Source of the DNA: Timema cristinae
Taxonomy: Eukaryota; Arthropoda; Insecta; Phasmatodea; Timematidae
DNA length: 64,000 nt
Assembly: GCA_039000515.1 (NCBI GenBank)
Contig: JBCFYV010000100.1
Span: 20,322,551-20,386,550, forward strand
Direction of reading: 5' to 3'
The translations under genes and the position numbers were made by a program. The notes beneath the pieces are model-generated. The model saw only the letters and a program-made list of their open reading frames with translations, was not told where the DNA came from and searched no databases. Below, piece after piece: positions 1 through 64,000 of this stretch. The number at the start of each line of letters is the position of its first letter. Within the stretch, counting starts at the first letter, position 1.

Positions 1-345
1 CATTATTAAGATCACGAGCTATCAGATGACTAAACTAGCTACCTTCGACGCGGAAAGGGTTTAAGTTTTCAATAGAATAATGACAACCGTATGAATCTGC
101 AAATCATGATGGATTAAATAGCCAGGCTATTATATTTGTTAAATACGGCTATACACACACACACACACACACACACAAATATATATATATATATATTTTA
201 TATAATTAATATATTATTTTTTTTAAATTGAAAAATGATACCTGTACACGGGAATTGAACCAGGGACCTTTGTATTAGTACCCCAATGCTTTTAACCCTG
301 ATCTATCAATTCCTACGCCCAAGTCATTTTTCAATTTAAAGAATA
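1..345 (-). mobile_element. SINE family C (tRNA-derived), old copy
   Basis: Read on the minus strand, 225-345 resembles a tRNA-like head with a box-B-like GGTTCAATTCC, followed by a body that extends towards position 1. The body matches 26120-26290 (shared phrases include TTTGTTAAATACGG and a GAGC-CTATCAGAT block). A CA/TA microsatellite (about 149-200) interrupts it. No target-site duplication was found, so the edges are approximate. Confidence 0.5.
149..200. repeat. (CA)n then (TA)n microsatellite
   Basis: A run of AC dinucleotides passes directly into AT dinucleotides. It lies inside the old SINE-C copy. Confidence 0.9.
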
Positions 346-800
346 TGACCTACAATTTCAAACAACACATTTTTTTATTTGAAGTTTTTTTATTCATCTA
401 CAACTCAACCAATTTAGTTTATTCATTGAAATTGACAGTAGGAATCTTCCTACGAGGATGTAGCTTAAAAAAGTTCGTTGGAAAATAGGTCTACCTAGAA
501 TAAGAAACAAGAAGGAGCTTATTTTGAAATAAATGCCAATTTTTATAAGAAGCAAATATTAAAGTGAGTGTATATACTTGTTACCGGAAGGGGGAAATGT
601 TATCAGCTAATAAACAAGAGGAATCAAATGATGAAATGTTAATTTTCTTCCTCATTTTATTTGGTTTATCAACGTCTAAGTGTGATATCGCTTTAGTTCA
701 TCAAATTAAGATGCAGCTCACTTCACCAAATATCTTTTAATCAACCAATTAGTTAACATCGATAAGGACTGTAATATTGTGTTCACAATCGCTTGGCCTT
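346..800. other. AT-rich stretch without recognisable feature
   Basis: No open frame, repeat or RNA gene stands out. The composition is ordinary AT-rich intergenic DNA. Confidence 0.5.
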
Positions 801-1055
801 GGCCGAAACCCTAATACTTTCCATAGTGGCGGTCCATTGATTTCCGAACTGCCGGCTGCGGTATATGGTGCCTGGATTGGACGATGACGTCACCAGACCA
901 TTTTGGAACACAAAAGGTTATTTCACGGAGGCGTGCAGTCGTGTTCAGACGCTGACCATTGTCTGCTAATGGTTCTCTTAGAAGGTATTCGAGAGCCGAC
1001 GTAATGAGTACAACCCAACACGCACGTAGCGGTAGTCAACTGTAATTGTTTCATA
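800..1055. promoter_or_regulatory. GC-richer block with a CRE-like site
   Basis: This block is clearly more GC-rich than its flanks and contains a perfect TGACGTCA palindrome at about 886-893, the classic CREB/ATF site. It has several CpGs. No ORF or splice-donor candidate was seen next to it. It may be a promoter, an enhancer or simply a fragment of an unrecognised element. Confidence 0.25.
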
Positions 1056-1239
1056 AGTGAACACACACGCCATGTGGTAGATGACAATCAGTTTCATTTG
1101 TTTTTAATGACTTGTACAATATAAGGTCTACTAACATAGTGTCATTATAATCCTAGCTTTTGGGAAACGTAGAGAACAGGAGGGGGCTTTCAATATAATA
1201 CAATTTTTCTAAAATTATGTTTTTAATATCTATTCATTT

Positions 1240-1480
1240 TGTCACCGCGTTTTAGCACCGTTCGGGTAATTCGGATCGGATTAATAGCGTTGATCAAATA
1301 GGAATGAGAAAGGTTACATTTTAGAATAAATATTCCCGCCTTTTGGTAAAGGAAGATTGGGAAAAAATTTAATAAAAATAAGCCTTGATACACCCATATG
1401 TGATTTTAACTCCAACCTACAACTTCCCTTTCACCGTTCAACCAGACGATATTGGCGTTTAATCCACGCGACCACTTATT
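1240..1480 (-). mobile_element. SINE family B, diverged
   Basis: The start (ACCGCGTTTTAGCACCGTTCGG) is a decayed form of the B-family 3' tail in reverse orientation. It is followed by the family's AGGAATGAGAAAGGTTAC and the ACACCC region before the head. The head is barely recognisable. Confidence 0.4.
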
Positions 1481-1499
1481 AATACAATAATTGATCTAG

Positions 1500-2215
1500 T
1501 CAGTAAGAATATATGTTTCTTGATATACATCTATTTATATATTTATTTATATTTAATTCTATTATATGTAAATATTTAAAATATATTTATAATATATTTG
1601 TACGTATCATCATATATTACATATATAATCCACGAATGTTGGCACTTTTCTCACAGCGCCGGACTGCTCGCTTGTGGACTCACACCATGAAGTTTTATAT
1701 ACATAATTATATGTAGCCTAATTATATATAGTTTTATATATATTTATATCTATATAAATATATATTAATATGTATGTACGGATGCATATTTTGATTTCAT
1801 TAAAAATAAAATATGATATATATAAAATATATTATATATTTATATTTACATATAAATAAATAAATATATATATATATATATTTATTACATATAAATAAAA
1901 TAATATATATTAATATATATATTTATTTACATATAAAATATAAAATATTTACTTATTGATAAGAATATAAATATACATATATATACTTATTTATAAGAAT
2001 ATAAATATACATATTTATATGCATGAGAATATAAATATATTTATTTATATGTATATATTCAAATGTAAATATGTATATTTATATTCTTATACATATACAT
2101 AACAGTATTTATTAAATTTTATTTAAATATTAGAATTTACATTATATTTGCATATGTATACACTTTATATATAAAAATATAAATATATATACAAATAAAC
2201 AAATAAATATATACA
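1500..2215. repeat. AT-rich low-complexity (TATA/TAAATA) tract
   Basis: About 700 bp is almost purely A and T, dominated by TATATTTATA and ATATAAATA permutations with no fixed period. A 67-codon open frame across it is a by-product of composition. A 60-bp island with normal GC content sits at about 1635-1690. Confidence 0.85.
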
Positions 2216-2325
2216 TATAATAGTTAGGTTGAGGTTCAAATCCTGGGTTCATGTACTGAGGACGGCAGTTATCGAATGATTTCCCACTTCCCTTCCAAGC
2301 ATTATTAGGCACAGTACATAAACTC
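2215..2325 (+). mobile_element. SINE family B fragment, weak
   Basis: GAGGTTCAAATCC resembles the B-family box B and is followed by the CTGAGG, TTTCCCACTTCCCTTCC and GTACATAA landmarks in the right order. The tail is missing. Confidence 0.3.
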
Positions 2326-2879
2326 TAAATTCTAATTAATCATCCTTATACAATTAAAATACTTAAATAATTAGTAATGAGCAGTAGAACTGCTGCAAAC
2401 AAAACAATTTTAGACTTCGAAATTATCTCGTATTTTTTTAATATTCTCATCTAATAATGTTTCTATATACATTAGAATAGTATGGGTATAAAATTGTAAG
2501 ACCTTTAAGTGAATTAAAATTTGTAAAATATAGGGACATTTATTTAAAAGTGTGAGGGTAAGTATTTTTAAAAAAATGCGTGTGAATTTATTTGGCGAAA
2601 CGCCTAGATTGAAAAAATTATTGGTCGGGCCACCGGTTGAAAGATGATCCGGCTATTTTATATAACCGTCACGTGAGCTAACCCTCACTTTCAACCGTGT
2701 TGTTCATATAATTACCTTTAAACAAACCACATTCTAAATATTAACTCCTGATTGAATACTACTATGGAACCTTTGACTACCTCCTGGCAAATTGTTTGAC
2801 AGGGTTTGCGTTAGAGAATAATTTTCATACTTTTCGGTGGACGCATTATCTAAGGCATCACTCTAGATATACACTGTAA

Positions 2880-3056
2880 TATCGATTACGGCGAGACCGG
2901 GGATTGAATCTTGGCCAGGTGCACTGTTTTTCCCTTCCTAAATGGTTTTCCATTCTACCCCCCCCCACGAAAATGTTGGTCACTTCCTCTAAATTCAACC
3001 TTCATCACCCCTATCAATTAGCGTAATAACACGGATAGGTGTTAAGACGTGTTACA
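2880..3056 (+). mobile_element. SINE family B, 5'-incomplete
   Basis: The landmarks run in family order: a GGGATTGAATC box B, AAATGGTTTTCCA, CTCTAAATTCAACCTT, ATTAGCGTAAT and a diverged GTTAAGACG tail. The box A region is lost. Confidence 0.5.
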
Positions 3057-3284
3057 AAAAAAAATAGTAATTAACAAGTATGTTTTAATAAATCTTTCAG
3101 TATCACAATAAAATCTGGTTGAGCCATCGAGAATGTCTTGGCAAATAATCTTGCGTTACCTTGAAAGTACTACAATTTATGGGCCTACTTTCGCTACTTA
3201 GTATCATGAGTTGCAAAATCTACTTTAGTCTCTCAGTATGAATTACAAAACAATCCTGTACTATATAAGAAGTCTTAGATTTAT

Positions 3285-3872
3285 TTAGTAGTATTACATT
3301 TATTTGCGCATCTGATACTATTACATTTATTTGCGCATCTAGTAGTATTACATTTATTTGCGCATCTGATACTATTACATTTATTTGCGCATCTAGTAGT
3401 ATTGTATTTATTTGCGCATCTGATACTATTACATTTATATGCGCATCTGATACTATAACATTTATTTGCGCATCTGATACTATTACATTTATTTGCGCAT
3501 CTAGTAGTATTACATTTATTTACGCATCTAGTAGTATTACATTTATATGCGCATCTGATACTATAACATTTATTTGCGCATCTGATACTATTACATTTAT
3601 TTGCGCATCTAGTAGTATTACATTTATTTGCGCATCTAGTAGTATTACATTTATTTGCGCATCTGATACTATTACATTTATTTGCGCATCTAGTAGTATT
3701 ACATTTATTTACGCATCTAGTAGTATTACATTTATGTGCGCATCTAGTAGTATTACATTTATGTGCGCATCTAATAGTATTACATTTATGTGCGCATCTA
3801 GTAGTATTACATTTATTTACGCATTTAGTAGTATTACATTTATTTGCGCATCTAATATTATTAAATTTATTT
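3285..3872. repeat. 27-bp minisatellite, about 21 copies
   Basis: The unit is 27 bp, with core ATTTATTTGCGCATCT followed by either AGTAGTATTAC or GATACTATTAC. The two unit types alternate irregularly. Because 27 is divisible by 3, the minus strand stays open as a 217-codon frame of nine-residue repeats rich in Cys, Asn and Lys. I treat that as a period artefact. A related 28-bp array lies at 6265-6765. Confidence 0.95.
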
Positions 3873-3879
3873 GCTCCTC

Positions 3880-4900
3880 TAGTCGTTGTGATATGTAATT
3901 TTAATCTAGAGAAGGAGAACGGGGCAGGTTGCAACAGTCGCGATAGTTCAATCTCAACGAAGTCAAACGAAGCGTTACTGACCTTGTTGATCTAGAATAG
4001 AATCACCATCAGATGAGACCCGGAGACGTAGCGCACTGTCGTTGGTCCATTATTATCATTCATCATCCAGGCTTTCAGGCAGTTTCAAGTAATTTTTTCG
4101 GGTGTTACGTTTCTTTAATAGTGTACAGAAACATAATTTTTATATTTTATAATATTGTTAATATATGACGATCAGATTTTTATTTAATTTGTGCTTTTAC
4201 GGGCACATTAATTATAATTTTAAATTATTTTTCTAAGGCTTTTGTTAAACTAGTGTTGCAACAACTATCTCAACTCACCCCGAAGTCTTGCAACAATGGC
4301 TATAGCTTATCGTGGTGTATTAAAACTATGGTTGTTACTAACAACTATTATTTTATTTCTATTATTTATAATACTTTTTATTGTAAGAGATTATTTAAAA
4401 ACATAATGTTTTATTTTACAAAGAAGATAACGCTTTAGTTATATTCTCATTTTGGTATTTTTTTCAAAATACCTTATTTACTACGTTTTAATAAGCTATA
4501 TTAATTTAGATTTTATAAGGAAACCTTTTCACTTCTAAGTAAATTTAATTATCTTAATATTTAGATTATGACCTAACGTTACTTTTTACAGATCCAGTGT
4601 GTTCACTCACATCAAAAAAGCCAAAGAATGAACATTGTGCACATATGTTATACACAAAAATCCCCTGATTGTAAGTGAAAATGTGTTACAAAAATTATAT
4701 AGTATATTTTGAAAATAGTTGACGTATTTGATGTTCATTACTAAATATTATCTCATTAAGGGCTAGTCTTATGAGTACTGGATAAATATTGCTATCGGGA
4801 GGTTAAAATTGGCGGCCAGATAAAGGTTATCACCCACTTTAATATTTTACGTGTATTATGAACTGAATTTATCTGCCGAATAGTAATCTGTAAGATAAAT
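3880..4900. other. AT-rich stretch, nothing recognised
   Basis: The sequence is AT-rich and unique-looking. Open frames such as the one at 4253-4438 show no compositional or motif support. Confidence 0.5.
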
Positions 4901-5115
4901 ATATTTCTAGGCCTAAAACGCAAGGTTGGAACTGTTTTTACTGGTGCGCGCATGCGTATTAACCCTGCTGTTACCACTACAGCCTGGCTTGTGGCTACAA
5001 CGCTCAACATTTGTTAAATAATGGCGGCTAAACGAGGTGGAGGAAACAGATGATGTCACGTGGGCGCAGAAGCTAGATTGTCTTGCAAGTACTAATTTAG
5101 GTGTCTGCCAAAATG
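4900..5115 (+). promoter_or_regulatory. Promoter-like island with NRF-1-like and YY1-like motifs
   Basis: GCGCGCATGCG at about 4946-4956 resembles the NRF-1 palindrome. AATAATGGCGGC, with its ATG at 5021, matches the YY1-type start-site motif that many housekeeping genes carry across their initiation codon. A CACGTG E-box follows at about 5057-5062. From the ATG a short frame reads MAAKRGGGNR and then stops at 5051-5053, with no strong GT donor before the stop. This may be the start of a gene, a decayed promoter or a retrocopy end. The motif reading rests on general knowledge of vertebrate and insect promoters. Confidence 0.35.
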
Positions 5116-5937
5116 TGGTCAATAATTTGGTACAACATTTACAAAATTTAATTTATTGTACTACCACTTAAATAATTTGTTCTTATATTACTATAACTCT
5201 ACAAATAGCTTGTCGGTTTATATAAAAGTGTGAATTAAATGTTCTAACTTTTTATATAGCTAGAGCCTGTGCCTGAGCCTACTAAACACGCGAACCAAGA
5301 TTTAAACATAAAAACAGATTCTGGTAGGTGAAACCTCATTAAAAACAACGTATTACTATGGCAACGCCCATTTTAGCTTTCAGATAAAAGTTATCAGTTA
5401 CTTAAACCTAATGATAAACATGTGATGAATAAATACATTTTATCTGGCGGATAAATGCTATCTGGCAGTCATAAGATGAACTTTTAACTTATTAATTAGA
5501 TAAAAATATTTATCGATCAGATTAATATTATACAGGAGTCATAAGACCGGGCTTAGTAGTGGAATTAAAAATGTATTGTTAAAACACTGTTTAATGCACA
5601 TCCTGAGAATTTTGGGGCTATCGGCATAGTGCTAAAGAGAATCCTTTTTAAATATGTATAAAATGTTATTCTGACATTTATTTGTAGGAGCTTAGAATAA
5701 ATATTCTCCTAAATGTTAGTTGTTTTTCCTCATCATAAATATTATTGTAAAAATGTATTGCAACTCGCCCCATGGGGTGTTGCAACACGGAGGCCCACGT
5801 CTGGGGTGCGTTTCAAGTGCAACACATAGTCACTAAAAGCTTATAAATGAATGAAATCAATTAATATTCTGCAACATTAAACTTATATTTTTATTTTATT
5901 ACACATGCATTAATACGTATATAAAATATTACTTACC

Positions 5938-6183
5938 ACCCGATTCGGGGGCCACGTGATCTAACGCGCTACTCTCGCAGTAGACTAGACAAGATTATGG
6001 GGAGATCGAGGTTCGAAACTGGGTCAGGTGTACTGAGGGTGGCTTAACCTAAATGGCTTTCTACACTACCTCCAATCAAATGCGGGTACAATTTATATAT
6101 GAAACCTTCTTAATGACTAAAACCACTAGAGTAATTGGTACATAAGCATATAACCCAAACGGGTAATAAAACGCGGTGTGAAA
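5938..6183 (+). mobile_element. SINE family B, nearly full length
   Basis: The head has a box A region (CACGTGATCTAACGCGCT) and box B (GAGGTTCGAAAC). Then come ACTGAGGGTGG, AAATGGCTTTC and a tail with AACCCAAACGGG and AAACGCGGTG. About 80 bp further on begins the 28-bp minisatellite. Confidence 0.75.
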
Positions 6184-6264
6184 TCAATATTTATTTCATA
6201 AAAATGAACTTGTAAAAAATGTTTTTGTGAATTCTGTTTCAATCCTTTCTGTTTTTACCTAGCT

Positions 6265-6765
6265 CTTAGATTTATTTGCGCAGCTAATAGTATTAAATTT
6301 ATTTGCAAATCTAGTGGCCCTTAAATTTATTTTCAAATCTAGGGGCTCTTAAATTTATTTGCACATCTAGTGGCCCTTACATTTATTTTCACATATAGTG
6401 GCTCTTAAATTTATTTCCACATCTAGGGGCTCTTAAATTTATTTGCACATCTAGTGGACATTAAATTTATTTGCACATCTAGTGGCTCTTAAATTTATTT
6501 TCACATCTAGGGGCTCTTAAATTTATTTGCACATCTAGTGGCTCTTAAATTTATTTGCACGTCTAGTGGCTCTTAAATTTATTTGCACATCTAGGGGCTC
6601 TTAAATTTATTTGCACATCTAATGGCTATTAAATTTAATTGCACCGCTAGTGGCTCTTAAATTTATTTGCACACCTAGTGGCTCTTAAATTTATTTGCAC
6701 ATCTAGTGGCCCTTGAATTTATTTGCACATCTAGGGGCTCTTAAATTTATTTGCACCTAGTAGAT
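6265..6765. repeat. 28-bp minisatellite, about 18 copies
   Basis: The unit is GGCTCTTAAATTTATTTGCACATCTAGT-like, 28 bp long, with GGGGCTC and GTGGCTC variants. The first one or two units (6268-6310) carry TTTGCGCAGCTAATAGTATTA, which is the 27-bp unit type of the array at 3285-3872. The two arrays therefore share an ancestor. Confidence 0.95.
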
Positions 6766-6904
6766 TTTACATCAATTTGTGCATTTAATAAATAGTAAAT
6801 CAATTTTATCCATAAAGTTATAGAACTAAATAAATTTACGCTGCTTGGTAAGAAATACAGATAAAATAATCTTAGCTAACAAATAAAATATAGTAAATGA
6901 TTTA

Positions 6905-7036
6905 GGGGGAGTGTACCTGCATTTTTTGGAGAGGTAGAGTGGTGAACCATTTAGTAAAAATCAACCTTAGTACACCCAACTGGCATTCGAACCTGGATCT
7001 CCACGTGATCTACAGTCCAGTCTATTGTTATAGTGA
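6905..7036 (-). mobile_element. SINE family B, 5' part lost
   Basis: Reverse-orientation landmarks are GTAGAGTGGTGAACCATTTAG, ACACCCAACTGGCATTCGAAC (box B) and GGATCTCCACG. The copy ends where the target duplication of the hAT-like element at 7045 begins. Confidence 0.55.
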
Positions 7037-7044
7037 TGCCTTAG

Positions 7045-7373
7045 TCCAGTGATTTTCATTCTTTCTCAACCCACGGCACACTGAACAAGACGCTAAAAAT
7101 TTTCAAGACCTACGATCAGATTTATAAGAAAATAGATTATCATCAAAAAATACGTACTATTAATATTGTGTCTTAAAGTTCGATAGGAAAAATTCTGATA
7201 ATTGTTTTAGTTAAAAAATATATAAATAGTTTTGATCATGAATTGAACAAGGATTTGTGTTTACTAATTTTTTCCCTCGCTTCTTAATTACCTTCCCCCA
7301 AACTAACGCGGCACACCTTCTAACACTCCGTGGCAAACCTTCTGACCTTTCAAGGCATACCGGTTGAAAAAGT
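7045..7373. mobile_element. hAT-like non-autonomous element with 8-bp TSD
   Basis: The element is flanked by perfect 8-bp direct repeats TGCCTTAG at 7037-7044 and 7374-7381. Eight base pairs is the hAT-superfamily duplication length. The left end carries CAGTGATTTTCA and the right end reads AACCGGT-like in reverse, with several CGGCACAC/GGCAC phrases shared with the element at 19862. No transposase frame is present. The imperfect ends suggest an old insertion. Confidence 0.65.
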
Positions 7374-7789
7374 TGCCTTAGACCCCGTGGCCATCGATGT
7401 TTATTTACTTTCAAAGTTGAATAATTTTTGTTGTCAATACGATAAAAAAAAGAAGAAGAAGAATACATTTCTCTTTGATCTATAAATCTTATAAAAAATT
7501 AGTTTTGTGACAAATAAGTGTTTTGTCTTTGCTATGTAAAAGTTTTATATACATTCTAATTCTATACGTAAAAGGAAATGAAAGAGAAGTATAAGATAGG
7601 TTCTACCAAGTAAGTATATCTATGATTGTAGCGAGGCGTGTCTCATGACAAAAAAAAATTACTAATACTAGAATATTAAAATACTTTCTATTGTCCACCC
7701 CCAGTACAATACTACAACCCCACAATACCTCATTTACTTGCTCACTAGAGTTTTATGTCTTATCTCAACAGCAATGCATTTGTTCTACC

Positions 7790-8018
7790 GGTATCGGTGG
7801 TAGCGCGGGCTGAGGGATGAGCCTCGTTTAATCAGATTTTCTAGTGACAGGGTGATAAGAGTCTATAACCCCAGCTGGATGTATTTTCCTAATGGTTTTG
7901 CCACTCTCTCTTCAGGCAAATGCGCCTACATTTTCCTTAAAACACAACATTCCTCACCCCCATCTTATCTGTGTGAATATGTGGTTTTCTTAGATGGGTA
8001 GTAAGACACGGTACCTAG
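7790..8018 (+). mobile_element. SINE family B, diverged
   Basis: The head-like GGTAGCGCGGGCTGAGG region is poorly conserved. The later landmarks (ATGGTTTTGCCACTCTC, GCAAATGCGCCTACATTTTCC) and the tail GGGTAGTAAGACACGG are clear. Confidence 0.5.
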
Positions 8019-8087
8019 TTAAAGTAGGGTACTGACTTCTATAAGGACGGTATTACACTGTTACATTTATTTTATAATTTTTTTTAT

Positions 8088-8276
8088 CACTGCGTCTTAT
8101 ATAACAGGATATACGTATATATGATAATTATTCTAATGGGGATTAAAGTCTTTTATAGGTAATATACCCGTATTTGCGTGGAAAAAGAGTTTGAAACCAT
8201 TTAGGATAAAACCACCCTCAATAGACCTGACCTAGTTTCAAACTCCAATTCCTCCATCATTAGAAGGCCAGCCCTT
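8088..8276 (-). mobile_element. SINE family B, diverged
   Basis: The tail CACTGCGTCTTAT comes first, then GTATTTGCGTGGAAAAAGAG, ACCATTTAGGA and a decayed box B. It lies back to back with the plus-strand copy at 7790-8018. Confidence 0.5.
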
Positions 8277-8401
8277 AGACTTTTCGGCCCCTGAAACAGG
8301 TTTTCTGAAAGTTCTTTGAAAAAATAAAATATTATGTAGATTTGGTGATCCATCAAATAAATTTTATAAAATATTTACCTTGCATAACATTTTCTAAGGC
8401 A

Positions 8402-8520
8402 GTGATTCCCAATATGGGTGATACCTTCCCCCCAGGGGGCGTTTTCGGTTATCAGGGGGGCGGTAAATTGTATCAGGGTATTAGGGGGGGGGGGTTAAGG
8501 TTTTTATGAATATGTAGCAA
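8402..8520. mobile_element. hAT-like terminal fragment
   Basis: CAGTGATTCCCAATATGGG followed by GGGGGCG/CCCCC runs is typical of the CAGTG..CCAA..TGGG ends of hAT elements. Only one end was found. The G-rich tract at about 8487-8495 may be collapsed or misread. Confidence 0.45.
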
Positions 8521-8559
8521 TTATTGCTCCAAGTCAACAGAATGGGGACAGTCAAGTAT

Positions 8560-8925
8560 AAACATCACTTACCCAATACCACTAATCTTGCCGAGCACCT
8601 CGCGCAACAAACATCCGACTACACAAACCACAAGCGAACAACTGCCAAGACTGAGCCAAGTTCCGCATCTCGCCACTAGAGACCGGCACCACCACTACCA
8701 TGATCAATCCGCCCAACTTCAAGAAACGAGAAGAAGATGGTAACTGCCAGGCTTTGCCAGAATAATATAGAATGTTCTTCTGCCGGCGCGCACCCTTCCT
8801 TTGTGCCTATCCTGTTCGATGAGTGTGCCATATAAAAGACCATCCGTCGAGGAAGACGTCACTCTTGGACTTGGCTGCGACCATGTAGGACTAAGCGTCG
8901 GCGTAACGGACATATTATGTTAATG
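8560..8925 (+). other. GC-richer block with TATA box; possible retroelement leader
   Basis: This unique-looking block contains CATATAAAAGACC at about 8829-8841, a good TATA box. An ATG in strong context (ACTACCATGATC, ATG at about 8699) opens 14 codons that run into GAAGATGGTAACT, a possible splice donor. The order of an AC-rich leader and ATG before a TATA box does not match an intact LTR element. I cannot name it; a fragment of an LTR element or a lost gene start are the options. Confidence 0.25.
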
Positions 8926-8929
8926 TAAG

Positions 8930-10080
8930 AATAAAATCCAATTTCGGTTTAAATGTAAATTATGGGAACTAGTCAAAATTCTTTTTAGATCTTTTTATCA
9001 AATTTAATTATAAAGTATTTGCGTAAATCTTCGTCTTTGATTTACTTTATATTGAGAGTATTGTAAAGTCAGACATTTTCTGTGTTATTGATATTAGGCA
9101 TTATGCGCGAACTTTATACTCAACCAATTAACTTTATTTGTTTCTCAGTAGTATTTAGGTTAGATGAGTGTAGTAAATATGAAAGTTTGAGAGTGTTGTT
9201 AGATCAGAACTTTTCAATATTATCCATAATGATTGAAAGTCAAACCTTTCAAAATTAACTTTATTTCGTCTCAATTGCAAATGTGGCATTTTGGGTTTGG
9301 TAAACATTAAGGTGGGAAAGTGTTTGAAATATGGTGCTGAGATTTTCAATATTAGTAGAATGGAGTATTGCACTAGATTATTATATATATCAACTTAACT
9401 TTATATTTTTTTTACTAGTTTCTCGATTGTTATTTTTAGGATAGTGTTGTTAATATCTATTTTGTGCCAAAATAGCAACAAAAAACTTAAAGGGGTAATG
9501 TTAGGAAATATCCTCGATATTTATAATAGTACTATAATCCTTGTTTAGGACATAGGCGAAGGCTATTTTGAGTTCTGCTAGTAGGTTATTAGCGTTAAAG
9601 TTAAATGGTATTGACATTAGGTATTTTTGATGGAACTAAAACTTTTAGTAACATGTGGCATTTTCGCAACAAGTTCAAAAATGTGTTAGTTAGGAGAGAT
9701 CATTTACTGTAAGACGTATGATCATATTAAATTACTGTTATGCATCAATATTTGTATTTACGTAATATGTTTAGGGTACATAATAAATAATGTAATGATT
9801 AGAAGGAAAAGAGTAAATATTTATGGAACAATGTTTTTATTGGATAGTATATATTTATGTTGAGAATGCTTGCTCACTCACGACTATTATGTATATATAT
9901 AACTGAATTATTAAATGCTCTTCAAATAATATGCTTATTATTTAATAAAGTTTGGCATAAATTAAATCTAAAAGATTCTAAGACTTGAATTTATTCTATT
10001 ACATAATTACGCCATATTATTCCTATGTCTAGAAAAGGTGCGAGGGATTAGCCTTCGACCTTTTTATATATATTAATATG
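8930..10080. other. AT-rich stretch, nothing recognised
   Basis: No convincing repeat family, ORF or RNA gene was seen. Several GTTAGG/TTTAGG words occur, but no array. Confidence 0.5.
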
Positions 10081-10086
10081 TTAGGC

Positions 10087-10236
10087 AATGCCAGGTCTCC
10101 ACCGTGGTTCGGATTCCACGTTAAACTGTAGGTCCTTCATTTCATCTCACAATCACCCTACCATTACACATTAGCGTAAGTGCGTATAAACCCGAACGGG
10201 TAGTAAGACGCGGTGCTAATAATAATAATAATAATA
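10087..10236 (+). mobile_element. SINE family A, 5'-truncated
   Basis: The body starts at GCCAGGTCTCCACCGTGG and runs through CCACGTTAAACTGTAGG, CATTAGCGTAAG, AACCCGAACGGGTAG and GACGCGGTGC, ending in (TAA)n. The tRNA-like head is missing, as expected from 5' truncation during target-primed reverse transcription. Confidence 0.85.
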
Positions 10237-10239
10237 TGT

Positions 10240-12055
10240 TAGGCAACCTGTGAAGTTGGACCGTAGTTTCCCGCTAGTCACAAGAGTGAGTTGCGTGCGC
10301 TGGGGACATGCTAAATGTCCAGCATTTTATAACTCACAATTTTAGAATATTCACTCTACGCGCTCCTCTATATTCTATTCTATTTTTCTTTAACTGTAGG
10401 TTTTGTTTATATTTATGTATTGAATCCCTCTAGTTTGGAGCTTAGGGATTACAAATATTACAGCGATAATTTTATGTTAATAATAACAGGCAACAAAATA
10501 TTTAACAAAAGGGTCACAAATTCACTTATACTATTCATAATAATTATTTAGTTTGAATTAATTAAATACGAGTGTTTAATACAATAATAATTTAATATTA
10601 CTTTTGCTGATTTCCACATACTTATCAAATTTAACTTTTTTGGGGCTTGGGGAGGTAAGGAGGGTCAGCATCCAATTCTCAGAAGTGGGTGGTAGGTTTA
10701 AAAAAAAAACTTGTCTACTGCTCTAGAGATTTTATGAAATAAAATGGAAAAATCTGAACGTTTAATATAAACATGCAAAGCAGGCTTTCCTTAAAAAGCA
10801 GTTTGAAAGAAATCATCCAATACTAAGACATAAACTCCACAATTAACCTATATAGTATTAGTGTGTTTTTTCTTCTAGTTAAATAAGCAGCTTTGATGAG
10901 ATTATTTTATAAAGTTTCATAGTCCATATAAATCTATACTAATATTATAATGTAATAAAAAAAAATATTGTTATTTTTATTATATTGTATAAATTATTTA
11001 TATTCTTGTGTCTAATATTATTGTCCTCTGCATCTGGTTAACATAATAACAATAGTTAACATCAAGATGTATAAAGATTGTGTTTTTGTTGGGCGCCACC
11101 CCTAGTATCTAGGAGAAAAATGATAATTAAAAGAAAAAAAGAAAAATTTTGCCTCGGTTAATTCAGTCATTGGCACTACGACTATCAATACTCGAGACCA
11201 CTGGGTAAACTTAAAAACTAAAACATGAACAATTCAGATAAAAAGGTTTGTTGGAACAAAATGTAATTTAGACAATAAAAAAATAAATGCATAAAATAAC
11301 AATAAGTTGGCACTTTTGTGGATTTATTATTGTTTTCCACTTTACCACATCCCAAGCCTACCTAAGAAATTCCGGGTAAATGTAAATCTAAGTTAACAAA
11401 GTATAGAACAGTATTGTTGAGACAAAACAAAAAAATATATAATAATAAAAAATTTAATAACTAGACATAAAATGAAATGTTAATTAATTCTCTACAGTAG
11501 TCTGTCTTTCTGAAAGTAAATTAATTCTGATTTTATAGGAGAAACAAAAAAAAATTATAATAATAATTTATAGTTGAAGAGTTGGCTTGGCCTCACCACT
11601 GAATTAGTCCATATTGACACCAACTTCAGAGATTTGTTACACTCTAGTAATTCGAATTTTTACGCAAATTGAAACGAAAATTAACAATCTAGTTCTTGTA
11701 CACACACCTAGATTTCCATTTCACCACGTGTACTTTAATTCACCACCTTTAATTCACTTTAAAATAATTTTAATTAAGAGCTCCGCAGATTTGGCTCCAT
11801 GCTAAAACCACTTAGAAGAAGAAGTCTTCCAAAACCAAATTTAAAAAGGTTCTATTCTTTACTTCCAAGTCCAAAGAGAAAACAAATATATATGTAAAAC
11901 CAAAAGATAAATGTTGGCTATGGACTAGGGAGAATCAAATAAAATACAGGTTTAACATAAATATTGAACTGTATGTTAATGAAAGTGAACAGTGTTTTTT
12001 TCTTAAAGAATTAAATCTTTATTTCCATCTGTCAGTATTGAAAAACGCGCTTGTT
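10240..12055. other. AT-rich intergenic stretch, nothing recognised
   Basis: Only short homopolymers and AT-rich unique sequence were found. The 63-codon frame at 11614-11805 has no support. Confidence 0.5.
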
Positions 12056-12059
12056 TTGA

Positions 12060-12219
12060 GTTATTTACATCGAGCTTTTTTTTCTTCTTCTTTTACGAAC
12101 AGCTCCGTTACTCACTTGTTTGATAGAACTGCGCATGCGTTGAAATCAAACATGGCTGACGTTCATTATAAATAAGTCAACAGACCTCTTAACAGGATAA
12201 TTAAAATGTTTAATAAAAG
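12060..12219 (+). promoter_or_regulatory. Candidate promoter plus first exon (NRF-1 palindrome, GTAAGT donor)
   Basis: GCGCATGCGT at 12131-12140 is the core NRF-1 palindrome. Eleven bases later, CATGGCTGAC resembles a YY1-type start-site motif and opens a seven-codon uORF (MADVHYK). A second ATG at 12206 reads MFNK and runs into AAAAG at 12219, followed by a consensus donor GTAAGT at 12220-12225. Together these look like the 5' end of a broadly expressed gene on the plus strand. I did not identify a downstream exon, so it could be a decayed or captured promoter. Confidence 0.4.
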
Positions 12220-12224
12220 GTAAG

Positions 12225-13495
12225 TGTACTTCTTCTAATAATCAAAATTCCTTATTTAGATTATTTAAAACAATGTGTTACGTTGTTCCTTCCGTCCTTT
12301 TATTTAATTTAATAGATGTAAATAGTATTATTAGTCAGGCCGGCAACCAGCGTGTGGCCTAACTTCGAAGTGCTTAAATTCATGCGAAAATAAATTGGAA
12401 ATTTTTCACAAAAAGTAGAAAACATAGGGGAATACAAGGTAGGGTGGCAAATAACGTCACAATAAAGAGGAAAGATTTGATTTTTTGTTTTTTTGTTTGT
12501 AATGGATAAACTCAAACATTACTGGACCGATTTTAAAAAGTCTTTCACCAATATGAAGCAACATTATCAGCGAGTAACATAGGCTATATTTTATTTTGAA
12601 AATGTAATTTATTCCTCATAAAAATGTCGATAGTATATTATATAGTCATTGGAAAAAAAAGTTGTTGAAGGGAAAGTGATGTTGGTGAAGTGGGTGTGGG
12701 GGGGGGGGGGGGTAGGGGTGAGGAAAGAGAAATAGATGTAGTGATGAGGAACGCAAAAAAAAAGGATTAAAATAAAATTTGAGGAAACGAGGGGAGTAAA
12801 TGAAAGTGGAGGAAGCTTAAAAATTAATTTGATCTTAACAATTTGTTTGATTGGTGTATACACAATTCCTTTCGCGCCTAGAGCAAACAAAATTATAGAG
12901 GAATGAGATGAAAATAGTAGGGAGGATAAAAAGAGGGAGGGGGCTATACAGTGATGGTAGGACTGTATTTTCAAAAAATAAAAAAGTAACAAAAAAATTG
13001 TTTTTATATTGACATGATGGATGATTTGAAGCTTTGTTTTACAGGATTCTTTACCATATTATTTTACGCGAAAGGGGGCTAGTTAGTAAATATTTTTTTA
13101 TAAGTTTGTTGTAATTTTTGGTAAATATATTTACTGTACAAACTTTGAAGAAAATGTGATGTAATTAAATAACACATATTCTAATATTTTATCAAATGTG
13201 TTGTCAGATCTTTTAAAATATATTATATAAAATAAATATTTTTCTTTCACAAAATAAATATGACAGCGTAATGCCACCCTAGCAATTCGTGTCATATTTA
13301 TCCATGTTGAGATTCCTTGGTGATTCAAACTTACTTGGGGTTTACCACTCTTTATAAATGGTAAATATTGATTTAATACTTTACATTCTTCACACTCAAC
13401 TGTATATTAAGTTGGTAATACCCTTCGATATGAGTTAACAAAATAATATAACGAAGTAATAGCTGCTCACAGAATGAGTCCTGTTATTTGAGGGT
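12225..13495. other. AT-rich stretch with a poly-G tract
   Basis: A G homopolymer at about 12699-12712 sits in a purine-rich plus strand. The 127-codon minus-strand frame at 12609-12992 is Pro/Phe-rich translation of this skewed sequence, and I do not regard it as a gene. Confidence 0.5.
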
Positions 13496-13504
13496 TTTTT
13501 TCCC

Positions 13505-13698
13505 TCACCGCGTCTTATTATCCGCTCAAGTTATAAGCATACATTAACTACGCTAGAGGATTAAAGATTAGAGAGGTAAATTTTTAAAGAAAATGTATCT
13601 ACATTTACGTGAAGGTATAGTAAAAATACAATTGTGGAAAAACCACTCTTGATTCAATAGAACGGGTCTCTAACCGATATCTACACGTAGCCGGCAAT
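13505..13698 (-). mobile_element. SINE family B, diverged
   Basis: The tail TCACCGCGTCTTATTA is followed by reverse-orientation landmarks. Box B and the head are decayed. A second minus-strand copy begins 50 bp on. Confidence 0.5.
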
Positions 13699-13747
13699 TG
13701 TGTAACACGAAGTTGACGCGTTTGACAATTCAACCTCAGTTTTTTAT

Positions 13748-14000
13748 TTTAGCATTGTATCTTACTACCCGTTCAGGTTATACGTTTATGTGCTAATTAC
13801 GATAATGGTTTTAGAGATTAGAAAGGTTATATTTAGAGGAGTTGTACCCGTATTTGCGTGAAGGGAGAGTGGAAAACTATTTTTTAAAATCTTAGTACAC
13901 CCGAACAAGATTCAAGACTGAATATCCCTGTCATCAGCAGTTTACTATAATGCGAGAGTAACGTGTTAGATAGAGCACGCTGCTGCCAAAGCGGGTAATC
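13748..14000 (-). mobile_element. SINE family B
   Basis: The tail is ATCTTACTACCCGTTCAGG. GTATTTGCGTGAAGGGAGAG, ACACCCGAACAAGATTCAAG and the head region AACGTGTTAGA follow in order. Confidence 0.65.
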
Positions 14001-14059
14001 TCCGTTTCGTTCTTTGAGCTGTCCTATTGTAAGATATACTGATGAGCACAGGATAAAAA

Positions 14060-14235
14060 CATACTTGATTCTTAGTATTTAGATGAAAAATGACATGTGG
14101 ACGTAGGAATCGAACCCGGAAGCTTTGGCTTAGCAACACCAATTCTCTACCACTGAGTTATTCAGGATTCATCTCGTGCTCAGGGCCATTCTTTGACCAT
14201 AGATTAACTGTGTATTCACACGCTCGCCGAAAATA
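14060..14235 (-). mobile_element. SINE family C
   Basis: In reverse the head shows a box A region in CTCAGTGGTAGAGAAT and box B in GGGTTCGATTCC. GAGCACGAGATG-type sequence lies 5' of the head, as in the copies at 25945 and 43918. The tRNA-like head is well preserved. Confidence 0.6.
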
Positions 14236-14470
14236 TTAGCACAGAACAGAAACGTAGTCACGTGACGAGTTCTAAGCCAATCGCAAGATTTCCGCCTTAT
14301 CGACGCGAGCTGTTCTGCTAAGGTTCAAATCATCTTTACTTCATCCGCTCTGATTGAGATGTTCGCCACAGGAGAACCAATCAAATCTCAGAGCCAGCCA
14401 CTTCAAATCAATGCGCACGCGCGTTTGACAACAAAGGCGCTCTACATCCAGAAACAAGTAGACAGCTTTA
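14236..14470. promoter_or_regulatory. Promoter-like block with CCAAT and E-box motifs
   Basis: The block is CpG-richer than its surroundings. It contains GTCACGTGAC at about 14257-14266 (a perfect E-box palindrome), GCCAATCGC at about 14277 and ACCAATCAAA at about 14376, plus ATGCGCACGCGCG at about 14411. No exon with a clear donor was seen beside it. Function is inferred from motif density only. Confidence 0.3.
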
Positions 14471-14915
14471 TTGGTCTTTGTGAAGATATTTTAAATAACC
14501 TGTTGATGTAAATTGTGTGTATCGATGTATCGGATTTTGCCACGAAACAAAGCTATAATTTGAAATCATCCATCGGGACAATGATCTAAAATATATGTTT
14601 ATCTACTAGAAAATAAAATATGTTTATAATCAATTGTTTAAAGTTTGCATTGCATCATGGGTCAACATACAACGTGCACCACTCAATCAGATTGCGCTTT
14701 CTATTTTCGGTGAACGTGTGAATGAAAATTAAGGCAGAAATTGTATCGTACACTTACAGAATAACTAACACTCTCTATACGCAGGGGTTGACTGAGCATT
14801 GGCTTGCTAAGCTAAAGGCCCAATGTCAGATTCCATTTTCTAAGTGTCGTTTTTCAACCAAACTGGAATAATTATTACCGTAATTACAATGATTTACACA
14901 TTGGATGTTGAAATT

Positions 14916-15209
14916 ATTATTATTATTATTATTATTATTAGCACCGCGTCTTACTACCCGTTCGGGTTACACGTACTTACACTAATGTGTAATGGTAGTG
15001 TGATTGTGAGATGAAATGGAGGACCTACAGTTTAACGTGGAATCCGAACCACGGTGGAGGCCTGGCATTCCCCACATTCACAAGATGTCTTGTCAGAGGT
15101 GAAGGAAGAGTTTGGTATCAGATCAATCTGTGCCGGGACCGAGGATTGAACCCCGGACCCCAGCACAGAAGTCCGACACTTTAACTCCTAGACCGCCAGG
15201 TCACCCGTT
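14916..15209 (-). mobile_element. SINE family A, full length
   Basis: The copy is inverted. (ATT)n at 14912-14940 leads into the tail AGCACCGCGTC and body, and the tRNA-like head ends at 15203-15209, with box B GGTTCAATCC and box A GGTCTAGG in reverse. Flanks GTTGAAATT (14907-14915) and GTTGATATT (15210-15218) are a nine-base target duplication with one mismatch. Confidence 0.9.
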
Positions 15210-15291
15210 GTTGATATTAATATATTTAATTATGTGTACATGCTCTAGTATAATATATTGCGCTACATCATTTGTAGCCCAGTAGTGGAAA

Positions 15292-15988
15292 CAGGGTTGC
15301 CACGCACCTGGAAAACAGGGAAAACCGGGAAAAGACAGGGAATTTGTTTGTGTCTGGAAAAAACCGGGAAAACACAGGGAATTTCACCAAAAAGCTAGAA
15401 TTTACTGGAATTTGTTAGTGAATTTGGGCAATAAAGTGCTTGCAAGCGGAACAATATAGACTAAAATTTGTAACTGGAGAATTGAGCAGTCTGATCGGAT
15501 TATGATGACTATGCTTACCAGCACCTCATCAGCTTGAGATAAGTCCTGAGTGCAACTGAGACGACTCGTTTTCGTTCGGCAAATGCCGCGAATTTTCGGC
15601 TTCCTCCACTCACCCCCGCTAATAAGACAAAAGTCTCGTTACACCCCCACATTTAAACTCAAAATTGTAATTTTGGTATTTCCCATTTTTTTTTTCATTC
15701 CATTTAGGGTAGACAGAAAATATAACCAATTTTTCCTTCTAGAAAATGTGTCATTCATTTCTCATCATTTTCCAAATAATTCTTAAACATGTGTTTCTCT
15801 TGCACAATAAAACATGCTTCCAATGACAAATTACCACTCTTCATTTCTAAAATTTTCTTTAAAACTAAATTAAATGCCTCTATAATTATATTTATAATAT
15901 CTATTAGGTGTCTGGAAAAATGAAAATTTTCTCTGGAAAACCTGGAAAACACAGGGAATTTGGTAATAAGAAAATAGTGGCAACCCTG
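15292..15988. mobile_element. Non-autonomous DNA transposon with 12-bp TIRs
   Basis: CAGGGTTGCCAC at 15292-15303 and its exact reverse complement GTGGCAACCCTG at 15977-15988 bound a 697-bp element. TGGAAA directly flanks both sides (15286-15291 and 15989-15994). Subterminal CTGGAAAAC/CAGGGAAAAC words recur at both ends. The visible duplication is six bases, so the superfamily is uncertain, although the ends resemble hAT elements. The 65- and 78-codon frames inside are not transposase. Confidence 0.8.
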
Positions 15989-16064
15989 TGGAAAGATTAT
16001 TCTGTACTAATGTACCGTTGACCATAGGACTCCCGAATGTACTAATCGTACATCCTTTCCGTGG

Positions 16065-16290
16065 CGGCTCTTGTCATGTCCCATTGAGATGAGGTGATAG
16101 TAATGTTGAGTATGAGGGTGTGGAACCAATGGAAACACTTAAACCTAACTTAAGTATAGTTAACCAAGCCCTCTTAACCGTTGGGGTGATTCCCCCTAAA
16201 GGAAAATTACCCAAAGTACTATCCAGGAATCGAGCCCGGGACCCCTGGACTCGTAGCTAGGCGCACTGACCACTACACTACGGGACTGAT
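16065..16290 (-). mobile_element. SINE family D (tRNA-derived)
   Basis: Read in reverse from 16288, CCCGTAGTGTAGTGGTCAG is a tRNA-like box A region and GGGCTCGATTCC is box B. A body follows with TTGGGTAATTTTCC. Another copy of this head type is at 30815. Confidence 0.6.
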
Positions 16291-16754
16291 TACATGCTAT
16301 AATTAAATATTTGGTTGAGAGTGACATAAGTCGCAGTAAGAGCACGGTAGAAAGGGCAGCTTATAAACTATTTATTTAGGTGAAATATGTACCCTATTGC
16401 TATATTTTTGATAATTTTATTGATATTAATGTCCTTTATCTAACCTCATAGTTAAATCTACAGATCCCAAAATTTGCGGTATTAAGGGCCCCGTATACTT
16501 GAAATATATTTATTAAGGAAATTATAGCTTTGAAATTTCAAAATTACTCAAACAATTCTCAATTTATCTTAAAATATTATTTTCTGACCATATTAAAATT
16601 TGCGTTGTTTATTTGAGGAATTATTGCCCTAAATTTCTAGCCATTTATTTGGTCATAAAAGCCGTGAAATTTCGTCTGGAACGTCGATTAAAATTAGAAC
16701 TAGTTCCACTTTTTACATGAATATCGTTAAAATAATAAAATTAAAGGTTGAAAT

Positions 16755-16968
16755 CCGCATAGGTGGTCACAAAGTATAAGACGTCAAATACTTTAGTATA
16801 CCTGGTTGACAATGACAGGGAGATTGGGGTTTGAATCTCACGCTTGTGAACTGAGGGTGATGTTCTGAAATGGTTTTCCACTTCTCTTCCATACAAATGT
16901 GAGTACAATTCCACTAAATTCAAACTTTCTCAACCCTGAATCATTAGCGTAATTAGTAAACACAGTAT
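16755..16968 (+). mobile_element. SINE family B, tail interrupted
   Basis: Box B region GGGGTTTGAATC, ATGGTTTTCCACTTC, CATTAGCGTAATTAGTA are all present. The copy stops at 16968, where a palindromic element begins in place of the expected tail. Confidence 0.55.
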
Positions 16969-17191
16969 CCCCATGGCTTCTTTGGTGCTGACTGACAGCT
17001 CACAGCTGACTTCTGATAGTCAACAATTAAGTATATACATACATTTTAACTGTCAGAAATGACATCTGGTAAATACATGTTTTTGCAGATCACTTGGTCC
17101 GGCGTAGGGATACATGATTTGGTCTGGTAACTTTTCAAAGCTGTCAGAAGTCAGCTGTGAGCTGTCAGTCAGCACCACAGAAGCCATGGGG
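16969..17191. mobile_element. Inverted-repeat element with arms of about 48 bp
   Basis: The arm beginning CCCCATGGCTTCT at 16969 is repeated in reverse at the other end, finishing AGAAGCCATGGGG at 17191. The arms match over about 48 bp with few differences and contain CTGACTGACAGCTCACAGCT. The spacer is about 125 bp. It has no coding capacity and can fold into a long hairpin, as a MITE does. It appears inserted in the tail of the SINE at 16755. Confidence 0.8.
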
Positions 17192-17459
17192 CTACTGTAG
17201 GTATGCGCACAGGCTTAACAGGCATTAATACGCGATGCAAATTAAAAAATTAATTGTAGCGGTCTTATCTTTGTCCTTTCAAGGCGAGATCAGGAACGCA
17301 CCTGCTACCTGATGTGTAAAGTGAACCGCCCCACTCAGCTATGCCACAATTATTATAGTAACAGTTAGCTATATACACCTTTCTCTGAAACACACAAGCA
17401 ACAAACAACACAGCAGTGTCATGGGAACAAGAGCCTTGAAACCTGGTATCCTGTCAACT

Positions 17460-19825
17460 TGTCCACTAGCCTTCTTTGTTCTGTTACACTTGCCACTGCT
17501 AGATCCCCCTGCTTTCTGTGTTCTGTTACACTTGCCACTGCTAGATCCACCTGCTTTCTGTGTTCTGATACACTTGCCACTGCTAGATCCCCCTGCTTTC
17601 TGTGTTCTGTTATACTTGTCACTGCTAGATCCCCCTGCTTTCTGTGTTCTGATACACTTGTCACTGCTAGATCCCCCTGCTTTATATGTTCTGTTACACT
17701 TGTCACTGCTAAATCCCCCTGCTTTCTTTGTTCTGTTACACTTGCCACTGCTAGATCCCCCTGCTTTCTGTGTTCTGGTACACTTGCCACTGCTAGATCC
17801 CCCTGCTTTCTGTGTTCTGTTATACTTGCCACTGCTAGATCCCCCTGCTTTCTGTGTTCTGTTATACTTGCCACTGCTAAATCCACCTGCTTTCTTTGTT
17901 CTGATACACTTGTCACTGCTAGATCCCCCTGCTTTCTTTGTTCTGTTACACTTGCCACTGCTAGATCCCCCTGTTTTCTGTGTTCTGTTACACTTGCCAT
18001 TGCTAGATCCACCTCTTTCTGTGTTTTGTTACACTTGCCACTGCTAGATCCCCCTGCTTTCTGTGTTCTGTCACACTTGCCACTGCTAGATCCCCCTGCA
18101 TTCTGTGTTCTGTTATACTTGCCACTGCTAGATCACCCTGCTTTCTTTGTTCTGTTACACTTGTCACTGCTAGATCCCCCTGCTTTTTTTGTTCTGTTAC
18201 ACTTGCCACTGCTAGATCCCCCTGCTTTCTGTGTTCTGTTATACTTGCCACTGCTAGATCACCCTGCTTTCTTTGTTCTGTTACACTTGTCACTGCTAGA
18301 TCCCCCTGCTTTCTTTGTTCTGTTACACTTGCCACTGCTAGATCCCCCTGCTTTCTGTGTTCTGTTACACTTGTCACTACTAGATCCCCCTGCTTTCTGT
18401 ATTCTGTTACACTTGCCACTGCTAGATCCCCCTGCTTTCTGTGTTCTGTTATACTTGCCATGCTATATCCCCCTACTTTCTGTGTTCTGTTACACTTGCC
18501 ACTGCTAGATCCCCCTGCTTTCTGTGTTCTGTTACACTTGCCATTGCTAGATCCCCCTGCTTTCTGTGTTCTGTTACACTTGCCACTGCTAGATCCCCGC
18601 TTTTCTGTGTTCTGTTACACTTGCCACTGTTAGATCCCCCTGCTATATGTGTTCTGTTATACTTGTCACTGCTAGATCCCCTGCTTTCTGTGTTCTGTTA
18701 CACTAGCCATTGCTAGATCCCCCTGCTTTCTGTGTTCTGTTATACTTGTCACTGCTAAATCCCCTGCTTTCTTTGTTCTGTTATACTTGCCATTGCTAGT
18801 TCCCCCTGCTTTCTGTATTCTGTTACACTTGCCACTGCTAGATCCCCCTGCTTTCTGTGTTCTGTTACACTTGCCACTGCTAGATCCACCTACTTTCTGT
18901 GTTCTGTTACACTTGCCATTGCTAGATCCCCCTACTTTCTATGTTCTGTTACACTTGCCACTGCTAGATCCACCTGATTTCTGTGTTCTGTTACACTTGC
19001 CATTGCTATATCCACCTGCTTTCTGTGTTCTGTTACACTTGCCATTGCTAGATCCACCTGCTTTCTGTGTTCTGTTATACTTGCCACTGCTAGATCCCCT
19101 GCTTTCTGTGTTCTGTTATACTCTCCACTGCCATATCCACCTGCTTTCTGTGTTCTGTTATACTTGCCACTGCTATATCCACCTGCTATCTGTGTTCTGT
19201 TACACTTGCCATTGCTAGATCCACCTGCTTTCTGTGTTCTGTTACACTTGTCATTGCTAGATCCACCTGCTTTCTGTATTCTGTTTCACTTGCCATTGCT
19301 AAATCCCCTGCTTTCTGTGTTCTGTTATACTTGCCACTGCTAGATCCCCTATTTCTGTGTTCTGTTACACTTGCCATTGCTAGATCACCCTGCTTTCTGT
19401 GTTCTGTTACACTTGCCATTGCTAAATCCCCCTGCTTTCTGTGTTCTGTTACACTTGCCACTGCTAGATCCACCTGTTTTATGTGTTCTGTTACATTTGC
19501 CACTGCTATATCCACCTGCTTTCTGTGTTCTGTTACACTTGCCACTGCTAGATCCCCCTGCTTTCTGTGTTCTGTTACACTAGCCATTGCTAGATCCCCC
19601 TGCTTTCTGTGTTTTGTTACACTTGCCACTGCTAATCCACCTGCTTTCTGTGTTCTGTTACACTTGCCACTGCTATATCTCCCTGCTTTCTGTGTTCTGT
19701 TACACTTGCCAGTGCTAGATCCACCTGCTTTCTGTGTTCTGTTACACTTGCCACTGCTAGATCAACCTGCTTTCTGTGTTCTGTTACACTTGCCACTGCT
19801 AGATCCACCTGTTTTCTGTTGTTTT
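17460..19825. repeat. 42-bp satellite, about 56 copies
   Basis: The unit is 42 bp: CTGTTACACTTGCCACTGCT followed by AGATCCCCCTGCTTTCTGTGTT, with single-base variants. Some units are 41 bp (AGATCCCCTGC), which shifts frames. Because 42 is divisible by 3, both strands are open for long stretches: plus frames up to 349 codons and minus frames of 147-197 codons with 14-residue repeats. No start context, signal or splice sites make these look like a gene. Confidence 0.97.
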
Positions 19826-19861
19826 ATATTAATAAATATTAAATTGTATTAGAATCTAGAA

Positions 19862-20416
19862 CAGTGGTTCTCAATCTTTGTTTTTTCACGGCACACTATT
19901 TTTTTTGTGTCCTCGCGGCACACTGAACGTGCAAGTTACCTGACACAATGGAGCCTCAACCAAACGCATGGGCGGAGTAATTACTCAACTCGTTGATTGT
20001 AAGCCAGTTCATTCTCTGAAATAAAAAATGCTTTCGAATAATTCATATTTTATATATATAGAACGTCGTCTTAACACCCGTTTACTGATACGCCTATGTA
20101 CTAATTATACTAATGTGTTAGGGATAGGAAGGTTTAATTTAGAGAAAGAGCAACCGTATTTGTGTGGAAGGAAAGTTGAAAAGCATTTATGAAAAATCAC
20201 CCTCAGTTCACCCTACTGGGATTGAACCCCGATCTTTCCATCTTGAGCAGTCCAGTCCAACAGTAGAGTAGCGAGTTAGACCTTGCGGTCACCGAAGCTG
20301 GTAAAAATAAAATTGAATAAAACTAATTTTAATTTTTTTTTATCAACAGTACCAAAATATAGAGAATTCAATGGCACACCTAGCTAATTTCACGGCACAC
20401 TCTTTGGTAACCACTG
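19862..20416. mobile_element. hAT-like MITE with TSD and nested SINE
   Basis: CAGTGGTTCTCAA at 19862 and the reverse complement core AACCACTG ending at 20416 are terminal inverted repeats. The flanks ATCTAGAA (19854-19861) and ATCTAAAA (20417-20424) are an 8-bp duplication with one mismatch, the hAT signature. ACGGCACAC phrases occur near both ends, as in the element at 7045. A minus-strand SINE B copy lies inside. There is no transposase frame. Confidence 0.85.
20062..20305 (-). mobile_element. SINE family B nested in a hAT-like MITE
   Basis: Tail CGTCGTCTTAACACCCG, then GTATTTGTGTGGAAGG, ACCCTACTGGGATTGAACCC (box B) and the head at about 20265-20303. It must be younger than the MITE it interrupts. 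Confidence 0.75.
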
Positions 20417-20424
20417 ATCTAAAA

Positions 20425-22155
20425 TGATAATTATTTAGCTCGAACATTAATTTTTTTTTAACTCGGGTTGTTGAATATAATGAATTTGTTTATAAGGGTG
20501 TTTTAACCATTATTTTTAAAATAAAAGTTTCCAACATAAGCTGTAACAGCTTATTTACTTCAATTTAAAATTTAATCGCTTAGCATAGTAATTACAATAT
20601 TCTTTCTCTACCAAACAACTTTAATATTTCAAAAATAATCTCAAAATCTGTAAAGATTAAATAAAATTTTAACTGTTTAAAAATAGTATTGAAAATTCAA
20701 TACATCCTGAGGATTTTGGGTTAAGAAGTTTTATCAATAAGCATTAAGAGCCTATACATTGTGTAGCATACACTTACTTAAACGTTAAACTCGCATGTCT
20801 ATGCCTAAAAGTAGGCACAAGTCTATACATTTTGTTTTTAAATCAATGTTTCAAGCACATGCATTTAATCTTGGCATGAAAATTTCAGGGTCATATGTTT
20901 TATCTGACATAATAATTATGCTGATGCAGCGCAAGTTAACTTGCGAGACAGCCTGTCACCATTATTTATCTCGCTCTAAATACTCATGTAGAAAAAAAAA
21001 TACAGCATTTTATTAAGACTTAGTCAGCATTTTCCAACAGCTACTTTATTGGGTGTTGGGTGTATTTGGTCTTGTAAAACTTGAATAACTTTTTAGCGTG
21101 ATAATGCCTAACAAAATAGGAATTTGCAGATAACATGACGACTTATGAATATGTGGGGATAAGAGTAACATTTTAAGTTGTCAGATATTGTTCTTTCTAT
21201 CAAAATTGAACTGTAGGCTCCTCACACAAGATATTATGAAGAGAAGGGATGATTATCAATAAATGTGCTAGCATGTTCTTGAAGAGATGGAGACTCACGA
21301 CCGATGAACCCGGGTATTATATACAGGACTATACTCGAAGCATATATTGGTAAGAAGCGTGGTTCATGGCGTTAATCCCTTAACAACAGCCAAATTGGGA
21401 TAAGTGTTACTGTTTTTGCTAAGTTTATTACTTTTTAATATGGTAGGATGGTTTCTGTTTAGTCTTTATTTTTTATATCTTATTATTTTAATACAAATTT
21501 AATTATTGTTTACTTAATTAAATATTTCTTATATTAATTCATTATTATTTTATATAATCATCACATTTTTCTGTCTACCGCCCTTTTTCATTAATTGGTT
21601 TTTGTAAGGGTGGTATATTTTGCTCTCTTGTGTTTCTACGCGCGTTTTCTCTTTAAAAGGTGGGCTTGCATTACCCCGTGGTCCACAACTTTCGTCACTA
21701 TTATTCAGTATCACTTATTTTAATAACCCATCTTTCTCTGACATAATTATGTGTGTGTGGAGTGAACACCAAATAAATATCTGTGGTTCTTCAAGTTTAT
21801 CACACCCCCAGGTAGTACTACTTGGGTCACTGCTTCACCGGATCTTCAGCAGCAGGTAGGAGCTCACCCTGTCTACTTACGCACACATTTAAATAATTAT
21901 TTCTAAAACAGAATAAAATCAGTTTCACTTGTTTTAATTCCACAGTCTTCAGATTACCAAAAACAGATGCGGCGACATCTGAGACAAGCGGTATCAGTAT
22001 TACCAACTAAAGCTACGTGTGGGGAATAAACCACCCCTATTAAAGCTGTTTGTAATTGAACTAATGACCTCTCTGGTCCATCAGGAGTGAAAACCACTAG
22101 AGTCTACTTCAACTCGATTTATTCGCTATCGTTTCACACGGTGATAAGGCGGGAG
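20425..22155. other. AT-rich stretch, nothing recognised
   Basis: The 73- and 79-codon frames at 20795 and 21620 have no supporting features. No repeat family was recognised. Confidence 0.45.
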
Positions 22156-22159
22156 TGCA

Positions 22160-22870
22160 GGTGACGCGAGAAAAGGGCAGTATTTTTGCAATAATAATAA
22201 TAATAATAATAATAATAATTTGTTTCCAGCCTGTGGCCGTGTCACTTTCTTAAAATGCCTCCATCTTCCGCTGTCCTTACATCATTCTTCCTCCTTTAAT
22301 TGCTTCCATTCTTTTCCTCTCATTTGCACACTTTCTGTTATTTGCTCTTCACATCTCTTTCTTGGCCTCCTTTGCGGTTTTTTCCTACATACTTCTTTTC
22401 CATCACTTTCTTTGACTTCTTTATCTATCCTCAGTATACCATCTCATTCTTTCTTCCTCTACTATCTCATGCACTCCCTGTACTCCCTCCTCCAGATAAC
22501 TTCATTCCTAATCTTGTTTCTCCTCGTGACAGCTAGCATGCTCCTCACAACAACAAAAATGTTGGCTAAAACAAATAAAATATTTAACCAGTACAAACAT
22601 AGAGTTTCGTTTTATCCACATGGTGATATCAACAGTTGTTGAATATCTGTCAAAATGGTGTTCTGGAACTTAGTGACAAATTTTTCTCTTAATTTAAAAA
22701 GTTTATTATCTAATGACACAAAGCTTATGACAGATATTCGATAGTTGTTGAACCATGTGAAGAAAATTAAACTCTTTGTTTGTACTGAAGCAATATTTTA
22801 TTTATTTTGGCAAACAAAATAAGTTTTGCAATAAAAACTGCAAAATTATGTCATAAACAGTTGGTTAACA
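22160..22870. mobile_element. Long-armed inverted-repeat element, interrupted by LINE end
   Basis: Arms 22555-22640 and 22725-22812 are inverted copies of each other. Shared landmarks are AAATAAAATATT, AGTACAAACA, CACATGGT, GTTGTTGAATATCTGTC and their complements. The outer part GCGAGAAAAGGGCAGT at about 22168 matches 28520-28536 in a second copy. A LINE 3' fragment (22190-22545) splits the left side. Confidence 0.6.
22190..22545 (-). mobile_element. LINE 3'-end fragment with (ATT)n tail
   Basis: In reverse, the segment decodes in pieces to a basic, charged C-terminus (for example GGQERDVKSK and VRTAEDGGILRK) typical of the end of a non-LTR retrotransposon ORF2. It then has a short 3' end and an (ATT)n run at 22188-22218. 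Frameshifts and stops are frequent. Confidence 0.45.
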
Positions 22871-23027
22871 TCGCTTAACAATTGTCTTGAGCTGTAAATT
22901 TGAACAAGAAAGATTTAGTCTCCATCTTAAATAGCAATATAGTTTATTGTAAAAGTGTAGTAAATCTAAATTAATAGCAATGGAGTTCTCCCAAATTTAT
23001 CTTCGGAACTACATACATACATGAGCA

Positions 23028-23310
23028 GGTGACCTGGCGGTCTAGGGGTAAGGTTTTGGACTTCTGTGCTGGGGTCTGGGGTTCAATCCTTGGTCCCGGC
23101 ACAGATTTATCTGATTATCAAACCCTTCCTTCAACTCTGACAAGACGTGTATTAAACACAACTTGTGAATGTGGGGAATACCAGGCCTCCACCGTGGTTC
23201 GGATTCCACGTTAAACTGTAGGTCCTCCATTTCATCTCACAATCACCCTACCATTACACATTAGCGTAAGTAGGTATAACCAAACGGGTAGAAGACGCGG
23301 TGCTAATAAT
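23028..23310 (+). mobile_element. SINE family A, full length
   Basis: Begins GGTGACCTGG at 23028. Box A is GGTCTAGGGGTAAGG and box B GGGGTTCAATCC. The body has CCACCGTGGTTCGG and CATTAGCGTAAG, and the tail is AAACGGGTAGAAGACGCGG. An AAT/ATA repeat follows to about 23375. This is the clearest plus-strand view of the A family. Confidence 0.9.
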
Positions 23311-23377
23311 AAATAATAATAATAATATAATAATAATAATAATAATATAATAATAATAATAAAATAATAATATAATA

Positions 23378-23640
23378 TTGGCACCGCATCTTATTACCTG
23401 TTCAAGTTATACGCTTATGTACTAATTACACTAATGTGTTAAGGATTAGAATGATTTAATTAGAGGAATTTTACCCGTATTAGCGTAGAGGGAGAGTGGA
23501 AAACCAATTAGAGAAAATCTCCCTCAGTGCACCCGATCTGGATTGAACCAATATCCCGGTCTTCAGCAGTCCAATCTGACAGGATAGTGGCGCGTTTGAC
23601 CATGCTGCTCCAAGGGGGCTTTTACCAACTAAAATATTTT
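23378..23640 (-). mobile_element. SINE family B
   Basis: The tail GGCACCGCATCTTATTACC directly abuts the AT-rich tail of the SINE A copy at 23028. Landmarks then run in reverse order to the head at about 23600-23640. Confidence 0.75.
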
Positions 23641-23668
23641 GGTCTTTTTTCATCTGTCCTTGCACAAA

Positions 23669-23942
<274 letters not shown>

Positions 23943-24024
23943 TAAGTGAACTTGTAAACGTGTAACAATTCAATACTGTTTTTGAAACTTGTTTTACAAC
24001 CCATCTAGGCTAACTTCATTTGAC

Positions 24025-24185
24025 TCTATTAGGAGGGTAGGAATGAGGAAGGAGTAGTATATTTGAAAATGTGTCCACATTTGAGTAGAATGAAGGTAAA
24101 AAGACATTTAAAGGAAAACTACCTCAGGATGCCTGGCTTGGATTCAAACCCTGACCTCCCCATCATCGAAAAACTAGACTAGATG
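24025..24185 (-). mobile_element. SINE family B, tail-less and diverged
   Basis: Reverse landmarks GTAGGAATGAGGAAGG, ACATTTAAAGGAAAACTACC and GGATTCAAACCC (box B) are present. The 3' tail is lost. Confidence 0.45.
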
Positions 24186-24469
24186 AGTTTAAAATAGTAA
24201 AATACATCATCACTAGCCAGAATCGAACTAGTCTATGATTTTTTCCTTTAGTTTCATTCCGGGAAAAGAGAGAGAAAGAGGGATAGAGAACATTTTATTA
24301 AATTATTCAATATTCTGTTAAAATAACTATTTTAACTACTAAATTATCATGTTGCTAGTTTCAGTACGTTACTTCAACTCTTAGGATTTTCCTCTTTCCT
24401 TCAAATCACTAGTATTTGAATCCTCCTCCTCTCTTCCTAAGATCCTCTTTCCCTCAACCTTTCCTTCTA

Positions 24470-25060
24470 TGACGTCATGCAGAAGACAGTTTCTCCTAAG
24501 GATGTGTCCGGTCCAGTTTGCTTTCACCGAAGAATCCTCCAAAATGGTTTCTTCTCACCCACTCTTATTAGACTTTTCATTTGTCACCGTTGTCTGTCCA
24601 GCTCATCTTCTCAAGTCTTCTCCAGCCCACATTTTCAAAGCTCTCCAAGTATTTCTTTTCCATCTTCCTAAGAGTCTAAGTTTCTGCTCCATACAGCGTG
24701 ATTCTCCAAATGTGGTATTTAATCAGTTTCTTCCTCAGCTCCAAACTCAACTTGCTGTTCAGCAGTACCTCTTCTTGCTGAAAGCTTACTTGGCCATGGT
24801 GATACTTGACTTAATTTCCTTGGTGCAGTAGGTATTATTTGTCTCCTGGCTCTAACTTATTTATGCTTTCCAGCTATTGCTTTTCAGTTTTAATTTTCAG
24901 CGGCTCTTCATTTTTGGTAATCACCATCACTTTTGACTTATTAGTGTTGATTCCCGCGCTATATCTTCTCCCTTTCTCCACCAGTCCAACATTTCCTGCG
25001 ACTCTTCTTTATTTTTGGCCAGTCATGCTAGATCATCAGCACTAATAAATAATGTATACG
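24470..25060 (-). pseudogene. LINE reverse-transcriptase remnant (ORF2 C-terminal half)
   Basis: In reverse, 25050-24960 decodes to FISADDLA, carrying the reverse-transcriptase A/B-D-D catalytic motif, then LAKNKEESQEMLDWW. 24950-24880 gives NTNKSKVMVITKN, a typical post-catalytic segment. Further on are SKLSLELRKKLIKY and LYGAETWTLRKMER, matching the conserved C-terminal region of insect non-LTR retrotransposons. In-frame stops (one just after the ADD motif) and frameshifts show it is dead. The 120-codon plus-strand frame here is its antisense shadow. Confidence 0.8.
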
Positions 25061-25195
25061 GTAAAAGAAAGGAGTGAAATACCATAGGTACTGAAACTAA
25101 TAATTTAATATATAAGATAGTATATATTATTTTGATATAACTTTGACTAATTTGAAGAAAAGGTCCTAGTATGTTTGTGAAGTTTTTTCTCTTTT

Positions 25196-25248
25196 TAGCA
25201 CCGCGTACTTACTACCCACTTGGTCTATACGCTTACACGAAGTAATAT
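25196..25248 (-). mobile_element. SINE A/B tail fragment
   Basis: Only the shared 3' tail is present in reverse: AGCACCGCGTACTTACTACCC plus about 30 bp. Family A or B cannot be decided. Confidence 0.6.
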
Positions 25249-25289
25249 CTGCTTTCAAATGTAATCAATATTTAACAAATCTAGCACAG

Positions 25290-25811
25290 CATTAGTCCAG
25301 GATATAATACGTTTTACTCCGGAGACGAATGTCTCCACCAAGTCCAGTAGCACACTCTCACTGATGGAGGGGGGAAGTACCGCAAGGTGAGAGAGTGGTT
25401 GATGCAGGAGGGGTGACATAAGAGGAGGAGGGGGAGGCGGATCCGGCCCCCACACCAGAGAGATCAAGTTGGACGCCCCAAGTCTTGCTGAGGGCAGACT
25501 ACGCCGGACCTACAATATACATATCGCCAGGTATCAGCAGAGCTCCCCTCCATCCGGCAAGACTTGGCCCTATTAAAGGTGACGTCCCTGCGAGGGCAGC
25601 TCTCACTTGGTTGTCCGTACGTTAGCAGCCAGGAGATAGTACTCTCGTGCGTGAGGGACAAACGTGTGTGTGGACACTCTAATGTGCGAGTGATCGTTTG
25701 CGGTTTATTGGTATTTTAACTGGAAAGCTCCAGTGAGACTATAGGTCGTTGATTAAAACACACTTTGAGGAGTGACTTGTGGTTTGTAAAGTGTTCCAGT
25801 GTCTCAAGAGA
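25290..25811 (+). promoter_or_regulatory. Candidate promoter and 5' UTR of the yellow-family gene
   Basis: A GC-rich, repeat-free block contrasts with its AT-rich flanks. TATTAAAGG at 25571 is a TATA-like box. TCACTT at about 25603-25608 is an initiator-like start 34 bases downstream. The inferred 5' UTR has a four-codon-long uORF (ATG TGC GAG TGA, 25682-25693), and its next ATG is the proposed start at 25812. The link to the gene is inference from the matching splice phase described for exon 1. Confidence 0.4.
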
Positions 25812-25819
25812 ATGAACAT
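25812..25819 (+). CDS. Yellow-family protein, candidate exon 1 coding part (partial)
   Basis: ATG at 25812 has A at -3 and is followed by AAC and AT, then a consensus donor GTGAGT at 25820-25825. The exon ends in phase 2. The first secure exon at 51502 begins with a single G before its frame, so splicing makes AT+G, a Met codon. The result is MNM followed by LNLLAVVLVAVY, a normal signal-peptide start. The implied intron is 25.7 kb. An unseen first exon nearer to 51502 remains possible, because short phase-2 exons are easy to find by chance. Confidence 0.4.
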
Positions 25820-25944
25820 GTGAGTGAATTACTATTTCAATTTGTAACTAAACCCTGATTTTTTTTAATAGGAAGCTCGTTTAGACCATAAACATTAATA
25901 TTAAAAGTAACTAAATTTTGGCTTTGTATTTATATTATTTAAAT

Positions 25945-26110
25945 TTAAAAATGACACCCGGACACGTAGATCGAATCCGGGACCCTTAGCTCAGTGCGCC
26001 AATGCTCAAGCTATTGAGCCATTCAGGAGTAATACCGTGCCCAGGGTCATTATTCCCTCATATTTTAAGACAGAGTCTGTGATGGACATGCTGAAATCGT
26101 CAGATACATA
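25945..26110 (-). mobile_element. SINE family C
   Basis: In reverse, TGAATGGCTCAATAGCTTG is the box A region and CCGGATTCGATC box B. The 5' part GGGCACGGTATTACTCC matches other C copies. The segment 26120-26290 downstream matches the body at 1-235. Confidence 0.6.
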
Positions 26111-26284
26111 TGAGTACTCAATTAGGAGCACGACCTATCAGATAACGCACCCATCTTCAACTCAGTAGTTGGCTTTTTGATGCAAATTGCACAATTATAA
26201 CTGTACGAGTCCACATATCATTATTAGCTAATTAGTAAATTCATTATTTTTGTTAGATACGGTTATGGCTGCATCTAAATATCA

Positions 26285-26362
26285 TATTCTTTAAATTGAA
26301 AAATTATACCTGGACACGGGAATCAAGCCCGGGTCTTTTGGCTTAGTACGCCAATGCTCTTT
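26285..26362 (-). mobile_element. SINE family C head fragment
   Basis: GACACGGGAATCAAGCCCGGG corresponds to the box B arm and CTTAGTACGCCAATGC to the anticodon side in reverse. It stops abruptly at about 26362. Confidence 0.5.
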
Positions 26363-26840
26363 TTATGACTATGTTTTATTTGATATATTAAAGACATCAA
26401 AAGCTTCCAATTATACTTCCATATGGATTACTGTATATTGTCTATTTACGTTATTAAAATAAATACATAATTAATATAAATACAAATTGTAATATTTTTA
26501 TTTACGCTAGTGTGGCAACATATGTCTACAGTTTTCAAATAATGGGCCTCCTATGAAAATCAGACCAAACAACTTATCATACATTGGTTTTGAAGGCTTT
26601 CGCGGCTCGTGTTTGATTTGAAATTAATATCTCTCACATTAATGCAATCTGGAAATTGCGTTTGTTTATTGGGTGGGGGGCATAGATTTTGTACTCCTAC
26701 AAACCGATTTGTCCTATTTAAGGTATATTTTATTTCAAATGTCAAATCTAAAGATCAAATTATTCAAGATCACTCCTGCTATAAAATATAATATGCTTTT
26801 TAATTAAGTGACAGTAGTTAATATTATCAGTTGTAAGATA

Positions 26841-27064
26841 TACAGAGTGGGGCTGAAACAATTAGCTGATTAGTGACTTGAAAATTAACACTTTAATTGA
26901 AAAGTAAATATTCACAAGCTAAATGAAAGCAAACCACATGCTACACTTGTCCACATATGAAGATGTTGCTCAGGTGAGCTCCACCGGACGTCAGACAAAC
27001 CTCATCACGTTGTCCATCACTTTCCTCGGCATAGATCGTCTAGTTGTTTCCACCCCACCCTGTA
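26841..27064. mobile_element. Tc1/mariner-type MITE with TA duplication
   Basis: TACAGAGTGGGGCTGAAACAA at the left and the complement of TACAGGGTGGGGTGGAAACAA at the right form terminal inverted repeats of about 21 bp. TA flanks both sides (26839-26840, 27065-27066). At 224 bp it has no coding capacity. Confidence 0.8.
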
Positions 27065-27261
27065 TAATAACTTTATATTGTTAATTCTTATTTAAAAAAA
27101 GTTCTATATTGGGAACATATCAATAAACTCATCTACTTTTTAAATCATTATTTTAACCAGTCAATATAAAAATATTTAGGTGGATGGTTAAATTACTTAA
27201 CTTAAGTTTAATCTAATCTTATATAACTCATTAATAAATCCAATACAATTCAAATTAATTT

Positions 27262-27395
27262 GATTGGTGACAGGGAGGTTGGGGTTCAAATCCCAACCAA
27301 ATGCACTGAAGGTGATTTTCTTAATCCAGTTTCTACCCTCCAATCACGCAAATTTAGGTACATTTCTTTTAAACAGTAGATTCCTATCTTTAGTC
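27262..27395 (+). mobile_element. SINE family B fragment
   Basis: GGGGTTCAAATCCC (box B), CACTGAAGGTG and CACGCAAATTTAGGTAC occur in order. Head and tail are missing. Confidence 0.5.
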
Positions 27396-27475
27396 CACTA
27401 GTGTATAAAAATGAGGATATCCCGGAAATATATTAAGTCACGTTTTCAAAGAATTACGTTTTTACAATAATTTCT

Positions 27476-27732
27476 TCTTCGTATCTCAGTATCCATTCAG
27501 GTTACACACATTCATAAATTACAATAATGGAAAATGCATGAGGAAAGTACAATTAGAGAGGAAATGTGGCCAAATTTAGGTGGAAGTAGAGTAGGAAACC
27601 ATTTAGTAAAAAAAAACAACTCATTACCTCCTACCAGTATTTGAACTCCGATCTCCCAATCACCGGCATTGTAATCTAACACGAGAGTGACGCATTAGAC
27701 CATGCGACCAACAATACGAGTCACACACAGAC
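27476..27732 (-). mobile_element. SINE family B
   Basis: Diverged tail, then GGAAGTAGAGTAGGAAACC, AGTATTTGAACTCCGATCTCCC (box B) and the head GCATTAGACCATGCGACC. Nearly full length. Confidence 0.7.
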
Positions 27733-28256
27733 TTTCAACGAGGACATTCCTGGCTTATATTTATTTATATCTTTGAGATTGTTTATATCGGGGCTGTGGC
27801 CTATTTCTTCTATTCACTTTACAAATAAATCGGAAACGCTTCTAAGTTATGACACTTCAACCCAAGTACAGTAAGTGGAACATATTAATATATGAATATA
27901 GTGAAAGTTTCACATTGTGAAGGGAAAGACGAATAAATTATACGAAGAAACTAAACCATTAAAAAAAAAAGGGGGGGGGGGGGGTTGAAGGCTGCGGTCA
28001 ACAGTTCGAAAAGGTTAAGACTTTGCATCGGGCGTACATAGTGTTAGGTAAAAGGTACTATTTGGTTCACATTATCAAATTATTCTCAATCTGGCAGTTA
28101 AATACTGACTTTATTTCAAGGATCACAAACTTGTAACTGGTGGGCCGTATCTACTTCCACACCAATGCGGGTGCATTTTCTCTTTTTTGATTTATATCTT
28201 CACCGTTCCTACGCTATCTATGAACACAATCGTATAGCGGTGACGAGTAGTATGAT

Positions 28257-28259
<3 letters not shown>

Positions 28260-28292
<33 letters not shown>

Positions 28293-28335
28293 TAAATTAT
28301 ATTTATTATTATTATTATTATTATTATTAATATAA
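28260..28335. repeat. (AAT)n / (ATT)n inverted microsatellite pair
   Basis: AAT triplets at 28259-28290 are followed after a short spacer by ATT triplets at 28299-28330. The two runs can pair as a hairpin. Confidence 0.85.
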
Positions 28336-28504
28336 CACAACTTTAAAAATCTAAATATTTAAAATGAAAATCTGTATTCCAAGCTTATCTTGAACAATTG
28401 AAAGATCTGATTTCAATGAATGGTGCAAAAGAAAATTTAATAGGTTTTAAATAAAAAGCCTAAGGAATTACGAAAGAATAACACATTATTAAACAAAATA
28501 ATAA

Positions 28505-29110
28505 CAATTTCGTATGGAAAACGCGAGATAAGGGCAGTCTTTTAGCAGTTTTTATATAAAAATATTATTTTGATAAAATAAATCAAATAATTCTCTAGTA
28601 TAAAAATAGTTTTTAATTTTCTTAACATGATGCTCTCAAAATTTCTTGAATATCCGTCAAGGGTGACCCTTAATTTAATGATAACTTTCTTTTTTCATTT
28701 AAAAAGGTTGTCATCTGATACCACTATGCTCATGACAGATATTCAACAACTGTTGATATCACCATGTGAAGAAAATAAAATCTTTGTTTGTCTGAATTAA
28801 TATTTGATTCATTTTGGACAAACGATGTTTTGATATACAAACTTCCTTCACCTCTGACAAGACATCTTGTGAATGTGGGAATGCCAGGTCACCACCGTGG
28901 TTCGGATTCCACGTTAAACTGTAGGTCCTTCATTTCATCTCACAATCACCCTACCATTACATATTAGCGTAAGTGCGTATAACCCGAACGGGTAGTAAGA
29001 CGCGGTGCTAATAATAATAATAATAATGATATACAAACTGCAAAAAAAAAAACTTACCCTTTATAGTATTCCATACATTTCCACCTTAAGTGAACTGCCT
29101 ATTTAAAGGA
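28505..29110. mobile_element. Second copy of the long-armed inverted-repeat element, with SINE inside
   Basis: AACGCGAGATAAGGGCAGT, GAATATCCGTCAAGG, ATGACAGATATTCAACAACTGTTGATATCACCATGTGAAG-type sequence and TTTGTTTGTCTGAATTAATATTTG match the element at 22160-22870. A SINE A copy at 28844-29026 is inserted in its right part. Confidence 0.6.
28844..29026 (+). mobile_element. SINE family A, 5'-truncated with perfect 13-bp TSD
   Basis: TGATATACAAACT occurs at 28831-28843 and again at 29027-29039, an exact target-site duplication. The insert starts within the body (TCCTTCACCTCTGAC) and ends GACGCGGTGC plus (TAA)n. It is textbook target-primed reverse transcription with 5' truncation, and it fixes the 3' end of the family. 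Confidence 0.95.
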
Positions 29111-29719
29111 AAATATTATCAAAAACATAGTATTTCTAATTTAAATGACAGTTCTGAAATTTCAAAACCACTAAAATAATCGTCAGTTATCTTAGAGCAT
29201 TTAGTTGTGACCCTGTTAAATAATTGACATTATTAATTGAGGAAGGCTGGATCCATATTTCTAACCATTAATTTTTATCTCAGGATTCATACATGTTGCA
29301 TGAAGCATCATTGAAAAAGATATTATTTACTACTTACAATTTACATGAACCTTTAATTCTTGAATAATAAAATCTATCAGTTAAGATTTTTAATCGTTTA
29401 GGGATACATGTTGATATATTTCACCTTCATTTTATCTTGAAACATATTTTAAAACCACAAACCACTTTTTAAAACGCTAGATTTGTGGACACACACCACC
29501 TGTCTCAACGCTCCAGCAGGCTGACCCCTGAATGGGTTTTGTTTGTTTTAAAGATATAGTATAAAAAATTATATGGATATGGCCATATAAAAAGGTGTAA
29601 CACACAATTTCAATATGAAGAAACTATTTTCCTGGATAAAAACAATAGTACAGATTACAAACTTTGTTGAGAAAAGTTTTTTATTTGTACTAATAATATT
29701 ATTCTTTCATTCACTAATA

Positions 29720-29990
29720 TTATAATCTGTTGACTGCATCTCTCCATTTCAGTCAATCTCAATCTAGGGATGGATTTTTTACCTACTTCTTCTATTATTT
29801 TAAACACATATTCTCTTTCATATCTTTTCTTTGGCATGCATATTGCTTCAAATTTCCTTCTATGACTGTCATTTTTCGGGTTTGTCCTATAATGTTTTCT
29901 CTTCTTTATGCTCTTTCGTAATTTCCTTTCCTCACCTACTTTATTCATAACATCCTCGCTCATCACTTTATCCACCCAAACTAAACATAT
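29720..29990 (-). pseudogene. LINE ORF2 C-terminal remnant
   Basis: In reverse the frame contains VDKVMSEDVMNKVGEER, RKSIKKRKH and KKSIPRLRLTEMERC. These align in order with the conserved tail of insect LINE polyproteins (a D-x-V-x-N-E-E-V-L region, then a basic H-R-H segment, then a final R-W region). The zinc-knuckle-like middle part is degraded. It is open for 118 codons but is only a fragment. Confidence 0.6.
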
Positions 29991-30009
29991 AAGTTGTATT
30001 ATCTTCAGC

Positions 30010-30252
30010 ACAGTGTCATACTACACTTTCGGGTTATACACTTATGTAACAATTACTCTAATGTGTTGGGATGACGAAGGTTAAATTTAGAAAAAAGTGC
30101 AAATACATTTCCTTGGATCAAGATTGGAAAATCATTTAAAAATAACTACCCTCAGTACACCCAACCGGGATCAATCTCCGATCTACCCGTCATAGGCAGT
30201 CTAATCTATGACGAGAGTAGCGCCTTACACCACGTGACCACCAAAGCGGACG
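30010..30252 (-). mobile_element. SINE family B
   Basis: Tail AGCACAGTGTCATACTACAC, then ACCCTCAGTACACCCAACCGGG, GATCTACCCGTC and head ACCACGTGACCACC. It lies immediately beyond the LINE remnant. Confidence 0.7.
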
Positions 30253-30300
30253 ACTATTCATAATAATACAAAATAATCAATTGGTGGAAAAATAGCTTTA

Positions 30301-30331
30301 CTGGTGACCTGGTGGTCTAGGGGTAAGGTGT
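30301..30331 (+). mobile_element. SINE family A head only
   Basis: CTGGTGACCTGGTGGTCTAG and GGGTAAGGTGT are the first 30 bases of family A. The remainder is absent and unrelated AT-rich DNA follows. Confidence 0.7.
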
Positions 30332-30814
30332 ACTATATAATTAGGTGTTAATGGGAAAAGCAAATTATTTTAAGCCTAATTAATTGGTTTCAATAAAAGA
30401 GGTTTTTTTTATACAATGTTTCTAATTGCGCAAGATCTTTTTAGCAAGCAGAAAACGCATTTATCAAAAGTCTGTATAGCTAGAAAATAAATACACACCA
30501 ATAAAGGATAGGAAACCACAATGTGTACATACAAATAATAATTGGTCCGTTAGGGTGCAGCGTTCTTGTCAAATTCTGAAAAACGATCCGGGTGACAGAA
30601 TCTGTACCTTACCTAATTACTACCTATTTATATTCAAGCGGCTGAGCCTAGTTTACAATTGTTTAAAAACACTGATCCAATTTAATAAATGAAATGTGCA
30701 TGTTGACTGGTCTCAATGTTCAATAAACTGTTTATGAAACTAGTTATAACAAGGTAAAGAAGTAAGGTAATGAGCTAGGCGTGGCTATGGTACTAGAAAT
30801 ATTGTAATGTCTTT

Positions 30815-30910
30815 ACAACCGGCATCGTGGTGTAGTGGTCAATGCACCTGGCCACGAGCCTAAGGTTGCATGGTTTGGTACCTTGGATACTTTTCCTGAA
30901 AGAGGAATGG
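30815..30910 (+). mobile_element. SINE family D head fragment
   Basis: CGGCATCGTGGTGTAGTGG corresponds to the box A region. GCATGGTTTGGTACCTTGG is a diverged box B. AATGGTCCCAACGG follows. Confidence 0.5.
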
Positions 30911-30919
30911 TCCCAACGG

Positions 30920-31675
30920 CCACCCGGATTTGGATTATTAGGCTTAATTTTGTATCTTAGGCAACGTTTTGTACCACCAGAGTGGTGGATAGTCTACACA
31001 TATGGCGACCAAACTCTGATGTCATGTACACACCGATCATGTATGTCATACGATAAAAAAATATTTATGATTGATTAGTTAGTCTGAGCAGGGAATTGAT
31101 TTTCGCAGAAAGAGACTATTAAAAAATACAAACTTTTTTCTGACAAAAGTAATAATATTAAAATATCTTATTTGTATAAAATATTATATATATATATTGA
31201 TGATATCTACCAAAATTGACAGCTGCAGATAACATGACTTGACGTACAAATACATGAAAGTTTATCTATTAGCTTTTATTTCAGATTGGTTCCTTCATGT
31301 AGTAATTGGACTATATTATACGTGTGACATCTGGAGCATGTTTTTATTTTTTATTCTCATTTGTCGAATGAAAACTCTACTTATCAGTTGTTTTGATAGT
31401 AAAGAAGAGCATATAATAAGTTTAATCCAGGTATTTTTTGATTACAGTTTTCCTATGGGGAATATTTATCTTGAAAAACCAACTTATTAATTTTGTTTGT
31501 GTCTTGTTTAGTTTGGAATATTCATTGCCCCGGCCAGTGTCGATGGCCTAAAATAAAATCGAAAATAATAAGATGAAGCTGGATTTTCATTATTTAAGAA
31601 TAAGACACTCCTTAGTCAAATGTTCAGAAAATTATATTGAGATTCAACGGGCGTTTAACTGTATTTTTTTCTTCT
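30920..31675. other. AT-rich stretch, nothing recognised
   Basis: A hydrophobic 83-codon frame at 31239-31490 is the only long open frame. It has no start context or family resemblance and is probably chance. Confidence 0.4.
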
Positions 31676-31926
31676 TAGCACCATGCTTTACTACCCCTTT
31701 GTGTCATACACTTATGTAATAATTACACTAATGGGTTTAGGGATTAGGAAGGCTATACTTAGAGGAAGAGTACCAGCATTTGAGCGGAGAGATAGGGTGG
31801 AAAACAACTTCGGAAAAACCATCTTCAGTACATCCTACTGAGATTCGAACCTCAATCTCCCCTCCATCGGTAGTCTAGTCTACTGGGAGAGTAGCGATTT
31901 AGATCAGGCAGCCACCCAGGCCGGTC
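31676..31926 (-). mobile_element. SINE family B
   Basis: Tail AGCACCATGCTTTACTACCCC, GGGTTTAGGGATTAGGAAGG, GAGATTCGAACCTCAATCTCC (box B) and the head ending GGCAGCCACCCAGGCCGG. Essentially full length. Confidence 0.75.
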
Positions 31927-32384
31927 TGTAAAAGTTTATTGGATAGAAGGGAACTCCAATTAAAATCTGTATTTTTGCAATTTTTTTAAACCAAAAAGAT
32001 TTTCTAGACAAACTAAATAAAATATTCCTTCATCAGATACCTTTAGTTTAATTGTTTACACATGACAGTGTCAAAATTTTTGAAAATGTGTCATGGATAT
32101 ATTAACATTCTATTTTATAAGAAACTTTTTTAATGAAGATAAAATGCTATAATCAAATTCAAGGATTCCCACAACAAATATTCAAGCACTCTTGGGATGT
32201 GTAGACAACTAAACAAAATAATATATCTTCTGGAGCAATATTTTATATAGTTGTGCATACAAATTATGGTAAAAACTGCATAAATACTGGTTGTGAGTCG
32301 CATTTTTCTCCCCCCCCCCTCCCCCACATTAATGTGTTATATTATTGGTTGACTGGGAACCTACACTCTTTCAATTTTTTTGCA

Positions 32385-32580
32385 AGAAACTGGACTGACG
32401 ATGACGTGAAACTTGGAGTTCGAATACCAGTCAGGTCTACTGAGGGTTTTTTGTTTCACTCTCCCTCCATGTGGTAGCACCTTCTCTTAATTCAGCCTTA
32501 CTTATCCCTAACAGATTTGCGTAAACAGTACATATGATGATTATAGCCCTATAGGTAATCAGACACGGGGCTAAAAATAA
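32385..32580 (+). mobile_element. SINE family B
   Basis: Box B region GGAGTTCGAATACC, CTACTGAGGG, TTTGCGTAAACAGTAC and a diverged tail GTAATCAGACACGGGGC. Confidence 0.55.
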
Positions 32581-32630
32581 TAGGACAAGTGTCACGTTTG
32601 AACATTATACTACTATAAAGTCACACGGCT

Positions 32631-32935
32631 GACTCACTCACTGACATTAATGTTTACCCACTTCCAGATGAGCTAGAAACTTGAAATTGGACAAACTTAT
32701 ATCATCTATCCTGTAACCGACGGGTAAATTACAAAAAATACAAAATTTCACCCCCCGAAAAAAATTCAAAATGGTGGAGCAACTTTAAAGTCGGTGTGGA
32801 CCTTCTTTGGAGGTCTCTTGTGGCTAAACGGTAAGACCTATCAAAAAACGGCTCTGGAATTACATTAGTTTATATCAAATTGTAAATAAAACTCATTCGG
32901 GGTTTGGGGCGTAGCCCCTGCGAGAAAAGCGAGTA
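32631..32935 (+). mobile_element. Dispersed non-coding element, copy 1 (possibly Helitron-like)
   Basis: Starts GACTCACTCACTGACA and ends with the hairpin GGGGCGTAGCCCC followed by CGAGAAAAGCGAGTA. It is homologous over its whole length to 55346-55662. The 3' subterminal hairpin and lack of TIRs suggest a Helitron-like element, but the ends do not show the canonical TC/CTRR, so the class is open. It may be read on either strand. Confidence 0.65.
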
Positions 32936-32939
32936 ATTT

Positions 32940-34120
32940 GTACACAATCAAATAGCAAAGGTCTTTTCATCCAAAATTAACTTCTTATGGTTTTTCCAGG
33001 TGCTCGTGTAGTTACCCTGAAATGTTTTATTTTTATACTGTTTCCTAAGATTGTTTCATAGGCCAATAAGGCTGAGAGATATAATACACCTTACAAATAA
33101 AAACAAATGATAAACAAAAATAAGTAATTTGTTTACTAACATAAATATTTCTTGCTTTTCATATTCATAAATCTGGGCTCTCTCCATTTATTCCTCCTAT
33201 CAGTGTTTACGGAAGAATATTGTAACACACACACTTCAACCATGTGTGAGAACATAATATGGTTGCAACACACTTAAAATATGTCTGACGGCATAATACA
33301 TTATTAAATTTGTCAACTATGGTCACGGATACAAGAATCTGAAACGCGCGATAAAAAACAGCTTTCTCCTTATTGTAGGATGTGACGAGTTGGCGAACAA
33401 TCAGGTTTGGAACGTATTTTAAATATTCAAGTTCATTGTTTCAAGGTCGAAAGTCTGGTCCATTCATCTTCATTCCATCAATGGGCCATACTTTTTGTTT
33501 TTACTTTATGAAAAAGCAGTTGGTTATGTAATATAACCAAAGAGTACTGAGTTACGACTGTCATTAATAAAGATGTCCGTGGTTGAGTACAAGCTATACA
33601 CCTTGATTTATAAAGAGAGCAAGATGTTTATTGCCAAATTAAAGCGCGTATACATATTTTACTCTTCTATTAAGGAACCTAGCCTCTGTGAAATAATGCC
33701 CAGAACTTTTATTTTAAATACAAATAAATCAACACATTTTAATAAGATTATAAAACATTTCCATTAATACATAATTAACAGTATCTGTATTAATAAAATA
33801 AAGCGTTTATTTGTTTGGGATGAGCGTTGCGCAATATCTATAAATTACGAGTAAATGGCTAAAAAGATTTTGACAAACTACCTCTTATCTTAAATATCTA
33901 GGCTCAAGGTTGTTGGCAAAAATAGTAGCCTGTAACTAAAATTCAATTTTCCTATCAAATTTTCCATCTTTTCCTTATGTGTACTGAGTGGCTAGATGAG
34001 TACAATCATTCTTGGTTTACATCACCATGGAAACCATGATTTGTGTATACTTTAGTATAAGTATATAAAATATGTCTCTTTGGTTAAAAGTAATAACTCA
34101 ATTATTACTATAGTGGTTTA
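32940..34120. other. AT-rich stretch, nothing recognised
   Basis: No repeat family or gene signal was seen. The 64-codon frame at 33573-33767 lacks support. Confidence 0.45.
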
Positions 34121-34123
34121 GTG

Positions 34124-34289
34124 AAATAAATAAATAGAGAGCTAGGAGAGGGGTCGTTTTAATATTCTCACTGGGGCGTAAGGGTGGAAAGTATACGTTT
34201 TGAATCAAATAAATAAATAGAGAGCTAGGAGAGGGGTCGTTTTAATATTCTCATTGGGGCGTGAAGGTGGAAAGTATACGTTTTGATTC
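34124..34289. repeat. 83-bp tandem duplication (2 copies)
   Basis: A unit starting AAATAAATAAATAGAGAG at 34124 recurs at 34207 with only a few differences (for example CACTGGGGCGTAAGG against CATTGGGGCGTGAAGG). High identity indicates a recent duplication. Confidence 0.95.
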
Positions 34290-34378
34290 AAATTAAACAG
34301 CAAAATCTAAAAATTATATAAAGTTGATAGTCTTTGAAGAGTAAACTTTAAACTTGAGAGTCGAATGCGGGATTATTA

Positions 34379-34736
34379 TACAGGATGTTTCCGAGTTAAA
34401 TGGCAAAACTTTGGGAAGTGGTAGTGGATCAAAAAACTAACTCAAAATGTATTTTGGAGATTTGCTCATTTTAGCTTCCTTTTAAAGCAAACAGAAAAAT
34501 ACTAAATAAAAACAAAATATGTAGGTGTTAAGTAAATTATTTTATTTATTTTGTTCAAATTGACAGCCTCCAGCCCGTAGACAAGCATTGTACCTATCAA
34601 TGACAGAGCGAGTGACTGACCGACATTTTGTGACTGTTGTTTCTTCGTACATTTGCGTTATCCTTTGTTTTTATGATTGAAGTTCATTAGTTACGCTGAT
34701 AATACATTAAGTTAGTTAACCTAGGAACACCCTATA
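34379..34736 (-). mobile_element. Deleted Tc1/mariner-superfamily element
   Basis: TIRs TACAGGATGTTTCCGAGTTAA and, in reverse from the right end, TATAGGGTGTTCCTAGGTTAA are bounded by TA on both sides (34377-34378, 34737-34738). It contains a transposase C-terminal remnant on the minus strand. Confidence 0.75.
34542..34643 (-). pseudogene. Transposase C-terminal remnant
   Basis: The minus strand encodes VTRSVIDRYNACLRAGG, QFEQNK and a stop at 34542-34544. This matches the usual end of insect mariner-like transposases (a conserved R-x-x-x-C-x-x-x-x-G-x-x-F-E-H tail). The catalytic DDE/D region is absent. Confidence 0.6.
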
Positions 34737-35317
34737 TATAACTTTTCCCAATAAACGTTTAGAATACATTTTAGTGCAATAATATTCAGCCATCACTGCA
34801 TCGTTATACTAGCTATAATATATATTGTTTTCTTACAACAGTCTGAGACAACAATTAACAGCAGTCTGTCTTTCTTTAGATACGTAGACTACCCTTCCTT
34901 AGATAAATAGTGGGCCTATGTCTCTTTTATAAAAGTGGTCTATCTTTACTTAAGTAAGCAGTATTTAGGCCTATTTATTTAGAAACGGTCTGTTTAGCTT
35001 TAGACATACAGATTACGTTTCTAATATCTTGGTCAATTATCTTGATGTGTATCTAACAAGGTTCCTTCATACACACTATGTATTTCTGTGTAAGCAATGT
35101 ATTTAAATACTATAAAACATGTTTTATTTATGATTATTAGGGAGTGAAATGTTTGAATACAATATTATGCTATGCTTTGACAAATCATTGATAAGGCGTT
35201 AGAAGGAAATGCAGCTGAATCGGTTTTAAACTTTAGTTTGTGGTTAGAACCTGACAAACACACATTAGAAAACACATTTCGTTAATTTCATCCAGCTGAC
35301 AATTCCGGATATACATA

Positions 35318-35595
35318 TTATTATTATTAGCACCGCGTCTTACTACCCGTTCGGGTTATACGCACTTACGCTAATGTGTAATGGTAGGGTGATTGTGAGA
35401 TGAAATGAAGGACCTACAGTTTAACGTGGAATCCGAACCACGGTGGCGACCTGGCATTCCACAAATTCACAAGATGTCTTGTCAGAGGTGTAGGAAGGGT
35501 TTGGAAATCAGATAAATCTGTGCCGGGACCAAGGATTGAACCCCGGCCGCCAGCATAGAAGTCTGACACCTTACCCCTAGACCACCAGGTCACCC
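35318..35595 (-). mobile_element. SINE family A, full length with perfect 13-bp TSD
   Basis: CCGGATATACATA occurs exactly at 35305-35317 and 35596-35608. Between them lies the complete element in reverse: short (ATT)n, tail AGCACCGCGTC, body, and a head ending CCACCAGGTCACC. The 278 bp define the full family length. Confidence 0.96.
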
Positions 35596-35814
35596 CCGGA
35601 TATACATAACAATTAATTGTATATGATGGGTAAAGTTACATCTAGTAAAATGTAGCTACATTCTCATGGAAAAATAAAAGTAAATCCAAAGTCAAATTAC
35701 ATTACGTAGCCTACATGTCCCCCAACAACCTCAAGTATTTTGTTTTGAGTATTTAAGAGGAACGTTTTAATTTAAATGATTTTATTTGCGTTTATATTTG
35801 TCAACGATTCTCCC

Positions 35815-36005
35815 TATACACTCAATATATACGTATATTTAATAATTGAGTTGATTTGATAAGGATGAGAAAGGTTGACTCTTTAAACAAAGAGTAACAC
35901 CATTTTAATTGGAGGAGAATATAAAACCTTTATAAAAACTACCCCCAGTACACCCAACTGAGATTCGAGCTCCGATCTCCGCATTATCGGAAAGTACGGG
36001 TATGC
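35815..36005 (-). mobile_element. SINE family B, diverged
   Basis: Landmarks GATAAGGATGAGAAAGGTTG, ACCCCCAGTACACCCAACTG, GAGATTCGAGCTCCG (box B) occur in reverse order. The tail is decayed. Confidence 0.5.
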
Positions 36006-36230
36006 CAATGCGCATACTGATGAATCGCTATCGGGCGATTATTAGTGCATAGGCAATTATTATGCCGATTAAACGTTTTTTTAAGTAAAATTTAAAACAA
36101 AATTTTCCGTAGGAGTCAAGTGATAAAAAAAACCTTATATACACTGCATCTGAGTTGTAGGCTATGCAGTGATTACATAACCAGATGAAGAGATATAAGT
36201 TCACATCATTGATAAGAATAAAAAAAATTT

Positions 36231-36236
36231 TTTATT
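36231..36236 (-). terminator. Poly(A) signal AATAAA for the zinc-finger ORF
   Basis: The minus strand reads AATAAA 85 bases after the stop codon at 36322 and is followed by a T-rich downstream element. This supports real transcription of the minus strand ending here. Confidence 0.55.
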
Positions 36237-36321
36237 GACAATCAACAATTGGTTAATTTAAAACATTCACAACAAGCAGCAATATTATTTAGGTGTTTTG
36301 ACCAATACATATAAAAGACAT

Positions 36322-36696
36322 CTACCATCTAGAAAATGAGTAGGAGCCACCTCCAAAATAGTTCAAGACACGTTGAGAGACGGTAGAGTGTATATTGACA
36401 ATGTCTCCACAGTTTTTACCTGGCAATCTTACTCTTCCAACAAACTCAAGCACAATAACATTAGGTTCGGGCTCTTCCGATAGCACAACGTTATAACTTT
36501 TGTTTTTCTCAAGTTCGTTTAAGCACTTGACACGATTGTATTCCTCTTTCTCGATCATGTCTAACGCCCTGCATAATACCTCCTCGTCCCAACAGGTATC
36601 CTGGTGAGCAGCAGTTTGATGACATTGAATTTTGTGCCGAATAAGATTGGATAGCTTTGCGTAGGATCCATCACAAACGCAGCATTTAAACGGCAT
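36322..36696 (-). CDS. Single C2H2 zinc-finger protein with FLP-domain-like C-terminus (124 aa)
   Basis: The frame is open upstream to 36732, but the first ATG is at 36696. From there the N-terminus forms one classical C2H2 finger: C5-x2-C8-x12-H21-x4-H26, with Tyr12 and Leu18 at structural positions. The middle (residues 30-58) is acidic and probably helical. Residues 59-97 (LNELEKNKSY, later VRLPGK) are weakly similar to the domain shared by the next two genes upstream. The Gly/Ser tail ends SFSRW. A single N-terminal finger suggests nucleic-acid or protein binding. I do not recognise the family. It is the last of three minus-strand genes, 165 bp after its neighbour, and has its own AATAAA. 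Confidence 0.7.
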   Translation of the reverse strand: MPFKCCVCDGSYAKLSNLIRHKIQCHQTAAHQDTCWDEEVLCRALDMIEKEEYNRVKCLNELEKNKSYNVVLSEEPEPNVIVLEFVGRVRLPGKNCGDIVNIHSTVSQRVLNYFGGGSYSFSRW

Positions 36697-36801
36697 AATG
36701 TCTATTGGAGATGCAGCAAAAGAAATAAACACTCGCTCTTAACGTTTTTTTTTTTCAAAATTTCACCACTAGCTCCTATGGCAGCAGCAGAGTACGTCTA
36801 A

Positions 36802-36807
36802 TTTATT
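36802..36807 (-). terminator. Poly(A) signal AATAAA for the Pro/Ser-rich ORF
   Basis: AATAAA on the minus strand lies about 55 bases after the stop at 36862 and before the zinc-finger ORF. This suggests separate transcripts rather than one polycistron. Confidence 0.45.
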
Positions 36808-36861
36808 AATTCACTTTTAAACATCACACTTTGTCCTCCGAGATATATCATACAGCGTGCT

Positions 36862-37620
36862 TTAGATTGACTTTGGAAGGAAAACGTTACCGAAACTGCC
36901 CAGGCTGAGTATGTAGTCGGCGGGCGTTTCACCTATAATTTTAACATTAGAATAATTTTTGTAAATTGTTAAATCCTCGAGATTTACAGGTTCTTCAGAC
37001 TTTACCTCCGGCGGTGGTGGTGGGCACGCAGCTGACTCTGCTGGCTGGTAAACAGGCGACTCTGACTGTGGATACGCCAGTGAATCTGACGCCTGGTAGG
37101 TAGAAGCCTCGGACGGTGGGCGCGCAGGTGACTCTACTGACTGGTAGACAGACGACTCTGACGACGGGTACGCCTGTGACGTGTGGTGGGTAGACGACTC
37201 AGGTGGTGGGTACTCTGGGGCTGGGCACGTCTGTGACTCTAGGGGTGTGTACGGCTGTCTCTCTGAGGGCGGCGGCGGCGGTGGCGGCGTGAAGTACGGT
37301 GACGGGTGGTGTGGAGCTCGGAAGGGTGGCGGTGGAGGTCGGGGTAACACTGCTACCACGTCCCCCTTGCGGAAATTGTAAACGGCGCACGTTACATCAC
37401 ACATATACGTTTCCACGATTCTCTCGTAGGGTAGTACTTCCGTCGCTCGTATCGTGTGACAGGTAGAGTCACAAAACTCTATGTAGCCTCGCTCCTCTAC
37501 TTTGTAAATTACCTGTCTATCACACACCGCGACACTGTGAACATTCTCTCCCGTCATATAGGCACGCCCCTCCATCGTATGGCCTACAAACATTAAATTA
37601 ATATAGCCGGATCGAAGCAT
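36862..37620 (-). CDS. Pro/Ser/Tyr-rich protein with C-terminal FLP domain (252 aa)
   Basis: The ATG at 37618-37620 has a good context (CTCACCATG). Residues 1-92 look globular, with six cysteines (Cys33, 50, 54, 74, 78 and neighbours, giving a C-x3-C pair twice) and alternating hydrophobics ending VVAVLP. Residues 94-205 are low-complexity: polyproline runs and repeats of a degenerate ES-x-x-YxxSES pattern, probably disordered. Residues 212-252 (NLEDLTIYKNY ... VFLPKSI) align with residues 18-60 of the neighbouring 96-aa protein. The architecture is a folded N-domain, a flexible linker and a small shared domain. Function is unknown. The gene is compact and intronless, GC-rich compared with the surroundings, and 81 bp from its upstream neighbour. 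Confidence 0.75.
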   Translation of the reverse strand: MLRSGYINLMFVGHTMEGRAYMTGENVHSVAVCDRQVIYKVEERGYIEFCDSTCHTIRATEVLPYERIVETYMCDVTCAVYNFRKGDVVAVLPRPPPPPFRAPHHPSPYFTPPPPPPPSERQPYTPLESQTCPAPEYPPPESSTHHTSQAYPSSESSVYQSVESPARPPSEASTYQASDSLAYPQSESPVYQPAESAACPPPPPEVKSEEPVNLEDLTIYKNYSNVKIIGETPADYILSLGSFGNVFLPKSI

Positions 37621-37701
37621 GGTGAGCGTACCTGAGAGCTAAACGTCCTGTAGAGTCCCCTATGCTCCGCTGCCCGTTGTTGTTGTTAACTGCCGTGTCT
37701 C

Positions 37702-37992
37702 TTAAGCGCGTTCAAAGTTCACAATGGTAGGTGAACCGGGTTTTACTCCGGCGCAGGTAAATACCAGTTTTTCTTTATTTAACTCACACACGTCTTCATC
37801 TGTAAGAGTACCAAACCCGCAGGGTAGAAATACACAAAACTCGCCGTCTAGGTAGGCTATTAGGCGTCTCCCGAACTTTGTATTGACGGCTTTTAGTTTA
37901 TCCACCGAGTACTTTTGATCTACGGCTAGATCACACAATTTGACGGTCTGCACCGCGTCGACCATATTTACCAGCTGCTGTAACTTGTCCAT
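37702..37992 (-). CDS. Small FLP-domain protein (96 aa)
   Basis: The open frame extends to 38055, but the first ATG is at 37992, giving MDKLQQLVNMVD. A TATA box (TATAAAGAGG in reverse, about 38042-38051) lies 50 bases upstream of this ATG and supports the start. Residues 1-17 are probably a short helix. Residues 19-60 hold the domain also seen at the end of the 252-aa neighbour: L-x-DL-x(4)-KY-S-V ... TKFG-x-R ... VFLP. A final block DEDVCELNKEKLVFTC follows. The alternating pattern suggests a small beta barrel (OB-like) that might bind nucleic acid; this is inference only. From memory, similar small proteins occur in other arthropod genomes, but I cannot name a family. Confidence 0.75.
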   Translation of the reverse strand: MDKLQQLVNMVDAVQTVKLCDLAVDQKYSVDKLKAVNTKFGRRLIAYLDGEFCVFLPCGFGTLTDEDVCELNKEKLVFTCAGVKPGSPTIVNFERA

Positions 37993-38039
37993 ATTGGACC
38001 GCTCTACAAACGTTTCTAAATATACAACCAAGTGGGCAC

Positions 38040-38052
38040 CCCTCTTTATAGC
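38040..38052 (-). promoter_or_regulatory. TATA box of the 96-aa ORF
   Basis: The minus strand reads GGCTATAAAGAGG. The spacing to the ATG at 37992 leaves a leader of about 20-25 bases, short but typical of compact viral-type genes. Confidence 0.55.
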
Positions 38053-38089
38053 CACCCCCTCCTTCGTTTGACGTCACACGATATATTCT

Positions 38090-38505
38090 TGTCTCGACTT
38101 GTCTTGTCTGCCCGCCAACCTGGCGCCCGTGTCGATGACCTCGATATCTAAGCTTGTCTCAACTCGTCTTGTTGTGCCGACATACTGGCGCCAGGGTTGC
38201 GACATAACACGCAATGATTACGTCATTGGGAAACCCAAGGTTGTTGAGGTCAAGATCTATTCTTGTCTCGTGAGCCGTCAAGCTGACGCCAGGGAAAACC
38301 CCCGCTGCCCGGGGCAATGACCTCAATATCTATTCTTGTCTTGTCTGCCCGACATACTGGCGCCAGGGAAAAACCCTGTTGCCCCGGGCAATGACCTCGA
38401 TATCTATTCTTGTCTTGTCGGGCCGACATATTGGCACCAGGGAAAACCAGATGCCCGAGGCAATGACCTCAATATCTATTCTTGTCCCTTCAGGCCAACA
38501 TACTT
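38090..38505. repeat. GC-rich repeat block with TGGCGCCA palindromes (part 1)
   Basis: About six imperfect units of 60-80 bp contain TATTCTTGTCTTGTCTGCCC, GACATACTGGCGCCAGGG and CAATGACCTCAATATCT. The TGGCGCCA core is a perfect palindrome. Open plus-strand frames through it (for example 38099-38320) are repeat artefacts. Similar units recur at 39200-39345 and 40265-40620. Such blocks upstream of compact genes recall replication-origin or enhancer repeats, but that is inference. Confidence 0.8.
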
Positions 38506-38518
38506 GCGCCAGGGTTGG

Positions 38519-38920
38519 GACATAACACGCGATGATTACGTCATAGGAAAAAAACTCAGGTTGTCCGGTCTGAGAGCTGCGGGTGGAGGAACATTTCCAG
38601 GCATTTCGACAGACGCTACCAAACAACCAATTTTAGTAGACTTGTGACGGGGGATAGCGGCCCCTAACTGTGGATTCCGAGGCCCCTGATTGTGCATGTG
38701 TCAGCTAGAGTTGTGACATAACACGCAATGATTACGGCATAGGAAAAAAAACCAGGTTGTCCGGTCCGAGAGCTGCGGGTGGAGGTACATTTCCAGGCAT
38801 TTCGACAGACGCTACCAAACAACCAATTTTAGTAGACTTGTGACGGGGGTAGTGGCCCCTAACTGTGGACTCCGAGGCCCCTGATTGTGCATGTGTCAGC
38901 TAGAGTTGTGACATAACACG
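38519..38920. repeat. 196-bp tandem repeat, 2 copies plus start of a third
   Basis: GACATAACACGCGATGATTACG at 38519 recurs at 38715 and begins again at 38910. Between them are AGCTGCGGGTGGAGG, CATTTCCAGGCATTTCGAC and CCCCTGATTGTGCATG. The copies are nearly identical. Confidence 0.93.
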
Positions 38921-38929
38921 TCAGGGTTG

Positions 38930-39560
38930 GTAGTCAAGGGGGGAGGCGGATGTGGAAAGCAGGTCAAAATTGGTGGGGGAAGGAGGATATTTATAGCAAC
39001 CAATCAGAGGAAAGTAGGTCACTCAAACATGGCGTCAGGGTGGCGAAGGAGGAGGGGGGGTCTCTGGAACAAATTACCACATTCTACCACAAAGCACCAT
39101 AGCGCAAGGTTCGTGCTGCTTGTTCCGGGACAGAGCCTTGTGACAGAAGAGCCGATGTTCATTCTAGGCTTGTCAGCCATAGCGCAAGCTTCGTGCCGAG
39201 CCCTCCGTCAAACTGACGCCAGGGAAAACCCCCGTTGCCCGGGCAATGACCTCAATATCTATTCTTGTCTTGTCTGCCCGACATACTGGCGCCAGGGAAA
39301 AACCCCGTTTCCCGGGGCAATGACCTCAATATCTATTAACAATCATCAAGAACCAACATGTCCAGGGTTGGTAGTTGAGGGGGGAGGGGGGAGGCGGATG
39401 TGGAAAGCAGGGCAAATTGTTGGGGGAAGGAGAATATTTATAGCAACAAATCAGAGGAAAGTAGGTCAGGGGTGGGGGGAATAACGGTAAAGATGTGGAA
39501 AGCAGGTCAAAATTGGTGGGGGAAGAAGGCTATTTATAGCAGCCAATCAAAGGAAAGTTC
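38930..39560 (+). repeat. Three copies of a promoter-like unit (TATA-like plus CCAATCA)
   Basis: Units at about 38935-39025, 39370-39470 and 39485-39555 share GGATGTGGAAAGCAGG, AATTGGTGGGGGAAG, a TATTTATAGCA box and CCAATCAGAGGAAAG. A TGGCGCCA-type block (39200-39345) separates the first two. Repeated TATA-like and CCAAT motifs suggest regulatory function, unproven. Confidence 0.7.
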
Positions 39561-39679
39561 CCATGGGTCCAGAACTCTACTGTGGTGTTTAACTGTACAT
39601 AGGGCTAGAACTGGGCAGCTACAAGTCAGTCATATCAAAGTTTTTCAGCAACACACAACCACCTTAGAAGATTAGTCTG

Positions 39680-40150
39680 ACTAATCATGAAATCTCTCTT
39701 AGACGTATTTGCGGTGACCGTATGGTCGTCATAAGAAACAAGACACCGGACTCAAACAGGTCACCTATCCAGCACCTAGCTTGGTGCGTTTTTGTGATGT
39801 GTGATTCCTCATCGACGTTAGCGTCGACCACCTTGATATGTGGTTGACATCCATCGCACGCTATTGCAACAATTTTATCGACCACTCGTCGTGGATGTAT
39901 GTGACACGATAAAAGAATCAGCCAATGTCATCGATCCTGATCAGCCTACGATGGAAACGCACATCAGAAACCTTGATCTTATCAGTGATACCTACTATAC
40001 ACGTCAAGTCATAGGTTTGGACTATTACATTGTTGGATTGTGAACTAAAAACAAGTTTACTAACACATTCAAGAGACACTGTAGAAAAACGTATGACCGT
40101 TTAGATGCAGCATTCCTGTAAAAGTGTACAATAAATATTATGTATGATGT
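39680..40150 (+). other. Possible 3' exon with overlapping antisense frame
   Basis: The plus strand is open at 39840-40043. The frame contains VDVCDTIKESANVIDPDQ and ends DYYIVGL. Its first ATG is internal (about 39951). AATAAA signals follow at about 40128 and 40194, and no acceptor was clearly identified. The minus strand at 39685-39885 is also open (CDGCQPHIKVVDANVDEES) without an ATG start. One of the two may be coding. I cannot decide which, and recognise neither. Confidence 0.35.
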
Positions 40151-40264
40151 CTGTGAAACCTTTAATATATATATTTAAAACCTTTAATGTCTAATAAAAA
40201 TATGTTTTGTAATGTCATGTTTTATTCACGCAAAACCTTTCTGTACCTCTTACACGTAGATACG

Positions 40265-40720
40265 AGTCTCGATTTGTTGAGCAGTCAAACTGTCACCAAA
40301 TATGAACCGGGTCAATAACCTCATGTACTAGCTCACGGTTTCAAGGTCACGATCTATTCTTGTCTCTTCGAGCCACCAAACTGGCGCCAGTCACCATGGA
40401 AAAAACCCATTGTGACATCATTCAAGGTCGTGTCCTATTTCTGTCTCAATTTGTCTTGTTGACCCGCCAAACTTGCGCTAGTCATCAGGGTTACGACAAT
40501 GCGATGACGTCATCGGGAAAACCCATTGCCGAGGGGACGGTTTCCTGAGTCATTGACCTAGCTCACGGTTTCAAGGTCACGATCTATTCTTCCCTTGACT
40601 TGTCTTGTCAACCCGTAAAACTGTTGCTAGGTATGAGTCACCGGGAAAAAATTTATTACTACATAAGGGGTTGTGACACCGGGAAAACCCATTACCACAT
40701 AGGGGGTGGATGAGAGGGTT
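40265..40720. repeat. GC-rich repeat block (part 2)
   Basis: Four more diverged units share TCACGATCTATTCTTGTCTC, CCAAACTGGCGCCAGTCACC and GGGAAAACCCATT phrases with the block at 38090-38505. Confidence 0.75.
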
Positions 40721-41027
40721 GAAACACATACCTCTTAGGAGGGGAAGTGAGGGAGAAGTGAAAGGGGTCTCAAGGCAGGGGAACTATCTCACACACTCTT
40801 AGCAACGCTGCCGTCAGGAGAGCTTCATACTCCGTACTGATGCCACACCCGACGCCATAGACTGCACGCCAATAAATAAAAAAACTCTAACGCCCCGTCC
40901 CAATCCTACGCCAATAAATTCCCCACACCAATAAAAAAAACTCCAACAGCCGGCCGAATCCTAACCAGACATAAAAAAACACAAACGAGACAAGAACAAA
41001 CCACTGAAAGTGGGTCAGTGGGAGGGG

Positions 41028-41165
41028 AAAAAACCAATCATAGAGCGACACAACATTACATAACAACCAATCAGAGAGCGAAAACAACATTATGTAACAA
41101 CAAATCAGATAGCGATAATTACATTGCGTAGCAACCAACCAGAGATGGACAACAATATTGCGTAA
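41028..41165. repeat. 33-bp tandem repeat with CCAAT boxes, 4 copies
   Basis: The unit is ACCAATCAGAGAGCGA plus ACAACATTAYGTAACA, 33-34 bp, in four progressively diverged copies. The first two carry an intact CCAATCA, the third has CAAATCA and the fourth CCAACCA. It marks the downstream edge of the GC-rich island. Confidence 0.88.
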
Positions 41166-41219
41166 TCATCACAATACACACTCTCTCCACGTTAGGGTCA
41201 AAGGTCTAACTGGAACAGG

Positions 41220-42785
41220 GGGTCCACCTAGGTAGTCAGTTGATTATTAAAAACTTGTTGATCTTAAAATAGTATTATTATTAAATAATTTACTCCCTCT
41301 AGTAACAATTACTGCGATATTCTAATCTTAATCAGATCTAATTATAAACGTTATCTTTATTCCATGCCAGAGGGTGATTTGGGATGGCTATCCTTTGGTT
41401 GATCTTCTTGCGAGGTGTGGGATAGGAATAAGAAACTAATATAAGTTAAATTATCATAATATTAAAAAAAGCTTATCAAATATAATATGCATAAATTATT
41501 ATCAATGACTGTGGCTTGCTACCTGCCCAGGTAGAATCAAATAGGTAGTAGAAAGGTAGAATTAAGATAAAGTGTAGCTGAATTTACATAGAGATAGAGG
41601 GTGATAAACAATTTTAGTTTAAAATATCTCAGTACACCGGGTTGAAATTATAATCGTAGCTTTCCCGTCTACGACAAGGCAGAATATGATTACGTGACTG
41701 ATTTTACACCTGCGTGCCCACCGGTGTGGGTTTAAGGTCACTCAAACAGGAAAAAACACATCAAATACACAATATACTAGAATAGTCTAGTATACTTATA
41801 ATGTGTGTATGAGAGCATATCAAAGAAACAATTGCTTAGAAAATGATAGGGAAATTTCACATAATTTGACTAGAAACAAAACCACAAAGATAAATAATTT
41901 TTAAGGTTATAATAAATATTCTAAGCCCATAGACAATTTTATAATCTATGTAGAGCAATAATCAGTTATTTTATATAATTTATTCTAGAAAGTTTCGTAT
42001 CATACAATTTTTTGGAATGTTGATAAAATATGAAACAGTAAGTAATTTAAGAAAATAATCTGATGTGTGGTTGTCATAAAGGTATATGAACACTTTCTAA
42101 TGCTCCATGCATGAATACCCATTCAAATTAGTGTGGCCTTTCAAATGTACACTGCAAAAAAAAAAACACTAAATTTTCAGCTCAAGTAATAAACAGAAGA
42201 TAATTAAATAGATTATTACATAAAGCCGATCCATTAATGATATTAGGTAGTGAATGTTTAAAAATATACCAGGTAGACCCTGGCTACTGTGATCTTTGAA
42301 TTAGCAAACTTGTTATAATATAAAACGAGTTTGACAGTTGCAATACAAAAAAACAACTTTTTATAAGATTTAGCCTCACGCTGTTATAGGGCTAGGCTAC
42401 TTTATAATCTCTTATTCAGAATGTTTATAATTTAAACATTAACTTTGGGGCCTACATGCCATCACATAATTGTTCTGTATTGCATTTGTTTGTGAATCAA
42501 TGCTGGACGAATGATGTCAATATTTTAAAAATGAAAGATTTACATAACAACTGATAAATAAAATTTTATTATTACTATTACTATTAATTGATACAATATT
42601 ATGATTTAATTTATATGAACATTCTATTAAAAAATAAAAACATTTGCACTTGATATAAATAACCATTTGAAAATATGATCTTATAAGGTTAATATATTAT
42701 ACTTATTAATTTTCTATTCCATTGTGTTAAGTTTATTGATATTCAAAATTGAAGAAGATGGTACAATTTTTAAGAAACCAATTTC
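41220..42785. other. AT-rich stretch with one weak SINE B
   Basis: After about 41220 the composition returns to AT-rich background. A decayed minus-strand SINE B may occupy about 41560-41735 (CTCAGTACACCGGGTTGAAAT). Otherwise nothing is recognised. Confidence 0.45.
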
Positions 42786-42789
42786 AGAA

Positions 42790-43065
42790 TTACAAATTAT
42801 ATGATTAAGAATTACCGTAAATTGAACCATAGTGTGAAATAATGGCAAGAAATTAAATCGGAATTTGTTAAAAATGACAATACATTAAACAAGAGTTTGA
42901 TACCAAAAATACAATAACTTAACCAGCGTTTGAACCAGAATGTCAAGAAATTGAACCAAGGTTTAAAAAGAATGGCAAGAAACTGAACTGGAGTTTGAAA
43001 AGAATAACGAGAAATGAAATCAGAATTTTTAAAGAATTGCATGAAATAGAACCTTAGTGTCGCTC
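42790..43065. repeat. Degenerate 32-33-bp minisatellite, about 8 copies
   Basis: The unit approximates AAGAAATTGAACCAGAGTTT plus GAAAAGAATGGC. Copies differ at many sites. The 76-codon minus-strand frame is a by-product. Confidence 0.85.
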
Positions 43066-43454
43066 TAAATCTTTTATAACCTGAGTTGGCTCACGTTTCA
43101 ACACTAACACTACACTTCGTGGCATTCGTCACCAAGCTTGAACTTGCACCAATGAGGGGCTTCTATCCCACCCACTTCTGGTTAGCCTGGTGACCAAGGG
43201 CTGAGAGCCTTGTTATCAGCCAGAGAGAAGGTAAAAATGTGCCTGATCAATGTCTAACATAAATTTTCACCAAAAAACTGAACAAAGCTGTGGTAACCCT
43301 TAATACAATGAACGCCTCCTATTATTTGTATTTGCCTTTTTACTCAAATAATGCTGAAATAAATTACTAATGTGTCGCGATTCGTTATATACATTCTTGA
43401 AATTATCTCATTCTGACGTTTTTTAAATAATGAAATCCCTAATTTATATTCATT

Positions 43455-43593
43455 AGCGGTGCCAGGCCTCCACCGTGGTTTGGATTCCACGTTAAACTGT
43501 AGGTCCTTCATTTCATCTCACAATCACCCTACCATTACACATTAGCGTAAGTGCGTATAAACCAAACGGGTAGTAAGACGCGGTGCTAATAAT
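43455..43593 (+). mobile_element. SINE family A, 5'-truncated
   Basis: Body from GCCAGGCCTCCACCGTGG to GACGCGGTGC and (TAA)n. Its tail was the landing site for the next copy, which points the other way. Confidence 0.88.
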
Positions 43594-43604
43594 ACTAAGT
43601 AATA

Positions 43605-43896
43605 TTATTATTATTATTATTATTATTATTAGCACCGCGTCTTACTACCCGTTCGGGTTATACGCACTTACGCTAATGTGTAATGGTAGGGTGATTGAGA
43701 GATGAAATGAAGGACCTACAGTTTAACGTGGAATCCGAACCACGGTGGTGACCTGGCATTCCACACATTCACAAGATATCTTGTCAGAGGTGTAGGAAGG
43801 ATTTGGAAATCAGATAAATCTGTGCCGGGACCGAGGATTGAACCCTGGCCGCCAGCATAGAAGTCTGACACCTTACCCCTAGACCACCAGGTCACC
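43605..43896 (-). mobile_element. SINE family A, full length, inserted in another SINE A tail
   Basis: ACTAAGTAATA is duplicated exactly at 43594-43604 and 43897-43907. The insert runs from (ATT)n and AGCACCGCGTC to a head ending CCACCAGGTCACC. It lies tail-to-tail with the copy at 43455, giving an inverted repeat of about 140-bp arms. Confidence 0.95.
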
Positions 43897-43917
43897 ACTA
43901 AGTAATACTATATTCAT

Positions 43918-44010
43918 TACAATTAAAATGACACATGAACACGGGGATCGAGCCGGGGGCCTTTGGCTTAATACGCAAATACTCTTACCACTGAGCTATA
44001 AAGGAGGCAC
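43918..44010 (-). mobile_element. SINE family C head
   Basis: In reverse, CTTTATAGCTCAGTGGTAAG is an excellent tRNA-type box A and CCGGCTCGATCCCCG a box B. The fit to a tRNA is the best of the C copies, but the 3' side lacks a paired acceptor stem, so I call it a SINE rather than a tRNA gene. Confidence 0.6.
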
Positions 44011-44011
44011 T

Positions 44012-44250
44012 CACCTCGGTGGCGTAGTTAGCTAACGCGCTTGTTTGTGTTGAGATAGACTGCCGAATACGGGGAGATTGAGGTTCGAATCTTGGTCGAA
44101 TGAGCAGGTTTTATTCTCTCTAAATAGTTTCCCACTCACTATCTCTCTCTTTCTCCCTCTGTACACGCAAATTAAAGTATATTTCCTCTAAAATTCAACC
44201 TGGCTAATCCCTGTACCATTAGCTCAATTAATATATGTATACAGCCCAAA
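44012..44250 (+). mobile_element. SINE family B
   Basis: Head CCTCGGTGGCGTAGTTAGC, box B GAGGTTCGAATCTTGG, CAAATTAAAGTATATTTCC and a decayed tail. It directly abuts the inverted SINE C head. Confidence 0.72.
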
Positions 44251-44261
44251 CACCTCTCTCG

Positions 44262-44560
44262 TCTAATTATCAGGATTTCTGGACTCAGATTCAGAGGTCC
44301 CAGGTTTGATCCCCGGTGACTACAAATTTTCTGTGTATCTTTAGAATGTGGTCAGCTCAACCTCACGAGAACGAATGAGGAGCTACTTGAGTGAAAAGTT
44401 AGCAGCGCCTGTCTAGAAAACTGAGATTAATGGCCAGAGGTTTCATTGTGTTGACCACAATGGTATATTTATTCCGCAGAAACTGTCACAATCTTCGCCA
44501 GTAGAAGACGGCCGGCTACTTTGTTGGTATGGCTCAATTGGGGCTAACGTAATGGAGTGT
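44262..44560 (+). mobile_element. tRNA-derived SINE (fifth head type)
   Basis: Head region TTCTGGACTCAGATTCAGAGG and box B CCCAGGTTTGATCCCCGG, followed by a long body with GAGGAGCTACTTGAGTG, AAGTTAGCAGCGCCTGTC and TGTTGACCACAATGG. The body resembles a SINE type known from several insects, recalled from memory. Only one copy is in the window. Confidence 0.5.
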
Positions 44561-44579
44561 TTTTTTATAACACTAATGG

Positions 44580-45200
44580 GCTCTAAGACGCGTCGAAAAA
44601 TTAAAATAATAAGCACTCTGATAATATACCTTATACAATTTTGTGTGTGTATTCATATATATCATAGGATTTTGCCATATTACGCTGATGATAGTTTAAT
44701 TTAGGCTAATAAATATACGAAAAATATAAAAATAGGTCTTTCGATACAATCATACAAACTTTTTCCTATATGGTGGAAAAAAATCTAAAATAATTTATTA
44801 GTTAATTACTCTTTGAGATTTATATTTGTAAAAATAAAAATTAATTATTATTTAACATGAAATTTTATTCTCATATACCAGTTTTTAACTCAGTTTTAAA
44901 TACAATTTTCAAAATATTTCAATTTTCCTAAAAATTTGGCATAATTAAGCTATATTCATTTATTTTACTTTAGAAAAAATCAATATCATGTAAAATATTC
45001 TCCAAATACCAATTTTTAATAAAACAATTAAAGCTTTTTTCAAAAAGAATATAATAAATTTAATGAATACCCATTTTGAGCCAAATTACTAGTGCCATTT
45101 CTTAAAATATTCAAATTAAAAAATCATTAATCAGTATTAATTCTACAGCTTTGGTGGAAAGATAAAAAAAAATTGAGGTGATGCCCTATCTATAGAAACT
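44580..45200. other. AT-rich stretch, nothing recognised
   Basis: Very AT-rich unique sequence without ORF or repeat signal. Confidence 0.5.
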
Positions 45201-45206
45201 CATATG

Positions 45207-45338
45207 GGGAATTCCAGGCCTCCACCGTGGTTCGGATCACATGTTAAAATGTAGGTCTTCCATTTCATCTCACAATCACCCTACTATTACACATAAGCGT
45301 AAGTGCGTACAAACCGAACGGGTAGTAATATGCGGTGC

Positions 45339-45391
<53 letters not shown>

Positions 45392-45392
45392 T
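45207..45392 (+). mobile_element. SINE family A, 5'-truncated, long (TAA)n tail
   Basis: Body from ATTCCAGGCCTCCACC with a changed GGATCACATGTTAAAATG, then tail AACGGGTAGTAATATGCGG and an unusually long (AAT)n to about 45391. The mutations indicate an older copy. Confidence 0.85.
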
Positions 45393-45739
45393 AGCAACTA
45401 AATATCATATTTGAACAAAATCCATCGACTCGTTTAAGATATGTGGTCAGAGACAGACGGATAGACATACATGGGGACAAACAGAATTTTAAAATCAACA
45501 TTTTTGAGTTCAGACTGACGTAAATGTAAATATTTATCATAATCTTGATACAAGAAATTTTTACGGTTACAATACTTTCTCTTGATATGAAAAAGTAAAA
45601 ATTATTTCTTCAAGGTCAATTCATCATTCTGTAAATTAAATAATATGTATTGCCTGTTTGTTTTTTCTTTTAATCTTACTGTATACAAAGATCTAGTTTA
45701 CGACCTTCATTTTTCTATTACTGGGAATAAGAAAGAACC

Positions 45740-46030
45740 GTGTTGACTTAGCTACTCGGGACTCGCGACCTTGGGATTTGTGATTGGTGGGATTGGCGGC
45801 CGTCAAAAATAACGTCGTGTGATTCGCATCCACCACATTCCTGTTTGTAAAACTAAGCACTTTTCAATACGGATTATATTTTGATATGGGACTTGAAATC
45901 TGATCGTGTCAATGCACCAACATTCGAAATGCCTCATTTTGATTATTTTTTTGCTACTAACATTACCAAATACATCCTTACCTAACCTAACCTAATCTAG
46001 CCTAACTAACCTAACCTCAACACTAGAATA
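45740..46030. promoter_or_regulatory. CCAAT-rich block and interrupted CCTAA repeat
   Basis: Two inverted CCAAT boxes (GTGATTGGTGG, GGATTGGCGG) lie at about 45781-45800 in a GC-richer segment. 45981-46020 is a degenerate run of CCTAA units, the arthropod telomere-type repeat. A 37-codon frame from the ATG at 46029 (MKLQELDLALEYKEDK) has no known relative. Confidence 0.3.
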
Positions 46031-46611
46031 TGAAATTGCAAGAGCTTGACCTCGCACTTGAGTACAAGGAAGACAAGGACAGTCAAGACAGTGGAGCATG
46101 GCTCATATGTAAACAAACCCCGCTCTTTACATATAAATGATATGCAGGAATGCAGTCGTGAATCCTACAGCAAAAGGCCTTATCGCAAATCCCACGGACG
46201 AACCTCCCACGCTACCGTTGACATAACCTTGTCGCCAGGAGTTTGTTTGCCTTAGACCTGAATATAAAATCATTTAGATGTTTAATGGAAAATATAGTGA
46301 AAGTATGAATATTTCAAATGCTTTAGAAAGATTTGAGATACATTTGAAACAGATAAAGGTGAAAATGTATGGACACAACCAAAATGATATTAAACAAATT
46401 AAAATTAATGCTCACTGAAACAATGTAGGAGTTTATAAAAACATTCATTATGAATGTTCTTTGTAAATATAGATGAATAGATTAAATTTATAGTGTTGAA
46501 ATATAGATTTTTTTAAATGTTTAAGAATCTTTTGTATTGCTTATAAACTGTAAGATAAGCATTAACCAATAAAAATTGTTAAATAAAAACTTCGGTGTCG
46601 TCTTGAATACT

Positions 46612-46738
46612 AACACGTGGGTACCTGGAGAGGATTATCTGCTTTTGGGACATGAAGAGAAATCCAGATTGTGGACACGTGGATACCTGGAGAGGATTAT
46701 CTTATTTTTTTAATATGAGGAGTCCAGATTTCGGGCAC
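46612..46738. repeat. 63-bp tandem duplication (2 copies)
   Basis: ACACGTGGGTACCTGGAGAGG at 46612 recurs as ACACGTGGATACCTGGAGAGG at 46675, and both halves end in TCCAGATT-type sequence. It may belong to a retroelement non-coding region. Confidence 0.85.
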
Positions 46739-47033
46739 GCCGTGTTTGCTATGCCGTCCTGCCTCTAATTTGATAGTAGGGGTGGCCCATTGGTGATGAG
46801 CAGTCGTGTGGCTTTCAGCCTTGTTATTATAAATTTAACTAAATTACTGCACTGTTTTACACTGGAACCACTAGATAATCAAATCACAAACGTGAACACC
46901 AAAACGTTAGCCATTTCTTACTGACCCCGTCCCGTACTGCCATCCTCCAAAACATAATGAATGATACTGTGCACTCTCTTCTTACAAAATAATAAGAAAC
47001 CTGAATGTTACATGTGGTTGGCCTATTGCAACA

Positions 47034-47273
47034 TTAGAGACTCAGTCTTCCTGGAGGTTTTGTTCTCCTAGATGAACGACGCAGGACGTTAGGTGGTGTC
47101 TCCGGAATTTTCACGGCAGTAGGTTGGATTGAATTTGATACAGACCTTTTTAATGGAATTGAATCGCCCTCTGCACCAAAGTTTCTTCCCATTTGAGGTG
47201 ATGGTGGCCTCTGAATTAGTTTAGGCTCCAGTGGCAGAACCGACAGTCGTTCTGGGATGAGTGGTGCTTCCAT
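47034..47273 (-). pseudogene. Possible LTR-retrotransposon pol C-terminus
   Basis: The minus-strand frame starts at an ATG and ends VLRRSSRRTKPPGRLSL. The R-R-S-x-R-x-x-(K/R)-P-P-x-R-L-x-L ending is characteristic of the C-terminus of insect Gypsy/Ty3-type polyproteins. The upstream part is Pro/Leu-rich and lacks any integrase motif. No paired LTRs were identified. Confidence 0.45.
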
Positions 47274-47716
47274 GGGCTGCGGCTATGTGTTGCATCCCCT
47301 TAAATTTATACTTTTGTCACTTTTGTGTTTTGAAAGGGGAAAAGAGAGATATGCGATAGTATCTTTCAGTTTCTTCGGTTATAGCCGTCAAACTTCGAAT
47401 ATAGCTTCAGTTGTTGAAAAGTCACATTACAATTAAAAGTATCGCGTAGCTTTTTGTGTTAATTAACCCGATTAAAAATAATGTTTAAATTTAAAAAGGA
47501 AATGGTGGGCCGCGTGATACCGGTATTGTGAAATAATATTAGAAGAGGGTTTCACAATATTCTAACAAAGATTAGTAAAGCAGGCAGGGGGTAGAAACAA
47601 ATTAGCATGACGTAGTTTATAGATAGCCCCTGTTATTCTTCATAATCGCTAATCAAACGAAACGATATATCAATAAATAATAGTTCATTGAAATTATCCT
47701 TATTAAAGACGGTCTA

Positions 47717-48665
47717 GGACAACTGGGAGCCGCCATCTGGTCGTCGCGGCGCGGCCAACTGGGCGCTAAAATAAAACTTTTTTTTACTAACTTTTGCAAT
47801 TTTTTAGAATAAAAAATGCACCATTTTTTCATATTTTTTTCAATTAAAATTAAAAAAGTGACGAATAAAAACTAAAAATGAACTTTTTAATTAATCATAT
47901 TTTTCAGTGCACATCATAGGCCTATATTTTTCTTGTAGTATTTTTAAAAATAGTCTTAGTAGAGGAAACTTAATTAGTTTATATTATAAAGTTAGACTAT
48001 TTGATATGATAAAATTTCTAAAAAAAAACTCCACAAAAAATGAAAAATAAGAATTGTGCGCTAAATAAACCACTAAAGAGGAATAATAAGTAGCATTTAT
48101 GTGCATCCCTATGTAAAAATTAAAATAATATCGCCGATATTATAATACCTTCAAGCTATGACTTATTTCTGGTTCAGGTGCGACGAGATTTGGTTTGTTT
48201 ATTCTTAGAAATCCCCCACTTCCCCCATTATTATTTATAACCTAACCTAACCTAACCTAACCTAAAGAAGTCGATGCTAGAATTTTAAGACTAGTTAGGT
48301 ACTATAATAATAGAGACATTATTTCGTTTTTACGTGGTGTTGCACATAATATTGCAATGCATTAATACAAGACAAAGAACATTTAAATAAAATATAATGC
48401 TGCGCATAATTATATTTTTTACCCATCACTTTGCATTAAGCTAGTGTTTACCTATCACTTTTTTACTAGTTTTTACCGATCACTTTTTAATTTTAATTGA
48501 GAAATATATAATTAAAAAAGAGTGAATTTGTTTGTTTTTACTCATCACCTTTTAATTAAAAAGAAAAAATGCATTGCAAAAAAGTGATTTTTTTAAGAAA
48601 GAAAAAAGTGGGTTACTTTTGGCGCCCAGTTGTCCTGGCACCCAGATGGCAGCACCCAGTTGTCC
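47717..48665. mobile_element. 949-bp TIR element containing telomere-type repeats
   Basis: GGACAACTGGGAGCCGCCATC at 47717 and, reading in from the right end, GGACAACTGGGTGCTGCCATC are inverted. Each arm holds a second internal copy (GGCCAACTGGGCGC and GGACAACTGGGCGC), for arms of about 55 bp. No clear target duplication was seen (ACGGTCTA against GGATTCGT). The interior is AT-rich with no transposase frame and carries five CCTAA units at 48241-48265. Confidence 0.75.
48241..48265. repeat. (CCTAA)5 telomere-type repeat
   Basis: Five perfect CCTAA units, TTAGG on the other strand, the ancestral arthropod telomere motif. The location is interstitial, inside the TIR element. Confidence 0.95.
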
Positions 48666-49121
48666 GGATTCGTATTAATGAAGGCTAGTGAGTGATACAA
48701 CAGCTTGGTTCGGTTTATTTAATACCAACAATACTGCACAGCATTGCCCGTGACCCTTCAAATATTTGTTAAAAATAACCTAATTAAAAAACTAATTAAA
48801 AATTTAAAAATCTTGCTTTGAGGTGCATTCAGATGTCCTTCCGTCCCCCTCCGTTAAAAATTTCAGATCTCTGTGTGCCGTAAATTTGTCTGGGCATCTT
48901 ACACAAACAAACACACACACAGACAAAAACTTCATTATTTTTTTATTATTATATATTCTGTAACCACTCAGGAAACTGTCCTGTCATAGTGAATTACCTA
49001 CTTTTTTTGTCTGTGTGATATAATTGATTGTATTGAGAGAGTATGACTTGTGTTTTGGTTCCAAGGTCATGCAAAAACACGAAGAAAGACAGGTGGTAGA
49101 GTTAAGGGCTCTCGCCTACTT

Positions 49122-49356
49122 AGGTGGCCGCATAGTCTAAGGTGCTACTCTTGCAATAGATTAGACAGCCAATGGTCGGGGGATCGTGGTTTGATCTTGG
49201 TTGGGTGTACTGAGGGTGATTTTTAGTAAATGGTTGCCCATTTCAACGTAAATTAATGTGCAATTCCTCTAAATTCAACCTTCTTCAGCCCTAACCCTTT
49301 AGCGTGACTAGTACATAAGCATCTAGCCTGAACGGGTAGTAAGACAGAGTGCTAAA
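49122..49356 (+). mobile_element. SINE family B
   Basis: Head AGGTGGCCGCATAGTCTAAGG, box B GTGGTTTGATCTTGG, GTACTGAGGGTG, CCTCTAAATTCAACCTTC and tail GAACGGGTAGTAAGACAGAG. Full length. Confidence 0.78.
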
Positions 49357-49778
49357 CAAAATTAAAAGAGTTATCAATGTGCGTTTAACCATGATATGCC
49401 TTCTTTTTTTAGAAAGAACAGTATTAATTGGTTAGTTATTTAAGTTACTTTAACAATCTTAATATATTCATGCATCAAATAATGTTACTGATAGTGTAGT
49501 AAAGTATTATCAATGGTTTTTATTTTCTAAATGCTCCTTCCTATAAAAAATGTGACTGTATATTAAATGTAGTGTCCCTCATGTTCAATATTCAAGTAGT
49601 TTCTATTCCTTGAATCCAAGACAGCCGCTTTCTAGCACTCTAAAACACATGTTCCCTGTCTAACCTCAACGAGATTATCGTAGTCTTTCTCTGTTAACTT
49701 TCCCAGCGTCGGAACTATTGACATTCTGAGTAGGCCTACACTCAATATCATCGCTGAGATATCTGAAGGTCTCACCTT

Positions 49779-50592
49779 AAAGGTGCGTCTAGTCGGGCCA
49801 TATTTTACTGCAATGTGTTACTGCAATTATGTAGCCGGCATGTGGTTGACAATATTGCAGTCATGTATCGAAATATCGTCGTATGGCCCGGCAGTGTAGC
49901 CGGTATTTGTTGAATATTGCAGTTTTAGTTGCTCGTGTGTTGCCGGTGTTGTCCACCTCCATTGGAAACTGTTGATTATCTCAGCTATGTTTGTGTCTGT
50001 CTCCTCTCTGACAAGTACCTCTCTCTCACTCAGTGCTGCTTGACCCTTCATTCACTGCGCAGTTCATCTGTTTTGGTTTGTGTCGTGATTTTACCTGTTA
50101 TTGGATTACAACAAAGATTTTTGCCAATTATATTCAATAAATGCTCAAAATCACTTTCTGACATTCTTGTAAAATTTTTGAACAGATAACTGTCTAGTAC
50201 TAATCCCCGGGTTAAATAAATTGGGCTTTCTCAAGACTTTGGAAATGCCCAATTATTATCAAATATATCCAGGATTAAATTATTAATTGTTGTTTGCTCA
50301 AAAAATAACGCATCCACATATCTCATTTTTTAAAGTTTTATTTACATGGCTACGAAGCGGGATAATTGTTGCAGAAACAATTACAGTATCATCCATCTCG
50401 GCCATTTTGTCATCGTGTAAACAACATACAATCATACGGCAATATGTGGCTTCAAACGTTGCTCTGAAATACTGGCCGGAAACATTGCTCAGCCACAAGC
50501 TGCACTTGTATTGACGGCAATATTTCAAGGTCATATATTTAGGAAATACTTTCAGCAATGTGCAATTTTAATTGCCCGCTAAACGCACCTTT
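49779..50592. mobile_element. TIR element of about 814 bp (TA or TTAA target)
   Basis: AAAGGTGCGTCTAGTCGGGC at the left and, in reverse from the right, AAAGGTGCGTTTAGCGGGC are inverted. The junctions TTAA-AGGTGCG and CGCACCT-TTAT fit either a TTAA (piggyBac-like) or a TA (mariner-like) target. The interior holds several CAATATTGCAG words and no transposase. The 74-86-codon frames are shadows of this element. Confidence 0.7.
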
Positions 50593-50895
50593 ATCTCTCT
50601 ATTGGTTAACTGCTGCCAAATCTCCTTGTTCTCATATATGTTGGAAGGTGGTGTGCTGAAGTAAGGAGCTACTGGCAACATTAACGAAGCAGCGTTGCGA
50701 AACTTATCTTATATTTGAGGCTAGATTGAGCACACGGAAACTAGATAATGACAACGCTGTTTCCCAATAGTAACCGTGCTGTTTCCCAAGCGATGTATCC
50801 AGAGCACTCCTTCCTTTGTGTTCCTCCTAAGCCCAAGCGGCATATGATGACCGATCGTTTTTGCGACAGAACTCACACTTTATATCTAGATATTT

Positions 50896-51095
50896 TTTGC
50901 ACCACGTCTCACTACCCATTAGGGTACTAATCAAGCTAATATGCTACGTATGAGGACAGTTGAATTTAGGTGAAGTCTACCGGCATTTGCGTGAAGGTAG
51001 AGCTAGAAACTATTACTTACGCTCGACCGGGATTCTAGCCCCGTTCTCCACATTATTGGTAGTCTGGTATATTGCAAGAGTTAAGCTATTTTATA
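50896..51095 (-). mobile_element. SINE family B
   Basis: Tail TGCACCACGTCTCACTACCC, then CGGCATTTGCGTGAAGGTAG, CTCGACCGGGATTCTAGCCC (box B). Head decayed. Confidence 0.65.
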
Positions 51096-51305
51096 TATTA
51101 ACATATTATTAATAATAATGTAGTTTATGTCTACAGACGCTCCTGTGGCCACATAGATAAATACGTCACGTTCATCTTGGCTGGTTTGACACTGTCCGGC
51201 ACCTTTACTAAAACGTTAACAGAATGTTTAGTGATTGTGCTAATGCTAGAATATTGCATAATCGAACGTTAATGGACGCCTTGGTAATGGTTTCAATGCC
51301 AGCAA

Positions 51306-51438
51306 CCTGATTCAGTGGCCGAACAGTCTAAGGTGTCACTTTCGTGTTAGACTAGACTGCTGATGACAGGAAAGTCAAGGTTTGAATCCCGATCAGTTAT
51401 ACTAAGGGTGGTTCTTCCTAAATGGTTTATGGATTGTT
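51306..51438 (+). mobile_element. SINE family B, 3'-shortened, with 11-bp TSD, upstream of yellow exon 2
   Basis: AATGCCAGCAA is duplicated at 51295-51305 and 51439-51449. The insert has head CAGTGGCCGAACAGTCTAAGG and box B CAAGGTTTGAATCCCG but stops after AAATGGTTTATGG, without the family tail. It ends 64 bp before the splice acceptor of the yellow-family exon at 51502. Confidence 0.85.
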
Positions 51439-51501
51439 AATGCCAGCAAGTTCTATAGTCGGACGACCACAAGTGAGCTAATGATAATTTCATTCCCACA
51501 G

Positions 51502-51778
51502 GTTGAACCTCCTCGCGGTTGTGTTGGTCGCAGTCTACCCAGCATGTCAGGGACAGTTGGAGGTAATCAACCAGTGGAGCTTCCTGCCCTTTGATCTACC
51601 TCCAGATTTTCCAACGGGAAACTACATCCCTGAGAACAACGTGTTTACAGGACTGGAAGTGGGCTGGGGGCGGGTGTTCCTCACTCTTCCTCGCCTCCGT
51701 TCGGGGGTGGCTGCAACTCTAGCTACCATCCCCCGCGCTGATCTGCAGGGACAGACAGGGACTGCTCCCACTTTGCAG
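51502..51778 (+). CDS. Yellow/MRJP-family protein, exon 2 (signal peptide and N-terminal domain)
   Basis: Acceptor TTTCATTCCCACAG ends at 51501; donor CAG/GTATTG at 51778/51779. One leading G completes a codon from the previous exon, then 92 codons follow. LNLLAVVLVAVYPACQG is a signal-peptide core with probable cleavage after CQG, so the product is secreted. Family landmarks follow: INQWSFLPFDLP, GNYIPENNVFTGLEVGWGRVFLTLPR and GVAATLATIP, as in insect Yellow proteins (a six-bladed propeller; roles in cuticle pigmentation and other processes). The exon lacks its own ATG: TTG stands at 51503, so an upstream exon is required. The donor lies at the first unit of a tandem array whose units repeat the exon/intron junction. 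Which yellow paralogue this is cannot be decided. Confidence 0.9.
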
Positions 51779-52972
51779 GTATTGTACTGAGCTTTTTACA
51801 CTTAGTTCTCACCCTGACCAGTAGAAACAGCTGGTAACCTTGCAGGTATTGTGCTGAGCTTTTTACACTTAGTTCTCACCCTGACCATTAGAAACACTTG
51901 TAACCTTGCAGGTATTGTACAGAGCTTTTTACACTTAGTTCTCACCCTGACCAATAGAAACACCTTGTAACCTTGCAGGTATTGTACAGAGCTTTTTCAC
52001 TTAGTTCTCACCCTGACCAGTAGAAACAGCTGGTAACCTTGCAGGTATTGTACAGAGCTTTTTACACTTAGTTCTCACCCTGACCAGTAGAAACAGCTGG
52101 TAACCTTGCAGGTATTGTACAGAGCTTTTTCACTTAGTTCTCACCCTGACCAATAGAAACACCTTGTAACCTTGCAGGTATTGTACAGAGCTTTTTACAC
52201 TTAGTTCTCACCCTGACCAAATAGAAACACCTTGTAACCTTGCAGATATTGTACAGAGCTTTTTACACTTAGTTCTCACCTGACCAGTAGAAACACTGTA
52301 ACCTTGCAGGTATTGTACAAAGATTTTTCACTTAGTTCTCACCCTGACCAGTAGAAACACCTTGTAACCTTGCAGGTATTGTAGCTGAGCTTTTTCACTT
52401 AGTTCTCACCCTGACCAGTAGAAACACCTTGTAACCTTGCAGGTATTGTGCTGAGCTTTTTCACTTAGTTTCACCCTGACCAGTAGAAACACCTTGTAAC
52501 CTTGCAGTATTTTGCTGAGCTTTTTCACTTAGTTCTCACCCTGACCAGTAGAAACACCTTGTAACCTTGCAGGTATTGTGCTGAGCTTTTTCACTTAGTT
52601 CTCACCCTGACCAGTAGAAACACTTGTAACCTTGCAGGTATTGTCATAGTTTTTTCCTTAGTTCTCACCCTGACCAGTAGAAACAGCTGGTAACCTTGCA
52701 GGTATTGTACAGAGCTTTTTCACTTAGTTCTCACCTGACCAGTAGAAACACCTTGTAACCTTTCAGGTATTGTTGCTGAGCTTTTTACACTTAGTTCTCA
52801 CCCTGACCAGTAGAAACACCTTGTAACCTTGCAGGTATTGTACAGAGCTTTTTACACTTAGTTCTCACCCTGACCAGTAGAAACAGCTGGGTAACCTTGC
52901 AGGTATTGTACAGAGCTTTTTCCTTAGTTCTCACCCTGACCAGTAGAAACAGCTGGTAACCTTGCAGGTAAT
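51779..52972 (+). repeat. 67-bp tandem array in intron 2, about 18 units
   Basis: Unit GTATTGTACAGAGCTTTTT plus ACACTTAGTTCTCACCCTGA plus CCAGTAGAAACAGCTGGTAA plus CCTTGCAG, 64-69 bp. Each unit ends CCTTGCAG/GTATTG, so it carries both an acceptor-like and a donor-like site. The unit boundary coincides with the exon-2 donor, so the array arose by duplication from the exon edge into the intron. Single-base indels are common. Confidence 0.95.
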
Positions 52973-53299
52973 ATCTAAATGTTAGTTTTAAATTGTTTCT
53001 CGGGCACTTGGACAGTGCTGATAAACACAGATACCGGACTGTCGAGATTATTACGAAGCTTTCCTAGTATCTTTCCATGCCCTTTCTTCTACCTTATTCC
53101 TATTTTAAATAGATGATTTAAATTAATAAAATATATCTTGTACTTCATCCAACATCGCTTGGTTTAAAGCGTCAAACTCACAATAGATTGGACTGCCGTA
53201 AACGACAAATAAAGTTTCAAGTGTCCGCTGAGTGAATTGAGTGAGGTGCTCTCATTTTTTCTCCACGCTAGTGAGTGTGCATTTCATTTATAAAATACT

Positions 53300-53385
53300 G
53301 TATTTTACTATGCTGATGGGGTATCAATGGAGAAGGTAATATTTAAGTTAAGTTCACCCGCATTTGGTTGACGGGTGTCTGAGAA
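53300..53385 (-). mobile_element. SINE family B fragment
   Basis: GATGGGGTATCAATGGAGAAGG and CACCCGCATTTGGTTGACGGG resemble the middle of family B in reverse. Weak. Confidence 0.35.
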
Positions 53386-53671
53386 ACATAATAACTAAAA
53401 CTAGATTTACTATCATTTTCAATTATATAAAAATTTCATTTTATTTGATTTGATAATATTTTAGTTACAATTTATATTAAATGACAAGTAGTTTAATATT
53501 TTGAATATATCAAAATTAAGAATAAAGTATATTAGTACTAAAACTCGTCTAATAGGGTTTATTTGTGGGATAGATAAATATTAGAATTAGACTAATAATT
53601 TCAATATGAAATACTGATGTTGATTAATTAGCTAATCTGTCCCCTAGAAGTAATTGTTAGATTATGCAGCT

Positions 53672-53912
53672 ACCCGTGTAAGTGGCAGCATGGTCTAACG
53701 CGCTACTATTGCAGTGGACTAGACTGCCGATGACGGGGAGATCAAGGTTCGAATATCGGTCAGTTGTTACAACTGAATAGTGGTTTTACCAAAATTGTTT
53801 TCTTCTCCCCCTCCACGCAGATACAGGTACGCTTCCTCCCTTCCCAACCCCCAACCATTAGCGTAATTAATACATAATCGAAAACCTGAACTGTATTAAG
53901 ACGAGGTTATAA
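53672..53912 (+). mobile_element. SINE family B in yellow intron 2
   Basis: Head AGTGGCAGCATGGTCTAACG, box B CAAGGTTCGAATATCGG, CCATTAGCGTAATTAATAC and a decayed tail. A second, inverted copy follows at once. Confidence 0.78.
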
Positions 53913-53924
53913 AAATAATCATGC

Positions 53925-54100
53925 TGCTATACGGACACTTTAGTTACGCTAATGGTATAAATATAAGTAGGGTAGAATATGAGAGGAAATGTACTCAAAT
54001 TTGCGTGTGAAAAGAGAGTGGGTAGAAATGACCCCATCACCGGGAATCCTGTCCAACACGAGAGTGACGCGTTAGATCATGCGACCGCCGATACGGATCC
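53925..54100 (-). mobile_element. SINE family B, inverted, in yellow intron 2
   Basis: Reverse landmarks TTACGCTAATGGTATAAAT, TTTGCGTGTGAAAAGAGAG and head GTTAGATCATGCGACCGCCG. It ends about 60 bp before the exon-3 acceptor and, with the previous copy, forms an inverted pair. Confidence 0.6.
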
Positions 54101-54158
54101 TATCTACCGTGAGCTCCCTGCCTGAAGATGATCCTTGTCTCGGCGTGTGTTGTTGCAG

Positions 54159-54370
54159 GCGTACCCCAACTGGCAGTGGCACCGCGCCGAGGCCAACTGT
54201 TCCGGTCTCATCTCCGTGTACCGTGCTCGTGCAGACCGGTGCGACAGACTCTGGGTCCTGGATAGTGGCATCATGAACAGTCTGGAGAGCTACACCCCTG
54301 TGTGTCCTCCCAAGATCGTCGCGTTCGACCTGAGGACGGACAGACTCGTCAAGAGCTACGAGTTCCCCAG
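54159..54370 (+). CDS. Yellow/MRJP-family protein, exon 3
   Basis: Acceptor TGTGTTGTTGCAG ends at 54158, donor CCCCAG/GTGAGG at 54370/54371. The exon enters in phase 0, matching exon 2, and leaves in phase 2. It encodes AYPNWQWHRAEANCSGLISVYR, then DRCDRLWVLDSG, VCPPKIVAFDLRTDRLV and YEFPR. These are the most diagnostic Yellow-family segments: the C-x-x-(L/I)-x-SV-x-R block, DxCxRLWVLDSG, and CPPK-x-x-x-FDL-x-TD. The cysteines correspond to conserved family cysteines. Minus- and other-frame ORFs over this exon are shadows. Confidence 0.93.
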
Positions 54371-54396
54371 GTGAGGACAAATACTGACTTGGCACG

Positions 54397-54705
54397 TTCT
54401 GTCGGCATGTAACGTTTCAAAATCAATGTACTGTCAGTAAAATATAAGATTTAAAAACAATGTACTGTCAGCATATCTAATTTAAAAAAATGTACTGTCA
54501 GTAAAATATATAATTTAAAAATCAATGTACTGTCTACATAGCATACAATTTAAAAATCAATATACTGTCAAAATAATATACAATTTAAAAAAACGCTGAG
54601 GTACTGTCAACATAATATACAATTTAAAAATAGATTTAGTGTCAGCATATACAATTTAAATTCGATGATTTTTTAGTCATGTACAATTTAAAAAGCATTA
54701 TGTTG
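54397..54705. repeat. Degenerate 35-40-bp array in intron 3, about 8 units
   Basis: The unit approximates TTTAAAAATCAATGTACTGTC followed by AGCATAATATACAA. It begins about 25 bases after the exon-3 donor and its copies are old and diverged. Confidence 0.85.
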
Positions 54706-55109
54706 CTGGCATATAGGCCTTTCATATAGGTTTCAAAATCATTATGACAAATGAAAATTATTTTTCTGAAGTCTTTATAATTTCACTGGCACATAGAATA
54801 TGAAATTTATCATTCTTTTAGATTATACCATTTAAATAGAAATATAACTTCGGGATATTTAATATTAAATAAATCCGCAGGAGAAATACAAAGATAGTAT
54901 AGATAGATATATATGTTTGAGTGGTTCCATGAAATCACATACAACTTTTATTCCGTATAACTTTCACACATTCATCCTATACTATCATCACATGGTCAAT
55001 AGATAGGAGTGAGATAAATTTTTTTACATTAAGGCTTATTTTTCTCCATCAAAAGAAATGCTAATGTATCTTCTTAAAAATACTTACTCGTTTATTTATA
55101 TTAAAATAC

Positions 55110-55345
55110 CCGCTTCGGTGGCCGCATGATCTAACGCACGCTAACTCTCGTGTTGACTGCCGTTGATGGGGAGATCGAGTTTGAATCTCGATGGGGTGAA
55201 CTGAGGGTGGTTTTCACAAACTTTTATTACTCCCCTTTCACGCAAATGTGGGTAAACTTCCTATACATAAACCCTTCACAACCCCTAAAACGATTGGTGT
55301 AGTTAAAACATATGCGTGTAAACTGAAAGGGTAGTATGACGCGTT
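55110..55345 (+). mobile_element. SINE family B in yellow intron 3
   Basis: Head CTTCGGTGGCCGCATGATC, box B CGAGTTTGAATCTCG, CGCAAATGTGGGTAAAC and tail GAAAGGGTAGTATGACGCG. The last bases of the tail abut the dispersed element at 55346. Confidence 0.78.
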
Positions 55346-55662
55346 GACTCACTCACTGACAGTAATGTTTACCCCCTTCCAGATGAGCTAGAAACTTGAA
55401 ATTTGGCAAACTTATATCTTCTAGCCTGTAACCGACGGGAAAATTTCAAAAAGTTAAAAGATTTAATTTTTTAAACCCCGGAAAAAAATTCAAAATGGTG
55501 GAGCAACTTTAAAGACGATGTGGACCTTTCTTTGGAGGTCTCTTGAGGCTAAATGGTAAGACCTATCAAAAAACGGCTCTGGAATTACATTAGTTTACAT
55601 CCACTTGCAAAGAAAACACATTATTAGTTTGGGGACGGAGCCCCCAACGATCAAAGCGAGTA
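55346..55662 (+). mobile_element. Dispersed non-coding element, copy 2 (possibly Helitron-like)
   Basis: Matches 32631-32935 throughout: GACTCACTCACTGACAG start, AAATTCAAAATGGTGGAGCA middle, then GGGGACGGAGCCCC and CAAAGCGAGTA at the end. It starts at the end of a SINE tail, so SINE tails may serve as landing sites. Confidence 0.68.
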
Positions 55663-55801
55663 TATATACATAACCATTTGGACCCCGCAACAAACAAACA
55701 CTAGCACTATAAGCAAGTAATTAAAGTTATCCCCGTACCTATAGTATATATAAGTGTCCTAGAGAGTACTTGTGAATGTAACAGTGACACGTGTTTCCTA
55801 G

Positions 55802-55997
55802 GGCGTCACTGCGTCTCAACTCCCTCCTCACCAACCTAGTGATCGACTACCAAGGTGGTCAGTCATGTGATGACGCTCTCATCTACATCAGTGACACGGC
55901 GTCTCCTGGTATCGTCGTGTATGACGCCCGTCGAGACGTCTCTTGGAGGGTCACTCACACCAGTATGTGGCCCAGTCCCGATCACGCCACATATGAG
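55802..55997 (+). CDS. Yellow/MRJP-family protein, exon 4
   Basis: Acceptor CGTGTTTCCTAG ends at 55801, donor TATGAG/GTGAGT at 55997/55998. Its first G completes the Arg codon begun by exon 3. The protein continues ASLRLNSLLTNLVIDY, then SCDDALIYISDTASPGIVVYD and DVSWRVTHTSMWPSPDHATYE. The family pattern S-x-L-x-N-x-V-I-D, C-x-D-A-x-x-Y-x-(S/A)-D and VVYD...WR is complete. About 228 residues are covered by exons 2-4, roughly half of a typical Yellow protein. The remainder must lie beyond the window, past at least 8 kb of satellite. The exon ends in phase 0. Confidence 0.93.
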
Positions 55998-56046
55998 GTG
56001 AGTTATTGACACGTCGTGTAACTGTCCTGACAAAAAAAGAATAACA

Positions 56047-59000
56047 CTCGCTTGTACAACAAGCTTGGCATTGACGTGTACAACAGCTTAGCACTCGCTG
56101 TACAACAGCTTGGCATTGACTTGTACAAAAGACTTAGCACTCGCTTGTATAACAGGTTGGCATTGACTTGTACAACAGACTTAGCACTCGCTTGTACAAC
56201 AGCTTGGCATTGCCTGTACAAAAGACTTAGCACTCGCTTGTACCACAGGCTTGGCATTGACTTGTACACAGACTTACACTCGCTGTACAACAGCCTGGCA
56301 TTGACTTGTACAACGATTAGCACTTGCTGTACAACAGACTTAGAACGTGTACAACAGGTTGGCATTGACTTGTACAACAGATTAGCACTCGCTTGTACAA
56401 CAAGCTTGGCATTGACTTGTACAACAGACTTAGCACTCGCTTGTACAACAGGCTTGGCATGACTTGTACACAATAGACTTAGCACCGCTGTACAACAGCT
56501 TGGCATTGGCTGTACAACAGACTTAGCAATCGCTGTACAACAGGCTGGCATTGGCTGTACAAAAGACTTAGCATCGCTTGACAAGGCTTGGCATTGACTT
56601 GTACAACAGATTAGCACTCGCTTGTACAACAGCTTGCATTGACGTGTACAACAGACTTAGAACTAGCTTGTATAAAAGTTTGGCATTGACTTGTACAACA
56701 GACTTACACTCGCTTGTACAACAGGCTTGGCATGGCTGTACAAAAGACTTAGCACTCGCTGTACAACAGGCTTGGCATTGACTTGTACAACAGTTGCATT
56801 GACTGTACAAGTCTGTTGTACAAACAAACTTAGCACTCGCTTGTACAACAGGCTTGGATTTACTTGTACAACAACTTAGCACTTGCTTGTACAACAGTTT
56901 GCATTGACGTGTACAAAGACTTAGCACTAGCTTGTATAACAGATTTGGCATTGACTTGTACAAAGACTTAGCACTCGTTGTAAACAGGCTTGGCATTGAC
57001 GTGTACACAACTTAACTCGCTGTATAACAGTTGGCATTGACGTGTTACAACAGACTTAGCACTTGCTTGTACAACAGGGTTGGCTTGACTTGTACAACAG
57101 ACTACACTCGCTGTACAACTGGCTTGGCATGACTTGTACAACAGACTTAGCACCGCTTGTACACAGGCTTGGCATTGGACTTGTACACAGGTTTGCATTG
57201 ACTTACAAGTCTGTTGTACAAACAAACTAGCACTCACTTGTACAACAGCTTGGCATTGACTTGTAAACAGACTTAGCATTGACTTGTACAACAGATTAGC
57301 ACTTGCTTGTACAACAGGCTTGGCATTGACTTGTAAACAACTTAGCATATCTTGTACACAGCTTGGCATTGACTTGTAAAACAGACTTAGCACTCGCTTG
57401 TACAACAGGCTTGGCATTGACTTGTACAACAGACTTAGCACTCGCTTGTACAACAGGCTTGGCATTGACTTGTACAACAGACTTAGCACTCGCTTGTACA
57501 ACAGGCTTGGCATTGACGTGTACAACAGACTTAGCACTCGCTTGTACAACAGGCTTGGCATTGACTTGTAAAACAGACTTAGCACTATCTTGTACAACAG
57601 GCTTGGCATTGACTTGTAAAAGAGACTTAGCACTCGCTTGTACAACAGGCTTGGCATTGACTTGTACAACAGACTTAGCACTCGCTTGTACAACAGGCTT
57701 GGCATTGACTTGTACAACAGACTTAGCACTCGCTTGTACAACAGGCTTGGCATTGACTTGTACAACAGGTTTGGCATTGACTGTACAAGTCTGTTGTACA
57801 AACAAACTTAGCACTCACTTGTACAACAGGCTTGGCATTGACTTGTACAACAGACTTAGCATTGACTTGTACAACAGACTTAGCACTTGCTTGTACAACA
57901 GGTTTGGCATTGACGTGTACAACAGACTTAGCACTTGCTTGTACAACAGGCTTGGCATTGACTTGTACAACAGACTTAGCACTTGCTTGTACAACAGGCT
58001 TAGCACTTGCTTGTACAACAGACTTAGCACTTGCTTGTACAACAGGCTTGGCATTGACTTGTACAACAGACTTAGCATTGACTTGTACAACAGACATAGC
58101 ACTTGCTTGTACAACAGGCTTGGCATTGACTTGTACAACAGACTTAGCACTTGCTTGTACAACAGGTTTGGCATTGACGTGTACAACAGACTTAGCACTA
58201 GCTTGTATAACAGGTTTGGCATTGACGTGTACAACAGACTTAGCACTCGCTTGTACAACAGACTTAGCACTAGCTTGTACAACAGGTTTGGCATTGACGT
58301 GTACAACAGACTTAGCACTCGCTTGTATAACAGGTTTGGCATTGACGTGTACAACAGACTTAGCACTTGCTTGTACAACAGGCTTGGCATTGACGTGTAC
58401 AACAGACTTAGCACTCGCTTGTATAACAGGTTTGGCATTGACTTGTACAACAGACTTAGAACTCGCTTGTACAACAGGTTTGGCATTGACGTGTACAACA
58501 GACTTAGCACTTGCTTGTACAACAGGTTTGGCATTGACGTGTACAACAGACTTAGCACTTGCTTGTACAACAGGCTTGGCATTGACGTGTACAACAGACT
58601 TAGCACTTGCTTGTACAACAGACTTAGAACTCGCTTGTACAACAGGTTTGGCATTGACGTGTACAACAGACTTAGAACTCGCTTGTACAACAGACTTAGC
58701 ACTTGCTTGTATAACAGGTTTGGCATTGACGTGTACAACAGACTTAGCACTCGCTTGTACAACAGACTTAGCACTAGCTTGTACAACAGGTTTGGCATTG
58801 ACGTGTACAACAGACTTAGCACTCGCTTGTACAACAGGTTTGGCATTGACTTGTACAACAGACTTAGCACTTGCTTGTACAATAGGTTTGGCATTGACGT
58901 GTACAACAGACTTAGCACTTGCTTGTACAACAGGTTTGGCATTGACGTGTACAACAGACTTAGCACTTGCTTGTACAACAGGTTTGGCATTGACGTGTAC

Positions 59001-62000
59001 AACAGACTTAGCACTGACTTGTACAACAGGTTTGTCATTGACGTGTACAACAGACATAGCACTCGCTTGTATAACAGGTTTGGCATTGACGTGTACAACA
59101 GACTTAGCACTCGCTTGTACAACAGGCTTGGCATTGATTTGTACAACAGACTTAGAACTTGCTTGTACAACAGGTTTGGCATTGACGTGTACAACAGACT
59201 TAGCACTTGCTTGTACAACAGGCTTGGCATTGACTTGTACAACAGACTTTGCACTTGCTTGTACAACAGGTTTGGCATTGACGTGTACAACAGACTTAGC
59301 ACTTGCTTGTACAACAAGCTTGGCATTGACTTGTACAACAGACTTAGCACTTGCTTGTACAACAGGTTTGGCATTGACGTGTACAACAGACTTAGCACTT
59401 GCTTGTACAACAGGCTTGGCATTGACTTGTACAACAGACTTAGCACTCGCTTGTACAACAGGCCTGGCATTGAACTTGTACAACAGACTTAGAACTCGCT
59501 TGTACAACAGGCTTGGCATTGACTTGTACAACAGACTTAGAACTCGCTTGTACAACAGGTTTGGCATTGACTTGTACAACAGACTTAGAACTCGCTGTAC
59601 AACAGGCTTGGCATTGACTTGTACAACAGACTTAGCACTCGCTTGTACAACAGGCCTGGCATTGACTTGTACAACAGACTTAGAACTCGCTTGTACAACA
59701 GGCTTGGCATTGACTTGTACAACAGACTTAGCACTTGCTTGTACAACAGGCTTGGCATTGACTTGTACAACAGACTTAGCATTGACTTGTACAACAGACT
59801 TAGCACTTGCTTGTGCAACAGGCTTGGCATTGACTTGTACAACAGACTTAGCACTCGCTTGTACAACAGGTTTGGCATTGACTTGTACAACAGACTTAGC
59901 ACTCGCTTGTACAACAGGTTTGGCATTGACTTGTACAACAGACTTAGAACTCGCTTGTACAACAGGTTTGGCATTGACTTGTACAAGAGACTTAGCACTC
60001 GCTTGTACAACAGGCCTGGCATTGACTTTTACAACAGACTTAGAACTCGCTTGTACAACAGGTTTGGCATTGACTTGTACAACAGACTTAGAACTCGCTT
60101 GTACAACAGGCCTGGCATTGACTTTTACAACAGACATAGAACTCGCTTGTACAATAGGCCTGGCATTGACTTTTACAACAGACTTAGAACTCGCTCGTAC
60201 AACAGGTTTGGCATTGACTTGTACAACAGACTTAGCACTCGCTTGTACAACAGGCCTGGCATTGACTTTTACAACAGACTTAGAACTCGCTTGTACAACA
60301 GGTTTGGCATTGACTTGTACAACAGACTTAGAACTCGCTTGTACAACAGGCTTGGCATTGACTTGTACAACAGACTTAGAACTCGCTTGTACAACAGGTT
60401 TGGCATTGACTTGTACAACAGACTTAGAACTCGCTTGTACAACAGGCTTGGCATTGACTTGTACAACAGACTTAGCACTCGCTTGTACAACAGGCCTGGC
60501 ATTGACTTGTACAACAGACTTAGAACTCGCTTGTACAACAGGCTTGGCATTGACTTGTACAACAGACTTAGCACTTGCTTGTACAACAGGCTTGGCATTG
60601 ACTTGTACAACAGACTTAGCATTGACTTGTACAACAGACTTAGCACTTGTTTGTGCAACAGCTTGGCATTGACTTGTACAACAGACTTAGCACTCGCTTG
60701 TTTAACATGTTTGGCATTGACTTGTACAACAGACTTAGCACTCGCTTGTACAACAGGTTTGGCATTGACTTGTACAACAGACTTAGAACTCGCTTGTACA
60801 ACAGGTTTGGCATTGACTTGTACAACAGACTTAGCACTCGCTTGTACAACAGGCCTGGCATTGACTTTTACAACAGACTTAGAACTCGCATGTACAACAG
60901 GTTTGGCATTGACTTGTACAACAGACTTAGAACTCGCTTGTACAACAGGCCTGGCATTGACTTTTACAACAGACTTAGAACTCGCTTGTACAACAGGCCT
61001 GGCATTGACTTTTACAACAGACTTAGAACTCGCTTGTACAACAGGTTTGGCATTGACTTGTACAACAGACTTAGCACTCGCTTGTACAACAGGCCTGGCA
61101 TTGACTTTTACAACAGACTTAGAACTCGCTTGTACAACAGGTTTGGCATTGACTTGTAACACAGACTTAGAACTCGCTTGTACAACAGGCTTGGCATTGA
61201 CTTGTACAACAGACTTAGAACTCGCTTGTACAACAGGTTTGGCATTGACTTGTACAACAGAATTAGAACTCGCTTGTACAACAGGCTTGGCATTGACTTG
61301 TACAACAGACTTAGCACTCGCTTGTACAACAGGCCTGGCATTGACTTTTACAACAGACTTAGAACTCGCTTGTACAACAGGTTTGGCATTGACTTGTACA
61401 ACAGACTTAGCACTCGCTTGTACAACAGGCCTGGCATTGACTTTTACAACAGACTTAGAACTCGCTTGTACAACAGGTTTGGCATTGACTTGTACAACAG
61501 ACTTAGAACTCGCTTGTACAACAGGCTTGGCATTGACTTGTACAACAGACTTAGAACTCGCTTGTACAACAGACTTAGAACTCGCTTGTACAACAGGCCT
61601 GGCATTGACTTGTACAACAGACTTAGCACTTGCTTGTACAACAGACTTAGAACTCGCTTGTACAACAGGCTTGGCATTGACTTGTACAACAGACTTAGAA
61701 CTCGCTTGTACAACAAGTTTGGCATTGACTTGTACAACAGACTTAGAACTCGCTTGTACAACAGGTTTGGCATTGACTTGTACAAAAGACTTAGCACTCG
61801 CTTGTACAACAGGCTTGGCATTGGCCTGTACAAAAGACTTAGCACTCGCTTGTACAACAGGCTTGGCATTGACTTGTACAACAGACTTAGCACTCGCTTG
61901 TACAACAGGCTTGGCATTGACTTGTACAACAGACTTAGAACTCGCTTGTACAACAGGCTTGGCATTGACTTGTACAAGAGACTTAGCACTCGCTTGTACA

Positions 62001-64000
62001 ACAGGCTTGGCATTGGCCTGTACAAAAGACTTAGAACTCGCTTGTACAACAGGCTTGGCATTGACTTGTACAACATACTTAGCACTCGCTTGTACAACAG
62101 GCTTGGCATTGGCCTGTACAAAAGACTTAGCACTCGCTTGTACAACAGGCTTGGCATTGGCTTGTACAAAAGACTTAGCACTCGCTTGTACAACAGGCTT
62201 GGCATTGGCCTGTACAAAAGACTTAGCACTCGCTTGTACAACAGGCTTGGCATTGACTTGTACAACAGACTTAGCACTCGCTTGTACAACAGGCTTGGCA
62301 TTGACTTGTACAACAGACTTAGCACTCGCTTGTACAACAGGCTTGGCATTGGCCTGTACAACAGACTTAGCACTCGCTTGTACAACAGGCTTGGCATTGA
62401 CTTGTACAACAGACTTAGCACTTGCTTGTACAACAGGCTTGGCATTGACTTGTACAACAGACTTAGCATTGACTTGTACAACAGACTTAGCACTTGTTTG
62501 TGCAACAGGCTTGGCATTGACTTGTACAACAGACTTAGCACTCGCTTGTTTAACATGTTTGGCATTGACTTGTACAACAGACTTAGCACTCGCTTGTACA
62601 ACAGGTTTGGCATTGACTTGTACAACAGACTTAGAACTCGCTTGTACAACAGGTTTGGCATTGACTTGTACAACAGACTTAGCACTCGCTTGTACAACAG
62701 GCCTGGCATTGACTTTTACAACAGACTTAGAACTCGCATGTACAACAGGTTTGGCATTGACTTGTACAACAGACTTAGAACTCGCTTGTACAACAGGCCT
62801 GGCATTGACTTTTACAACAGACTTAGAACTCGCTTGTACAACAGGCCTGGCATTGACTTTTACAACAGACTTAGAACTCGCTTGTACAACAGGTTTGGCA
62901 TTGACTTGTACAACAGACTTAGCACTCGCTTGTACAACAGGCCTGGCATTGACTTTTACAACAGACTTAGAACTCGCTTGTACAACAGGTTTGGCATTGA
63001 CTTGTAACACAGACTTAGAACTCGCTTGTACAACAGGCTTGGCATTGACTTGTACAACAGACTTAGAACTCGCTTGTACAACAGGTTTGGCATTGACTTG
63101 TACAACAGAATTAGAACTCGCTTGTACAACAGGCTTGGCATTGACTTGTACAACAGACTTAGCACTCGCTTGTACAACAGGCCTGGCATTGACTTTTACA
63201 ACAGACTTAGAACTCGCTTGTACAACAGGTTTGGCATTGACTTGTACAACAGACTTAGCACTCGCTTGTACAACAGGCCTGGCATTGACTTTTACAACAG
63301 ACTTAGAACTCGCTTGTACAACAGGTTTGGCATTGACTTGTACAACAGACTTAGAACTCGCTTGTACAACAGGCTTGGCATTGACTTGTACAACAGACTT
63401 AGAACTCGCTTGTACAACAGACTTAGAACTCGCTTGTACAACAGGCCTGGCATTGACTTGTACAACAGACTTAGCACTTGCTTGTACAACAGACTTAGAA
63501 CTCGCTTGTACAACAGGCTTGGCATTGACTTGTACAACAGACTTAGAACTCGCTTGTACAACAAGTTTGGCATTGACTTGTACAACAGACTTAGAACTCG
63601 CTTGTACAACAGGTTTGGCATTGACTTGTACAAAAGACTTAGCACTCGCTTGTACAACAGGCTTGGCATTGGCCTGTACAAAAGACTTAGCACTCGCTTG
63701 TACAACAGGCTTGGCATTGACTTGTACAACAGACTTAGCACTCGCTTGTACAACAGGCTTGGCATTGACTTGTACAACAGACTTAGAACTCGCTTGTACA
63801 ACAGGCTTGGCATTGACTTGTACAAGAGACTTAGCACTCGCTTGTACAACAGGCTTGGCATTGGCCTGTACAAAAGACTTAGAACTCGCTTGTACAACAG
63901 GCTTGGCATTGACTTGTACAACATACTTAGCACTCGCTTGTACAACAGGCTTGGCATTGGCCTGTACAAAAGACTTAGCACTCGCTTGTACAACAGGCTT
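56047..64000. repeat. 24-bp/48-bp satellite in yellow intron 4, at least 7.95 kb
   Basis: Two 24-bp monomers alternate: TTGGCATTGACTTGTACAAC-AGAC and TTAGCACTCGCTTGTACAAC-AGGC. Both contain the palindrome TTGTACAA. The array starts 50 bp after exon 4 and continues past the window end, with about 330 monomers here. From about 57365 the array is nearly indel-free. Before that, single-base deletions are frequent. As 24 and 48 are multiples of 3, all of the very long frames (up to 946 codons, on both strands) are artefacts. Confidence 0.98.
60650..64000. repeat. 1848-bp higher-order repeat within the satellite
   Basis: Private variants recur at a constant distance. TTTAACATG occurs at 60701 and 62549, and TTGTAACAC at 61154 and 63002, both 1848 bp apart (77 monomers). 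The second copy is cut by the window end. This is a recent large-scale duplication. Confidence 0.9.

Follow-up and report, generated by a model that had tools for sequence, protein, structure and literature searches.

According to the accessible text of PMC8097293, vertebrate Mavericks carry (AGT)2//(ACT)2 ends and are flanked by 6-bp duplications, and Mavericks encode capsid homologues, with no particles observed. We analyzed a 64,000-nucleotide stretch of the Timema cristinae genome (contig JBCFYV010000100.1; the window), in which a compact three-gene block had been noticed. This block is very probably the truncated end of one member of a Maverick (Polinton) lineage that is non-autonomous and present in high copy number. 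Other copies span 7.2-15.0 kb, with 6-bp duplications, AGTAG...CTACT ends and the three genes (the trio) in long inverted arms. Some contain PolB or putative ATPase parts, without integrase or capsid candidates, and capsid-type relatives are abundant in the same genome, one of them with the same end signature.

The trio consists of three minus-strand ORFs with ATG starts: ORF1 (36322..36696, 124 aa), ORF2 (36862..37620, 252 aa) and ORF3 (37702..37992, 96 aa). The gaps of 165 and 81 bp between them agree with the original prediction, as do the ORF coordinates, the minus-strand AATAAA motifs at 36231 and 36802 and the minus-strand TATA box (TATAAA, 38044). The block was also described as GC-rich, which holds for approximately 37001-41000 (0.43-0.64 per 200-base step, except 0.29 at 40001) but not for ORF1 (0.30-0.41). 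ORF1 contains one weak C2H2 zinc finger, sub-threshold in Pfam. ORF2 comprises a conserved head (aa 1-100, 37321-37620), a proline-rich repeat linker and an FLP tail. The proposed sharing of an FLP domain proved statistically weak: shuffle tests gave p = 0.010 for the ORF2 tail against the ORF1 tail and p = 0.029 for ORF3 against the ORF2 tail, but p = 0.56 for ORF3 against the ORF1 tail. The comparison of ORF3 with the ORF2 head gave p = 0.31. Small 'KY...VFLP' proteins resembling these may occur in other arthropod genomes, although we do not rely on this.

With moderate confidence, ORF3 is predicted to form an OB-like barrel, a candidate for the b1-b2-b3-a-b4-b5 topology of the OB fold. This model was built from a five-row alignment (pLDDT 74); the single-sequence fold was useless (pLDDT 43). 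A possible role for ORF3 is that of a small OB-fold protein that binds single-stranded DNA during strand-displacement replication. PRD1 P12 was not among the VIA matches listed for ORF3. A sub-threshold Pfam match of ORF3 as Gp10A-like (E = 0.042) was taken as chance. None of the three proteins had a significant match in Pfam or a relative among IMG/VR viral contigs, and a PDB search by sequence with ORF3 returned no match. Protein-database searches with ORF2 and ORF3 recovered relatives of the ORF2 head and of ORF3 from other species of Timema and none beyond this genus. A profile search with a four-row ORF3 alignment showed no relative outside Timema in its 125 candidates, but it needs shared 5-residue words and could miss distant relatives in other insects. 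The same trio in the same order, the occurrence of which had been suggested as a check, is found elsewhere in this genome, and T. cristinae protein record P0003 carries it in fused and partial form. Some Timema annotations fuse pieces of the trio to host-like exons, for example P0004, a GST-domain record.

In the genome from which the window comes, a first look gave 2271 candidates for ORF3, of which 150 were scored as copies. These copies match ORF3 at 95-100% protein identity, a recurrence far above chance, and 144 of the 150 lack a stop. Indels or stops disrupt 20 of 39 ORF2 copies and 13 of 38 ORF1 copies. Eleven ORF3 pairs among the 150 places lie less than 15 kb apart, and all 11 are convergent. 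The trio elements that we examined are these pairs, a sample that favours short elements and would miss full-length ones. They measure 7.2-15.0 kb and carry ORF3-ORF2-ORF1 within very long inverted arms. PolB pieces are present in 4 of the 11 interiors (PF03175 at 1.2e-6 to 8.5e-19 in C33, C2582, C2174 and C7570). C33 also has a sub-threshold Pox_A32 match (1e-4, 22.3 bits against a cut-off of 22.8), with other weak P-loop families alongside. INT, mCP, MCP, PRO and ORF X were found in none of the 11 interiors.

Seven of nine paired trio elements have AGTAG.../...CTACT ends flanked by perfect 6-bp target duplications, whereas chance alone would give some 0.03 exact matches over the 128 combinations tried, as counted from the motifs. 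Such shared ends at the flanks of copies had also been proposed as a check. The duplication of C993 matches at 5 of 6 bases, and C86 has none. The ends read AGTAGT//ACTACT in C100, C2174 and a capsid-type copy, and AGTAGC//GCTACT, one base off, in C816, C33, C993, C935 and C2582; C7605b is mixed. Arm alignment failed to place the ends of C935, C7605b and C86, the first two of which were placed by a search for motif plus duplication. The exact target duplications show that integration took place in the deleted form itself.

The genome also harbours abundant capsid-type Mavericks, relatives with PolB and an integrase of the rve-chromo type. In the only copy read at both ends, TACACC flanks AGTAGT//ACTACT termini 18,256 bp apart, and its terminal DNA matches that of two trio elements at 95-96%. 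An integrase (rve 4.5e-15, Chromo 1.8e-5) is encoded in a capsid-type copy, and sub-threshold matches to Pox_A32 (2.7e-4, 20.9 bits against a cut-off of 22.8) and to Peptidase_C5 (0.0011, 19.1 bits, under the 21.3 cut-off) were each seen in a capsid-type copy. The capsid candidates are ORFs at the expected place, named from gene order. The larger candidate, which had no match in Pfam or in PDB by sequence, gave 98 match rows among 96 scored candidates, 78 of them stop-free. Because rve is present in a capsid-type relative and absent from all 11 trio interiors, we file the trio elements as non-autonomous derivatives.

These data bear on what kind of element the trio belongs to. The original prediction of an integrated virus-like or selfish element is borne out, in that the trio is part of a Maverick/Polinton, as shown by the 6-bp duplications and end motif of other copies, by PolB remains in some of them and by rve in a capsid-type relative. 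The absence of a described family applies to the proteins (in the ORF2 and ORF3 searches, and in Pfam for all three) but not to the element. A separate virus or selfish element, so far undescribed and outside all known families, would fit the lack of Pfam matches and viral-contig relatives and the confinement of ORF3 and ORF2-head relatives to Timema. However, the Maverick termini, duplications, PolB remains and repeats in common with integrase-bearing capsid-type Mavericks in our view already refute this explanation, and we give it very little probability. It is likewise very improbable that the ORFs belong to a host gene family that has dispersed and includes zinc-finger and FLP-domain members. 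Intact ORFs and the annotations that join trio pieces to host-like exons (P0004) would be compatible with such a family, but very high copy number, many broken copies and Maverick-shared repeats argue against it, and we consider it already refuted by the target duplications.

The predicted interval is not a single-copy three-gene island. It comprises two pieces, the end of one high-copy element (36228-39581) and the decayed end of an older Maverick (39585 to about 41235). The first piece, on the minus strand, is identified as the truncated arm, from one terminus, of a non-autonomous Maverick of the trio type by homology to the arms of other copies and by its end motif. Homology starts at 36228, the broken inner end, and extends outward to 39581 in a single flank, L042, most others reaching 39468-39509. 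The outer terminus is CTACT at 39577-39581 and reads CTCTACT. Within this arm, the terminal inverted-repeat zone (38019..39581, minus strand) includes the TATAAA, 74-bp tandem units, repeats 196 bp apart and CCAATCA-type repeats; some of these repeats also occur in a capsid-type Maverick arm, at 81-92% identity. GTGGTG at 39582..39587 occupies the place of a putative 6-bp target duplication in a copy that has one end only. The inner part and other end of the window copy appear to be lost; PolB is absent from it, and rve integrase was not found in 35800-42500.

The window copy lies 3 bp from what reads as the broken end of the older Maverick. DNA at 39585-40132 matches the capsid-type Maverick at 85.6% and holds a frameshifted, decayed remnant of ORF X (39608..40128, plus strand; 49-71% aa identity in two frames). 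In the capsid-type Maverick, ORF X is the final gene ahead of the right arm. The adjoining segment (40133..41235, plus strand, outer limit inferred) is probably a diverged terminal arm of this second element, a reading that draws on weak 40-50 bp matches (82-88%) at 40344-40390 and 40564-40627. Tandem repeats of 34 bp are present at 41032-41165. Because the predicted interval consists of two fragments, no convincing repeats were found at its edges.

In 9 of the 11 interiors, the inverted arms of the trio elements match each other at 97-99.8% over 503-3862 bp inside ORF3; C12a, with 90.5% across 749 bp, and C2582, with 62 bp, are the exceptions. The inner stop point of the long arms differs among elements. 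Large near-perfect palindromes are a known assembly artefact (hairpin reads), which would make the palindromic architecture unreal, and several of the pairs are on short contigs. However, the arms differ by 0.2-2.6% rather than 0% in 9 of 11 interiors, both outer ends are flanked by target duplications in seven of nine, and the C100, C935, C7605 and C7570 pairs are on contigs of 38-138 Mb. An artefact is therefore very unlikely. Adenovirus-type protein-primed linear replicons form symmetric defective genomes, deletion forms with an inverted copy of one end (snap-back). The long arms of the trio elements could likewise arise when replication snap-back copies one end onto the other, which would yield near-palindromes that carry the cassette at each end.

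Among copies, the ORF2 head is clearly under purifying selection, with 46 of 88 variants synonymous against 23.1 expected (p = 1.9e-7) and no signal in the two shifted frames of this region. For ORF3, the signal of purifying selection is suggestive but biased, and none was detected on ORF1 or the ORF2 FLP tail. The idea of a functional set built on one FLP domain is therefore not supported.

One possibility, to which we give somewhat less than an even chance, is that autonomous Timema Mavericks carry the trio as an ordinary accessory region and that the observed elements are dead deletion products in which it happens to survive, with no satellite-like lineage. Variable accessory regions flank the Maverick core in the accessible text of PMC8097293, and full-length elements would escape a sample of pairs under 15 kb. 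The broken copies of ORF2 (20/39) and ORF1 (13/38) and the neutrality of ORF1 and the FLP tail fit this reading, as does C2732, where the trio lies 12.9 kb from a capsid candidate. However, C2732 is the sole ORF3 place of 150 within 20 kb of any of the 96 capsid places, integrase and capsid candidates are absent from all 11 interiors, and the capsid-type ends that were read, a left and a right one, hold no trio. Two further points against it are that the ORF2 head is under selection among the copies and that deleted forms were themselves integrated.

We tentatively suggest, again at less than even likelihood, that the trio elements form a satellite Maverick lineage. They would be near-palindromic, lack integrase and capsid genes, and carry a selected cassette at both ends. 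They would be copied by protein-primed replication, integrated and perhaps packaged by proteins that capsid-encoding Mavericks supply in trans, with ends remade by snap-back copying. In such a lineage, the OB-like ORF3 might serve as the single-stranded-DNA-binding protein, the ORF2 head would be a second selected protein and ORF1 would be drifting. A genome in which a large deleted lineage with its own cassette coexists with very many near-identical copies of the capsid type would be a natural system for asking whether Mavericks are mobilised in trans and have satellites. It would also let one ask whether palindromic transposons form through snap-back replication by a protein-primed polymerase, and a Maverick origin would account for trio fragments in Timema gene annotations.

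The element is thus of a known kind, a Maverick; we found no description in the literature of the three-gene cassette or of very long mirror-image arms. The accessible text of PMC5691397 treats T. cristinae Mavericks as a repeat class, with repeat counts and no gene content, cassette or inverted arms, and that of PMC8097293 does not name the cassette for vertebrate Mavericks. As described in the latter, vertebrate Mavericks resemble the Timema elements in 6-bp duplications, (AGT)2//(ACT)2-type ends, PolB, a retroviral-type integrase, and ATPase and protease candidates, and at 12.7-24.6 kb they fall in the same size class as the capsid-type copy (18.3 kb). The trio elements differ from them in the missing integrase and capsid candidates (0 of 11 interiors) and in inverted arms of several kb as compared with 46-1,447 bp (PMC8097293). 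The analogy with adenovirus-type defective genomes is mechanistic only, as the trio elements are chromosomal insertions with target duplications and keep genes in their duplicated arms. In the accessible descriptions, Foldback/Galileo DNA transposons are likewise insect elements with unusually long inverted arms; Galileo, however, is a P-superfamily transposon, whereas the trio elements belong to the Mavericks and have PolB remains and 6-bp duplications.

We found the three minus-strand ORFs of the original prediction in place: ORF1 (36322-36696, 124 aa), ORF2 (36862-37620, 252 aa) and ORF3 (37702-37992, 96 aa). AATAAA signals lie on the same strand at 36231 and 36802, and a TATAAA at 38044. 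GC content rises at ~37000 and falls past ~41200. The single island proposed for this region resolves into two pieces, 36228-39581 and 39585 to ~41235. The first is one truncated end of a Maverick/Polinton carrying ORF3-ORF2-ORF1 (the trio) in inverted arms. Its homology to other copies begins at 36228, within a 118-137-bp repeat that occurs several times per element elsewhere, and runs out to the terminus, 39581, in one flank and as far as 39468-39509 in most others. Direct repeats make up 38019-39581. Between 30000 and 36228, matches to the compared Maverick pieces are dispersed stretches of at most 231 bp. GTGGTG (39582-39587) occupies the expected place of a target duplication; the window copy has a single end and no partner sequence.

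The second piece comes from another element. Positions 39585-40132 match, at 85.6% DNA identity, the end of ORF X, the last gene before the right arm of capsid-type Mavericks in the same genome. Against ORF X protein the match falls into two out-of-frame pieces (49 and 71% aa identity). These data indicate that 39585-40132 is a decayed older Maverick end, and weak sequence matches suggest that 40133-41235 is probably its arm.

Elsewhere, the window holds a 48-bp tandem repeat (56051-64000, ~167 copies, continuing past the window end) with spurious long ORFs in several frames, a 42-bp tandem repeat (17472-19819, ~56 copies) with several frames open, and shorter minisatellites with units of 27, 28 and 66 bp at 3286-3883, 6262-6756 and 51773-52970, respectively. 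By eye, positions 51488-51790 may encode an exon of a protein of the yellow/major royal jelly type; a Pfam search of this piece gave no match.

ORF3 has at least 150 matches in the 1.29-Gb assembly, where the window occupies C100:20322551-20386550 (the best 150 of 2271 first-look candidates were scored), at 95-100% identity, and 144 of the 150 scored copies lack an internal stop. Pairing scored places less than 15 kb apart gave 11 pairs (22 of 150 places), a selection biased towards short and palindromic forms; the other 128 places, with no scored partner within 15 kb, lie outside this architecture sample. We analysed all 11 interiors (the DNA between paired ORF3 copies), the outer flanks of nine, and a 2.2-kb piece of a further element, C12b. 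The paired copies are convergent in 11 of 11, and the trio lies within the inverted arms. Inward of ORF3, the arms are 97-99.8% identical over 503 to 3862 bp in nine interiors, the exceptions being C12a (90.5% over 749 bp) and C2582 (just 62 bp). The inner arm limit differs between copies, and the C33 arm contains a cut ATPase piece (aa 84-141), so that C33 carries this piece in two oppositely oriented copies. Both features are the expected outcome of copying one end onto the other, possibly by a snap-back mechanism. The C12a interior, with its poorly matching arms, also contains a 172-aa ORF (DNA piece L053, 4955-5470); it matched none of the Maverick genes compared and, in Pfam, gave only a sub-threshold Cas1 match.

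Flank pairs were scanned for AGTAG and CTACT motifs bordered on their outer sides by identical 6-mers. Exact 6-bp duplications flank seven of nine (C816, C33, C100, C935, C2174, C7605b and C2582), where the 128 motif combinations across flank pairs would yield ~0.03 exact matches by chance. C993 has five of six bases equal, and this search found no duplication for C86. The eight trio elements with ends found measure 7.2-15.0 kb.

Remnants of some core genes survive. PolB pieces (PF03175, 1.2e-6 to 8.5e-19) occur in 4 of 11 interiors and ATPase remains in C33 and the C12b piece, the latter also with remains of PX-like and truncated PY-like genes. In the C33, C163 and C7014 pieces the ATPase breaks off at the identical residue, indicating a deletion common to them. 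By tblastn (E 1e-5), none of the 11 interiors, nor the C12b piece, contains the integrase, the capsid or protease candidates, or ORF X.

For selection, we compared each distinct variant, entered a single time, with what its own base-change spectrum would predict. Identical rows were merged, copies spanning <93% of the gene left out and indel or stop copies retained; the window gene was entered once and its duplicate locus, L001, removed. In the ORF2 head (aa 1-100), 36 distinct rows carry 88 variants, of which 46 are synonymous versus 23.1 expected (P = 1.9e-7); omega is ~0.33 (0.27 without CpG changes), versus 2.1 and 1.2 in the two shifted frames. Omega is 0.95 for the ORF2 FLP tail, 1.35 for ORF1 (30 rows) and 0.15 for ORF3 (13 rows, biased by the ranking of copies on their ORF3 protein score). 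Counting the window, frames are open in 19 of 39 copies of ORF2, 25 of 38 of ORF1 and, with the same bias for this gene, 20 of 20 of ORF3.

The evidence that the ORFs share an FLP domain is weak. Shuffle tests, uncorrected for the several pairs tried, gave P = 0.029 for ORF3 versus the ORF2 tail, 0.010 for the ORF2 versus ORF1 tails, 0.56 for ORF3 versus the ORF1 tail and 0.31 for ORF3 versus the ORF2 head. With tests this weak and a neutral ORF2 tail, the proposed repeated-domain functional set is unsupported.

The protein relatives found for ORF3 and the ORF2 head all come from Timema, those of ORF3 from T. monikensis and T. douglasi and those of the ORF2 head from T. cristinae, T. genevievae, T. 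poppense, T. bartmani and T. californicum. In T. cristinae record P0003, parts of ORF3, ORF2 and ORF1 are joined in the trio order. A Timema is accordingly the most probable host. In public Timema annotations P0004, P0005, P0007 and P0008, ORF2-head pieces are fused to unrelated sequence (a GST domain in P0004), reflecting either Maverick exonisation or gene-model error.

Capsid-type elements, pieced together from different copies, have the order PolB, ATPase, two small ORFs, then integrase with rve (4.5e-15) and Chromo (1.8e-5) matches, two capsid candidates, protease candidate (Peptidase_C5 0.0011, under cut-off), ORF X and terminal arm. The capsid and minor-gene names are putative assignments from gene order and have no supporting profile or PDB match. 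For the larger capsid candidate, the 96 candidates scored out of 3791 gave at least 98 match rows at 94-100% identity (78 of the 98 stop-free), and the ATPase has at least 150 copies (best 150 of 2584 candidates scored). One copy has AGTAGT//ACTACT ends 18,256 bp apart with TACACC on both sides. Its terminal ~165 bp are 95-96% alike to the C2174 and C2582 ends and gave no match to the window arm at E 1e-5; the window arm and capsid-type copies have inner repeats in common (81-92%).

Neither of the two capsid-type ends read, one left and one right, contains the trio. Of the 150 ORF3 places, C2732 alone lies within 20 kb of any of the 96 scored capsid places, at a distance of 12.9 kb. The one further place within 30 kb is C33, at 24 kb and outside the element. 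C2732:27498-41741 is thus the sole scored place with trio and capsid candidate <20 kb apart; no PolB or other core gene was found between them, and L065 (29000-36500 of that contig) has nearly no match to six pieces compared from ~1.5 to 7.1 kb.

Published repeat counts for T. cristinae put Mavericks at 3.13% of the genome (PMC5691397), so their abundance was already known. Neither the trio cassette nor kilobase palindromic Mavericks were found in the literature searched on Timema Polintons/Mavericks and non-autonomous, palindromic or satellite Polintons, a coverage that excludes most subscription journals. Vertebrate Mavericks, as described in PMC8097293, combine 6-bp duplications with a 5'-(AGT)2//(ACT)2-3' end motif, and their inverted repeats measure 46-1,447 bp. 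On that description, the trio elements and the capsid-type copy read at both ends resemble them in both their 6-bp duplications and their AGT/ACT-type ends.
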